Assembly: GCA_020832405.1 (NCBI GenBank)
Contig: JAFIET010000018.1
Span: forward strand, 1-50,009
Reading direction: 5' to 3'
Source: Balneolales bacterium
GTDB lineage: Bacteria; Bacteroidota; Rhodothermia; Balneolales; Cyclonatronaceae
Length of the DNA: 50,009 bases
The position numbers were made by a program, and so were the translations under genes. The notes beneath the pieces were generated by a model, which was given only the letters and a program-made list of their open reading frames with translations, had not been told where the DNA came from and searched no databases. Below are positions 1-50,009 of this stretch, piece by piece; positions within the stretch are counted from its first letter, which is position 1, and every line of letters starts with the position of its first letter.

Positions 1-1
1 C

Positions 2-205
2 AAAAAGCTGGCCCGTTTCGCCAAAGCGCTGGGCCATCCGGCAAGGATTGCCATCATGGCACACCTCAGCCAAGCTGGCGGCTGCTGTGCCGGTGAGCTT
101 CAGCTGAACATGCCGCTGGCGCAATCAACGGTATCCCAGCATATGAAGGTTCTGTGCGGGGCGGCATCCCGCTTGGCGTTACCCGCGAAGCCAACGACAT
201 CGTGA
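2..205 (+). pseudogene. ArsR/SmtB-family repressor, partial and 3'-broken
   Basis: This frame enters from the left edge already open and encodes an ArsR-type winged helix: KALGHPARIAIM, then the recognition-helix segment QSTVSQHMKVL. ArsR family members are dimeric metal- or arsenic-sensing repressors that usually control a linked efflux gene. After MKVL the family pattern stops. A real ArsR would continue with an RxAGLI-like segment and a wing, but here the frame runs through unrelated residues to a TGA at 203-205. The point of divergence (about 150-155) is where a permease-like reading frame begins in another phase. The gene therefore looks truncated by a deletion, or by an assembly misjoin. 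The CC pair (GGCCAGEL) before the recognition helix could be a metal ligand, but this is inference. Confidence 0.7.
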
Positions 206-570
206 AAAGCGTTTTCGTCTATATTCTGATTGGCATAGGCGTAGGCGCCGGCATTTACGGCTACGTGCCCGAAAATTTCTTTGAGCAGTACATCGGCCCG
301 GATACCTGGTACGCCGTACCACTCGCAGTTGTGCTGGTCGTTCCGCTCTATGCCAACGCGGCGAGCATCGTGCCGGTCATTCAGGTTTTTGTGGCCAAGG
401 GCATCCCGCTCGGTACTGCAATCGCCTTCATGATGGCTACCATCGGCCTTTCCCTGCCCGAAGCAACCCTCCTCAAAAAAGTTATGACCTTCAAACTGAT
501 TCTGATTTTCTTCGGGGTCGTAACCGTTTTCATCATCTTGAGCGGGTTTTTGTTCAACCTTGTGCTGTAA
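154..570 (+). pseudogene. C-terminal part of a YraQ/ArsP-like permease
   Basis: The 138 codons encode about four hydrophobic segments, with the permease-family feature of a polar stretch LYANAASIVPVI between two of them and the short motif LSLPEA. The pattern matches the last third of UPF0718/DUF318 (YraQ, ArsP) permeases, which are usually about 300-350 aa and export organoarsenicals or have unknown substrates. The N-terminal half is missing, and the first codon available is GTG at 154, inside the disrupted ArsR frame. An ArsR next to such a permease is a common pairing, so this looks like the two ends of one operon joined after loss of the middle. A functional transporter is unlikely. Confidence 0.65.
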
Positions 571-679
571 GGGCACGGGGTTTGTTTTTAGGGTGATGGC
601 ATCCCAAACCTGAGGCTGCCCGCTTCAGCATGCCGCAACCGGGGTGAATATCCGATACTTTAATTCAGCAATGCACCGC

Positions 680-718
680 AAAAAAACGGACTGTTCAGCA
701 TAACAGTCCGTTTTTTTT
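680..718. terminator. Bidirectional intrinsic terminator
   Basis: Nine-base-pair perfect stem CGGACTGTT (687-695) / AACAGTCCG (702-710) with a 6-nt loop, an A-run on its left and eight T on its right. It can end transcription from both sides: the permease fragment on the plus strand and the propeller gene ending at 843 on the minus strand. Confidence 0.9.
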
Positions 719-842
719 GAAGGAGGATGATATCACACCCCACAAATCACCCGTCTTTTGCGCAGCTCGTATGGATGTAGGTTTACACCCGCCCCTGCTC
801 CCTCGCGGTGATGTAAAACCGGCAGAAGGACGTTTTCTGCGC

Positions 843-3422
843 TTATTTGACTAACATCATTTTTCTGATTAGCGAGGCGTTTCCGGTAGTTAACCGATAA
901 AGATATACTCCACTTGATAAATGTGAACCATCAAAATTTACAGTATGAGTTCCTGGGCTTCTGTATTCGTTTACCAAAACAGCTACCCGCTGTCCTGCTA
1001 TATTATAAACTTCGAGTTTAGCGAATGAAGCCTCAGACAGTTCATATCTGATTACAGTATTGGGATTAAACGGATTAGGATAATTTTGAAATAATTCAAA
1101 CCCAACAACTATGTTGTCGTTCTGCCCAATAGAAGTAAAGTTGCCTGCATTGTAAAGTGCGAAAAAAGGAGATGTTCTATTTCCTGCCCTTAGAAAACCA
1201 CCGCCAACATAAAGCTCAGTGCCAACAAGCATTAAGGCATTGGCTCCGCCACCAATACCGTCGCCTAAAGGGTGCCAGGTATCTTCCTGAATATCATAGC
1301 GGGCAATTCCACTGGCATTATTTCCACCCGCCTGTGTGAAACCGCCCCCTGCGAAAAGGTTGTTTCCAACAATAGCCAGCGAAGCTACCCTGCCGTTGGT
1401 ACCGTTTTGTAGCGGGTGCCATGAATCCTGTGTGATGTTATAGCGAACAATTCTTCGTGCATCCAGCCCGTCAGCCTCAAAGAAATCTCCCCCTATATAA
1501 ACATCAGAGCCTTTAACTGCAATAGCTCTGACCGAAGCATCTGTCCCTTGACCGACTGCACTCCACGTATCACTACTTATTGTATAGCGGGCAATTCTAT
1601 TAGCTTCAATACCGTCAACAAGAGTAAAGTTTCCACCTACATAAAGGTCTCCGCTTACTTCTTTTATTGAGAAAACAAAACTGTTCACGCCACTACCCAA
1701 TGTGTGCCAAGTATCCGAACCGATATCATAGCGGGCAATTCTGTTCACCTCAACTCCATTAATTTGGGTAAAGCTTCCGCCTACATATAATGAGTTTCCC
1801 ACAATTTTCATGGCCAGCACGTTGCCGTTGATTTGCTCAACCATGGGGTGCCAGCTGTTAGCACCAATATCATATCGTGCTATCCTGGCGATGGGCTGCC
1901 CGTCAACCTGAAAAAAGTTGCCCCCAACAAACAGGTTATCACCACTCTTTTCAAGTGCTTCCACCGGGCCCAGCAAATTTCCGCCTAATGATTCCCATGT
2001 TCTGTTAACAGTATCGAAACGGGCAATTCGACCAAGTTTTGTGTTTCCGAGCTGATTGAAATCCCCTCCGACGTATATAAAGTTGCCGGAACGAATCATA
2101 TCGTTTACCAAACCATCAAGTCCGTCACCCATCACGTCGGGTTCACCTGTAACTAAATCATACTTAAAGATTCTGTTTGCGTTAAGGTCATTCAATTCCG
2201 TGAATGCACCGGCAACAATTAAAGTATTATCAATTATAAATAGCTCAGAAACAATACCATCCGCTATTGAAGCAAGAGCAGACCACTCTTCAGTAGTTAC
2301 ATTAAATTTTGCCAGTCTGCTTATACTGCCGCCGCCGGCCTCTGTAAAGAATCCACCCACATAAAGGTTGTCATTATCATATAACAACTTTCTTACAACA
2401 TCATTTACCCCGTCTCCTAGTGCATGCCATGTTTCGCTGGTTAAATCAAAACGTGCAATGTGATTAGCAGCCACACCACCGGCTTGAGAAAAAGATCCTC
2501 CAATAAACAGATCATCATTTTCGCTGATCGAAATCGAAAAGATATCGTCGTTCGCGCCTGACCCAAGAGAACTCCACGTTTCATTCACCGGATCAAATAC
2601 GGCTATCCGGTTTGCCTCTGATCCGCCAGCTTCGGTAAAATACCCTGCTACATACAATTTGTTGTTGTGAAATTTAAGCTGACGAACTTCATCATTAAGC
2701 CCTTCACCTAAAGACACAAAATCATCCGAATCAAGGTTATACCTGGCTACTCTTGATGCCATTGTGGCTCCGGCTTGCGTAAATCTCCCTCCTATATAAA
2801 CATCATCACCATCAACTATAATGGAGTTAACCATGTTAGACGCTCCATTACCGCCTATTGAGCTTGTGCGTAACCGATGCCATGTATCGTTAGTAATATT
2901 ATACCGCGCTATGTTTCGCACACCAACTCCACCCGCATTTTCAAAACTCCCGCCTATATACAGGTTATCACCGCTTATTGCCATCGTAGTACCTACTGCG
3001 GGAAACAATCCTGAACCAACTGCGTGCCATGTACCATTGGTTACATTATAACGGGCTATACCGTTTGCATCAACACCTCCGGCATTTGAAAAAGAACCTG
3101 CGATGTAGATATCGTCTTCATAAGCTACTACAGCATTAACCCAAAAATTAGCACCAGGAAAAAACGATTCTAATAACCAATCTTCATTTGCAAGAATATC
3201 TGTATCAGAATTTAATACAACAGATTGCCCGCCGTCATTCGTATTTACACTAAACGGATACAATTCATTTACAGGCTGTTCATTTTCTGTTTGTATCAAA
3301 AATTCATTAAGACTGTATGATTTATTCTGTTCAGTTTCGGGGTTCATCTGAACCTTGGCCGTTAGCTCCGCTGTAATAAAGAAGAGCATCGATAACATTA
3401 ATGAAGGGCAGAGTACTTTCAT
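843..3422 (-). CDS. Secreted double beta-propeller protein with T9SS sorting domain
   Basis: This 859-aa protein begins with a signal peptide (hydrophobic LMLSMLFFITAEL). From about residue 92 to 778 it contains 14 repeats of about 49 residues, each of the form LYVGGxFTxAGGxxANRIARYDxxxxTWHxLGxG. Fourteen units could fold as two seven-bladed propellers. Residues from about 780 form the C-terminal sorting domain of the type IX secretion system: FELFQNYPNPFNPNT near its start, GQRVAVLV in the middle and a final KMMLVK. The protein is therefore expected to cross the outer membrane through T9SS and be released or anchored at the surface. Ligand and enzymatic activity are not visible; no catalytic motif was recognised. 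It is monocistronic, with a terminator 125 nt downstream and an AT-rich 300-nt leader. Confidence 0.9.
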   Translation of the reverse strand: MKVLCPSLMLSMLFFITAELTAKVQMNPETEQNKSYSLNEFLIQTENEQPVNELYPFSVNTNDGGQSVVLNSDTDILANEDWLLESFFPGANFWVNAVVAYEDDIYIAGSFSNAGGVDANGIARYNVTNGTWHAVGSGLFPAVGTTMAISGDNLYIGGSFENAGGVGVRNIARYNITNDTWHRLRTSSIGGNGASNMVNSIIVDGDDVYIGGRFTQAGATMASRVARYNLDSDDFVSLGEGLNDEVRQLKFHNNKLYVAGYFTEAGGSEANRIAVFDPVNETWSSLGSGANDDIFSISISENDDLFIGGSFSQAGGVAANHIARFDLTSETWHALGDGVNDVVRKLLYDNDNLYVGGFFTEAGGGSISRLAKFNVTTEEWSALASIADGIVSELFIIDNTLIVAGAFTELNDLNANRIFKYDLVTGEPDVMGDGLDGLVNDMIRSGNFIYVGGDFNQLGNTKLGRIARFDTVNRTWESLGGNLLGPVEALEKSGDNLFVGGNFFQVDGQPIARIARYDIGANSWHPMVEQINGNVLAMKIVGNSLYVGGSFTQINGVEVNRIARYDIGSDTWHTLGSGVNSFVFSIKEVSGDLYVGGNFTLVDGIEANRIARYTISSDTWSAVGQGTDASVRAIAVKGSDVYIGGDFFEADGLDARRIVRYNITQDSWHPLQNGTNGRVASLAIVGNNLFAGGGFTQAGGNNASGIARYDIQEDTWHPLGDGIGGGANALMLVGTELYVGGGFLRAGNRTSPFFALYNAGNFTSIGQNDNIVVGFELFQNYPNPFNPNTVIRYELSEASFAKLEVYNIAGQRVAVLVNEYRSPGTHTVNFDGSHLSSGVYLYRLTTGNASLIRKMMLVK

Positions 3423-3722
3423 AACAAGTAGTAGTTTGTTTAGTTTAATTTTAGCCGGTATTTTTTATTTTACTGGAAGTATATTTTGTGCAAACCAAAA
3501 ATGATATATCTTAAAGTTAACAGAACAATAAATAGAAACCGAGCTGTCAAATAAAAAAATATATACTTATGCACAAAATGTTTTCGACATTACTATTTTA
3601 TAATAAAAGCAAATTCAGTTTTACTTTAGAAATAAGGATTAAAGCTGGCTGCAACCAGTGGTTCGAGACAAGCACGTTTGTATATAAACTTTTAATTTCA
3701 GATTCAAAAAATGTGGATTGGG
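3423..3722. other. AT-rich intergenic region, putative promoter region of the propeller gene
   Basis: No gene is seen in these 300 bases. The base composition is much more AT-rich than the flanking genes. Two copies of a 9-mer in opposite orientation, ATTTTGTGC at 3483-3491 and GCACAAAAT at 3571-3579, lie upstream of the minus-strand gene that starts at 3422. No clear match to the group's promoter consensus at correct spacing was found. The FN3 gene ends on its left-reading side at 3723 without an obvious hairpin plus T-run. Confidence 0.5.
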
Positions 3723-5792
3723 TTAACGTGTGCGAATAACTGCCTGCACGGCCCGTGCCTGTCGCGCCTTTCGGCCGGTATGATCAACAGGAAACACACG
3801 GTACCACCCTCCCGGCCCTGCTCCTTCATCTGCAAACCTGCGTTCAGCCGACGAAGCTTCACCAACGAGTTCATATGTGCCTGTGGCAATAGTGGAACGG
3901 TAAATCCGAAATCCGCCGAGCATTTCATTTTCTTCACGGCTTTGCCATGTAATTACTACGGCACCCGCTTCCGCATTAACCACGGCTTGTACATTAAAAG
4001 CCGGCACCGGAGGTGCACTTCTGCGAACCTGCACCATATCGCTGAGCAGAGCGGGAGATTCATTTCCGACTGAATCCACCGCTGTTACTGCATACCGGAA
4101 CTGCACATCTGCAGGTAACTCCTCATCCCGGTAGAACCGGTTACCCCGGTTAGCACTTCTGAGAAGCTGCAGATTCTCCGTTCCCGCTTGTTTTCGGTAC
4201 ACATTGTATGATGTAACCGACTGGGAGGAGGAGGGGCTCCAGCTCACCGAAATCCTGTTGTGATTTCCGGCCTGCGCCCTTACAGAGCCCGGAGGTTCAG
4301 GAGCCGTAAGCACAGGCACCTGAACCCTGGTCTTAGTCGTATCACTTATATTACCGCTTGCACTAATTGCAAGAACGGCATACTCATACGTTACGCCTTC
4401 TTCAAAACCCAGCGTAGAAATCCCCTTGTCTCTGAAACTTATATCCAGGTAGGCCGATTCATTCAGCTGCGTAAAGGCTCTTCCAGAGGGAGGATTAACC
4501 TGTCGTCTCAATATCCGGTAGCTTCTTAAATTGGTTTCGGGGCTTCCGGCTTCCCAGTTTAAAACAATTTGCTCTGTACCCCTGTCAAAAGCGGAGCTGA
4601 GCCCTACAGGTGCCGGAGGCCTCACATAATCCACAATAAGAACATGAGCTGAATTGCTTGGCCCACTTTCATTTCCCAACGTGTCCAAAACCCGTACCTG
4701 GTAACGATACTGAGTACCCGGTATGGTTTCTGTGTCCACAAATGATGTGGCTAACGGGGGAATGAGATCCGTGGTAATTCGTGTAAATACGGTGTCTTGC
4801 GCAGTTGAGCGATATACATGATACCCTGCCACATCAATAGCCGTACTCACGGGCCAGCTGATTTCACTATGAAATCGGGATGTTGCACGCCCACTTACAC
4901 TCGTAACGGGTGGTGGTGGTACATTATCAGCTACCCGAATCCTAACCCTTTCAGAGGGCAGAGAAGATCGCCCGCTGTAATCAATAGCTTCAACCCAGAA
5001 TTCATATTCTGAGCCGGTTTGAGGAACCTGAAACGTTTGCCGGAACGTAGTGGAGGTTGTGCGGAGCTGAAATTGCTGATCGGGTGTAATTACACGATCG
5101 CTGCCTACACGGCTGAAGCGCGGCATGAAGTAAATAACATGCTCTGTACCAGCAGATCCGGGTCGGGGATACTGCCAGTTTAGTGTTATCATGCGGTTCT
5201 GGTTGCTTGCTGTAACACGGGTTGGTGCAGGTGGCGTTACAGGTTCCAGAACAGCTTCGCCGCTGAACGAAACGCCGGTAGGGCGACCCAGGTCATCTGT
5301 AAGTTCAAAGCGGTATTGAACACGCTGGCCCAGTGGGGCGTCATCATCCACAAATAAATAGCCCATCGCCAGGGCCAGATCGGGCATGCTGAACGCAAGA
5401 AGCAGGGATTCGGTGGATGGCGACCTGAGCCTCAGAAAAATAGATTGCGGATCATTTCGGTCAGAGAAGTCGCGCAGCAGATCAAAGCGTCTTCCAAGTT
5501 CCTGCTGAAGCCGCGGTCCGCTCTGTACCGGTAAAACGGGCGATTCCGTTAACTGCTGCCAGGGGCCACCCGCAATGCTGCGAGATACATGATAGCCCTG
5601 TGATAAGGGTATCATCTGGTCATGATAAACGAATGCACGACCGTCACTGCGGGTAACAACCGTGATTTCGGCTGAAGACTGGCCTGATGCCGGTTTTACC
5701 GGCATCAGCATAAAAGGCAAGAGCACCAGATATAGAGAAATGCGACTTATCATTGTATTTGAGCTATAATTAAATCCTGAGTTTACCATCAT
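3723..5792 (-). CDS. Exported fibronectin type III repeat protein
   Basis: This is a 689-aa protein with a signal peptide (SLYLVLLPFMLMPVKPASG). The ATG at 5753 would place the signal peptide directly at the N-terminus, so the true start may be there rather than at 5792. After an N-terminal region of about 190 residues come five fibronectin-III-like units. Each has PPxPxxVxA or similar at its start, a central W (ITLNWQYP, SEISWPVS, IVLNWEAG, ISVSWSPS, VVITWQSR), and a YxYxVxAxDxxGNES-type end. Such domains mediate extracellular protein or glycan contacts. There is no T9SS sorting tail; it ends in AVIRTR. It is the third gene of an apparent operon, 20 nt after the giant gene, which itself carries FN3/Ig-like units, so it probably works with the giant protein. 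Partner and ligand are unknown. Confidence 0.8.
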   Translation of the reverse strand: MMVNSGFNYSSNTMISRISLYLVLLPFMLMPVKPASGQSSAEITVVTRSDGRAFVYHDQMIPLSQGYHVSRSIAGGPWQQLTESPVLPVQSGPRLQQELGRRFDLLRDFSDRNDPQSIFLRLRSPSTESLLLAFSMPDLALAMGYLFVDDDAPLGQRVQYRFELTDDLGRPTGVSFSGEAVLEPVTPPAPTRVTASNQNRMITLNWQYPRPGSAGTEHVIYFMPRFSRVGSDRVITPDQQFQLRTTSTTFRQTFQVPQTGSEYEFWVEAIDYSGRSSLPSERVRIRVADNVPPPPVTSVSGRATSRFHSEISWPVSTAIDVAGYHVYRSTAQDTVFTRITTDLIPPLATSFVDTETIPGTQYRYQVRVLDTLGNESGPSNSAHVLIVDYVRPPAPVGLSSAFDRGTEQIVLNWEAGSPETNLRSYRILRRQVNPPSGRAFTQLNESAYLDISFRDKGISTLGFEEGVTYEYAVLAISASGNISDTTKTRVQVPVLTAPEPPGSVRAQAGNHNRISVSWSPSSSQSVTSYNVYRKQAGTENLQLLRSANRGNRFYRDEELPADVQFRYAVTAVDSVGNESPALLSDMVQVRRSAPPVPAFNVQAVVNAEAGAVVITWQSREENEMLGGFRIYRSTIATGTYELVGEASSAERRFADEGAGPGGWYRVFPVDHTGRKARQARAVQAVIRTR

Positions 5793-5812
5793 AAAACCAT
5801 CTCACTCACGGG

Positions 5813-8800
5813 TTACCACGGGATCCCAAGGTTTAAGTCGGGTATTACCTGTCCCGGGAAAGTTATTGGTGTAAACAGGTGCGATTCAGTAACTGCGCGG
5901 GTAATTACCCGCGTTAGTCCTGCACCGTTTTTTATCACAATTCTAACCCTCAGCCCTACAGGGTCGAGATCATCAGCCAGTGCCGGCGACTCTGCCTGAA
6001 GGTTGAAGCTTCCGTGCCTTACCCCCTGCTGATGGGTATGCATAGGTGTTGAGCTGATGTGCTGATTAAATGGGTTTGCAGGAAAGCCTGAGACCGAGTA
6101 ATGAACCGTTAAGATACCGGACTCCGGATCCTCAATGTTATCTGCATTGATTGTAAACCTGCGTGTTTGTGTATTAAACGAAACAGATACCTGCGGCATA
6201 AGCGGAATCGTGGTATCCAGGTTTATGGGGCCGGTTTCGTGAATGGCTGAGGTGAGACCTTTTGTATTAACAGAGCGATACTGCACATACAGGTTTTCGC
6301 CAACCGGCAGCCCGGCTCTCGGTATATCAAAATACCGGTTAGGGGCATTGTGTCCACCCTGAAGAAGGCGGGTTGTCTGTTGCAGGTTCCATACAAAATC
6401 GACTTCGCCCGCCGGTGGGAAGGCACGGACTGTAATCGGCTGACCACCGTCATACCAGATTACACTGTACTGTATGCCGGTAATATCCGACTCAGGGTCA
6501 TACGGCACATGCGTGATGTAAAGCCTGATGTTGTCGGGTTCAAGCCTGGCCGGAAGACGACCTGCAACCGGCAAGGTATGATCTACAGAAGTAAACGGCC
6601 CGAACGTGGCAATTTCACCACGGTTACCGGCACGGTCAACGGCACGGATGTGCAGCCACACTTCTCGTGTAAAGTTGTCAAAAACAGGATCGTCTGTACC
6701 GCCGGTGATTTCCATTGTGGATTGCTGCGCTTCGTGGAAAACAGCTTCTCCACCTGCAAACCGGTTGCCCGGCACCGATTCATCCCGACTGAGAAGGTAT
6801 TCATACCCGGCGATTCCGGACTGAGAATCCTCAGCCTGTAAGTTGTTAAACCGCAGGGTAGGGTTACCGTAAACTGCTCTGATTGGGTTCGCAAGGTGGC
6901 CCTGATTTTGCTCAAGGGGCGGCACAGCGGTTACGGCCGGTACACCCACGGGCCATTGTGACGGCGGTTGAATCGTGTGCTGACCGATATGCTGAAGCTC
7001 CGGCAGGCCCGGCTCGCTCTGATCGAGCTGAAGCGGATCGGGATGCTCCCGGGCCGGGCTGACCTGCCCCATGGTATTGGTAACCCGTACACTGAAATAA
7101 TAGGGAACACCTTCTTCAAGATTCAGAAATACGGTAGTTCCTCTGATCTGCTGAGCTGGGATTCCCGCAAGAAACTGCCGTTCCCCCTGAAGCACACGCC
7201 AGTCACTAACATCGGTGCCTCCGGATGTTGTACCTATGGCGTATTCGTACGAAGCAATCCCCACCTCTGCATCGTAACCATTAATTACAATTGGCAGTGG
7301 CCCACCCTGGTTGGTCCAGTAGGTTCGTTGACCGCTATCTTCAGAGAAATTAAAGGTTTCAGCAAGGATGAGATGCGGCATATCCGGCGGGTTGGTTACA
7401 TCTGGCAGCACTTCAGTACCGCCAGGGGTTGTTTCGCCGCCGGGACCTACATCAACTTTGAAAGATGCACGTCTGAAAGCAGTGTTACCTGCCGGACCTC
7501 TCACACGAATTCCAACATTCACATTGCGGTCATTCAGAACGATCCTGCCAGGATACAGGCGTAGAGATGAATTATTACCAATTGAAATATAATCATCAAT
7601 ACCAACTTCTATGTTCGTGCTTCCACTCTGCCATGTGTAGTTGTATGTAACAGCATTCTCAACAACTTCGACAGGATGTGTGGCGGTCCACTGAATATGT
7701 GTTTGATTAAAGTAGTGATTATGTCCCCGCTGCGGATTCACTACCATAGAGGTAATGACCGGAGGCATGAGCTGATTACTCAGCTGCTGAAGCTGGTCTT
7801 CAAACTCCTGCAGCGGGGGAGCGTCCGTAAAAGCGGTAGCACCTCCTTCGCCTTCTGCAGCCTGCCGCCATTCCACATAGTTATCAGTAAGATTCCAAAG
7901 GAGGGATGTCATATTTGACTTAATGCCATAGAACCGTTCCATCACTTCTGTTAGCTGCCTTGCTGGTGCAAATATATTCTCGCGGTCGGCTTCTACAGAA
8001 AGCACAACGTTTTCCACAAGATTCGTGAATTGATTTTGATAATATCTCTCAAGACCCAACTGATGCATATCTAGCCAAAAGCCTGTGTTATGCCCGTTAA
8101 TTAGCTGTGCACGTTGGGTAGCGGAGACACCTGTAGTTACAGAAAGCTGGTCATATATTTCACCGGCACTTGAATTAGCTATTGCTGGCATATTACTTAG
8201 GTTGGTAACATTATCCTCAATAAGGTTTACAGCTTGGACCCGCCGGGCTATTCGCATTGCTTCATTGTTAAGGTTAACGTTAGCATTTCCGGGGTTTCCC
8301 ATTGCTGTAGCATACCCATTATTTAGTGCAGCTATTGCAGAGCTGATTGCACCGGAGCGTGAGTTAATGTCATTACGGAGAGCCTGCGCCCATTCCATAT
8401 TTGTCCATCGGTAATGTGAGTGACTTGCGTAGTAGCGCTCAAAATTGTTGATAAGTGTACTGTAAGAACCCATTAGCGAATTCAACGACTGAGGGTATTC
8501 TGTTCCAAAATGAAGCAGGTCGTTCATTGCTTCGAGGTTAGCCGCTACCGAAGAAATGCTTTCCCGGAATGCAGACTCGAGCTGAGAAAGATCACTACGC
8601 AGGTTCGTAGCCGCAGAGGCCTGATCGGCTGCAACGTCGTCATCTACAGCAAAACTCACCGAACTCGTGGCATTTTGAGAGGGCCGCACCCGCTGAATGG
8701 AACCCACAGGGGATTGCAGAAACTGCTGTGACATTTGTTCAAACTGAAGTTCAGCATCTTCAAGTAACTCAATGGCAACACCCAAATCTGATGATATCTG

Positions 8801-11800
8801 ATTTCGCATTGCGTTAAAGTCCTGTACATCAACCTCATAGAACTTTTCCAGCGCTGAACGATTACTGGTTATACTCCACATTGGGTTTATAAACCCCGGG
8901 TTGGTTCGAACGACCTGGTTCAGTAAGTCATTCAGTGCCGGTGGCAGGTTGTAGGGATTTCCGCCGGTTAAATGGTTGGATTCAAAGCCCTGAATCAGAT
9001 TCACCCAGTTATCCCGATCGTCGTAACTCATGCTGTAAAGATTGAAACCAGCAAGCCTGTAGCTATCTTCAGAGGGAAATAATTCGTCAATAGGAGTGAG
9101 TTCTACTTCATTCATGGCATTATCAATAGCAGCAACGAGATTGTTTATTTCATCTTCAAACTGCTGCTTTTGATCCCGGGCCTGCGCAATAAGATCATTG
9201 TTACCGGACGATCCCAAGCCTGCGGTAAAATTACCGTCATATACAGAAGCCCATGCTGCCAGACACCTGTTATCGCCGCTGCCCGCACAAGCTTCAACTG
9301 CCGCAAAAAGCTCATACCCTGAGGGGTTTCGGGTTACAAAAGCACCTTTAGCGGTAGCCGTTGCGCAGAAAATGGCCAAACAGGCACTGGCTTCGAATTC
9401 AGCATAGGCGCCAAACGGCATACTATAACTACCAGAGGTCATTAACCAGATACTTGCTTCAATGTCACCATTAACCTGTATAACAGGTACTGGCACATCT
9501 ATCCCCAAACCGACCACAACCAGGAAACCCGGAGGTCCGATAAGCAGCTCACCCCGGCCTGTGAGGATGCTGTATGCGGTAAAGTCGGCATTGCCAATAA
9601 TGCCCCAAACAGGGTTTCCATCGCCCTGATTAACATAAAAATATTCAATTTCTCCGCTACCGGTAAGCACTGCCGGAACTTCAACATTTACATCAATTCC
9701 AATGTTTATAGCGCTCACACTCCCGTCATTGGCGCGATTTACAGACGCATATAAGCTTGCCCTTGCATCCATATTGGCGATCGTATCAAATTTTTCACTA
9801 TCCATTTCCAGGATATAGGCACGGGAATCTATATAAAAAGCATTGTTCGTAATCTGAAGAAAGGTTGTTCCTTCAAGAATGTACGCACCGGGCGGGCCAA
9901 AGCCCACACCTGCATACAGCATAACAGCAAACCCGGTATCGCCCTTGATAGTCGCTGCATCCTCATTAACGAGTTCATGTCCCATTGCAGCAATTCCGCC
10001 ATACACCATTGCAAGGTCGTCAGTGTTGGGTCGGTAGAAGAAGCCCCCTCCGGCTCCTGTTAAATTCAGAACACCCGGTATAATCGGAATCCCTGCATCC
10101 GACTGAGCTGCCACAAACAAGCCGTACCTGAGCTCATTGTTCAGGTTGGAAAATAAGCCTGCTACCACTGCGGAAACACTCTGCCCCCCCGCCGTAAAGC
10201 TGCCCGCAGCGGCAGCGCGAATCAGCACATTTCCGTCTTCCTGCACATAATTAAAATGTGCCTGCATGCTAAAAAAAGTATCAATGGAAGCATGCAGGTT
10301 TTCAATCGTGATGGAACGGTTTCCGCTCAGGGTTTGGTAGAAAAATATTTTATCCACACCTCCTGAAAAACCTGCGTCACTATTGCTTTCTGCTCCGCTA
10401 ATACTAACTGAAACGGCAGGTAAATCCGACCCCTGATTACCATCTATATTACAAGTTCCAAAGCAAAACACTTCAGTAACTCCGGGGATCGTTCGCGTTG
10501 GTTCATTTTCCAGTTCCTTAGGATCCTTAGCATCCGTATTCGCAACGGTCATATCGAAACCGTTTTCATTCCTGTGGTGCATAAATGAACCCACAGTCAA
10601 AGCAAACATATCGGCAATATCTATTGTACCACCTGAACGATCGATATTGCCCCAATCCCGAACACCTTCCGTACCAATCACGATACCTGTATAACCCAGA
10701 TCAGCCTCAACCCTTTCCAGGTTTATATTCGCTCTGCCTGCAAGCTGGATTTCGAAAGCCTGCGTATCTGAGGCAGCCATATCTGCCATTATTGCTACCC
10801 TGAAGAAACTGAAATCCCGTTCAAAAGCATAGCTGCCGGTTACGTTATAGAATAAATCAACTCCGCCTGCAGCGTTGCGGGCTATACCAATTCCGGGTTC
10901 AGCCACTATGTCTCTTCCGAAATTGATTACGTCTTTCATCCCATCACCCTGTTCATCCGGAATTCGAACAACTGCGTTTGCAAAAAGGCCCGGTTCTGTC
11001 GGATTAAAGGGGTCAAGAGCAATTCGGACCTGCGTTAGAGAAATCTCTCCAAAGTCACCCAGATCAAAGGTGCCATTATCACCTGAAGGTGTTAGAACCA
11101 GCCCTGAGCTGTTCGTGGAAATGTTACCATCGTTATCGCGGTAAATTTCGAGTAAAATGCCTGTGTCTTCTACATAATCAGAGAGTGGTTCAGGCAAAAG
11201 AAAAGCTAATTGGGTATTCAGGCGGAGGCCATCTTCAACTTCCAGAACAACAGACTTCAGCATTACATAGTCAGGAATTATGGGTACATCTTCAGCTGAA
11301 ATCTGATTGATGCTAAAACCCCCGTCAGTAGATAAACTCAGGCCCTGAAACTCGATTTCCTGGTCGAGAAAGCCCATCTTACCGTCCGAGCTGATGGTTA
11401 TCTGCCGCCCTGAAAGTACAATTGCAGGCCCTGTCATTGTGATCGACAAAGCACCTTCAAAAAGTTCAAATGACTGTTCACCAAGTTCTCCGGTGGCTTC
11501 TCCAAGGGCAAGGTGCAGCTGCGGGTTCGGACCAATGTTTTTTACCCCGACTTCAAGATCCTTAATGGTAACGAGAACAGGATCCTTCAGGACTTCCTCA
11601 AAAGACACGGAACCGTTAAGGCTCAAAATGAATGCATCTTCGTCGTATTGTACACGGACGGGCTCGTGCTCATCCAGTGAAATTACGGTGGAACCGAAGC
11701 GCATGTCCTGAAGCAGACTGCCGGGATCAGCGTTTATGTTCCACCCTTCAGAACCCCATGCAGCCATAAAAAACACAGGTGCATCTCCGGCCTCCATCAA

Positions 11801-14800
11801 CAGAGAACTGAAGAGTGTAGCAGAAAATGCCACGCTGTTGCTTTCACCAAAAGCAGCCTCTATCCCCAGCAATGAAGCAGTAAAGGAATCTTCTGCTTGT
11901 GCGTCGTCCACATTTCCGGTGTGGCTAAAGGTATAAAGCGGCTCAGGCACATCGTTAGGATTGTACTCAGTACGGTGGTCGCCGGCAGTAAATGTTGCTG
12001 CTTTAATGCCAGATTTTGTGAGCGTTGCCATTAACATGGCTTCGGAGCCCTCAAAAATAGCGGGGAGGTCAAACGCCAGACCGGCTGTTAAGCTTACTCC
12101 GTCTGTTACGTCAATCTCAAGCAAAGCCAGCCGAACCGGAAGGTTTAAACGATCTTCCAGACGCTGCTCGGTATCGAGGCTAAGGCTTCCGCCGGTTACA
12201 TTCCAGGTGTTATCGGTAGTAATACTAAAACTAACCATTACTACGAGCGTGTCTCCATCGCTGGCTGTTAAAGCCGGAATTACCAGGGGCAGGCTTGCTC
12301 CGCCAGTGGAGAGCTGATACCCGGAATCAAGCTCATCGACCGTTATGAGCGTATTTCCGTCATCATCTTTGATATCTATGTAAGCAATATCTTCAGACGG
12401 AAGCGGAATGCGGTCGGGCAGGAGCGCTATAAGCCCACTGCCCAGGGTAAACCCGTTAACATCAAGAACTGCAATCGGCTCCTGAGCAGGCACTCCGTCC
12501 TGATCCCAATAAAAGAGTGCCCTGCCTGCGGTAACTGCAAAACCAGTGATGCTCATAGCAAAGTTATCTTCAACCACTACCCGCAGATTTGAATAACTCT
12601 CCCCTTCATACTGAAGCAGAGCGTCGGCCGCACCATCAAAACCCAGGCCGTTGGCACCAATCGAAACACTTGCCTGCGTATTGATGCGAAGCAGATTGGT
12701 ATCGGGTAAAGGGCTACCAGGAGCCATTAACGAGAGAGACAGCGGGTTCAGGCCAATATCAAGGGTCAGGCCGCCGGTAAGTTCTGCACTGCCCCCAAGA
12801 ATTTCAAACTCCGAAAGGGCAATCTGCAGGTCGTTAAAGTTTAGTTCCGCATCCAGTTCATCCCGAAGCAGGCTTCCGCTACCGGAAAGGGTAATGCCTT
12901 CTTCATTGAGCAGGGCCTGATTGATACTGAGGTTAAACAGAGGGTCATCCCGATTCCACGGCACAGGAAGTTCAAAAGGTTCATTAATTGCAATCGATCC
13001 TCCGCTTATTTCACCGGTAAGCAGGTTCAGGCTCAGCGCACCGGTTACAGATATTGTACTGCCTTCCTGTGGGCCGGGGAGTTCTGCCGTAACAGCTCCG
13101 TCGAGTTCAGCCACCTGCGACTCCGCACCTGCAAAGACATATAAATCAGCTTCAGTCACTTGCAGTGATATCGGCCCGAGGGGCAAACTACCACAGGGCT
13201 GCACCCCTGAAATGGTACCTTCCAGGGCGTTTCCGCCTGTGAGGGCAAGAGTAAACCCGGGGCCATCCGGGCAGTCAGCGCTGTTTTCACCGGAGAATAC
13301 AGGCAGCTGATCCAATCTGCCTGCCATAAAAACTTCAGCTACCTGTGTGAAACTGTTACCTTCCACAATTCTGAGGGCACCCGAAATTTCCTCTACAACC
13401 AGTTGAGGGGCATCTGCTCCTGAACCCAGCGGTACAAGGGCCCCGCCATTGGGATAGAAAATGTCAAGTTCGCCGGTGAGCATTCCGTTCTGGTAACCAA
13501 CCCCTGTAAATAGCAGCCCATCGGGTGGGTTGAGGCTTGTATTACTAAGAAAATCAGGGAGATTGAGGCGGAAATCCATATTGATGGCGCCAATGTTGAA
13601 GGCCGCGCCATCCTCCCAGCTAAAAGTGAAGCCCTCGGGAATGTTGAGCGCAAGCGGGGTAAACTCAAAGTCGGCCAGTGAAAATGACGGAAGGCTGAGA
13701 CCGGGAATTTCTGCTTCATTAATATTTTGAGTCGGGAAGCGTATTCCGTTATTCCGGATTTCAATCCCGCGAAGGGGGAAGTAGATTTCATCCCCCGCGT
13801 CGAGGGGAATTCTAAGGCCTGCATCGATTGCGATGGCAAAAGTGAGCCCTGTAGTGTTGTCATAGCTGAACTCCGGGATGTTTGCGATCCCGTCAAATTC
13901 AAGCCCGAAATCACCGATACTAATTAGGGGAGATTCGTCGATAGCATAGCTTTCAAAAGCACTGATGCCGAAATACCCCCCCGTGGCTGTTGTAAGCGTT
14001 AGTCCGGCGCCCGCGCGGTAGCCCTGATCGGTAAGTACTTCTACATCACCGGTTACCGAAAAATTATAATCGGGAGAGGTACTGTTAACGGGCATGGCAA
14101 ACATGCCGCTAATCTCATCTACGCCGAGCTTTACGCGATCATTAAACAAGGCCAGATTTGCATTCATGCCGGTTGCCTGCACATTGGCCCGAACAAACCC
14201 GTCGCCCTGTAAATAAAATGAAACTTCTTGTGTGCCCTCTAAGATCTGATCAAACAAATTCAGGTTTCCAGCTAAAAACAGGGCTGTTACCGCACCCGAA
14301 GGGGTCTGTTCCAGGCCGAAGCGTACCGTTTTAAGGGATAAGGGAATGTTTCGGTTCTGCAAACCGGGGAAGCTCAATCCCTCAGGTATTTCGGCAACGA
14401 TGCTTCCGCTAACAACTTCCGGATTGGAAGGATTTAAACTTAGGGTAAAGTTTTCGAAGCTAACTTCGGTGAGTACCGGCGGGTTTGCTGCATCAAGGTA
14501 AGGCACCACAAGCTGAAGCGGGGTACCAGCAAGGCTTGTTAATACAATGTGTCCGTCGTCGTTTTGGCTCACATTTACAAAGTAATTGTCCTCGTCGCGA
14601 AGCTGAATATAGGCTATGTCTTCGCTGGGCAGCGGCAAACGCTCCGGGATCAGGTGATCCGCAAAAAAGCCCCAGTCGGGATGAAAGCCACCCTCATCGA
14701 CCCAGGCAATTCGGCTTCCTTCGTAAAAGAACTGAGCCTCCCCGCTGCTCACCCGTACCGGGTAAAGCCCGATGGCAAAATCTTCCGAGAATTCCACAGT

Positions 14801-17800
14801 CAGCACCTCATCAAACTGCGTTCCATCGAATGAGAGAGAGGCACCAGCAATACCGGATGTGCGCAGACCGGATGAATCGGCTATTACCGTGGCACCGAGT
14901 TGCATCTTAAGGCCTGTTTCAAGCAGCAGTGGCTGATCCGGTGGGATGGCTGCAAAGGCGAGTCCGCTTAAATCTGTGCCAATGCCAATCTCAAAAGCGA
15001 AGGTTTCATCAAAAATGATTTGCCCTTCCCGAATACGCCAGGTTTCAAAATCGAGCAGCAGGTTATCGAAGGTTACCTGGCGCATTTCATCGCCCAAGCG
15101 GAAACCCTGCCGGCCGTTTACGCGAAAGCCCTCAGAGCTGAGGTGTGCTGCATCCAGGCGAAAAGTGAGCACCGGATCAGTATCATTAGGGATGTTCCAG
15201 TCGAACGGTCCTTCAATTTCAAAACTAATATCGGAGAAAGTACCGGCTATAAGATCAGCACTAAAAGAGCCTGATGCTGTACCGCCATCAGGCAAGCCCA
15301 GGTTAGCAGCTGCTTCAAGAACCGCCTGCTGAGGAGCTCCCGGATCTTTGATAAAAGTGATCTTACTGGTGTTCATTTGCGCCGTAAACGGGCCCAGTTC
15401 TACTTCACAATTTGGCACAATTTCATCGAGTACACCGTTGATGCCATCAGAAAGAAGCAGGTCTTCCCCGGAAAAGGTTATCGCATTGTTACTGTCACAG
15501 CTGAAAGGTCCGTCGAATGAAATGCCACCGTCGATCTGCAATGCACCAAAAGGCTCTATGCCATCATCCGGCAGAAAGCGAACACCCGCAGAACCTGCCA
15601 TCCCATCGAGGTTAATAGTAACAAACGGCCCGGGTTGCCATTCACACCCCTCAAAATCATCAAGGCCAAGATCGGCACGAACCATATTGGTTTCGGCACG
15701 TCCGTTGGTAACGGCGAGTGTTGTACCGAGTAAACAATAGGGAAGGTTTTGTATCTCACGAATGGAAGCACGGCCTTCAAATGCTAAAGCCCATGGCCCG
15801 GGGCCATCACCATCCCAATTAAACAGCGGGAATGTAAATTCTTCAATTTCGAAGCGATCAAGCGAAACACGGAGCATCTCTAAATCGAACTCGGGCAGCG
15901 GATTTACGCCATCCCCAAAATCAAGGGCTGCAAAACGGATACCATCGCGGTTAACCGTCAATTCACGGATTATTGCAGATTGCCAGCTGCCAAATGCGGG
16001 AACATCGAGGCGGGCATCAAGCATAAGTTCAAAATCCCAGTCTCCGGAGTCAGGCCTGTATTCAAGTTGGGTGATGCTCGTATTGGAAAACGCGAGCCGG
16101 GCAAATCCCAAATCAATTTTGGGATTTGCTACGTTGCAGCTTGGTGATGTAAGCTGAAGACTCATACCCTCTTCGCTATCCAGGTTTATGTTTACACCGC
16201 TGCCGCAGTAGCTGCCATCTAAAGTCAGCAGGCCGATCGTGCTGTTCAGTGAGAGGTCGTAGTCCATACTTCCGTCTTCCACATCGAGCAGCACACTTCC
16301 TGAAACCTGCTGTACCTCTGCCGAAATAAGTGCACTGCCTTCAAGTAGTGGTAACTGAAACCTATCGGGGCACAGGAAACTGGCCGTGACGGCTGTATCA
16401 ATAGTTTCAAAATTGGTGAGCTGACAGCCGCTTTCACGACCAAGGAAGCGTATATCTCCGGTCGCATTCATTTGAGCCTGTGGAAAATCGACGCGAATGG
16501 AGTTTAGGTAAGCCTCAACCAGTTCTTCCTGAAAAGCCACAAGCGGACTGCCAGAAACCTGTACAAAGCCCCCAATACCGGACCTGCTGATCTGCAAACG
16601 ACCTTCAGCGGAGCTTATGCCGCCAAATGGCAGCACGAGGCTGGCCGATGCTGTGAACCCGGAACCCAATTCCCATTCCACGGATTCGAAATTAATGAAG
16701 TCCGGAAGCTGATTTGCAAAAAGTGATTGCGTTGCTTCGGCAGCAACGGTAACCCGCCCGCCGGTAACAACCGGATTGTTCATGTTGGATTTCAGAATCG
16801 TGAGATTCTGTACAATAGCTTCAACAGTGGCCTCCCGGCCGTCATCGAGTGTAAAGCCGACCACTGCACGACCATTAAACGTGTAGAATGTCGGACTTTC
16901 ATCCACCTCCAGTCCCTTAAGGTCTGAGAGCTCCGCAAACATGGGAATCAGTGTAATCTTTTCCAGATCCGGGAGGGAGCCATCTGAATCATCACCTCTG
17001 CGATAACTGAAGGTATAAATCTCACTTTCTCCGTCTTGAGCAAACGGGTAAACCCCGTTAACGTCACTTGCTGTTACCTGCCAGGCATAGGTTTTTCCCT
17101 CCTCAAGGGGATTCAGATCGGGAGTATAGGGGAAGGTAGTATTCTGAATCAGGATTTCGCGGTGATGCGTCCGGTTGCTAAGCAGAGCGTCACCTGGGTT
17201 TTGGCCTTCGAAAAGTTCAACCATTACAAATTCATATTCGACCGTTACATCGCCGGGAACTACTACCGGGGACCATGAGAACAAGGGGATACTCATGGGA
17301 AGATCAACGTTGTTTGGCGGTGTGATGAGTACCGGTGGCTGCGGAAAACGAACCACAAAAACGGCCGGTATGGCATTGACACTCACGGCTGGCTGCATTT
17401 GAACCGGCCGGGGGGCTATTCGCAGCTGATAGTTGCCTTCGGGCAGAGCACCCGACTGGATCAGCTGGTCGCGAACCCGCCTTGGTAATGACTCCACTAT
17501 ATCATCGAAATCAATATCAAAGGAAACATTATCAAAAAAATCGAAGTAGGAACTGAACCCTGGCTGGATCATGTATGGGTCTGAACTTATGTTCAGGATT
17601 CTTTGTCCGTTTAAGGTAAGTTCAAGATCAAAAATAAATTCCCTTTCTATATCACTTCCCTCATAGGTAATGTTGACCAGATACTGCCCTGTGTTATAGT
17701 TATTCTCAATATCATTGACAAATGGTGCGTTCAGAACGCCCTGCAGGCCAACAATCTGAACACTCACGGTTTCAAACTGACGGGCAGAAGCATCACCGGG

Positions 17801-17866
17801 CAGGTGGAGCATAATTGTAATAGCAAGGGCTGCAATAAAGCCTGATTTGGTAAGAAAGTGTATCAT
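5813..17866 (-). CDS. Giant exported multidomain protein (4017 aa), TANFOR-like N-terminus
   Basis: The signal peptide is at residues 1-28. Residues about 30-310 have the look of the TANFOR-type N-terminal region: LPEGNYQLRIAP, then PPVLITPPNNVDLP, then an FSWSP to EEGKTYAWQVTASD unit. Residues about 320-2890 are almost entirely short beta-strand and turn sequence rich in G, D, N and S. They include two aligned modules about 745 residues apart (landmarks W890/W1637 and LPSEDIAYI at 1079/1822). Scattered Cys occur in pairs, as in exported proteins. Residues about 2895-3370 are alpha-helical and Q/N/E-rich, and residues about 3370-4017 are Ig/FN3-like (YYFSVRVTNTMGQ, HIRAVDRAGNRG). No T9SS tail, enzyme motif or membrane anchor was recognised. 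It lies 18 nt after the barrel gene and 20 nt before the FN3 gene. The function is unknown. A surface scaffold or adhesin, or a long beta-groove, are both possible. Confidence 0.8.
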   Translation of the reverse strand: MIHFLTKSGFIAALAITIMLHLPGDASARQFETVSVQIVGLQGVLNAPFVNDIENNYNTGQYLVNITYEGSDIEREFIFDLELTLNGQRILNISSDPYMIQPGFSSYFDFFDNVSFDIDFDDIVESLPRRVRDQLIQSGALPEGNYQLRIAPRPVQMQPAVSVNAIPAVFVVRFPQPPVLITPPNNVDLPMSIPLFSWSPVVVPGDVTVEYEFVMVELFEGQNPGDALLSNRTHHREILIQNTTFPYTPDLNPLEEGKTYAWQVTASDVNGVYPFAQDGESEIYTFSYRRGDDSDGSLPDLEKITLIPMFAELSDLKGLEVDESPTFYTFNGRAVVGFTLDDGREATVEAIVQNLTILKSNMNNPVVTGGRVTVAAEATQSLFANQLPDFINFESVEWELGSGFTASASLVLPFGGISSAEGRLQISRSGIGGFVQVSGSPLVAFQEELVEAYLNSIRVDFPQAQMNATGDIRFLGRESGCQLTNFETIDTAVTASFLCPDRFQLPLLEGSALISAEVQQVSGSVLLDVEDGSMDYDLSLNSTIGLLTLDGSYCGSGVNINLDSEEGMSLQLTSPSCNVANPKIDLGFARLAFSNTSITQLEYRPDSGDWDFELMLDARLDVPAFGSWQSAIIRELTVNRDGIRFAALDFGDGVNPLPEFDLEMLRVSLDRFEIEEFTFPLFNWDGDGPGPWALAFEGRASIREIQNLPYCLLGTTLAVTNGRAETNMVRADLGLDDFEGCEWQPGPFVTINLDGMAGSAGVRFLPDDGIEPFGALQIDGGISFDGPFSCDSNNAITFSGEDLLLSDGINGVLDEIVPNCEVELGPFTAQMNTSKITFIKDPGAPQQAVLEAAANLGLPDGGTASGSFSADLIAGTFSDISFEIEGPFDWNIPNDTDPVLTFRLDAAHLSSEGFRVNGRQGFRLGDEMRQVTFDNLLLDFETWRIREGQIIFDETFAFEIGIGTDLSGLAFAAIPPDQPLLLETGLKMQLGATVIADSSGLRTSGIAGASLSFDGTQFDEVLTVEFSEDFAIGLYPVRVSSGEAQFFYEGSRIAWVDEGGFHPDWGFFADHLIPERLPLPSEDIAYIQLRDEDNYFVNVSQNDDGHIVLTSLAGTPLQLVVPYLDAANPPVLTEVSFENFTLSLNPSNPEVVSGSIVAEIPEGLSFPGLQNRNIPLSLKTVRFGLEQTPSGAVTALFLAGNLNLFDQILEGTQEVSFYLQGDGFVRANVQATGMNANLALFNDRVKLGVDEISGMFAMPVNSTSPDYNFSVTGDVEVLTDQGYRAGAGLTLTTATGGYFGISAFESYAIDESPLISIGDFGLEFDGIANIPEFSYDNTTGLTFAIAIDAGLRIPLDAGDEIYFPLRGIEIRNNGIRFPTQNINEAEIPGLSLPSFSLADFEFTPLALNIPEGFTFSWEDGAAFNIGAINMDFRLNLPDFLSNTSLNPPDGLLFTGVGYQNGMLTGELDIFYPNGGALVPLGSGADAPQLVVEEISGALRIVEGNSFTQVAEVFMAGRLDQLPVFSGENSADCPDGPGFTLALTGGNALEGTISGVQPCGSLPLGPISLQVTEADLYVFAGAESQVAELDGAVTAELPGPQEGSTISVTGALSLNLLTGEISGGSIAINEPFELPVPWNRDDPLFNLSINQALLNEEGITLSGSGSLLRDELDAELNFNDLQIALSEFEILGGSAELTGGLTLDIGLNPLSLSLMAPGSPLPDTNLLRINTQASVSIGANGLGFDGAADALLQYEGESYSNLRVVVEDNFAMSITGFAVTAGRALFYWDQDGVPAQEPIAVLDVNGFTLGSGLIALLPDRIPLPSEDIAYIDIKDDDGNTLITVDELDSGYQLSTGGASLPLVIPALTASDGDTLVVMVSFSITTDNTWNVTGGSLSLDTEQRLEDRLNLPVRLALLEIDVTDGVSLTAGLAFDLPAIFEGSEAMLMATLTKSGIKAATFTAGDHRTEYNPNDVPEPLYTFSHTGNVDDAQAEDSFTASLLGIEAAFGESNSVAFSATLFSSLLMEAGDAPVFFMAAWGSEGWNINADPGSLLQDMRFGSTVISLDEHEPVRVQYDEDAFILSLNGSVSFEEVLKDPVLVTIKDLEVGVKNIGPNPQLHLALGEATGELGEQSFELFEGALSITMTGPAIVLSGRQITISSDGKMGFLDQEIEFQGLSLSTDGGFSINQISAEDVPIIPDYVMLKSVVLEVEDGLRLNTQLAFLLPEPLSDYVEDTGILLEIYRDNDGNISTNSSGLVLTPSGDNGTFDLGDFGEISLTQVRIALDPFNPTEPGLFANAVVRIPDEQGDGMKDVINFGRDIVAEPGIGIARNAAGGVDLFYNVTGSYAFERDFSFFRVAIMADMAASDTQAFEIQLAGRANINLERVEADLGYTGIVIGTEGVRDWGNIDRSGGTIDIADMFALTVGSFMHHRNENGFDMTVANTDAKDPKELENEPTRTIPGVTEVFCFGTCNIDGNQGSDLPAVSVSISGAESNSDAGFSGGVDKIFFYQTLSGNRSITIENLHASIDTFFSMQAHFNYVQEDGNVLIRAAAAGSFTAGGQSVSAVVAGLFSNLNNELRYGLFVAAQSDAGIPIIPGVLNLTGAGGGFFYRPNTDDLAMVYGGIAAMGHELVNEDAATIKGDTGFAVMLYAGVGFGPPGAYILEGTTFLQITNNAFYIDSRAYILEMDSEKFDTIANMDARASLYASVNRANDGSVSAINIGIDVNVEVPAVLTGSGEIEYFYVNQGDGNPVWGIIGNADFTAYSILTGRGELLIGPPGFLVVVGLGIDVPVPVIQVNGDIEASIWLMTSGSYSMPFGAYAEFEASACLAIFCATATAKGAFVTRNPSGYELFAAVEACAGSGDNRCLAAWASVYDGNFTAGLGSSGNNDLIAQARDQKQQFEDEINNLVAAIDNAMNEVELTPIDELFPSEDSYRLAGFNLYSMSYDDRDNWVNLIQGFESNHLTGGNPYNLPPALNDLLNQVVRTNPGFINPMWSITSNRSALEKFYEVDVQDFNAMRNQISSDLGVAIELLEDAELQFEQMSQQFLQSPVGSIQRVRPSQNATSSVSFAVDDDVAADQASAATNLRSDLSQLESAFRESISSVAANLEAMNDLLHFGTEYPQSLNSLMGSYSTLINNFERYYASHSHYRWTNMEWAQALRNDINSRSGAISSAIAALNNGYATAMGNPGNANVNLNNEAMRIARRVQAVNLIEDNVTNLSNMPAIANSSAGEIYDQLSVTTGVSATQRAQLINGHNTGFWLDMHQLGLERYYQNQFTNLVENVVLSVEADRENIFAPARQLTEVMERFYGIKSNMTSLLWNLTDNYVEWRQAAEGEGGATAFTDAPPLQEFEDQLQQLSNQLMPPVITSMVVNPQRGHNHYFNQTHIQWTATHPVEVVENAVTYNYTWQSGSTNIEVGIDDYISIGNNSSLRLYPGRIVLNDRNVNVGIRVRGPAGNTAFRRASFKVDVGPGGETTPGGTEVLPDVTNPPDMPHLILAETFNFSEDSGQRTYWTNQGGPLPIVINGYDAEVGIASYEYAIGTTSGGTDVSDWRVLQGERQFLAGIPAQQIRGTTVFLNLEEGVPYYFSVRVTNTMGQVSPAREHPDPLQLDQSEPGLPELQHIGQHTIQPPSQWPVGVPAVTAVPPLEQNQGHLANPIRAVYGNPTLRFNNLQAEDSQSGIAGYEYLLSRDESVPGNRFAGGEAVFHEAQQSTMEITGGTDDPVFDNFTREVWLHIRAVDRAGNRGEIATFGPFTSVDHTLPVAGRLPARLEPDNIRLYITHVPYDPESDITGIQYSVIWYDGGQPITVRAFPPAGEVDFVWNLQQTTRLLQGGHNAPNRYFDIPRAGLPVGENLYVQYRSVNTKGLTSAIHETGPINLDTTIPLMPQVSVSFNTQTRRFTINADNIEDPESGILTVHYSVSGFPANPFNQHISSTPMHTHQQGVRHGSFNLQAESPALADDLDPVGLRVRIVIKNGAGLTRVITRAVTESHLFTPITFPGQVIPDLNLGIPW
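12257..13186 (-). repeat. Giant protein, tandem module copy 2 (core, about residues 1560-1870)
   Basis: Counterparts of copy 1 in order: PLGPISLQ, STISVTGALSLNLLTGEIS, PVPWNRDDP (W1637), NLRVVVEDNFAMSITGF, ALFYWDQ, RIPLPSEDIAYIDI (L1822) and LPLVIPAL. The offset is 747 residues at the Trp and 743 at the LPSEDIAYI motif, so the spacing inside the module is nearly conserved. Confidence 0.7.
14477..15424 (-). repeat. Giant protein, tandem module copy 1 (core, about residues 815-1130)
   Basis: Copy 1 runs in order: ELGPFTAQ, a GGTASGSFSADLIAGTFSD segment, FDWNIPNDTDP (W890), EVLTVEFSEDFAIGLYPV, AQFFYEG, RLPLPSEDIAYIQL (L1079) and LQLVVPYL. Every landmark has a counterpart in the same order in copy 2, about 745 residues further on. 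Sequence identity is modest, so the duplication is old. Confidence 0.7.
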
Positions 17867-17884
17867 GATAATTGGCCGTTTGGG

Positions 17885-19639
17885 TTAAAAGCGCTGATCA
17901 ATTGATAACCGAAGTTCAAATTCCCGGAAACCGGCACCTGTGCCTTCGAGAAGAGCGTTAGTGATGGTTCGGGCGTTTAGCCGGATGGTATTGGTTGTAG
18001 TTGTGCGGAAGGTTGCTGTGAAATTACCGGTAAGCTGCTGCTGAGCCCGGCGAATGGTTTGCTCATTGAAATTCGATTCGTTTTCAGTTCTCGAAAAACC
18101 GGCATTCAGATTGAGATTAAGCCGGCGGCTGAACAGCGAATGCCCGCCCCCCACATTGATGCCGTAAACACTGAAAGTCGTGTTTCGGGAGTCACCGCGG
18201 GCAAAATTGAAATTTGTATTAAAATTTAAGCCACTGAAAAAGGACATATTATAGGCAGATGCCGCCGTGAATGAGGTACTGTTCATATCCATATCAGACT
18301 GATCTATGTTAACATCAAGCAGCTGATAATTACCGCTCACGGAGATGCTGTTCGTGGTGCGGTCACCCATCCAGGTAAAAACGGGCTGCAGGTTAATGCT
18401 TTGCGAAACGATGGTTTGTTCGGGGTAATTGATCTCCGATTCAGAAGTAGCTGCCGATTCTACTTTGTTTTGAAAACGATTATATCCCATTCCAAGACTA
18501 AACTGATTGGTAAGCTGTGTTTGGATATTCAGTCCCAAATCCTGCCTGCGCTGTGTAGATACCCTTTGATCCAGCAAATTATCACGCCCAAAGCGAGTGG
18601 TTACTGCAAAGTTCAATCGACCGTTTAGCAGACTCAGGGACGGATCAACACGTATGGTTTGGTCATCATCTTTAATGTTTCTGAGCCCCAACGACCTGAA
18701 TCCGGGCTGAACCCGCTCAAAGCCTACATTTAGTGTTAATGGGTTGAAATTAAATCTGGTGGAGATGTTGGTAGCATAATTAACCCGGGTAGAGCTGCGC
18801 GGTGTGTAGAGGTTGTCAAAGAAATTGGGGAGCCCTATGTCACTTAGCTCAAAAGACTCACTCCGTGTATCCCGTGTGTAAACCGAAACGGTGTTTTGAG
18901 CCTGAAAATGAACCCTGCGGCTGAACAGACTTAACTGGAAATCCGGGCTTAATGTAAGGTTTTCCTGGGGTGCTGGTATGGGGCGGGCTGAACCCTGCCC
19001 ACCGACCGGCTCGCTCAATCCGGTGAGCTCGTCATTATCAACGGCATAAACAATACCAAGGTGAAAATGCGAACCACGCTCAGCCCCAAAACCAAGGCGG
19101 GCTCCGTACAGCCATCGCTCGTATGCCGGTTGCCGGAATCGCTCCGATTCCGAATTTGTGACCCTGCGGTTTACTTGCCCTGCTGTAAATTGCGCCCTGA
19201 ATGAACCCGGATTTAGTTCAATATGACCACCCCTAACCCTTGTACCACGCAAGCTGTAGGGGTTAAAAACCGGACTCACATCCCCTGCACTTACCTGTAA
19301 CCAGCGCCACCCGGCCTGGAAATTAAACTGATTCATGTTTTGCTGAAACCGGGACTGATCCGTTGAATACCGCATATCGAAACTGGAGCGAAACCCTAAA
19401 ACCGAAAAGTTGATATTTGCCGTAGCGACCCCCCCAAAAGGCTCACGCAGATTATTGTCCCTGCTTGTGCTGTAGGAATGTGTCTGAAGACCAATGTTCC
19501 CGCTGAACGTGTACAGTTGGATATCCGTGTCTCCGATGGTTTGTCTCGCTTCGGCAGTAAAGGCAAGGACAAAAAGGCAGCAGAGTAAATATAGTCCTCT
19601 GCTGTAGTAACTTTTATTGGGCTTAGGGCAGCATTTCAT
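17885..19639 (-). CDS. Outer-membrane beta-barrel protein
   Basis: This 584-aa protein has a signal peptide (LYLLCCLFVLAFTAEA) directly followed by alternating-polarity strands with short turns through the whole length, for example FNFQAGWRWLQVSAGDVSP and LNLNLNAGFSRTEN. It ends in FELRLSIDQRF, a C-terminal aromatic typical of BAM-inserted barrels. No POTRA, plug or TonB box is apparent, so it is neither a TamA/BamA type nor a TonB receptor. The segment VSAGDVSPVFNPYSLRGTRVRGG after the first strands is distinctive and may be a periplasmic or pore-lining loop. It is the first gene of the unit that continues with the 4017-aa protein 18 nt later, suggesting it is a conduit or membrane anchor for that protein. 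This role is inference. Confidence 0.75.
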   Translation of the reverse strand: MKCCPKPNKSYYSRGLYLLCCLFVLAFTAEARQTIGDTDIQLYTFSGNIGLQTHSYSTSRDNNLREPFGGVATANINFSVLGFRSSFDMRYSTDQSRFQQNMNQFNFQAGWRWLQVSAGDVSPVFNPYSLRGTRVRGGHIELNPGSFRAQFTAGQVNRRVTNSESERFRQPAYERWLYGARLGFGAERGSHFHLGIVYAVDNDELTGLSEPVGGQGSARPIPAPQENLTLSPDFQLSLFSRRVHFQAQNTVSVYTRDTRSESFELSDIGLPNFFDNLYTPRSSTRVNYATNISTRFNFNPLTLNVGFERVQPGFRSLGLRNIKDDDQTIRVDPSLSLLNGRLNFAVTTRFGRDNLLDQRVSTQRRQDLGLNIQTQLTNQFSLGMGYNRFQNKVESAATSESEINYPEQTIVSQSINLQPVFTWMGDRTTNSISVSGNYQLLDVNIDQSDMDMNSTSFTAASAYNMSFFSGLNFNTNFNFARGDSRNTTFSVYGINVGGGHSLFSRRLNLNLNAGFSRTENESNFNEQTIRRAQQQLTGNFTATFRTTTTNTIRLNARTITNALLEGTGAGFREFELRLSIDQRF

Positions 19640-20707
19640 ACATCAGGTTATTTTACAATATGTCATTGGGTTATGCCGAAAAAAAAGAAGTATAAATGCA
19701 ATAAAATCATCAGCTTAAATACTCAATTTAAAAATTAGAATATTTAACTAATTATCGTGCAGTTCATCTTCTCCAAAAAACCTCTATTCTTATACATGCA
19801 ATTCAAAATCTTGTAACATATGCACATCATTTAATCAGGGTACCTGCCTCTGTAATGCAGACAAAACGATACCCCCTACAAACAAACAAAATGTTTGCAT
19901 ATTCTTTACGAGAAGCCATAGTCCGTAGACGGTTAAAATATAGTCTCCATTATTTAATTCAAGCAACTTCATAACTATATTTTACAATAGATGCTGATCA
20001 AGTTGATAAGACCGACACAAACCCGCTATACATGCTCAGAAGGCCAACAGGAACAAATTAGAAACATTATATTTTGTAATATAATTTTCTTATCTAAGCT
20101 GCTTAGTTACTGATTCAAATGTTAAATACAGCTTTTCACGCCTTTACGACGACATCAAAACCTTACCTCCTCGGAAGCAGGACTTTCACCGTCCTCTCTC
20201 ATTTGAAACCTAAAGACAGACACCATTTATTTAATCAAAGGGGCAAGCTTATATCAGTGTCTGCTATGACCACAAAACCAGTCCTGCTGCCGCTATGCCC
20301 TGCTACAACTAACAAAGAGGCAAAATATCAGGCGGAACCCATCTGCGAACTGCACTGACAATTTTGCTTAGCCCAACCAATTGGGGAAAATGAAAAACTC
20401 AGCACACTAAATGAATCAAACCCTTTTCCGGCGTCAGGATTTTGCAAAATGCGGTAATGGATATAAACGAAAAGCAAGGGATTCTCCGCTGATTTGGGGT
20501 GCCAGCACCAGCACGAAAGACCGCGATGCGCACGGAGTTCCCCAAAAAATAAAAACGCGCAAAATGTCTGAGCGGCCGGCCCTACGGCTTATATGCGGTC
20601 TCTCACCGCACTTTATTTATTAAAGGCATTTCATGTAAGCGAATGCCCAATCAGGACATGCGGCAAACTCAATGATGAACATCTCTATTGAATGGCTTTC
20701 TTCAAAA
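19640..20707. other. Gene-poor AT-rich interval
   Basis: No credible gene lies in this 1068-nt gap. The left half (19660-20100) is strongly AT-rich and probably includes the promoter of the barrel operon, though no consensus box was clear. The middle (20100-20371) holds a structured, higher-GC stretch described separately. On the right, a hairpin GCGGT (20595-20599) / ACCGC (20605-20609) is followed by a short T-rich tract on the plus strand. Two open frames here (20119-20358 and 20411-20623, plus strand) have no recognisable protein features and low-complexity composition, and I do not call them genes. Confidence 0.6.
20100..20371 (-). mobile_element. Possible remnant of a mobile element's structured non-coding end
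   Basis: Read on the minus strand, this stretch has a stem CAGACAC/GTGTCTG closing a loop of about 33 nt, then a compact hairpin AGGAC-GGTGAAA-GTCCT followed by a purine-rich GAGGAGG. The GGTGAAAGTCC pattern recalls group II intron RNA. The large loop closed by a short stem recalls the guide-RNA end of IS110-family elements. The block is bracketed by a 7-nt direct repeat TGCTTAG (20100-20106 and 20365-20371). No reverse transcriptase or transposase is present on either side, so if it is mobile DNA, only an end remains. Which family it belongs to cannot be settled by eye. Confidence 0.3.
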
Positions 20708-21643
20708 CTACAGCTCACACTCCGGCCATACATACTCGTAAACCAGCCCCTGTTCACGGGCCGTAATAAAAATCCGGCATAAGTCCGGGCTGATGCTCAG
20801 GCCGCGCGGGTCGCGGGTTTCCCCGCTGAGGTCGAGGCTGCTGTGGTAAACAGCGGTCGCAATCTGCCAGGGCTCCGATAAAGTGAACTGCATCAGCTCC
20901 ATGCGCACCGTATCGAGCAGGAGCATCGCGCGGCCGTCTAAGATAAACTCAATGCCGCGAACCTCTTCTTCAAGCGCACTGATGTCGAGGGTATGAACGT
21001 GAGCCGCGGTGGTGATGTCCCAGGGTTCGCTGAGCCGGTACTGATGCACGGCCTGACCGTCGCGGTCGTCGATGAACAGTATGCTGCCGTCGGGATGGAA
21101 ATCCACATCGTGCCCCCGCAAAACCAACGGACTAAAATCCTGAAAATGAATGGCTTCAGCGGTTGAAAGGTCCCAGGCTGTGCCCAGATCCCACGCCCAC
21201 ATTTCGGTACGGTTAAACACCCACATGCGATGCCCGTCGGGTGCAAAGAATAAGCCGTGTGCAACAGACAGGTTGGTGTTTGCCATGAGTTGCTCCCCGA
21301 CAGATACAGAACCGGCGTACCGCGCCGTGCTCAGATTCCATGGAGTTTCAGTTTGGTAAGATGCCACTGACTCCGTGTTCCGGCTCGTAATGAACATTAG
21401 CTTTCCCTCAGGGTGCCAAAAGGTGGCACGTGCATTTTCCGTTTCGGCCGAAATATCCAGCGTAAGGCCGCTAAAACGAAAGGTTTCCAGTGCGGGAAAA
21501 GGGGATTCGGCAATCGGGTTTAGTTCGCCTTCCTGTGCCTCATTCGGGGCGCAGGAAACCACCAACCAAATAAAAATAAACAGTGCTGCTTGCAGAAAGT
21601 ACGGGGTTCGGCTTTCACAGACAGGAACAAACATAAGTAACAA
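20708..21643 (-). CDS. Lipoprotein with PWDxxTA-type propeller repeats
   Basis: This 311-aa protein has a hydrophobic N-terminus and a lipobox-like LVVSC (Cys about residue 31), so it is probably a lipoprotein. It contains about five repeats, each with a HPDG or similar turn and the signature PW-[DNQ]-[ILM]-[ST]-T-A: ETPWNLSTA, GTAWDLSTA, SEPWDITTA, SEPWQIATA. Such repeats are known from propeller-like proteins of marine bacteria and phages, but their ligands are not known. The protein ends at ECEL without a sorting domain. Its flanks are a 1 kb empty region and a 151-nt gap to the TPR gene, so it is probably transcribed alone. Alternative start codons exist within the first four residues. 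Confidence 0.75.
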   Translation of the reverse strand: MLLMFVPVCESRTPYFLQAALFIFIWLVVSCAPNEAQEGELNPIAESPFPALETFRFSGLTLDISAETENARATFWHPEGKLMFITSRNTESVASYQTETPWNLSTARYAGSVSVGEQLMANTNLSVAHGLFFAPDGHRMWVFNRTEMWAWDLGTAWDLSTAEAIHFQDFSPLVLRGHDVDFHPDGSILFIDDRDGQAVHQYRLSEPWDITTAAHVHTLDISALEEEVRGIEFILDGRAMLLLDTVRMELMQFTLSEPWQIATAVYHSSLDLSGETRDPRGLSISPDLCRIFITAREQGLVYEYVWPECEL

Positions 21644-21794
21644 ATTGGGTTAATTCCGCCGAAAAAGCGGATAACAGAAAATGAAGGCAAAAATTAAACC
21701 CAAGAGGGAGTTCTAAATTAAAGGCAGTGTTAAGCCGGAAAATGAACAACAGCTTAGGCCCGCGAATAAAACAGGATTTTTCGTTAAAGCATAG

Positions 21795-23915
21795 TTAGGG
21801 CAACAACTCTCTGGCTTCTTCTAACCGCCCGGCTTTATGGAGGGTTTCGATAAGAAAGTCGCGCAGCAACAGGTTTTGGGGATCATTACGGGAGCGGGGC
21901 AGCCAGCGGTCAGCAAGCTCATCAAGGCGATCCGCCTCCTGGCTTAGGTCCACAAGTCCGCGGTATGCTGTTCTGTTTTGGTTATCAAGAGTGAGCGCGC
22001 GTTCGTAAGCAAGCAACGCCAGATCGGTTTGGTCAGCCTGCCGGTGAAGCGATGCCATTCGAAGATGAACTTCCGGCCCACCGGCCCCGAGCCGAACAGA
22101 TTCACGCATCCATTCGAGCGCTTCTTCTGTCTCACCGAGGCGCTCAAACATTCTTCCTTTATAGTAAAATAACAGAGGGCTGTCGGAAAAACGGTGCATT
22201 AACTCTTCAAATGTTCGCACAGCTGCTGTTGCATCCTGTTTCTTAGATACGACATCAAGCGCATCATGTATAAACCCCTCCACTTCGTGCAGTTCCGCCC
22301 GAAACCCGAACAACTCGGGTACTGAAGGCGCCAGGATTTCCAGATCTTGCCCGGCTTGCCGCTCGGTCTGCTGCTGAATACTGCTGTACATTCGAATGAT
22401 TCCGTCCACCATTTCCACCATTTGGCCGGCATTTTCATCCCGTGCCCAGCTAACAGGTGTACCACTCAGCCATTTCGCAATATGACGCCATGATGTTGCC
22501 CCAGCCTCTTGCAGGTACAAGGCCCGTTCACCCTCATCTTCGGTTAGCTGCGCGGCTTTCACCCAAAATCGGCCATCGCCTGAAATACTGGCATAAGCCT
22601 CATATAAACTTTGGGCCGATTCCGTATCCCCCTGAGAATCAAGCAACAAACCAGCCTCGCGCTTTATAGCGTGATATTCAGGAAATTGCCCTAACAATTT
22701 AATGTAATAGGTCACCGCGTCATCCCAGGCTTCATCATAAAGCAAGGCGTGAGCTGCAAGGCGCCCGAACTCAGGGCTCGAAAGCCCGGTAGCAAGCGAG
22801 TCGAACAAGGCGTATGCACGATCGTAAGCCCGCAAGCTTATGTAAGATTGACCGTATTGCCGTGCCACATCAACATCTTCCGGAAATTGTCGGGTCTTCA
22901 GCTCTAAAACACGGTTTACCCCGCGTACATCCATTCGTTGCCGGTTGATATTGAGCAGGGCTTCGTACACGCTGCGTTCCTCCGGAAACCGCTCCAGCAA
23001 TTCCTGAAACAAAGTGTTAGCATCATTTGGCTGGTTGTTGTTAAACAGCGCAATTGCGTACGAAATACCCCTGGTGTGGTCTGCAGGGTTCTGGTCATAC
23101 AGTTTCTTCAGCATCCTTACCACTTCATCACCCTCCCCAAGCTGACCTGCTGCTTGTGCGCGCAAAAGAATCAGATTTTCGGTATCAGGGAAGCGGCTGA
23201 GGGCAGCATCCAGCACAACTACAGCGTCTTCAAACCGCTCAAGTTCAATAAGAATGAAGGCTAAATTATTGTGAACTGTCTGGCTTTCGGGCGTATAAAC
23301 TATCGCCTTTTCGAGAAAGCTTACAGCCTCAACAGGGTTGTTGTCGAGATAAAGCTGGCTGCCTGTCTGTTCGTAAATGGCTCCCAGCGAGCGGCGCACC
23401 ATAGCGAGGGTGATGCCATCCTGCTCCTGTTCAGGTTCCTGATTAAGCAGATCTTCAAGAGCCTCATAAAGGGGGATGATGGCCGGAATGTCGAATCGTG
23501 CGAGTGCTTCACCTTTTATAACGTACAAACGCGCAACTTCCGGAAACATGCCTATACCTCGCTTTGCAATCGCCGCAGCATCATTCGGCCGGTCGCTGAG
23601 TAAATAAGCAGAACTCAGATATAAGTATGTTTCAGGCCGGGTATCATCTTCTTCAAGTGCCCACTCCAGCGATTCGATGGCGCCTTCAGGATCGCCCATT
23701 TCATACTGAGCAATGCCCTGTTGCAGGTGGAAATTTTCAAATCCGGTCTGTTGGGCAAATCCGCTGTGGTTAAAGAGAAACAATGAACCTACAACCCCAA
23801 TAAGGGATTGAAAAACAAAAAGAATCAACCCTGATACATAAGAATATTGAGCTTTGGAAGCGACACAAGCCATATTTAAACAAGGGGTTCGGTTAATAAA
23901 ATCTGTGTTAATCAT
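21795..23915 (-). CDS. Exported or membrane-anchored TPR-repeat protein
   Basis: This 706-aa protein has one hydrophobic segment at about residues 29-54 (LILFVFQSLIGVVGSLFLF) that could be a signal peptide or anchor, followed by AQQTGFENFHLQQG. The rest is helical tetratricopeptide repeats, for example GIAQYEMGDPEGAIESLEWAL, VHNNLAFILIELERFEDAVVVL and LRMASLHRQADQTDLALLAYERAL. About 12 or more repeats are visible, with a less regular middle. TPR arrays are protein-binding scaffolds, and in this position the protein would act in the periplasm or at the outer membrane. No enzyme domain is present. It is monocistronic, and its upstream region carries two inverted repeats (23941-23974 and 23981-23998). 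Confidence 0.85.
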   Translation of the reverse strand: MINTDFINRTPCLNMACVASKAQYSYVSGLILFVFQSLIGVVGSLFLFNHSGFAQQTGFENFHLQQGIAQYEMGDPEGAIESLEWALEEDDTRPETYLYLSSAYLLSDRPNDAAAIAKRGIGMFPEVARLYVIKGEALARFDIPAIIPLYEALEDLLNQEPEQEQDGITLAMVRRSLGAIYEQTGSQLYLDNNPVEAVSFLEKAIVYTPESQTVHNNLAFILIELERFEDAVVVLDAALSRFPDTENLILLRAQAAGQLGEGDEVVRMLKKLYDQNPADHTRGISYAIALFNNNQPNDANTLFQELLERFPEERSVYEALLNINRQRMDVRGVNRVLELKTRQFPEDVDVARQYGQSYISLRAYDRAYALFDSLATGLSSPEFGRLAAHALLYDEAWDDAVTYYIKLLGQFPEYHAIKREAGLLLDSQGDTESAQSLYEAYASISGDGRFWVKAAQLTEDEGERALYLQEAGATSWRHIAKWLSGTPVSWARDENAGQMVEMVDGIIRMYSSIQQQTERQAGQDLEILAPSVPELFGFRAELHEVEGFIHDALDVVSKKQDATAAVRTFEELMHRFSDSPLLFYYKGRMFERLGETEEALEWMRESVRLGAGGPEVHLRMASLHRQADQTDLALLAYERALTLDNQNRTAYRGLVDLSQEADRLDELADRWLPRSRNDPQNLLLRDFLIETLHKAGRLEEARELLP

Positions 23916-23940
23916 CGTAACAGCTACAGGTCTTGATCCT

Positions 23941-23974
23941 GCCCGGCACGAACAAATTAAACTGAATGCCGGGC
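23941..23974. repeat. 8-bp inverted repeat upstream of the TPR gene
   Basis: GCCCGGCA (23941-23948) and TGCCGGGC (23967-23974) form a GC-rich stem with an 18-nt AT-rich loop. There is no T-run beside it, so it is not a standard terminator. It lies in the leader of the minus-strand TPR gene and may form an mRNA hairpin or a protein site. Confidence 0.5.
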
Positions 23975-23980
23975 GTGAAT

Positions 23981-23998
23981 TATCGGAAATTTCCGATA
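23981..23998. promoter_or_regulatory. 18-bp perfect palindrome, candidate operator
   Basis: TATCGGAAATTTCCGATA is fully self-complementary with no spacer. It lies 66-83 nt upstream of the TPR start codon, between the divergently placed ends of the TPR gene and the PBP1A gene. The length and symmetry fit binding of a dimeric regulator. No regulator gene is in the window. Confidence 0.45.
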
Positions 23999-24139
23999 GT
24001 ACATCTTATTTAAGCCTGCCGGCCTGATAATAATAACAGATACGGATAAAATTAACCAATTATAATGACTGCGGAATTTGAATACCCCAAATGTTAATAA
24101 CCGATGTTTTTCTAATTAAACTATACCTGATCAGAGCAC

Positions 24140-26488
24140 CTACCAGTCTACCCTGCCGCGGTTGTTGGTTTCCTGCGTCTGTCGGCGCTGATCGCGGGGC
24201 GGGTCGGGCACGAAGCCCGGAGGCTGTGTGAAGGCATCGAAGCTCCAGTTCCCATGATCGTCGTTAATCACGCGCAGCGCCCATTCGGCTACAATGGGCA
24301 GCGCCGTTCTCGCGCCCTGCCCCAGCACGCTTCCCTGCGGAAAGCGGATGCGGGCGTCTTCACCGCCTACCCACGAGCCGGCTACCACGTGTGGAAATAC
24401 GCTCACAAACCAGGTGTCAACCGCGCGGTTGGTGGTTCCGGTTTTTCCGGCCACATCCTGACGGATGCCCATGTTCCGGAACCTGACGCCTGTGCCATGC
24501 CCCCACTCACCACCGGAAATTACGCCGCGCATCATATCGACCATGGTGTAGGCCGTGAGCGGGCTCATCACTTCCTGCTGCATTTGCGGGGGGGCTTCAA
24601 AGAGTACGTTTCCTTCGCGGTCCTCAATCCGCAGGATTACGAGCGGATCCATATACACGCCATTGTTGGCGAATGTTGTATATGAATTCACGAGTTCAAG
24701 CAGGTTCACCTCCGCGGTGCCGAGGGCAATGGCAGGTACAGCTTCCATTCGGGAGCGAACCCCCATATTTCTTGCCATGTCTGCAATTTGCCGGGCTGCA
24801 GGGAACAGATCTTCGAGGTTATCGGTACCGGGTGCTCCGGCAAGTTCGGGCAGCATGCGCACCGTAACATTATTGAGGCTTCGGGCGATGGCTTCCCGCA
24901 TGCTCACGAACTCCGGTCCGGGCGAAATACTGATATCGTTAGGCGCCCACACATTGCCGGACCTGTCCCGGAAACTCACCGGGAAGCGCGAAAATTCGTG
25001 ATACGGCTGATAGCCGTTATCGATCGCCAGCGCATACACAAAAGGTTTGAATGTTGAACCTGCCTGCCTGCGAAGCTGTGAGACATTATCGCGCTGTATG
25101 GTTGAAAAATCCGTACCGCCTACCCAGGCGAGCACATGACCTGTACCCGGCTCGATAGCTACGAAGCCAGACTCCAGACGCATCCGTGATTTAAGAATGC
25201 GGTAACTCAGCTCTTCATTCTGCCGCAGCTGATTAAGGGCCTGTTCGCGGCTGAGCCCCTGTTCGCGAATCAGCTGCTGAAACTCTCCTGATTCCATCAA
25301 AAAACCATCCATGTGGTGCGGAAACTGTTCCAGGTATCGTGGCATAAACCGGCCGGGCCCGCGATCGCCGCCCCAGGCACTTACAAAAACCGTTTGGAGT
25401 GAATCGACTTTCTGCTCAAGTACCCGCTCCGCATGCCGCTGCATATGTGCATCAATGGTTGTGCGAATTACCAAACCATCCCGAAAAAGGTCATAGCCGT
25501 TTTCATCGGCCCAGCGGCTAACCTGCATCCTCACATATTCACCGAAATATCGGCTTTGACGGGTTGCCTGCCGCGGGCGCTGATAATCAAGCGCGATGGG
25601 ACCTGCAATCATGGTACTGAAATCCTCGTCTGACAAGAAACCGTGCCGGTTCATCTGCATAAGCACGATATTGCGGCGGCGCTGCGCATTTTCGGGGTTC
25701 AGGCGCGGGTTAAAAAAGGAAACTGCCTGAAGGGTACCGATTAAAGTAGCCGATTCTTCTACATTGAGCTCAAGGGCGGGCTTGTTGAAGTGCGTGCGGG
25801 CAGCAGCTTCAATCCCAAAAGCGCTGTTGCTGAACTCGACGGTATTCAGGTACATCTCAATGATCTCGGCCTTGGTGTAGTTTCGCTCGATCTGGATGGC
25901 GGTGATCATTTCCCGAAGCTTGCGGATCACACTCACCTCCCGCCCGATAGATCGGTAAAGGTTCCTGGCAAGCTGTTGCGTAATGGTTGAGCCTCCCTGC
26001 GGCACCCCCCTCAGAACGTGGTAGGGTATGGCGAGGGTGCGGCGCATATCAATGCCCCAGTGGTCAAAAAAGCGGTGGTCTTCAGTTGCAACCAGTGCGT
26101 TTATGGTGTGTGGGGAAATTTCATTTATGGAAACATATCGCCTGTTTTCAATAAAATAGCTGTCGAGTACAACCCCGTCGCGGCTCAGAACAAAGGAGGC
26201 GATGTCTGTGCGCGGGTTTTCAAGCTCTTCGATTGAAGGCAGCCCCTGTACCAGAAAGCTAATAAACACAGCTATTCCCGCAAGCCCGAACAGGGTGATA
26301 CCACCGAAAATAGCGAGAAGCATTTTGGGTACAGAACGCTTTTCCCTGTTACGGTCGGCTTTTTTGCTAACCGGTTTTTTGGGAGCTGCAGGCCGTTCTG
26401 ATTTCAGTACAAATTGCCTGCGTATCCGTTCGCGGTATTCCGGATCGTTCAGATAGCGTTCGTCGTCGTTTAAATTTGAATCACTCAT
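24140..26488 (-). CDS. mrcA: Penicillin-binding protein 1A, bifunctional peptidoglycan synthase
   Basis: This class A PBP (782 aa) polymerises lipid II glycan chains and cross-links the stem peptides in the periplasm. It has a basic cytoplasmic tail of about 55 residues and a membrane span at about 55-82. The glycosyltransferase domain has the catalytic EDHRFFDHWG (E136), GGSTITQQLARNLY and RKLREMITAIQIE. The transpeptidase domain has the S-x-x-K motif STFK (S478, K481), SLNN as the S-x-N motif and KTGTT (K682). All key residues are present and the length is normal. The start codon overlaps the lpxH stop in an ATGA, so the two genes are translationally coupled. It is the last gene of a four-gene envelope operon. 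Confidence 0.95.
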   Translation of the reverse strand: MSDSNLNDDERYLNDPEYRERIRRQFVLKSERPAAPKKPVSKKADRNREKRSVPKMLLAIFGGITLFGLAGIAVFISFLVQGLPSIEELENPRTDIASFVLSRDGVVLDSYFIENRRYVSINEISPHTINALVATEDHRFFDHWGIDMRRTLAIPYHVLRGVPQGGSTITQQLARNLYRSIGREVSVIRKLREMITAIQIERNYTKAEIIEMYLNTVEFSNSAFGIEAAARTHFNKPALELNVEESATLIGTLQAVSFFNPRLNPENAQRRRNIVLMQMNRHGFLSDEDFSTMIAGPIALDYQRPRQATRQSRYFGEYVRMQVSRWADENGYDLFRDGLVIRTTIDAHMQRHAERVLEQKVDSLQTVFVSAWGGDRGPGRFMPRYLEQFPHHMDGFLMESGEFQQLIREQGLSREQALNQLRQNEELSYRILKSRMRLESGFVAIEPGTGHVLAWVGGTDFSTIQRDNVSQLRRQAGSTFKPFVYALAIDNGYQPYHEFSRFPVSFRDRSGNVWAPNDISISPGPEFVSMREAIARSLNNVTVRMLPELAGAPGTDNLEDLFPAARQIADMARNMGVRSRMEAVPAIALGTAEVNLLELVNSYTTFANNGVYMDPLVILRIEDREGNVLFEAPPQMQQEVMSPLTAYTMVDMMRGVISGGEWGHGTGVRFRNMGIRQDVAGKTGTTNRAVDTWFVSVFPHVVAGSWVGGEDARIRFPQGSVLGQGARTALPIVAEWALRVINDDHGNWSFDAFTQPPGFVPDPPRDQRRQTQETNNRGRVDW

Positions 26489-27294
26489 ACAGTTACAGCC
26501 GGTTTTAATTTTTCAAATCTGCTTTCAGCACAGTTCCATTTAACGAGAGTAAAGCCTTCTTTTGTATGCAGGGCAAGACTTTGTGCGAAACAAAAGTTTC
26601 CGAGATTAATATAGTGGCGGTTGCCGGTTTTTAGGTGAATGGCATTATGATGATGCCCACAAAGCAGCACATCAGCTTTATTACTCGTGTTCAGAAATTT
26701 AACTGCCCATGTATCGAGCAGCCGCGGACTGTTATCCGGACTGATCATGTAATCTCTCAGTTTTGATTTGCGTGAAAACTGCCGCATCAGCTCGATACCA
26801 GCTGCAGGCGGAAAAATGATTTGGTACAGCTTCACAAAATACGGATTTCTGAGCAGGCGGTGAAACAAGGGCCGAGGTAAAGCCATCTCAGTATCTTTAA
26901 GGCCATCGCCGTGCATAACCAGTACTTTTTTTCCGCTGATATGCAGCAGCCGGTATTCCGGTTCAAGATCAAAACCGGCCTCAGTAAGCCGGGGCCCTGT
27001 CCAGTTATCATGATTTCCGGTTACAAACAGCGTTTTTTCCTCACGCTGCTGATGCAGCTCTTCAAACCCACTGAGCACCCTGTCAAAAACACGTGGCCAC
27101 TGATTGCGGTAATCCATCCAGTAGTCAAAAAGGTCACCGGCTATTACCAGATGCAGTTTCTGCGCTTTGATGTGCCCGAGCAGCGCCAGAAAGGAGGCTT
27201 CAATTCTGGCATTTTCTGCCATTTCAAAACCTCCGAGGTGCACATCAGATACAAATATATAATCGCCTTCGCGGGTAAAGATTTCTTCACTCAT
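26485..27294 (-). CDS. lpxH: UDP-2,3-diacylglucosamine diphosphatase (LpxH-like)
   Basis: This calcineurin-like metallophosphoesterase (269 aa) has all metal-binding motifs: SDVHLGG (D17, H19), AGDLFDYW (D54), GNHD (N94, H95), MHGDG (H128) and CGHHHN. LpxH removes UMP from UDP-2,3-diacylglucosamine to give lipid X, the fourth step of lipid A synthesis, at the inner face of the cytoplasmic membrane. FDYWMDYRNQW and the length fit the LpxH/LpxH2 group rather than generic phosphoesterases. Both ends overlap neighbours in ATGA: the NYN gene upstream and the PBP1A gene downstream. Tight coupling with peptidoglycan synthesis suggests coordinated envelope expression. The exact substrate was not tested, and other UDP-sugar pyrophosphatases share these motifs. 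Confidence 0.85.
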   Translation of the reverse strand: MSEEIFTREGDYIFVSDVHLGGFEMAENARIEASFLALLGHIKAQKLHLVIAGDLFDYWMDYRNQWPRVFDRVLSGFEELHQQREEKTLFVTGNHDNWTGPRLTEAGFDLEPEYRLLHISGKKVLVMHGDGLKDTEMALPRPLFHRLLRNPYFVKLYQIIFPPAAGIELMRQFSRKSKLRDYMISPDNSPRLLDTWAVKFLNTSNKADVLLCGHHHNAIHLKTGNRHYINLGNFCFAQSLALHTKEGFTLVKWNCAESRFEKLKPAVTV

Positions 27295-27830
27295 TTTTTC
27301 TCTTTAAACAGACGCAAAAAAAGGTCCACCTCATCATCCATTCCTTTAGGATTGGCAACTTCACCGGGGTCACGCACCTGAGCATTATTGAGCTTTTGAG
27401 GTTTGCGCACAGTTGGTTTCTGTACAGCAGCAGCTGTGGGCGATAACAACTGCCGAAGCTGCCCTATAAACGGATCGCAACGCAGGAGGTCAACGCTGTA
27501 GAAAAAAGCTTTCCGGCGAATTTCGGAATCATCCGTTACAACTGTCCATAAGCGGGAGGCACCAGCCGCAGATAGCAGACTGATAATCACTTCGTCAGCG
27601 GTTCGTTCCCTGGAAAAACGGATTTTCAGTTTTGCATAGGTGCCCGGGATGAGCTGCGGTACGCCGTCAAATACCACGGTTGCTTTTCTGTTTTGTGATG
27701 TGCACCAGGCCGAAACCACACGGCAAAGCTCACGCATGGCTTCAAGGTGATCCCGAACCAGCGTTTTTTTGATTTCAGGATGCTTGTGCATCAGGTTATG
27801 GGCATCGATGAGCAGCTGACGGCTTTTCAT
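27291..27830 (-). CDS. YacP-like NYN/PIN-fold nuclease
   Basis: This 179-aa protein has a NYN-type ribonuclease fold. LLIDAHNLMH near residue 7 supplies the first acidic residue, VVFDG and RTADEVI the second and third, and VVTDDSEIRR the last. This matches the YacP/DUF901 family, related to PIN nucleases and linked in some Firmicutes to mRNA or rRNA processing. The C-terminal third (from about residue 125) is basic and proline-rich without known domain content, and ends in a short acidic helix. It sits between ispB and lpxH, 9 nt after the former and overlapping the latter, so it is co-transcribed with envelope genes. Its substrate here is unknown. Confidence 0.8.
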   Translation of the reverse strand: MKSRQLLIDAHNLMHKHPEIKKTLVRDHLEAMRELCRVVSAWCTSQNRKATVVFDGVPQLIPGTYAKLKIRFSRERTADEVIISLLSAAGASRLWTVVTDDSEIRRKAFFYSVDLLRCDPFIGQLRQLLSPTAAAVQKPTVRKPQKLNNAQVRDPGEVANPKGMDDEVDLFLRLFKEKK

Positions 27831-27839
27831 AGAGGTGCC

Positions 27840-28862
27840 TTACTTTTTACGGGTCGTGATGTAGGTAATCAGCAGCTCCATATCGTCACGGGCCTGAGAA
27901 ACGGGGAACTCCCTGAGTTTTGTGAGGGCACGGATGCTGTAAACTTCCATATCGGCTGCGGCAGCTTCAAAGCCGCCGCTTTCGTGTACAAACCGGGTTA
28001 TTTTAGCAACTTCACCGGTTGATTTGTGCTCTTTGCGAAACCTGAGCTTCCATTTTTGCCGCTCCAGAAAAGAGCAGGTTTCCAGGGCCTTAATAAAAGG
28101 AAGGGTTATTTTTTTCTCACGGATATCGTTTCCTACCGGTTTACCGACGTCATCCATACCATAGTCGAACAAATCATCTCTGATCTGAAATGCAATACCA
28201 AGGTCCAGGCCAATATCACGCATTCGGCCAATAATTTCGGCGTCACTTGTAGCGGAAGCTGCACCGCTTTCAGTACAGGCAGCCAGCAGGCTTGCCGTTT
28301 TATCCCGGATGATTTCAAAATACTTTTGCTCGGTCATATTCTGAAGTTTGGATGCCTTGAGCTGCCGCAGTTCACCCTCACTCATTGCCTTAACTGCTTT
28401 CGACATAATTTTAAGAAGCTCAAACTCATCCGCATCCAGCGAAACAAGCAGCCCTTTAGAAAGCAGGAAATCGCCAAGCAGTACGCTCGCTTTGTTTTTC
28501 CAGACCTGATTGATGCTCAGCAGGCCCCGGCGCTGCTCGGCATCATCAACCACGTCGTCATGAATAAGCGTGGCGGTGTGCAGCAGCTCGATCATAGTTG
28601 CAGCGCGAAAAGACCGCTCGCTGATACCTCCGCAAAGCTTTGCGGCATAAAGTACCAAAATAGGCCGCAGTTCTTTGCCTTTCATGCGGTGCAGGTAGCG
28701 AATCATCTGATCCAGCAAAAAAACATCTGTTTTTAGGGCATCCCTGAAAAAAGTACGGAAGGCAGTAAGCTCCTGCTCAACGGGTCTGCGCAGATCGCTC
28801 AGCGAGACATTAGCTGTATCAGCAAAGGCAAAATTATCTGTAAGTCGGGTATTTATACTCAC
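27840..28862 (-). CDS. ispB: Long-chain polyprenyl diphosphate synthase
   Basis: This trans-isoprenyl diphosphate synthase has 340 aa. It shows the first aspartate-rich motif LIHDDVVDDAEQRRG (D102, D103, D106) and the second, FQIRDDLFDYGMDD. It condenses isopentenyl diphosphate with an allylic primer to make the all-trans chain used for menaquinone or ubiquinone side chains. The chain length cannot be read safely; octa- or heptaprenyl is likely. The start codon is GTG at 28862. A 326-nt divergent region separates it from pfkA. It heads an operon that continues with the NYN protein, lpxH and PBP1A. All four genes serve, or may serve, membrane or envelope production, apart from the nuclease. 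Confidence 0.9.
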   Translation of the reverse strand: MSINTRLTDNFAFADTANVSLSDLRRPVEQELTAFRTFFRDALKTDVFLLDQMIRYLHRMKGKELRPILVLYAAKLCGGISERSFRAATMIELLHTATLIHDDVVDDAEQRRGLLSINQVWKNKASVLLGDFLLSKGLLVSLDADEFELLKIMSKAVKAMSEGELRQLKASKLQNMTEQKYFEIIRDKTASLLAACTESGAASATSDAEIIGRMRDIGLDLGIAFQIRDDLFDYGMDDVGKPVGNDIREKKITLPFIKALETCSFLERQKWKLRFRKEHKSTGEVAKITRFVHESGGFEAAAADMEVYSIRALTKLREFPVSQARDDMELLITYITTRKK

Positions 28863-29188
28863 GGGTTAATCAAAAAAGACAGATTTAGTGTAACGGCACC
28901 AATCAATAAAAGCGCTTGTATCGTTCGGAATAAGAATAAAAGCAGCGCCTGCTTTTTCCCTTAGGCAGGCTGATAAGGCAAAAATGAACCATGCCCGCCC
29001 TGGCAAAACACCGCTATCTAATTGTTATATATTATTTTAAGAAATACCAGCAACCTCATAAAAATGGAAATATGAGCTGCGGCTTAAGGTAACACTAAAG
29101 GGAGGCAGAATAAAAGTAACTTGATTGGTCACGCCTAAGTGTGTAATTTTCCCAATTCTGTTAGTTTTAAAACTAAACATTATTTCAT
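28863..29188. other. Divergent promoter region between ispB and pfkA
   Basis: No gene is seen in these 326 nt. A small stem GCCTGC (28947-28952) / GCAGGC (28965-28970) with a 12-nt loop is the only clear hairpin. A plus-strand promoter candidate is listed separately. No good promoter match at correct spacing was found for the minus strand. Confidence 0.5.
29121..29151 (+). promoter_or_regulatory. Candidate promoter of pfkA-pgi-dnk
   Basis: TTG at 29121-29123, a 20-nt spacer, then TAATTTTC at 29144-29151, one mismatch from the Bacteroidota -7 element TAnnTTTG. The start codon follows 37 nt later, at 29189. Confidence 0.45.
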
Positions 29189-30166
29189 TTGAATACGATT
29201 AAAAAAATCGGGGTTCTTACAAGCGGCGGCGACTCCCCCGGAATGAATGCCGCTATCCGGTCCGTAACACGTGCTGCCCTCTATAAAGGGTTGGAAGTGA
29301 CCGGAATCAGATATGGATATCAGGGTGCAATTGAGGCAGATTTTATAGAAATGGAGAAACTAACCGTCTCTAACATGATTCAAAGAGGCGGTACCATCCT
29401 GAAATCAGCTCGTTCGGAAGAGTTCCGGACCGCCGAAGGCCGTGCAAAAGCGGCAGCCAATTTAAAAGACCATGGAATAGACGCACTTGTAGTTATCGGT
29501 GGTGACGGAACCTTTCAGGGTGGAACCATCCTGCAGCAGGAGCACGGGATTGCCGTTATCGGAATTCCCGGCACAATCGATAACGACCTGAGCGGCACAG
29601 ACGAAACCATAGGCTACGATACCGCGCTAAACACCGCACTCGACGCCATTGATAAAATCCGTGACACAGCCGATGCGCACGAGCGTATGTTTCTTGTTGA
29701 AGTGATGGGCCGCGATGCCGGCTTTCTCGCTCTTGAAACCGGAATTGCCTGCGGGGCCGAGCTCACACTGCTTCCCGAAACTCTGATTCACATCAACGAA
29801 GTAAAGAACACGCTTCGGGAAATCCTAACCAACAAAAAGCGCAGTACACTTGTTGTTGTAGCTGAAGGCGACGAGTCAGGCGGTGCTATGGAACTCTACA
29901 AAAACCTCAAGAACGATTTTATAGATATTGACACACGCGTGTGTGTGCTTGGGCACATACAACGCGGAGGAAACCCAACAGCCCGTGACCGTGTTCTGGC
30001 AAGCCGCCTCGGCGTTGCAGCTGTTAATGCATTGCTTGACGGCCATGTAAGCGTTATGGTCGGCATCGTAAACAACAACGTGAAGCTCACTCCTTTAAAA
30101 AGCGGATGGAGTAAGAAAAAGACAATTCAGGCTGAATTGCTCGATCTTACCAAAATTCTTAAATAA
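29189..30166 (+). CDS. pfkA: ATP-dependent 6-phosphofructokinase
   Basis: This 325-aa enzyme phosphorylates fructose 6-phosphate to the 1,6-bisphosphate, the committed step of glycolysis. Diagnostic motifs are LTSGGDSPGMNAAIR, VIGGDGTFQGG, GIPGTIDNDLSGTDETIG, EVMGRDAGFLAL and LGHIQRGG. The GGDGT and PGTIDND residues are those of ATP-using enzymes; PPi-using enzymes have GGDDT and PKTIDND. The only usable start is TTG at 29189, because a TAA lies just upstream in frame and no ATG intervenes. Length matches the family. It is followed after 7 nt by pgi, so the two consecutive upper-glycolysis steps are co-transcribed, an uncommon but logical pairing. The TTG start may limit its translation. Confidence 0.96.
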   Translation: MNTIKKIGVLTSGGDSPGMNAAIRSVTRAALYKGLEVTGIRYGYQGAIEADFIEMEKLTVSNMIQRGGTILKSARSEEFRTAEGRAKAAANLKDHGIDALVVIGGDGTFQGGTILQQEHGIAVIGIPGTIDNDLSGTDETIGYDTALNTALDAIDKIRDTADAHERMFLVEVMGRDAGFLALETGIACGAELTLLPETLIHINEVKNTLREILTNKKRSTLVVVAEGDESGGAMELYKNLKNDFIDIDTRVCVLGHIQRGGNPTARDRVLASRLGVAAVNALLDGHVSVMVGIVNNNVKLTPLKSGWSKKKTIQAELLDLTKILK

Positions 30167-30173
30167 GACAACC

Positions 30174-31466
30174 ATGATTCGATTTGATTTCGGGCACGCG
30201 CATGCTTTTCTGAAAGATGATGCGCTTGCTTCAGCTAAAACTCAGGCAGCAGAAGCCTTTAAAAAGGTGCAAACCAAAACCGGCCCCGGCCCTGAATGGC
30301 TCGGCTGGCGTGATATTCTTGCAAACCCGAACGATGCCCTGCTCAACGAGCTTGATGCCCTTGCAACGGCAATCCGTGAGGAAGCAGATGTTTTTATTGT
30401 TTGCGGAATCGGAGGCTCTTACCTCGGGGCAAAAGCAGTAATCGATGCGCTTGGTCCTTTTTTTGGCAGTAAAGGTCCGGAAATCGTTTATGCCGGTCAT
30501 CATATGAGCGGCCGTTACCTCAGTGAGCTGATGGCATACCTGCAGCAGCCCAAAGCCGACGGCACGTCCAAAAAAGTTTATATAAACGTAATCTCCAAAT
30601 CAGGAACCACAACAGAAACGGCACTTGCTTTTCGGGTTATCCGGAAATGGATTCATGAAACATATCAGAATCCGGCAAAACACATTATTTGTACTACAAG
30701 TTCTGCGGGCGGTGCCCTGAACCGCATCATCGATGCCAACGGATACAAGAAATTTGTGCTTCCTGATGACATCGGCGGACGTTTCTCTGTACTGACCCCT
30801 GTCGGGCTTCTTCCCATCGCGGTTGCCGGTATCGATATTCGTGCTCTTTATTATGGCGCAGTTTCGGCTTACAACGAAATCGAGCTGAACCCTGACGATC
30901 TGCTCAGCTACGCCGCAACCCGGCTCGCACTCTACCAAAGCGGAAAAGCAATGGATATGATCGCCAGTTTTGAACCGGAACTCTCCGGCATGGGCGGCTG
31001 GATGCAGCAGCTTTTCGGTGAAAGCGAAGGCAAAAACGGCAAAGGAATGTTTCCGGTGCTTCTCGGCTACTCAACTGACCTGCACAGCGTAGGACAGATG
31101 GTTCAGGAAGGTCAGCGTAATATGATAGAAACATTCCTTGTTGCTGATAAGCCGGCCGGCTCGGTTATTGTTGAAACTGAAGACGATGATGCTGACGGCC
31201 TGAATTACCTTGCCGGCAAAAACTTTCACTTCATAAACAATAAAGCCTTCCTTGGCACCCGTGAAGCACATGTGGAGGGTGGTGTGCCCTGCCTTAGTAT
31301 TCATTTTGACAAAATTGATGAAGAGCACATTGGGCGGTTCATCTACATTTGCGAAATTGCAATCGCTGTTTATGTGTACTGCCTCAACGAAAACCCCTTT
31401 GATCAGCCTGGTGTTGAAGCTTACAAAAAAGCGATGTTCAGACTACTCGGCAAACCCGGATTTTGA
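30174..31466 (+). CDS. pgi: Glucose-6-phosphate isomerase
   Basis: This 430-aa enzyme interconverts glucose 6-phosphate and fructose 6-phosphate in the cytoplasm. It has the phosphate-binding segment VISKSGTTTETALAFRVI and the signature GGWMQQLFGESEGKNGKGMFP, as in the compact Bacillus/Thermotoga-type PGIs of about 430-450 aa, not the 550-aa enterobacterial type. The catalytic Glu is in FGESEGKNGKG, and the Lys near the C-terminus is in EAYKKAM. It lies directly downstream of pfkA (7 nt) and runs into the deoxynucleoside kinase gene, the stop falling 14 nt before that gene's ATG. Confidence 0.96.
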   Translation: MIRFDFGHAHAFLKDDALASAKTQAAEAFKKVQTKTGPGPEWLGWRDILANPNDALLNELDALATAIREEADVFIVCGIGGSYLGAKAVIDALGPFFGSKGPEIVYAGHHMSGRYLSELMAYLQQPKADGTSKKVYINVISKSGTTTETALAFRVIRKWIHETYQNPAKHIICTTSSAGGALNRIIDANGYKKFVLPDDIGGRFSVLTPVGLLPIAVAGIDIRALYYGAVSAYNEIELNPDDLLSYAATRLALYQSGKAMDMIASFEPELSGMGGWMQQLFGESEGKNGKGMFPVLLGYSTDLHSVGQMVQEGQRNMIETFLVADKPAGSVIVETEDDDADGLNYLAGKNFHFINNKAFLGTREAHVEGGVPCLSIHFDKIDEEHIGRFIYICEIAIAVYVYCLNENPFDQPGVEAYKKAMFRLLGKPGF

Positions 31467-31480
31467 TACCCGAAAACAGC

Positions 31481-32116
31481 ATGTCTGAAACCGATAAAAA
31501 ATACTTTACTGCAATAGCCGGTAACATAGGCGCCGGCAAATCTTCCCTTACGGGGCTTCTGTCCAAACATTTTGGATGGAAGCCCTATTACGAATCAGTT
31601 GACAATAACCCGTATCTGACTGATTTCTATAATGATATGAGACGCTGGAGTTTTAACCTTCAGGTCTATTTCCTGTCAAGCCGCTTCAAGCATCAGAAAA
31701 AGCTGATGCAGCGCGATGAAAGCTATATTCAGGATCGTACCATCTATGAGGATGTAGAAATTTTCGCCCGCAACCTTTTTCAAATGGGATTAATGAGCGA
31801 GCGGGATTACGATAACTACAGCGCCCTGTTTGAAGAAATGACCTATTACCTCAAACCACCCGACCTGCTGATCTACCTGCGTGCCGATGTTCCGACGCTG
31901 GTCCGGCAGATTCAGCAAAGGGGGAGGGATTATGAAACAACAATTCGCATCGATTATCTTGAGGGGCTTAATAAATTATATGAGGACTGGATCGGGCGTT
32001 ACCCGCACGAAAAGCTGATAATCGAAACCGATGAGCTTGATTTTGTTAACAGTCAGGAAGATTTGGGGACTGTTATCAATATAGTTGAAAGAAGACTCTA
32101 CGGTTTGTTTTCTTAA
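31481..32116 (+). CDS. Deoxynucleoside kinase
   Basis: This 211-aa protein (start taken at the ATG at 31481) is of the thymidine kinase 2/deoxyadenosine kinase family. It shows the P-loop AGNIGAGKSSLTGLL, the substrate-site segment YFLSSRFKHQKK and the DRTIYEDVEIFA motif whose acidic and arginine residues bind the 5'-hydroxyl and phosphates. It phosphorylates deoxynucleosides to dNMP for salvage in the cytoplasm. Base preference (dA, dG, dC or T) is not predictable by eye. A TTG at 31463 overlapping the pgi stop would add six residues not found in the family. It is the last gene of the pfkA-pgi-dnk unit; a promoter for the next operon follows. Confidence 0.85.
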   Translation: MSETDKKYFTAIAGNIGAGKSSLTGLLSKHFGWKPYYESVDNNPYLTDFYNDMRRWSFNLQVYFLSSRFKHQKKLMQRDESYIQDRTIYEDVEIFARNLFQMGLMSERDYDNYSALFEEMTYYLKPPDLLIYLRADVPTLVRQIQQRGRDYETTIRIDYLEGLNKLYEDWIGRYPHEKLIIETDELDFVNSQEDLGTVINIVERRLYGLFS

Positions 32117-32139
32117 AAAAGCCTTTGGGGCACAGCAGA

Positions 32140-32170
32140 TTGATTATTAAGCCCAAATCTGTTATATTTA
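32140..32170 (+). promoter_or_regulatory. Candidate promoter of the yceD-rpmF-plsX-fab cluster
   Basis: TTG at 32140-32142, a 20-nt spacer, and TATATTTA at 32163-32170, one base from TAnnTTTG. It sits 21-51 nt upstream of the yceD start. Confidence 0.6.
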
Positions 32171-32193
32171 CAAGCTTGTAATCAAATTTTGTG

Positions 32194-32706
32194 ATGAAAT
32201 TCAGAATCAGCGACATACCCGACAACAAATCGACACTTGAACTTACCTTCGATGAACATAAGTTCAGGATTGAAGGGTTTGATCACGACCCGGTTGAATT
32301 GCATGTTGAGTTTATAAAAATGCTCAACAGCATTCAGCTGTCTTTCAGAGCTTCGACCACACTTAGCCTGATTTGTGACAGAAGCCTTGAGCTGTATCGC
32401 TATCCGATAACGGTTTCATACAAAATTTTATTCAAACCGAATGCAGAACCCGAAGAAGATGAACAGCAGGCCCTCCGCCCGCTCAATACTTCCTCAAACA
32501 CCATTAATATTGAAGAAGAAGTGCGGGACAGCATCCTGCTGAGCATTCCCATAAAAAAACTTCATCCCCGTTTTCTAAACGCCGATGGTTCCGAAACAAG
32601 CTTTTTTGAAACCTATGGCAATCCCGAAGATGAAGATGATTACGATGAGGATTATCCTGCAGATTCCCGTTGGGAAGCTCTGAGGAAACTTAAGGACGAT
32701 ATCTGA
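32194..32706 (+). CDS. yceD: YceD/DUF177 family protein (rRNA/L32-associated)
   Basis: This is an acidic protein of about 170 aa. Family traits are ILFKPNAE, the segment INIEEEVRDSILLSIPIKKLHP and a DEDDYDED-rich C-terminal tract. DUF177 proteins are found immediately before rpmF in nearly all bacteria and affect 23S rRNA accumulation in E. coli; the biochemical role is unclear. The gene is 84 nt before rpmF, as expected. The start could be GTG at 32191 or the adjacent ATG at 32194; the ATG is preferred. It is the first gene of the long fatty-acid cluster. Confidence 0.85.
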   Translation: MKFRISDIPDNKSTLELTFDEHKFRIEGFDHDPVELHVEFIKMLNSIQLSFRASTTLSLICDRSLELYRYPITVSYKILFKPNAEPEEDEQQALRPLNTSSNTINIEEEVRDSILLSIPIKKLHPRFLNADGSETSFFETYGNPEDEDDYDEDYPADSRWEALRKLKDDI

Positions 32707-32790
32707 CCGGCTCCACTTCTTCTCAGGCCTTTTTTTAGCTGTAAATCAATTAATACTTAATCATTATCAAGCCTTACCAGCTTTTTTATC

Positions 32791-32967
32791 ATGGCACATC
32801 CAAAGAGAAAAACATCAAAAGCCCGCAAAAATAAGCGCAGAACACATCACAAACTTGAAGATGTAACGCTGTCAACCTGTAGCAACTGTGGTTCTGTACA
32901 CCGCGCGCACCACGCCTGTGCCGACTGCGGCTACTACAGAGGAAGACAAGTTCTCGCTGTTAATTAA
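32791..32967 (+). CDS. rpmF: Ribosomal protein bL32
   Basis: This small protein (58 aa) begins AHPKRKTSKARKNKRRTHHK, which is typical of L32. It carries a four-cysteine zinc knuckle, C-x2-C (CSNC) and C-x2-C (CADC), so it is the C+ zinc-binding form rather than the C- form made under zinc limitation. It lies between yceD and plsX, the classical arrangement linking ribosome production to membrane synthesis. Confidence 0.97.
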   Translation: MAHPKRKTSKARKNKRRTHHKLEDVTLSTCSNCGSVHRAHHACADCGYYRGRQVLAVN

Positions 32968-32994
32968 CCGATACTGCAAAGCCGGAATCTATTT

Positions 32995-33981
32995 ATGCTG
33001 AAAATTGCTATTGATGCCGTCGGTGGAGATCACTATCCCCAAAACCCGGTTCAGGGCGCTTTGATGGCGCTTAAAGAAAGAGATGACATACACATTATCC
33101 TTTTAGGTCCGGAACAACTTGTCTCTGACGAAGTTGTGAAACAGGGATGTTCAGGCAACCGACTAACGGTGATCAATGCACCTGAGATTATCGGCATGGA
33201 TGAATCTCCGGCAACAGCTCTTAAAACCAAAAAGCACTCCTCGATCGCAATTGGTCTTACCATGCACGCGCAGGGTAAGTGTGATGCTTTTTTCAGTGCC
33301 GGGAACACAGGCGCCCTTTTAGGTGCTTCCATGTTTATACTTGGCAAAATTGACGGCGTTCTGCGCCCGACAATCGGCAGCATTTACCCGTCGGTTGACG
33401 GTATCAAATTCATGCTCGATGTTGGTGCAAATATAGAAGTTAAGCCGGAAATGCTCGTACAGTTTGGTATCATGGGCAAAGTATTTGCAAAAAATATGCT
33501 TGGCATTGCAAACCCTCGCCTCGGACTGATGAATATAGGTGAAGAGGAAGAAAAAGGACGTGAAGCTGTACGGCAGGCCTACGCTCTTCTTAAAGATCGT
33601 GAAGACTTTGTCGGCAATATTGAAGGACGTGATGTTTTACAGGGAAAGGCAGACGTATATATATGCGACGGCTTTGTTGGCAACCTGCTGCTTAAGCTGG
33701 GTGAATCTATCCCTGAAAACATCCTTCGCATAATTCACCGCTCAGACAGGGCCAAAACACTCACTCAGGAAGAGTTCGGACTCATCAAATCCGTAATGCT
33801 TGATGCTCTTGCACCTTTCGACTATCAGTTAGTAGGCGGAGTGCCGTTCCTTGGCATTAACGGAGTGAGTATGGTGGGCCACGGCGGAAGCAGCCCCTTA
33901 GCGATTAAAAATTCCATTTTATCGGCCGAAAAGATGGTGCAGAAAAAGGTTAATGAGCAGATTAAAGCGGCCCTGAACTAA
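32995..33981 (+). CDS. plsX: Phosphate acyltransferase PlsX
   Basis: This 328-aa enzyme converts acyl-ACP and phosphate into acyl-phosphate, the acyl donor for the first step of phospholipid synthesis via PlsY. Family motifs include IAIDAVGGDHYPQNPVQGA at the N-terminus, FFSAGNTGALLGAS, FMLDVGAN and VYICDGFVGNLLLKLGE. It is a peripheral inner-membrane protein. The gene starts 27 nt after rpmF and 12 nt before fabH, so it is part of the same transcript. Length is typical. plsY is not in the window. Confidence 0.96.
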   Translation: MLKIAIDAVGGDHYPQNPVQGALMALKERDDIHIILLGPEQLVSDEVVKQGCSGNRLTVINAPEIIGMDESPATALKTKKHSSIAIGLTMHAQGKCDAFFSAGNTGALLGASMFILGKIDGVLRPTIGSIYPSVDGIKFMLDVGANIEVKPEMLVQFGIMGKVFAKNMLGIANPRLGLMNIGEEEEKGREAVRQAYALLKDREDFVGNIEGRDVLQGKADVYICDGFVGNLLLKLGESIPENILRIIHRSDRAKTLTQEEFGLIKSVMLDALAPFDYQLVGGVPFLGINGVSMVGHGGSSPLAIKNSILSAEKMVQKKVNEQIKAALN

Positions 33982-33993
33982 ACTTCTTTTTTA

Positions 33994-34992
33994 ATGTCAG
34001 ATACTCCGAAAGCTACGATAACCGCACTCGGGCATTTTCTGCCCGATTATGTGCTAACCAATGCAGAACTTGAGAAACTTGTTGAAACAAACGACGAGTG
34101 GATTAAAACCCGAACCGGTATCAGCGAGCGCCGTATCCTGAAAGACCCTTCAAAAGCTACTGCTTACATGGGCAGCCAGGTAGCTCATGAAATTTTGCGT
34201 AATCGTGGTATTGACGGATCTGAGATAGATTGTATTATCGTAGCAACCGTAACACCTGATTATCTATTCCCGGCTACCGCCTGCCTCATTCAACGTGACA
34301 TCAAAGCGACTAATGCCTACGGCTTTGATGTATCCGCAGCTTGTTCAGGCTTTCTTTATGCGCTGTCAACCGGGGCAATGATGATTGAATCCGGACGATA
34401 CAAAAAAGTTATGGTTATTGGAGCCGATAAAATGAGCTCTATTGTTGATTACACCGACCGCACTACCTGTATTATTTTCGGAGATGCAGCCGCAGGTGTT
34501 TTACTTGAGCCCTCAACAGACGGTAGTGGAATTCAGGATGTTATTCAGCGCTGTGACGGCACAGACGCCGAATTGCTCAGACAGGAAGCCGGCGGAAGCC
34601 TTAACCCGGCTTCCAACAAAACTGTAGATGCCCGTCAGCATTATATCCGTCAGGAAGGCCGCGTTGTCTTCAAAAAAGCGACGGAATCTATGGCAGATGT
34701 ATCCCTGGAAATCCTGAAGCGCAATAACCTCTCCCATGAAGACGTAAGCTGGTTTGTACCCCATCAGGCAAATAACCGGATTATTTCCGCAACAGCCAAC
34801 CGCATGGGAATTGGCATGGATAAAGTTATGGTTAATATTGACCGCTACGGAAATACAACTGCCGCCACCATACCTCTTTGTCTGTATGAATGGAAAGACA
34901 AGCTGAACGAAGGCGATAATGTAATTCTCGCGTCTTTTGGGGGCGGCTTTACATGGGGTTCGGTTTACATTAAATGGGGCAAACCATCATGA
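33994..34992 (+). CDS. fabH: Beta-ketoacyl-ACP synthase III
   Basis: This 332-aa condensing enzyme uses acetyl-CoA (or branched acyl-CoA primers) and malonyl-ACP to start fatty-acid synthesis. The Cys-His-Asn triad is in DVSAACSGFLYAL, WFVPHQANNRII and DRYGNTTAATIP. Bacteria of this group often make iso-branched chains, and the FabH substrate pocket decides this, but it cannot be read from the sequence here. The last base pairs overlap fabD in an ATGA. Confidence 0.96.
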   Translation: MSDTPKATITALGHFLPDYVLTNAELEKLVETNDEWIKTRTGISERRILKDPSKATAYMGSQVAHEILRNRGIDGSEIDCIIVATVTPDYLFPATACLIQRDIKATNAYGFDVSAACSGFLYALSTGAMMIESGRYKKVMVIGADKMSSIVDYTDRTTCIIFGDAAAGVLLEPSTDGSGIQDVIQRCDGTDAELLRQEAGGSLNPASNKTVDARQHYIRQEGRVVFKKATESMADVSLEILKRNNLSHEDVSWFVPHQANNRIISATANRMGIGMDKVMVNIDRYGNTTAATIPLCLYEWKDKLNEGDNVILASFGGGFTWGSVYIKWGKPS

Positions 34993-35879
34993 GTAAAACC
35001 GCATTATTATTTCCCGGCCAAGGCTCCCAAAAAATCGGTATGGGGCTTTATCACTACGAAAACAACCCGGCATTCAAAGCCGTATTCGATCAGGCCAATG
35101 AAATTTTAGGCTTTGGACTTACTGAAATTATGTTCGGTGGACCAGACGACTCGCTCCGCCAAACTGAAAATACACAGCCTGCAATTTTCCTGCACTCAGT
35201 AGCTCTTTTCAGAACACTTGACCTAAAACCACAAGCTGTTGCAGGTCATAGCCTTGGCGAGTTTTCAGCTCTTGCAGCAGCCGGGGTGCTTTCATTCGAG
35301 GATGCCCTTAGTGTGGTTCGCAAACGCGGTGAGCTGATGCAAAAAGCCGGAACAGACAACCCGGGCACAATGGCAGCCGTAATCGGCATGGCCGATGAAA
35401 AAGTAGCTGAAATCTGCAGTCAGGCTACCGAGGGGGACAACAGCGTAGTTGTTCCCGCAAACTATAACTGCCCGGGGCAGCTTGTTATTTCCGGACACGA
35501 AACTGCTATCGACCGTGCTTTAGTGCTTCTTAAGGAAAATGGTTGTAAAATTGCAAAAAAACTACCCGTAAGCGGTGCTTTTCATTCTCCCCTTATGCAA
35601 TCCGCTTATGAAGGCCTGAAGGCAGAGCTTGAACAACTGGTATTTCACCCTCCGGTATGCCCGGTTTATTCTAATTTCACGGCTAAACCCACAACATCTC
35701 CTGATGAAATTCGCAGCAATCTGCTTGATCAGCTGCTTAACCCCGTGAAATGGACACAAACCCTGCTGCAAATGCAGCAAGACGGATTTGAAGCTTTCAC
35801 TGAAATAGGTCCCGGAAATGTTCTGCAGGGGCTGGTTAAGCGTACTGTAAAAGGTGCAGCGCTAAGCGGATACGAATAG
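34989..35879 (+). CDS. fabD: Malonyl-CoA:ACP transacylase
   Basis: This 296-aa enzyme transfers malonyl from CoA to ACP. Motifs: LLFPGQGSQKIGMG, nucleophile serine in VAGHSLGEFSAL and the catalytic His in SGAFHSPLMQ. The ATG at 34989 overlaps the fabH stop codon (ATGA), the normal linkage in this operon; an upstream in-frame ATG at 34974 would lie inside fabH and add MGQTI with no family support. Length fits FabD. fabG follows after 28 nt. Confidence 0.95.
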   Translation: MSKTALLFPGQGSQKIGMGLYHYENNPAFKAVFDQANEILGFGLTEIMFGGPDDSLRQTENTQPAIFLHSVALFRTLDLKPQAVAGHSLGEFSALAAAGVLSFEDALSVVRKRGELMQKAGTDNPGTMAAVIGMADEKVAEICSQATEGDNSVVVPANYNCPGQLVISGHETAIDRALVLLKENGCKIAKKLPVSGAFHSPLMQSAYEGLKAELEQLVFHPPVCPVYSNFTAKPTTSPDEIRSNLLDQLLNPVKWTQTLLQMQQDGFEAFTEIGPGNVLQGLVKRTVKGAALSGYE

Positions 35880-35907
35880 GCTAACCTTCATACCCAAAAC
35901 AAATCTT

Positions 35908-36654
35908 ATGTTTTCATTAAATGGAAAAACAGCCCTGGTTACCGGCGGAACACGAGGTATAGGCCGTGCCATCGTTCTGGAACTCGCTGCAGCAGGTGCT
36001 GACGTCGCTTTTACCTATGCACGATCAGCAGAAGCTGCTGAAGAAATCAAAAAACAAGTTGAGGCAATCGGTCAGAAAGCGCTGGCTTATCAGGCTGACG
36101 CTGCCGATGCGGCTCGTGCAGATGAAGTAATTACCGATATTGTTAAAGAATGGGCACATCTCGACATTCTCGTAAACAATGCCGGCATCACAAAGGATAC
36201 ACTTATTATGCGAATGAGTGAATCCCAGTGGGACGACGTAATTACGACTAATCTCAAAAGTGTATTTAACTACAGCAAATCAAGTGTGCGCCCATTTATG
36301 AAAGCCAGAGCGGGCTCCATAATCAATATCAGCTCAGTTGTAGGCCTTTCAGGCAATGCAGGTCAAACCAATTACGCAGCCTCAAAAGCAGGTATTATAG
36401 GTTTTAGTAAATCGCTGGCCAAAGAACTGGCAAGCCGTAACATCCGGGTGAATACAATTGCACCCGGCTACATCACAACTGAAATGACAGGTCAGCTTTC
36501 CGATAAGGTGATGGATGCCATAAAGGCAAGCATTCCTATGGGGAAAGCAGGCGATGTTAAGGATATCGCAGCCGGTGTAATCTTTCTGGCAAGCGACGCA
36601 AGCCGCTACATAACCGGAGAAACCATCCGGATTGACGGCGGCATGGCTATGTAA
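35908..36654 (+). CDS. fabG: 3-oxoacyl-ACP reductase
   Basis: This 248-aa classical short-chain dehydrogenase reduces 3-oxoacyl-ACP with NADPH. It has the TGGTRGIGRAI cofactor loop, NNAG, catalytic Ser in INISSVVG and YAASK. In this cluster it is FabG rather than another SDR. It ends with MDGGMAM-like residues (RIDGGMAM). A promoter candidate and a 111-nt gap separate it from acpP. Confidence 0.95.
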   Translation: MFSLNGKTALVTGGTRGIGRAIVLELAAAGADVAFTYARSAEAAEEIKKQVEAIGQKALAYQADAADAARADEVITDIVKEWAHLDILVNNAGITKDTLIMRMSESQWDDVITTNLKSVFNYSKSSVRPFMKARAGSIINISSVVGLSGNAGQTNYAASKAGIIGFSKSLAKELASRNIRVNTIAPGYITTEMTGQLSDKVMDAIKASIPMGKAGDVKDIAAGVIFLASDASRYITGETIRIDGGMAM

Positions 36655-36698
36655 ACGCATTTTGAGCTTTATTATTAAAGCTTTAACCTGCTATTTTT

Positions 36699-36730
36699 TT
36701 GGAAATACACCCTTTTTTTAAGTACATTTT
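36699..36730 (+). promoter_or_regulatory. Candidate internal promoter of acpP
   Basis: TTG at 36699-36701, a 21-nt spacer and TACATTTT at 36723-36730, one mismatch from TAnnTTTG; acpP starts at 36766. An extra promoter here would fit the very high demand for acyl carrier protein. Confidence 0.45.
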
Positions 36731-36765
36731 GTTCAACCTTTAACCATTACCATAAGTAAATAAAC

Positions 36766-37005
36766 ATGTCACAAGACCTAGAAAAAAAAGTAATCGACAT
36801 CATCGTTGAAAAACTTGGCGTAGATGAAGCCGATGTAGTACCTGCAGCCAGCTTCGCCAACGACCTTGGTGCAGACTCACTTGACCTTGTAGAGCTGATT
36901 ATGGAATTTGAAAAAGAATTTGACACCCAAATTCCTGATGAAGATTCTGAGAACATCGCTACTGTAGGTGATGCTATTGATTACCTGAAAAATAAAGTTG
37001 AATAA
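36766..37005 (+). CDS. acpP: Acyl carrier protein
   Basis: This is an acidic four-helix protein (79 aa) that carries acyl chains on a phosphopantetheine arm attached to Ser38 in [11 protein letters not shown]. It has the expected size and charge. The 4'-phosphopantetheinyl transferase is not in this window. It is co-directional with fabF, 61 nt downstream, with its own promoter candidate upstream. Confidence 0.98.
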
Positions 37006-37066
37006 GCTATATCTTCATATTTTCAATTTTAGCACACCAAACTCATCATTCTTTAATTGAGTATTA

Positions 37067-38311
37067 ATGGCTGAACGCAGAGTTGTGGTTACCGGGATGG
37101 GAGCCATCACCCCTATCGGAAACACTTTAGAGCAGTTTTGGGATGGTCTCAAAAGCGGTAAAAGCGGTGCTGATTATATCAGACACTTCGATACCGAAAA
37201 GTTTGCCACCAAATTCGCCGCCATGGTTGACGGTTTCGACCCGGTTGAATTTATCGAGCCAAAGGCAGCACGCCGGCTCGACCGATTTGCCCAGTTCGCC
37301 CTTGCAGCCTCAGATATGGCTATAAGCGATTCTTCCATCGATCTGGAAACCATCGACAAAAACCGGGTCGCAGTTCTTGTCGGAACTGGTATCGGTGGCA
37401 TGGAGACCTTTTATAAGAACTGTGTAGCTTACGAGAAAATGGGGCCAAGGGGCATCTCCCCCTTCTTTATTCCAATGCTGATCCCGGATATCGCTTCCGG
37501 GCACATTTCTATTAAGTATGGCTTCCGGGGCCCGAACTACTGCGCTGTTTCAGCCTGTGCAACAGGTTCACACAATATAGGACTGGCCTACGACCACATC
37601 AGGTCAGGTCAGTCCGATTTTGCTATTTGCGGAGGTGCTGAAGCTCCGGTAATTGAAATGGGTGTATCCGGCTTTAATTCTATCAAAGCCATGTCAACCC
37701 GAAATGACGATCCTAAGACCGCATCAAGACCCTTCGACAAAGATCGCGACGGCTTTGTTCTCGGTGAAGGCTCAGGCGTTTTGTTCCTGGAAACCTATGA
37801 AAGTGCGGTTAACCGTGGGGCAAAAATTTATGCTGAAATTGCCGGTTACGGATTTTCAGCTGATGCACATCATATTACAGCCCCTGACCCTGAAGGTGCC
37901 GGCGTAATGCTTGCCATTTCAGAGGCCTTAAAGGCAGCCGGCATCAAACCCGAAGAAATTGATCACATTAATATGCACGGCACATCTACTCCATTAGGTG
38001 ATGTAGCAGAAACCAACTCTATCAAAAAAGTTTTTGGTGACCATGCGTACAAAATTAACCTGAACTCGACTAAATCGATGACAGGGCACATGCTCGGTGC
38101 TGCCGGTGCTGCCGAATCAATCGCTACTATTCTGGCTCTCTACCACGATCTCGTACCGCCTACTATTAACCACTTCAACACCGATCCGCTCTGCGACCTC
38201 AATTACACTGTAAATGAAGCGCAGGACAGAAAAATGAGGTATGCCCTGAACAATGCCTTTGGTTTTGGCGGTCATAATACCACCCTGGTGATGAAAAAAT
38301 TTGATGAGTAA
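37067..38311 (+). CDS. fabF: Beta-ketoacyl-ACP synthase II
   Basis: This 414-aa elongating condensing enzyme has active-site Cys in AVSACATGSHNIG, His in NMHGTSTPLGD and His in KSMTGHMLGAAGAAES, the C-H-H triad of FabF/FabB. The N-terminal VVTGMGAITPIGN is typical of FabF. FabF extends acyl-ACP and accepts C16:1. Its TAA stop overlaps the ATG of rnc by one base (TAATG). Confidence 0.96.
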   Translation: MAERRVVVTGMGAITPIGNTLEQFWDGLKSGKSGADYIRHFDTEKFATKFAAMVDGFDPVEFIEPKAARRLDRFAQFALAASDMAISDSSIDLETIDKNRVAVLVGTGIGGMETFYKNCVAYEKMGPRGISPFFIPMLIPDIASGHISIKYGFRGPNYCAVSACATGSHNIGLAYDHIRSGQSDFAICGGAEAPVIEMGVSGFNSIKAMSTRNDDPKTASRPFDKDRDGFVLGEGSGVLFLETYESAVNRGAKIYAEIAGYGFSADAHHITAPDPEGAGVMLAISEALKAAGIKPEEIDHINMHGTSTPLGDVAETNSIKKVFGDHAYKINLNSTKSMTGHMLGAAGAAESIATILALYHDLVPPTINHFNTDPLCDLNYTVNEAQDRKMRYALNNAFGFGGHNTTLVMKKFDE

Positions 38312-39069
38312 TGTTTAGTCTGACGCTGAATAAGATTCAGGCTTTCTTTTCCAAAAGAAAGCTGCATTCAGCTGCTCAGCATAAAATCGGGGAACTCGAA
38401 AAAATAATCGGAAACCCTATTACTAACCCTCATTTTTACCTGCGGGCTTTACGGCATCGCTCAAAACTCATTGAAGACGGCCTCGACGATGTCGAGAGCT
38501 ACGAACAACTTGAGTTTTTGGGCGATGCCGTTCTTGATTTAGTAGTAACTGAAATTCTGTTCGAACTTTACCCGGATAATAATGAAGGATTTATGACCAA
38601 AGTCCGGTCTCGGCTTGTAAGGGAAGATATGCTCGCAGACTTATCCCGAAAACTTGGCTTTCCGGCTTTGGTAGAAGTTGGAAGCAGAGTTCGCGGGCAG
38701 GGTATAGAATTAAAAAACAGTGTACTTTGTGATATTTTTGAAGCCGTAGTAGGTGCCATTTATAAAGATTTAGGATTTGCAGCTTCCCAAAAATTCATCA
38801 AAAATGTTTATCATACCCACATCGACATTTCAGATGTAAGCAGTCGTCAGGATAACTACAAAAGCCTTTTACTTGAGTTTGCTCAGGCTAAAAAGCTGGC
38901 CGTTCCTGAATATCAGATCATTTCAGAAACCGGACCTGATCACGATAAAACTTTTGAAGTAAATGTTGTAATTAACAACACGCCATACGGCTGGGGCAAA
39001 GCCAAAAACAAAAAGAAGGCTGAACAGGCCGCTGCTAAACGCGCGCTCGAACAACTTGAGCATTCTTAA
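38311..39069 (+). CDS. rnc: Ribonuclease III
   Basis: This 252-aa double-stranded RNA endonuclease for rRNA and mRNA processing shows the signature YEQLEFLGDAVLDLVVTEILFE with the catalytic Glu and Asp. The second acidic pair is in SVLCDIFEAVVGAIYKD. The C-terminal dsRNA-binding domain is NYKSLLLEFAQAKK to KKKAEQAAAKRALEQL. About 20 extra basic residues precede the catalytic domain (FFSKRKLHSAAQHK), somewhat longer than in E. coli. It is coupled to fabF by a one-base overlap. Confidence 0.96.
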   Translation: MFSLTLNKIQAFFSKRKLHSAAQHKIGELEKIIGNPITNPHFYLRALRHRSKLIEDGLDDVESYEQLEFLGDAVLDLVVTEILFELYPDNNEGFMTKVRSRLVREDMLADLSRKLGFPALVEVGSRVRGQGIELKNSVLCDIFEAVVGAIYKDLGFAASQKFIKNVYHTHIDISDVSSRQDNYKSLLLEFAQAKKLAVPEYQIISETGPDHDKTFEVNVVINNTPYGWGKAKNKKKAEQAAAKRALEQLEHS

Positions 39070-39176
39070 ATTCATGCAGGCCCGCTTAGCCTTGTGAACA
39101 CTAAAGTTCCTTTTATTATTAACTATTTTGATTTAGCCCAGGCTCGATTTAATCCTAAACTATTGAAGGTATATTC

Positions 39177-40268
39177 ATGACTGTGACTGAGGAAACAAAA
39201 GCCACCCATGTTTTTCCGGTTACTCAAGTAACCGAATCACGCAGAAACGCTGTAAACTTTCAGGATCTGCGCTTTGGAGATGTATTCAGCGACCACATGT
39301 TCGAGCTTGTTTACAAAAACGGCAAGTGGGATAACGGTCAGATTATTCCTTATGGGCCTGTCAGTATTATGCCTTCGGCCAATATTCTGCACTACGGGCA
39401 GGGCGCTTTTGAAGGTATGAAGGCATTCACGATGGAAAACGGAGCCATAAACGTTTTCAGATTACGGGATCACTACAAACGATTCAACGATTCCTGCAAA
39501 CGCCTGAACATCCCTTCTATTCCGGAAGAGGTGTTTACACAAGCTATTTTACAGCTGGTAGATTTAGACAGACAGTGGGTGCCTAAGGATAAATTCAAAT
39601 CCCTATACCTCCGCCCCTTCGTTTTTGCAACAGAGGAATTCCTGGGCTTAAAAACCTCTACCGCCTATCGTTTTTACGTGATTACAGGACCTGTGGGCAA
39701 CTACTACCGTGAAGGCATCAATCCCGTAAAGCTGACCACAATGCCTGATTACGTGCGTGCTGTAAAAGGCGGTGTTGGCAATGCCAAGGTGCCCGGCAAC
39801 TATGCCGCCAGCCTCTACCCTGCTCATGTAGCCATGAAAGAGGGGTACTCACAGGTGTTGTGGCTTGATGCCATTGAGAGAAAATACGTTGAGGAAGTCG
39901 GCGCCATGAACATCTTTTTTGTTATAGACGGCAAAGTTGTAACCTCACCATTAACAGGAACCATTCTGCCTGGTGTTACCAGGCGCTCAGTTCTCGAACT
40001 TTGCCAAATCTGGAATTTACCTGCAGAAGAACGAATGCTTTCCATAGACGAGCTCTTCGATGCCTGGCGTGAAGGCCGCCTGACCGAAGCTTTTGGGTCA
40101 GGAACAGCTGCCGTGATTTCTCCGGTCGGAGTTATTCATCACAAAGGAGAAACCCTTACCCTTGATACCGAAAAAATGGGCCCCGTAGCCGAGCGCTTAT
40201 ACAAGGCTATCACAGGGATTCATCACGGTACTGAGGCTGATCCTTCAGCATGGTGTACAGTAATCTGA
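39177..40268 (+). CDS. ilvE: Branched-chain amino-acid aminotransferase
   Basis: This 363-aa PLP enzyme of fold type IV transfers the amino group of Leu, Ile or Val to 2-oxoglutarate. The catalytic lysine is in GGVGNAKVPGNYAASLYPAH. YGQGAFEGMKAFTMENG, FRLRDHYKRFNDSC and the C-terminal TEAFGSGTAAVISPVG loop match the longer eukaryote-like BCATs (about 350-370 aa). The enzyme can supply branched 2-oxo acids, precursors of the iso-branched primers that FabH may use, which is a possible functional link with the upstream cluster. It is preceded by a 107-nt gap and followed by a strong terminator, so it may be transcribed with rnc or on its own. Confidence 0.94.
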   Translation: MTVTEETKATHVFPVTQVTESRRNAVNFQDLRFGDVFSDHMFELVYKNGKWDNGQIIPYGPVSIMPSANILHYGQGAFEGMKAFTMENGAINVFRLRDHYKRFNDSCKRLNIPSIPEEVFTQAILQLVDLDRQWVPKDKFKSLYLRPFVFATEEFLGLKTSTAYRFYVITGPVGNYYREGINPVKLTTMPDYVRAVKGGVGNAKVPGNYAASLYPAHVAMKEGYSQVLWLDAIERKYVEEVGAMNIFFVIDGKVVTSPLTGTILPGVTRRSVLELCQIWNLPAEERMLSIDELFDAWREGRLTEAFGSGTAAVISPVGVIHHKGETLTLDTEKMGPVAERLYKAITGIHHGTEADPSAWCTVI

Positions 40269-40303
40269 TAAACATACAGCCAAGCGCTTGAAGTACCTCA
40301 AGC

Positions 40304-40347
40304 AAATAAGCCGGTTTTCATCTGAAACCCGGCTTATTCTTTTTTTG
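40304..40347 (+). terminator. Intrinsic terminator after ilvE
   Basis: Stem AATAAGCCGG (40305-40314) with CCGGCTTATT (40329-40338), closing a loop of about 14 nt whose inner TTTT/AAAC part can extend the pairing imperfectly, followed at once by C and a run of T. Confidence 0.85.
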
Positions 40348-40350
40348 TTT

Positions 40351-40389
40351 TTGAGCCCAAAGCCCAAACCTGTATTTTACAGGTTTGGG
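40351..40389 (+). promoter_or_regulatory. Candidate thyA promoter overlapping a 12-bp perfect hairpin
   Basis: TTG (40351-40353), 19-nt spacer and TATTTTAC (40373-40380; two mismatches from TAnnTTTG) suggest a promoter. Overlapping it is a perfect stem CCCAAACCTGTA (40363-40374) / TACAGGTTTGGG (40378-40389) with a TTT loop and no T-run after it. It could be an operator for a dimeric regulator covering the -7 region, or a hairpin in read-through RNA. Confidence 0.35.
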
Positions 40390-40454
40390 GAAAAGCTTCT
40401 TCCTAAGTCTGAATCTACTATAACTTTCTCCCGCAAAAAAAACTACCCGGTCTT

Positions 40455-41303
40455 ATGGACGCCTATCATCAGCTTATTGAACGTGTACTTAAATTTGGAA
40501 TTAAGAAACCTAACCGTACCGGTACTGATGCAATCAGCAGTTTTGCAGAAACGTATCGGGTTGATTTGGCTGACGGTTTCCCCCTCATAACAACCAAGAA
40601 AATGATGTTTCGCTCCATTATGTTGGAGCTGCTCTGGTACCTGCGAGGTGAAAGCCACATCCGCTGGCTGCGCGATGAAAACGACTGTCATATTTGGGAC
40701 GCCTGGGCTGATGAAGAGGGTAATGTAGGCCCTATTTATCCCGTTTTGTGGCGTCGGTTCCCGTTTACCTGCTACGAGCAAGTCGATTTTGAAGGGGTTG
40801 GCGGCGCATTCACCAACGATATGCCCTCACGAAAGGAGTTCGATCAGATACAATATGTAATTGATCAAATCAAGGAAAACCCCATGAGCAGACGGCTTGT
40901 AGTTAGCGCCTGGCATCCGGGTTTACTTGATCAGATGGCACTGCCACCCTGCCACCTGATGGCTATTTTTAATGTAACTGACGGCAGGCTGAACTGCCAC
41001 CTTACGCAACGATCAGGGGATATTGCACTCGGCATCCCTTTCAACCTTGCCTGCTATGCAGCCCTCACAATGATAATCGCTCAGCAAACAGGCCTGAAAC
41101 CGGGTATTTTCGCACACACCATTGTTGATGCGCACATTTACGAAAATCATATTGACGGCCTTAAAGAACAGTTACAGCGGGAAGCTTATCCCCTGCCTTC
41201 ACTCACTATTGCCGACAAACCGCTGGATGAGCTGACGCTCGAAGACTTTACCCTTAACAATTATCAGCATCACCCTTCCATCAGGTTTGAAGTCGCTGTT
41301 TGA
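40455..41303 (+). CDS. thyA: Thymidylate synthase (folate-dependent)
   Basis: This 282-aa enzyme methylates dUMP to dTMP using methylenetetrahydrofolate. The nucleophile is Cys166 in LPPCHLM, the dUMP phosphate and ring contacts are in RR (MSRRLVVSAW), QRSGD (R186), PFNLACY and DAHIYENH. It departs from the common form at two places: GPVYGxQWR reads GPIYPVLWR (Y95, W99 kept), and QRSCD reads QRSGD. Overall it is collinear with E. coli ThyA, so it is a true ThyA of a divergent branch rather than ThyX. folA lies 36 nt downstream, which regenerates the dihydrofolate that ThyA produces. Confidence 0.93.
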   Translation: MDAYHQLIERVLKFGIKKPNRTGTDAISSFAETYRVDLADGFPLITTKKMMFRSIMLELLWYLRGESHIRWLRDENDCHIWDAWADEEGNVGPIYPVLWRRFPFTCYEQVDFEGVGGAFTNDMPSRKEFDQIQYVIDQIKENPMSRRLVVSAWHPGLLDQMALPPCHLMAIFNVTDGRLNCHLTQRSGDIALGIPFNLACYAALTMIIAQQTGLKPGIFAHTIVDAHIYENHIDGLKEQLQREAYPLPSLTIADKPLDELTLEDFTLNNYQHHPSIRFEVAV

Positions 41304-41339
41304 TTCTCTTTTCCTGAACCTTTTTTGCACTCTTGTAAA

Positions 41340-41822
41340 ATGCCTAAATTTGTCATCATAGCAGCACATGATCCGAACCTTGTAATCGGTGAAAATGGCA
41401 GCATGCCCTGGCATTACCCGGCCGATCTCAAACATTTTAAGCAAACTACGCTCGGAAAACCACTTCTCATGGGTCGCCGGACCTTCGAAGAAATAGGTGG
41501 GAAACCCCTGCCAGGCCGTCCTTGCTATGTTTTAAGCACTAAAGACCTGAAAGCAGAAGGCGTCGTTTTTTTCAAATCGCTGGATGAAGCTCTTTCATAT
41601 TTTCATTCAACCGACTACGATCTCGTATATATTGCCGGCGGTGCCGTATTATACGAACAAGCTTTTAATTTCAGCAACGAGATGATTATATCAGAAATTA
41701 AATCAGCTTATGAAGGTGATACTTTTTTCCCTGAGTACCGCCACAAGATCGGAATTATTTGGAACCTTATTGAATCAGAGGATAAGGGTGATTTCATTAT
41801 CAAGCGGTACCAAAAAAAGTAA
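41340..41822 (+). CDS. folA: Dihydrofolate reductase
   Basis: This 160-aa enzyme reduces dihydrofolate to tetrahydrofolate with NADPH. Motifs: GENGSMPWHYPADLKHFK with the substrate-binding Asp, LMGRRTFEEIG, YVLST and VYIAGGAVLYEQA. The ATG at 41340 gives the standard N-terminus PKFVIIAAHDPN; in-frame extension to 41325 would need a TTG start and adds nothing. It is the trimethoprim and methotrexate target family. It forms an operon with thyA. A terminator follows. Confidence 0.95.
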   Translation: MPKFVIIAAHDPNLVIGENGSMPWHYPADLKHFKQTTLGKPLLMGRRTFEEIGGKPLPGRPCYVLSTKDLKAEGVVFFKSLDEALSYFHSTDYDLVYIAGGAVLYEQAFNFSNEMIISEIKSAYEGDTFFPEYRHKIGIIWNLIESEDKGDFIIKRYQKK

Positions 41823-41874
41823 GTCTTTTCGTTTGTGACAGCTGAGCTTACAACAGCCTCCAAAAATTTTATCC

Positions 41875-41918
41875 AAAAAAAAGCACCGTTGCCTACTATG
41901 TGAGCACGGTGCTTTTTT
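41875..41918. terminator. Bidirectional terminator between folA and atpC
   Basis: Stem AAGCACCGT (41881-41889) / ACGGTGCTT (41906-41914), extended by A-run and T-run on either side, with a 16-nt loop. It closes the convergent thyA-folA and atpDC units. Confidence 0.88.
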
Positions 41919-41937
41919 ATGATCTGAGTGAATCGAA

Positions 41938-42351
41938 TTACCGTTTCAGCTCATATAATTTAATTCGGTTAATTGCCCGTTTAAGTGCAAGTTCAGCTTT
42001 AAGAACATCTTCCTGAGCGGCTTTTTGCTCTTTATCTTCACGAATTTTCGCTGCTGCTTTTTCACGTGCCTGCCGCGCGCGATCAAGATCGATATCACGC
42101 ACATTTTCAGCTGACTCAGCGAGAACAGTTACCCGGTTATCAAAAACTTCAACGAAGCCGCCATTTACTGAAAATGTTTCCTCCTTCCCGCTTTTTTCAC
42201 GAACAATAACTTTTCCGATCTCAAGCATAGACATCAGGCTGGCGTGATTGAATTTTACTTCAAATGCGCCTTCGGTACCGGGTAGGTTAACACCGGTTGC
42301 AAGCCCTTCGTAAACAGGGCCGTAAGGTGTGATTATATTAGTACGAATCAT
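41938..42351 (-). CDS. atpC: ATP synthase F1 epsilon subunit
   Basis: This 137-aa subunit of the central stalk links F1 to the c-ring and can inhibit ATP hydrolysis. The N-terminal beta-sandwich shows GPVYEGLATGVNLPGTEGAFEV and GGFVEVFDNRVTVLAE. The C-terminal helical hairpin follows: ARQAREKAAAKIREDKEQK. It lies 120 nt after atpD on the same strand. No other atp gene is in the window, so this organism splits its atp genes, as is common in the group. Confidence 0.95.
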   Translation of the reverse strand: MIRTNIITPYGPVYEGLATGVNLPGTEGAFEVKFNHASLMSMLEIGKVIVREKSGKEETFSVNGGFVEVFDNRVTVLAESAENVRDIDLDRARQAREKAAAKIREDKEQKAAQEDVLKAELALKRAINRIKLYELKR

Positions 42352-42471
42352 AGAAATAGGACGGTAGCAGATTAAAAGGTTCCCGTAACAGTTTCCGGAT
42401 TAAACCGGGTTAGGGCATATTGCCCGGCCCGGTTTTTCAAAATCCGAATGCAGTCGCAAAGGCTTGTTTGT

Positions 42472-43977
<1,506 letters not shown>

Positions 43978-44044
43978 TCAGTTAATAAAATAATGTTGGT
44001 GCAGATATGTACACCTTGCTTTAAGTAAAAATAAATACAAGGTT

Positions 44045-44075
44045 CAAAGATACCCCAAATAGCATCTAATCGCAA
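44045..44075 (-). promoter_or_regulatory. Promoter of atpD-atpC (Bacteroidota consensus)
   Basis: On the minus strand TTG (44075-44073), a 20-nt spacer and TATCTTTG (44052-44045) match TTG-N20-TAnnTTTG exactly. The atpD start lies 92 nt further downstream, leaving a leader of about 85 nt. Confidence 0.65.
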
Positions 44076-44177
44076 CTTTAAAAGCAGCCCTGGCGGTCTT
44101 TTGATACATCATTTGAGCCAAAAATCCATTATATTGTTAAGTTATCAAACCCTAACCCTGTAACCGATTTTTCGATT

Positions 44178-45497
44178 TTGGAAAACGTAAGCCAATCACG
44201 ATTAGCAAGCATCCGAACACTTGAGAAGTTTGAAAATACCAATTACCTCGAATTGGATCTGCTCAATAAGCTTGACCGACAGGAACGTCAGCAGGCAAAT
44301 GAATATGTACAGGGGATCCTTAGACGCAAATCCTATCTGGATTTCCTTATCTCCCGCTACAGCTCAGTTGAGCTGGAAACCATGGATGAGTTTTTTAAAA
44401 ACATCCTCCGGATGGGCATTTATGACCTGATGTTCATGGATTCGACCCCCGACTATGCGGCTATTAATGAAAACGTCGAGATTGCCAAAACTAAAATAAG
44501 CCCCCGTTCCGGTGATCTTGCAAACGCTATCCTCAGAAAAATTCAGCGGGAAATCAAAGAGCTGCCTACGCCTGATATGCACGACCGCACTGAACTGGTC
44601 GCAACCACTTTCTCACACCCCGAATGGCTGGTTAAACGCTGGTCAGATCGGTTTGGCGAAAGGGAAGCTTTTCAACTGATGACAGCAAATAATCAGCGCC
44701 CCGCTTATTACCTGCGTGCCAACTGTCTGAAAACTTCACCCGACACCTTCCGGCTGCGTCTCGAGCGTGCCGGTATCGAGTTCGAGGAAAGCGAGTGGCT
44801 GCCCGGCTATTTTCGTGTAACAACCCTTGCGGAAGTTCGCTCAAGAGGATGGTTCGAAAAAGGGCTGTGCTATGTTCAGGATATCGCCGCTGGTTTTGCC
44901 CCAACTATTCTCGACCCTGTAGCAGGAGAGTCCGTTATCGACCTGTGTGCCGCTCCGGGCACCAAAACGCTGCTGCTCGCCGAACTAATGGAAAACGAGG
45001 GTACGCTGCTCGCCGTTGATATCAACCCCGACCGCATTCAGCGTATTGCCGAAAATGCTGAACGCGGCGGCGCAAAAATTGTGAAAATCCAGCGGGCTGA
45101 TGCTACCGAGGCGCGCTTCAAACTGGCCGATGCCGTTCTGCTCGATGCCCCTTGTACCGGTACCGGCGTACTTTCCAAGCGGGCCGACCTCCGCTGGCGC
45201 CGAACCCCTGAAGAGCTCGAAAAAGCTGTTGCCCTTCAGGAAGAGCTGCTCGATGCTGCGGCCAATATGGTTGCCAAAAACGGCCGCCTTGTGTACTCAA
45301 CCTGCTCTCTCGAGCCGGAAGAAAATATGATGCAGATCGAGAAATTCCTCGAAACATACCCCAACTTCGAGCTTGAAGAGCTGGACGACTACCTCCCTGA
45401 GGAAGTGCTCAGCGAAGACCTCAAATCCTATCAAACCTTCCCGCATATCCATAACTGCGACGGGCACTTTGGCGTGCTTATGAAACGCAAGTTCTGA
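44178..45497 (+). CDS. rsmB: 16S rRNA m5C967 methyltransferase
   Basis: This 439-aa protein has an N-terminal NusB-like RNA-binding domain (about 1-130, with ILRMGIYDLMFMD) and a C-terminal SAM-dependent methyltransferase domain. Motifs: IDLCAAPGTKTLLLAELM (SAM loop), LLDAPCTGTGVLS with the motif IV Cys, and VYSTCSLEPEEN with the catalytic Cys. It adds a methyl group to C967 of 16S rRNA. The start is TTG at 44178; no in-frame ATG lies in the preceding sequence. It diverges from atpD over a 224-nt region and has its own terminator downstream. Confidence 0.92.
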   Translation: MENVSQSRLASIRTLEKFENTNYLELDLLNKLDRQERQQANEYVQGILRRKSYLDFLISRYSSVELETMDEFFKNILRMGIYDLMFMDSTPDYAAINENVEIAKTKISPRSGDLANAILRKIQREIKELPTPDMHDRTELVATTFSHPEWLVKRWSDRFGEREAFQLMTANNQRPAYYLRANCLKTSPDTFRLRLERAGIEFEESEWLPGYFRVTTLAEVRSRGWFEKGLCYVQDIAAGFAPTILDPVAGESVIDLCAAPGTKTLLLAELMENEGTLLAVDINPDRIQRIAENAERGGAKIVKIQRADATEARFKLADAVLLDAPCTGTGVLSKRADLRWRRTPEELEKAVALQEELLDAAANMVAKNGRLVYSTCSLEPEENMMQIEKFLETYPNFELEELDDYLPEEVLSEDLKSYQTFPHIHNCDGHFGVLMKRKF

Positions 45498-45515
45498 TCA
45501 TCAGTGACATTTTCT

Positions 45516-45578
45516 GACGCTGCATTGCCCGGACGACGACTCATTTTTCGTCACTCAGGCCCTGCAGCGTCTTTTTTT
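45516..45578 (+). terminator. Intrinsic terminator after rsmB
   Basis: Stem GACGCTGCA (45516-45524) / TGCAGCGTC (45563-45571) followed by seven T. The 38-nt loop contains a second small hairpin GACGA/TCGTC. Confidence 0.75.
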
Positions 45579-45665
45579 GTCACCCTGTCAGTTGTCACTT
45601 TCCCCGAATTTAAAATTTAACCTCACGCCCTGCACTCAGGGCAATTCCTGAACAGCCTGAATTTT

Positions 45666-48332
45666 ATGAGCACTTCTGAAATCCCCAAAATCTTCTCCCC
45701 TTCCGAAGCTGAAGCCAAATGGTACCCTTTTTGGGAAAAGAACGGTTTCTTCCGCTCCGTGCCCGATGAGCGCGAGCCGTACGCCATCGTAATTCCGCCA
45801 CCCAACGTAACCGGGGTGCTGCACATGGGGCACATGCTCAACAATACGATTCAGGATGTCATCATACGCCGGGCCCGCATGATGGGCAAAAACGCCTGCT
45901 GGGTGCCCGGCACCGATCACGCTTCTATTGCAACTGAAGCCAAGGTAGTGGCACGGCTGCGCGAAAAGGGAATCAAAAAAAGTGATCTGAGCCGCGATGA
46001 ATTCATGAGGCACGCCTGGGACTGGACCAACGAGTACGGAGATACCATCCTGAAACAGCTTCGCAAGCTTGGTGCCTCCTGCGACTGGCAGCGTACCCGC
46101 TTCACTCTTGAAGCAGATTTATATGATGCGGTAATCGACTGCTTCATCCATTTTTATGAAAAAGGTCAGATTTACCGCGGCCTGCGCATGGTAAACTGGG
46201 ATCCTGTGGCCAAAACTGCCCTCTCCGATGAGGAAGTGATTCACAAAGAGGTTAGCTCAAAGCTTTATTACGTAAAGTATCAGGTGAAGGACGCTGATGC
46301 GTTTGTGACCATCGCCACGACCCGGCCTGAGACCATTCTGGCCGATACTGCGGTTTGTGTGAACCCGAATGACGATCGATACACGCATCTCGTCGGTAAG
46401 AAAGTCATCATTCCGATGGTGAACCGCGAAGTGCCGGTTATTGCCGATGAATACGTGGAGATGGAGTTTGGCACGGGCTGCCTGAAGGTGACACCCGCCC
46501 ACGACGTAAACGACAACGATCTCGGCATCAAACACGGGCTTGAGGTTATTGACATGCTGAATGATGACGCTACCCTGAGCGACACCGCACAGTTTTATAT
46601 CGGGGAAGACCGCTTCAAAGCCCGCAAGCTCATCATAAGCGATCTGGAAGAAGCCGGTTTACTTGTGAAGGTTGAAGACATCAAAAATAAAGTCGGGTAT
46701 TCCGAGCGTACCGATGCCGTAATCGAGCCGAAGCTGTCGCTGCAATGGTTCCTCAAAATGGAAGAGACCGCAAAACCCGCCCTCGACAACGTGATGAACG
46801 AAACGATCCGGTTTTTCCCGGAGAAGTTCAAAAACAGCTATCGCAACTGGATGGAAAACGTGCACGACTGGTGCATATCGCGACAGCTTTGGTGGGGACA
46901 TCAGATTCCGGCATGGTATTACGGCAGCGGTGAAAACGATTACGTGATTGCCAAAACCGAGGAAGAAGCGCTCCAAAAAGCGAAGGCGAAATCAGGCCTG
47001 GATGCCATCACCCTAAAACAGGATGAAGATGTACTCGACACCTGGTTCTCTTCCTGGCTGTGGCCGATTTCAGTGTTTGACGGCTTCAAAAATCCGGACG
47101 GGGAGGAAATCAACTATTACTACCCCACCAAAGATCTGGTTACCGCGCCTGAAATCATGTTTTTCTGGGTAGCGCGGATGATTATGGCCGGTTACGAGTT
47201 CCGTGGCGAGAAGCCGTTCAGCAATGTGTACTATCACGGCATTGTACGCGACAAGCAGCGCCGCAAGATGTCCAAGTCACTGGGTAATTCTCCTGATCCC
47301 ATCGAACTCATTAATAAATTCGGTGCCGACGGTACCCGCGTAGGTATGTTGTTTTCAGCGCCGGCCGGGAATGACCTCATGTTTGATGAAGCCCTCTGTG
47401 AGCAGGGTCGCAATTTCTCCAACAAAATCTGGAACGCCTTCCGCTTCCTCTCCATGAATATGGAGGAGGGTGAAACTTACACCCCAAGCCTGGCGCTTGA
47501 TGCCGGATTTCTGCCCGATCAGTGGATGCTTTCCCGCCTGAACCGCACCATTTCGGAGATGGATGAAAGTTTTGAGCAATTCCGTCTGAATGAAGCCCTT
47601 CAGAAAATTTATTCGCTGGTTTGGGATGATTTCTGTGACTGGTACATCGAGCTGATTAAGCCCGAAACCCCGGGCTCCAAAATCGAAAAGGCGCGCCTGG
47701 AAAGAGCCCTTGGCCTTTTCGAAGCGCTGATGAAGCTGCTTCACCCCTTCACTCCGTTTATTTCTGAAGAAATCTGGCAGCGTATTCAGAAACGTAGTAC
47801 CGGCGAGGCGCTGATCGTTTCGGCATGGCCGGAAGCTGACAAAAGCCTGATTAACGACGATATTGAATCCCGCTTTGTGATGGTTCAGGAGCTTGTTTCG
47901 GCCATGCGGAATATCCGCGCCGAATCCGGGCTCTCTCCTAATCTTGAGCTGGAAGTGATGCTGCGCGTACCCGATGAAGAAACCGCAACACAACTTAAGT
48001 CTGTTCAGGGCCTCATCCTGAGGCTTCAGAAAACCAAAAGCCTGGAGATAGGCACTGCCTTTGAGAAACCTTCGCAGTCAGCCAGCGCCCTGGTGAAAGG
48101 TACGGAGCTCATCATCCCCATGGCCGACCATATTGATGTGGACAAAGAGCGCGAGCGTATCCAAAAAGAAATTCAGCGTACTGAGGGCTTCCTCAAATCT
48201 GTAAGCGGAAAACTCTCAAACGAAAAGTTCGTGAACAACGCACCCGAAGCCGTTGTCGCTAAAGAGCGGGCTAAACAAGCCGATGCGGAAGCAAATCTGG
48301 AGAAGCTGAGGGCAGCTTTGGAGGAGTTGTAA
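45666..48332 (+). CDS. valS: Valyl-tRNA synthetase
   Basis: This class I synthetase (888 aa) attaches valine to tRNA-Val. HIGH-type motif HMGH (residues 53-56 in PPPNVTGVLHMGHML) and KMSKS at about residue 533 (RRKMSKSLGNSPDP). The editing (CP1) domain includes ATTRPETILADTAVCVNP, the threonine-rich site that removes Thr-tRNA. The anticodon domain contains WDDFCDWYIELIKPE, and the C-terminal arm (last about 65 residues, IDVDKERERIQKEIQR) is a coiled coil that contacts the tRNA. Length and order are typical of ValS. It appears monocistronic between two non-coding gaps. Confidence 0.98.
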   Translation: MSTSEIPKIFSPSEAEAKWYPFWEKNGFFRSVPDEREPYAIVIPPPNVTGVLHMGHMLNNTIQDVIIRRARMMGKNACWVPGTDHASIATEAKVVARLREKGIKKSDLSRDEFMRHAWDWTNEYGDTILKQLRKLGASCDWQRTRFTLEADLYDAVIDCFIHFYEKGQIYRGLRMVNWDPVAKTALSDEEVIHKEVSSKLYYVKYQVKDADAFVTIATTRPETILADTAVCVNPNDDRYTHLVGKKVIIPMVNREVPVIADEYVEMEFGTGCLKVTPAHDVNDNDLGIKHGLEVIDMLNDDATLSDTAQFYIGEDRFKARKLIISDLEEAGLLVKVEDIKNKVGYSERTDAVIEPKLSLQWFLKMEETAKPALDNVMNETIRFFPEKFKNSYRNWMENVHDWCISRQLWWGHQIPAWYYGSGENDYVIAKTEEEALQKAKAKSGLDAITLKQDEDVLDTWFSSWLWPISVFDGFKNPDGEEINYYYPTKDLVTAPEIMFFWVARMIMAGYEFRGEKPFSNVYYHGIVRDKQRRKMSKSLGNSPDPIELINKFGADGTRVGMLFSAPAGNDLMFDEALCEQGRNFSNKIWNAFRFLSMNMEEGETYTPSLALDAGFLPDQWMLSRLNRTISEMDESFEQFRLNEALQKIYSLVWDDFCDWYIELIKPETPGSKIEKARLERALGLFEALMKLLHPFTPFISEEIWQRIQKRSTGEALIVSAWPEADKSLINDDIESRFVMVQELVSAMRNIRAESGLSPNLELEVMLRVPDEETATQLKSVQGLILRLQKTKSLEIGTAFEKPSQSASALVKGTELIIPMADHIDVDKERERIQKEIQRTEGFLKSVSGKLSNEKFVNNAPEAVVAKERAKQADAEANLEKLRAALEEL

Positions 48333-48455
48333 GGTAATTATGTTCATTGAAACATCTATTATTTCACAAGAATTATTAGTCTTAAAATAAATGCAACCTT
48401 CTCACAAATGAGAACTTAGTACTCAAAACTGTAGTTTATACTATCATTTACTCGT

Positions 48456-48488
48456 TAAGCCTTCATAATATCATTTTCTGAAGGCTTA
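48456..48488. other. 10-bp hairpin in the valS-lipoprotein gap
   Basis: TAAGCCTTCA (48456-48465) / TGAAGGCTTA (48479-48488) with a 13-nt AT-rich loop. It lacks a T-run, so it may be a weak terminator of valS, a processing site or a regulatory hairpin. Nothing else is seen in the 238-nt gap (48333-48570). Confidence 0.45.
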
Positions 48489-48570
48489 TACAGGGGAAGT
48501 CAAGAGGCATTAAATCTGTCTCTGCAAATATTTAAACTATCCTACTGAACTGACTAAATTTATCTTAGTA

Positions 48571-49488
48571 ATGAAAACTATGTATATCATCTTTTCAGCC
48601 GGACTATTTCTTTTATCCTGCGGAACCGAACCCAATACAGATGTTTTTTTTCTGAGCGAAAATGGAGTAACCATTAAATGCCCGGGTGTTAATATCGGTG
48701 AAACCGGCATCGTAGATGGCATTGAATACGAGGCTGTCGACAGAGCCTTATTGGAACAAAGAATTGAGGAAGGAGCCAATTTATCGAAAGTTTGCGTCAG
48801 CAATATAAACGATATGGCAGCTCTGTTTGCCGGAACCGATTTTAACGAGCCGATTGATAACTGGGATGTCAGTTCCGTTACCAGCATGAGAGCTATGTTT
48901 GCTCAGTCTCGGTTTAACCAACCTATTGAAAACTGGGATGTAGGCTCGGTTACCAATATGAGTCGTATGTTCTGGAGATCTTCATTTAATCAGCCGATTG
49001 ATAAATGGGACGTAAGTTCTGTTACATCAACGGCCTCAATGTTTAAATTATCGCCATTTAATCAACCGCTCAACAGCTGGGATGTTAGCTCTGTTACCCA
49101 CATGTATGAAATGTTTGCAGGTTTCTCTAATACTGAGGGTGTGGAAGAATCCGCATTTAATCAGCCGCTTGATCAGTGGGACGTAAGCTCAGCCATATAC
49201 ATGTCAAATATGTTTGCTTATTCCCCGTTTAATCAGCCGCTCGAGACATGGGATGTGAGTTCAGCGAGGCATATGTCCGCGATGTTTATAAACACCCCAT
49301 TTAATCACCCACTCGATAGCTGGGACGTAAGTTCTGCAACAAATATGTCTGGTATGTTTGCTGATACTCCTTTTAATCAGCCTATTAATGAGTGGTGTGT
49401 GGAATCATTCACTCAGGAGCCCTTAGATTTTTCAAAAAACGCGCCGCTTACTCCCGAAAATACGCCCGTTTGGGGAACGTGCCCTTGA
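48571..49488 (+). CDS. Lipoprotein with DUF285 (BspA-type) surface repeats
   Basis: This 305-aa lipoprotein has signal and lipobox FLLSCG (Cys 17), so it is predicted to be anchored by lipid. After about 60 residues come eight repeats of FNQPLxxWDVSSVTxMxxMF (about 25 residues, one longer by about 10), the DUF285/Mycoplasma_2 repeat found in BspA-like and other surface proteins. Repeats of this kind form a solenoid and are often involved in adhesion. The last repeat ends in WCVESF with a Cys, perhaps paired with the final GTCP Cys. The repeats are very similar to each other, so copy number may vary between strains. It appears to be transcribed alone. Confidence 0.9.
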   Translation: MKTMYIIFSAGLFLLSCGTEPNTDVFFLSENGVTIKCPGVNIGETGIVDGIEYEAVDRALLEQRIEEGANLSKVCVSNINDMAALFAGTDFNEPIDNWDVSSVTSMRAMFAQSRFNQPIENWDVGSVTNMSRMFWRSSFNQPIDKWDVSSVTSTASMFKLSPFNQPLNSWDVSSVTHMYEMFAGFSNTEGVEESAFNQPLDQWDVSSAIYMSNMFAYSPFNQPLETWDVSSARHMSAMFINTPFNHPLDSWDVSSATNMSGMFADTPFNQPINEWCVESFTQEPLDFSKNAPLTPENTPVWGTCP

Positions 49489-49857
49489 CCGTTATTTAGT
49501 TTGTAAGAAATCATTACGTTCGTATTTCACATGAAATAAGATTGCAGTTAGCTTTGGTATATGAATCCTTAAATCCTCTATTTTTTTCTGCGATTAACTG
49601 GGTTTAGTGACACTAAGAAACTCAGATTTTTGGGATCAAATTTTATGCTTTTTAGATGGGCTTATTTCTTGATTATTGGGCAGGGCTATATCGTCAGCAG
49701 ATAGTATGCATTTGGGATAAGTCGAGGTATTTATAAGTGGTCATAGGCTCGAATCTTGAGGAGGAGGAAAGCCGAAAGCTACTAAACTTCGCAAAAACCT
49801 GTGGGGGTATCCCCACAGGTTTTTCTTTCCTCCCGATTCGTGCACTTCAAATGTTAA
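49489..49857. other. Intergenic region with no recognised gene
   Basis: Apart from the strong terminator at 49793-49824 I see no gene. A tRNA-like T-arm (GGCTCGAATC, about 49746-49755) is present but the rest of a tRNA does not fold. Confidence 0.5.
49793..49824. terminator. Strong bidirectional terminator
   Basis: AAAAACCTGTGGGG (49793-49806) / CCCCACAGGTTTTT (49811-49824) is a 14-bp perfect stem with a GTAT loop; the A/T ends give T-runs in both directions. Confidence 0.9.
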
Positions 49858-50009
49858 TTAGCCCTGCAGGTTAGCCGACAACAGCCAGTCCCTGTTATCT
49901 GGAAAGGCCTTGAAATTGATCATGGCTTCAGAGCTGATTTGATTGTTGAAAACAAAGTGCTGATTGAAATTAAATCGGTTCAAAAAATACTCAGAGTTCA
50001 CAAAAAGCA
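49858..50009 (+). pseudogene. GxxExxY family protein, 5'-truncated and cut by the window end
   Basis: The frame opens after a TAA at 49855-49857 and encodes RQQPVPVIWKGLEIDHGFRADLIVENKVLIEIKSVQ, broken here only by the window edge. It matches the middle of GxxExxY proteins (PDDEXK_3 nuclease-like fold): the D of GFRADLIVE and the E-x-K of IEIKSV are the expected core residues. The N-terminal part with the GxxExxY motif, normally about 50 residues before this, is absent upstream, where the sequence is a terminator, and no ATG or GTG precedes the matched part in frame. The gene is therefore probably a remnant, but the rest lies outside the window. Confidence 0.7.

What the first reader, a model, noticed from the sequence alone, without database searches (positions are those of the whole stretch)
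3723..19639. Three-gene surface unit: barrel, 4017-aa beta-rich giant and FN3 protein
The genes are 18 and 20 nt apart and all three products are exported. None of them carries a T9SS tail, although a T9SS cargo lies next door, so this unit probably uses another route, perhaps the barrel itself. The giant has a TANFOR-like start, thousands of residues of beta-strand sequence, a helical block and an Ig-like end. A two-component layout with an outer-membrane barrel next to a long beta-rich protein resembles TamA/TamB in outline only: the barrel lacks POTRA domains and the giant lacks an inner-membrane anchor. Candidate roles are a surface fibre, an envelope-spanning scaffold or a lipid conduit.
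Basis: partly seen in the sequence, partly recalled or inferred. Interest (0 to 1): 0.7.

Follow-up and report, generated by a model that had tools for sequence, protein, structure and literature searches.

The report
Barrel, giant and FN3 surface operon
Three neighbouring genes, a large outer-membrane barrel, a 4,017-residue surface-type giant and a fibronectin-type protein, form a unit that recurs across the phylum Bacteroidota; the giants belong to a family that includes known toxin carriers, so the barrel is a strong and apparently undescribed candidate for the partner that carries or holds them at the cell surface.

Summary
In detail: a 584-aa barrel, a 4,017-aa giant and a 689-aa FN3 protein are encoded 18 and 20 nt apart. 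The trio is a phylum-wide module. In 394 Bacteroidota genomes, 86 carry the barrel, 87 the giant's N-terminal domain and 85 both. Gene order varies; the cluster persists; barrel and giant trees agree (r = 0.93 over 63 loci). Some relatives fuse the giant's N-terminal domain to the barrel. That domain is a distant TANFOR domain, the lead domain of Bacteroidetes polymorphic toxins whose export route is unknown (PMC7073777). A relative ends in a colicin-type DNase; the window giant does not and looks like a fixed-architecture surface protein. AlphaFold gives the barrel 26 strands and a polar lumen; the nearest solved fold is MtrB (Z 20.5), then ushers. There are no POTRA domains, no TamB match, no haem motifs and no T9SS tail. 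Best reading: a dedicated outer-membrane partner that holds, and perhaps exports, TANFOR giants, working like two-partner secretion without belonging to it. T9SS export with barrel anchoring is the main rival, since every trio genome sampled has SprA. The TamA/TamB-style lipid-conduit idea is not supported.

The parts
17885..19639 (-). Outer-membrane beta-barrel protein, 584 aa; predicted 26-strand barrel (residues 43-583) with polar lumen, C-terminal Phe
5813..17866 (-). Giant beta-rich exported protein, 4,017 aa, net charge -335
16967..17788 (-). TANFOR-like N-terminal region of the giant (residues 27-300): two tandem Ig/FN3-type domains; best conserved part of the family
14678..16891 (-). 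Beta meander of the giant (residues 326-1063): long amphipathic strands; no fold assigned
7577..9229 (-). Helix-prone block of the giant (about residues 2880-3430), by composition only
5813..6766 (-). C-terminal Ig-like stretch of the giant (about residues 3700-4017), conserved among full-length relatives, no toxin domain found
3723..5792 (-). FN3-array exported protein, 689 aa, no T9SS tail
21795..23915 (-). TPR protein, 706 aa; recurrent fourth gene next to the trio in related loci
843..3422 (-). Neighbouring T9SS type-A cargo (kelch/Rax2-type propeller with Por_Secre_tail); not conserved as part of the trio

Best explanation
The trio is one outer-membrane display unit. The barrel is a 26-strand, plug-free, pore-sized protein dedicated to the giant. 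The giant crosses the inner membrane by Sec (inferred from its N-terminus), its two N-terminal TANFOR-type Ig domains dock in or under the barrel, and the rest of the chain is held, and probably passed out, through or beside that barrel to stand on the surface. The FN3 protein is an accessory subunit of the complex and the TPR protein a likely assembly factor. In toxin-bearing relatives the same N-terminal platform carries a variable C-terminal toxin; in the window type the C-terminus is constant, so this giant most likely acts as a surface fibre or adhesin. Shown: conserved clustering, co-inheritance, domain fusion, predicted 26-strand barrel, absence of a T9SS tail. Inferred: physical complex, docking by the TANFOR pair, export through the barrel, surface location.
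For: Clustering: barrel and TANFOR-like domain co-occur in 85 genomes against 1 barrel-only and 2 domain-only (394 Bacteroidota; Fisher p about 4e-83, not corrected for relatedness); 109 of 136 such domains lie within 15 kb of a barrel on the same strand, 63 within 600 nt. FN3 gene adjacent in most loci with enough sequence. Order varies (B-T-F, T-F-B, T-F-P-B), so linkage is not just inherited synteny. Fusion: single ORFs with a TANFOR-like N-terminus and a barrel C-terminus, 863-947 aa, in six loci (L185-L190). Co-inheritance: tree distances of barrel and giant N-terminus correlate r = 0.925 over 63 loci, including same-genome paralogues that keep their partners. Structure: pLDDT 84.7, 26 strands, outward faces hydrophobic, lumen polar; MtrB best (VIA Z 20.5, 455 residues, rmsd 4.9; Foldseek E 1e-10), FimD/PapC ushers next by Foldseek. 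MtrB ensheathes a folded partner and resembles LptD and FimD in size (PMC7198977). Toxin link: PMC7073777; DNase-ending relative.
Against: No experiment shows contact or export. Every trio genome sampled also has SprA, and T9SS cargo genes are enriched near TANFOR genes (PMC7073777), so the T9SS may do the export. 15 of 118 barrels have no TANFOR-like domain within 15 kb. Some genomes of the same genus lack the unit. FN3 trees track less well (r about 0.54), so the FN3 protein may be a looser partner. Two of 37 barrel relatives weakly match BamA (E 1e-5).
Confidence: 0.5

Rival explanations
1. The T9SS translocon SprA exports the giant, and the barrel only anchors or shuttles it at the surface, as SprF/PorP proteins do for type B cargo.
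For: All 86 barrel genomes in the sample carry SprA. The TANFOR paper found T9SS cargo enriched near TANFOR genes and proposed T9SS export (PMC7073777). SprF-like barrels next to giant adhesins set a precedent (PMC12618676).
Against: No type A or type B CTD in the window giant, in 12 relatives, or in Pfam scans of 10 further giant C-termini. SprA-negative genomes in the sample, as far as listed, are nearly all from one family, so the association is weak evidence. The barrel is much larger than SprF and was not matched to that family.
Confidence: 0.33
2. The giant is itself a polymorphic toxin, with an unrecognised toxin at its C-terminus.
For: TANFOR family membership by profile chain; a relative ends in a pyocin/colicin DNase (E 7e-42); PMC7073777.
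Against: The window giant is conserved along nearly its whole length in distant relatives (21-46% per 150-aa bin, about 29-41% over most of the C-terminal 700 aa; coverage drops to 55% only in the last bin), with no Pfam toxin and no immunity-like small gene next to it. Toxin tips vary.
Confidence: 0.1
3. A TamA/TamB-like lipid conduit or envelope-spanning scaffold.
For: A barrel next to a long beta-rich protein; amphipathic strands in a long meander.
Against: No TamB, AsmA, POTRA or Omp85 match in window proteins; barrel predicted with 26 strands and a polar lumen; amphipathic strands occur equally in the N-terminal Ig pair, so they do not argue for a groove. Two of 37 barrel relatives do weakly match BamA.
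Confidence: 0.04
4. An MtrCAB-like extracellular electron conduit, given the MtrB-like barrel.
For: Best fold match is MtrB.
Against: No CxxCH haem motif in any of the three proteins; no MtrB Pfam match.
Confidence: 0.01

Closest known systems
TANFOR-domain polymorphic toxins (Jana, Salomon, Bosis 2020, PMC7073777)
   Same: Bacteroidota, exported giant with homologous N-terminal domain, FN3-encoding and T9SS-cargo genes nearby.
   Different: The parts of the paper read here (1-3 of 6: results, discussion and some methods) mention no barrel partner; the window giant has a constant C-terminus and no toxin domain.
Two-partner secretion (TpsB/TpsA, CdiB/CdiA)
   Same: Barrel gene directly before a giant; conserved about 270-aa N-terminal lead domain; long beta-rich body; variable toxin tips in part of the family.
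   Different: No POTRA, no TPS domain match, 26 rather than 16 strands, extra FN3 and TPR genes.
T9SS type B cargo with SprF/PorP shuttle (SprB/SprF)
   Same: Giant surface protein paired with its own barrel in Bacteroidota.
   Different: No CTD, different and much larger barrel, barrel usually precedes the giant in this lineage, FN3 gene conserved.
MtrB of the Mtr porin-cytochrome complex; LptD; FimD/PapC ushers
   Same: 24-26 strand barrels that enclose or pass a large partner; MtrB is the best structural match.
   Different: No sequence match, no haem proteins, no usher plug or chaperone domains.
TamA/TamB
   Same: Barrel plus long beta-rich protein.
   Different: No POTRA or TamB match; barrel strand number differs.

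Membership tests
TANFOR domain proteins (TIGR02542) | TIGR02542 match above curated cut-off (67 bits) | tested here: not met
   No match for the window giant; none of 394 genomes has a hit over the cut-off
TANFOR domain proteins (TIGR02542) | Homologous N-terminal domain | tested here: met
   All 15 TIGR02542 matches lie within hits of the profile built on the giant's N-terminus; 4 of 12 short relatives match TIGR02542
TANFOR polymorphic toxins | Variable C-terminal toxin with neighbouring immunity gene | tested here: not met
   C-terminus conserved, no toxin domain, no immunity-like gene
Two-partner secretion | POTRA-bearing Omp85-type TpsB barrel | tested here: not met
   No Pfam POTRA/ShlB match; model starts at strand 1 near residue 43 with 26 strands
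Two-partner secretion | TPS haemagglutination domain at N-terminus of the giant | tested here: not met
   No Pfam match at E<=1; N-terminus modelled as two Ig/FN3-type domains
T9SS cargo | Type A or type B C-terminal sorting domain | tested here: not met
   also absent in 12 relatives
SprF/PorP shuttle barrels | PorP/SprF family match | tested here: not met
   No match in P0003 or 18 relatives
MtrB/PioB porins | 26-strand barrel | tested here: met
   AlphaFold2 model, 26 strands; Z 20.5 to 6r2q_B
MtrB/PioB porins | MtrB_PioB sequence family and multihaem partner | tested here: not met
   No Pfam match, no PDB sequence match, no CxxCH
TamA/TamB | TamB C-terminal domain and POTRA-Omp85 barrel | tested here: not met
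TamA/TamB | Continuous hydrophobic groove | tested here: inconclusive
   Amphipathic strands seen, but no coordinates and only residues 27-1130 modelled

The most novel reading that the evidence does not exclude
The 26-strand barrel is the export pore of a Bacteroidota-specific outer-membrane secretion route for TANFOR giants and toxins, with the N-terminal TANFOR pair as the export signal, independent of the T9SS.
Probability: 0.3. Interest if true: 0.92.

Novelty: new variant of a known kind. Interest (0 to 1): 0.74.

Why it matters
How TANFOR polymorphic toxins leave the cell was left open in the one paper found on them, which proposed the T9SS. A conserved barrel encoded beside them, and fused to their lead domain in some lineages, gives a specific and testable partner. 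If the barrel exports the giants, the phylum has an outer-membrane secretion route not described so far; if it only anchors them, it is a new class of surface platform found in about a quarter of the Bacteroidota genomes sampled.

Tried and rejected
Direct scan of genome contigs with the giant found nothing, and the giant alignment had no stretch conserved enough to scan; the barrel alignment worked. PDB sequence searches with single proteins and profiles gave nothing useful. The giant model's fold search matched only its N-terminal Ig/FN3 pair; the meander was hardly tested, so no claim is made for or against known folds there. Electron conduit rejected for lack of haem motifs. Lipid conduit not supported. 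No DNA tandem repeats in the trio. Promoter and terminator scans were not above shuffles. A Pfam hit to DUF6603 in one relative (E 0.007) did not recur in the full-length giants scanned.

Full report
Observation. The window lies in a 3.96-Mb draft genome rich in T9SS cargo (83 sorting-tail matches). Its nearest named relatives are Balneolaceae and other Balneolia MAGs, judged by barrel identity of 57-58%. A second barrel-giant pair lies on contig C29 of the same genome.

Conservation. Relatives in the same order keep barrel, giant and FN3 gene in the same order at 25-59% identity, often in several paralogous copies per genome. Across 394 Bacteroidota genomes the barrel profile matches 101 genomes at E<=1e-10, and a profile of the giant's N-terminal 330 residues matches 107 at E<=1e-6. 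With the stronger listed matches only, 86 genomes carry the barrel, 87 the giant's N-terminal domain and 85 both. Of 136 such domains, 109 are within 15 kb of a barrel on the same strand and 63 within 600 nt; 103 of 118 barrels have one nearby. These counts are lower bounds, because only the best candidates per genome were scored and contigs end within many loci. The Fisher value (about 4e-83) ignores relatedness.

The cluster survives changes of order: barrel-giant-FN3, giant-FN3-barrel, giant-FN3-TPR-barrel and others. A TPR protein is a frequent fourth gene, and in the window it is at 21795-23915. Tree distances of barrel and giant N-terminus correlate at 0.925 over 63 loci (no permutation of 2000 reached it); same-genome paralogues have matching nearest relatives in both trees, except some near-ties. 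FN3 trees agree less (0.54-0.55).

Fusion. In six loci a single ORF of 863-947 aa has the TANFOR-like domain at its N-terminus and the barrel at its C-terminus, usually with separate TANFOR proteins or an FN3 gene beside it (L185-L190). Fusion in one lineage of proteins that are separate in others suggests a physical partnership.

Identity of the giant. TIGR02542 (TANFOR) does not score on the window protein. It scores, below its curated cut-off, at 15 places in 12 of the 394 genomes; all 15 lie inside hits of the giant's N-terminal profile, and the 12 genomes all carry the barrel. TANFOR proteins were described as polymorphic toxins of Bacteroidetes with FN3 and T9SS-cargo genes enriched nearby and an unknown export route (PMC7073777, parts 1-3 of 6 read). 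One relative here ends in a colicin/pyocin DNase domain (E 7e-42). The window giant differs: per-150-residue identity to full-length relatives stays at 21-46% along the chain with high coverage until the last bin, and no toxin domain appears. It is therefore filed as a TANFOR-related surface protein, not a toxin.

Structure. The barrel model (pLDDT 84.7, pTM 0.71) has 26 strands. Alternate residues give a lipid-facing hydrophobic side and a polar, Asn/Gln/Ser/Thr/Arg-rich lumen side in every strand. The best solved match is MtrB of the Mtr complex: VIA Z 20.5, 455 aligned residues, rmsd 4.9, the next row being Z 17.5 over far fewer residues; Foldseek E 1.1e-10 with FimD and PapC ushers following. 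MtrB is a 26-strand sheath around a folded partner, comparable in size to LptD and FimD (PMC7198977). This is a fold-level resemblance only; there is no sequence match and no haem motif. A barrel of this size without an obvious plug would need a partner to fill or gate it (inference). The giant's residues 27-1130 (pLDDT 79.7, pTM 0.43, so domain arrangement is uncertain) begin with two Ig/FN3-type domains and continue as a meander of long amphipathic strands. The meander was barely tested by the fold search.

Mechanism. The conserved N-terminal pair, next to a dedicated large barrel and sometimes fused to it, resembles the logic of two-partner secretion: lead domain recognised by the barrel, long body displayed, optional toxin at the far end. 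Membership in that family is excluded by absent POTRA and TPS domains. The main rival is T9SS export with the barrel as an anchor. All 86 barrel genomes carry SprA, but SprA is present in 302 of 394 genomes and the genomes listed as lacking it belong almost entirely to one family, so this does not decide it. No sorting tail was found in the window giant or in relatives scanned.

Verdict. The module is real, widespread and, in the papers searched, the barrel partner is not described. That search covers open-licence PMC papers only, and only the main text. The lipid-conduit idea is not supported. Partnership of barrel and giant is likely; export through the barrel is possible and testable.

Noticed in passing
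L045, L046, L050-L052, L121-L127 (upstream of the barrel): An ECF sigma factor (PF07638) and a Ser/Thr protein kinase with TPR repeats lie divergently upstream of the barrel in many Balneolaceae loci, a possible regulator pair.
   Followed up: partly
L196:7925-13105 (G231): TANFOR-like protein of 1,726 aa ending in a colicin/pyocin-S2 DNase domain (E 7e-42).
   Followed up: partly
G088:C39 from 354316 (L201), G167:C91, G072:C7: TANFOR-like giants of about 6,400 aa without a detected barrel directly beside them.
   Followed up: no
L045, L046 (G047, G044): Second trio loci with short giants (1,907 and 1,995 aa) that share only the N-terminal region with the long type.
   Followed up: partly
L134:11853-14123, L143:1250-2608: In Bacteroidales MAGs the gene after the barrel encodes FN3 plus a Fib_succ_major domain instead of a TANFOR giant.
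   Followed up: partly
L056:2-3631, L091:3-2777, L092:17482-19499: Cadherin/Big_9-repeat surface proteins directly after the FN3 gene.
   Followed up: partly
window 20708-21643 (-): 311-aa protein between the TPR gene and the barrel, no Pfam match, repeated WD/lactonase-like motifs by eye.
   Followed up: no
L030-L036: Proteins of about 900-940 aa, one per genome, match a short stretch of the barrel weakly; identity not pursued.
   Followed up: no
G000:C29 (L039): Paralogous barrel (53%) and giant (34%) in the window's own genome; the contig ends before any FN3 gene.
   Followed up: partly
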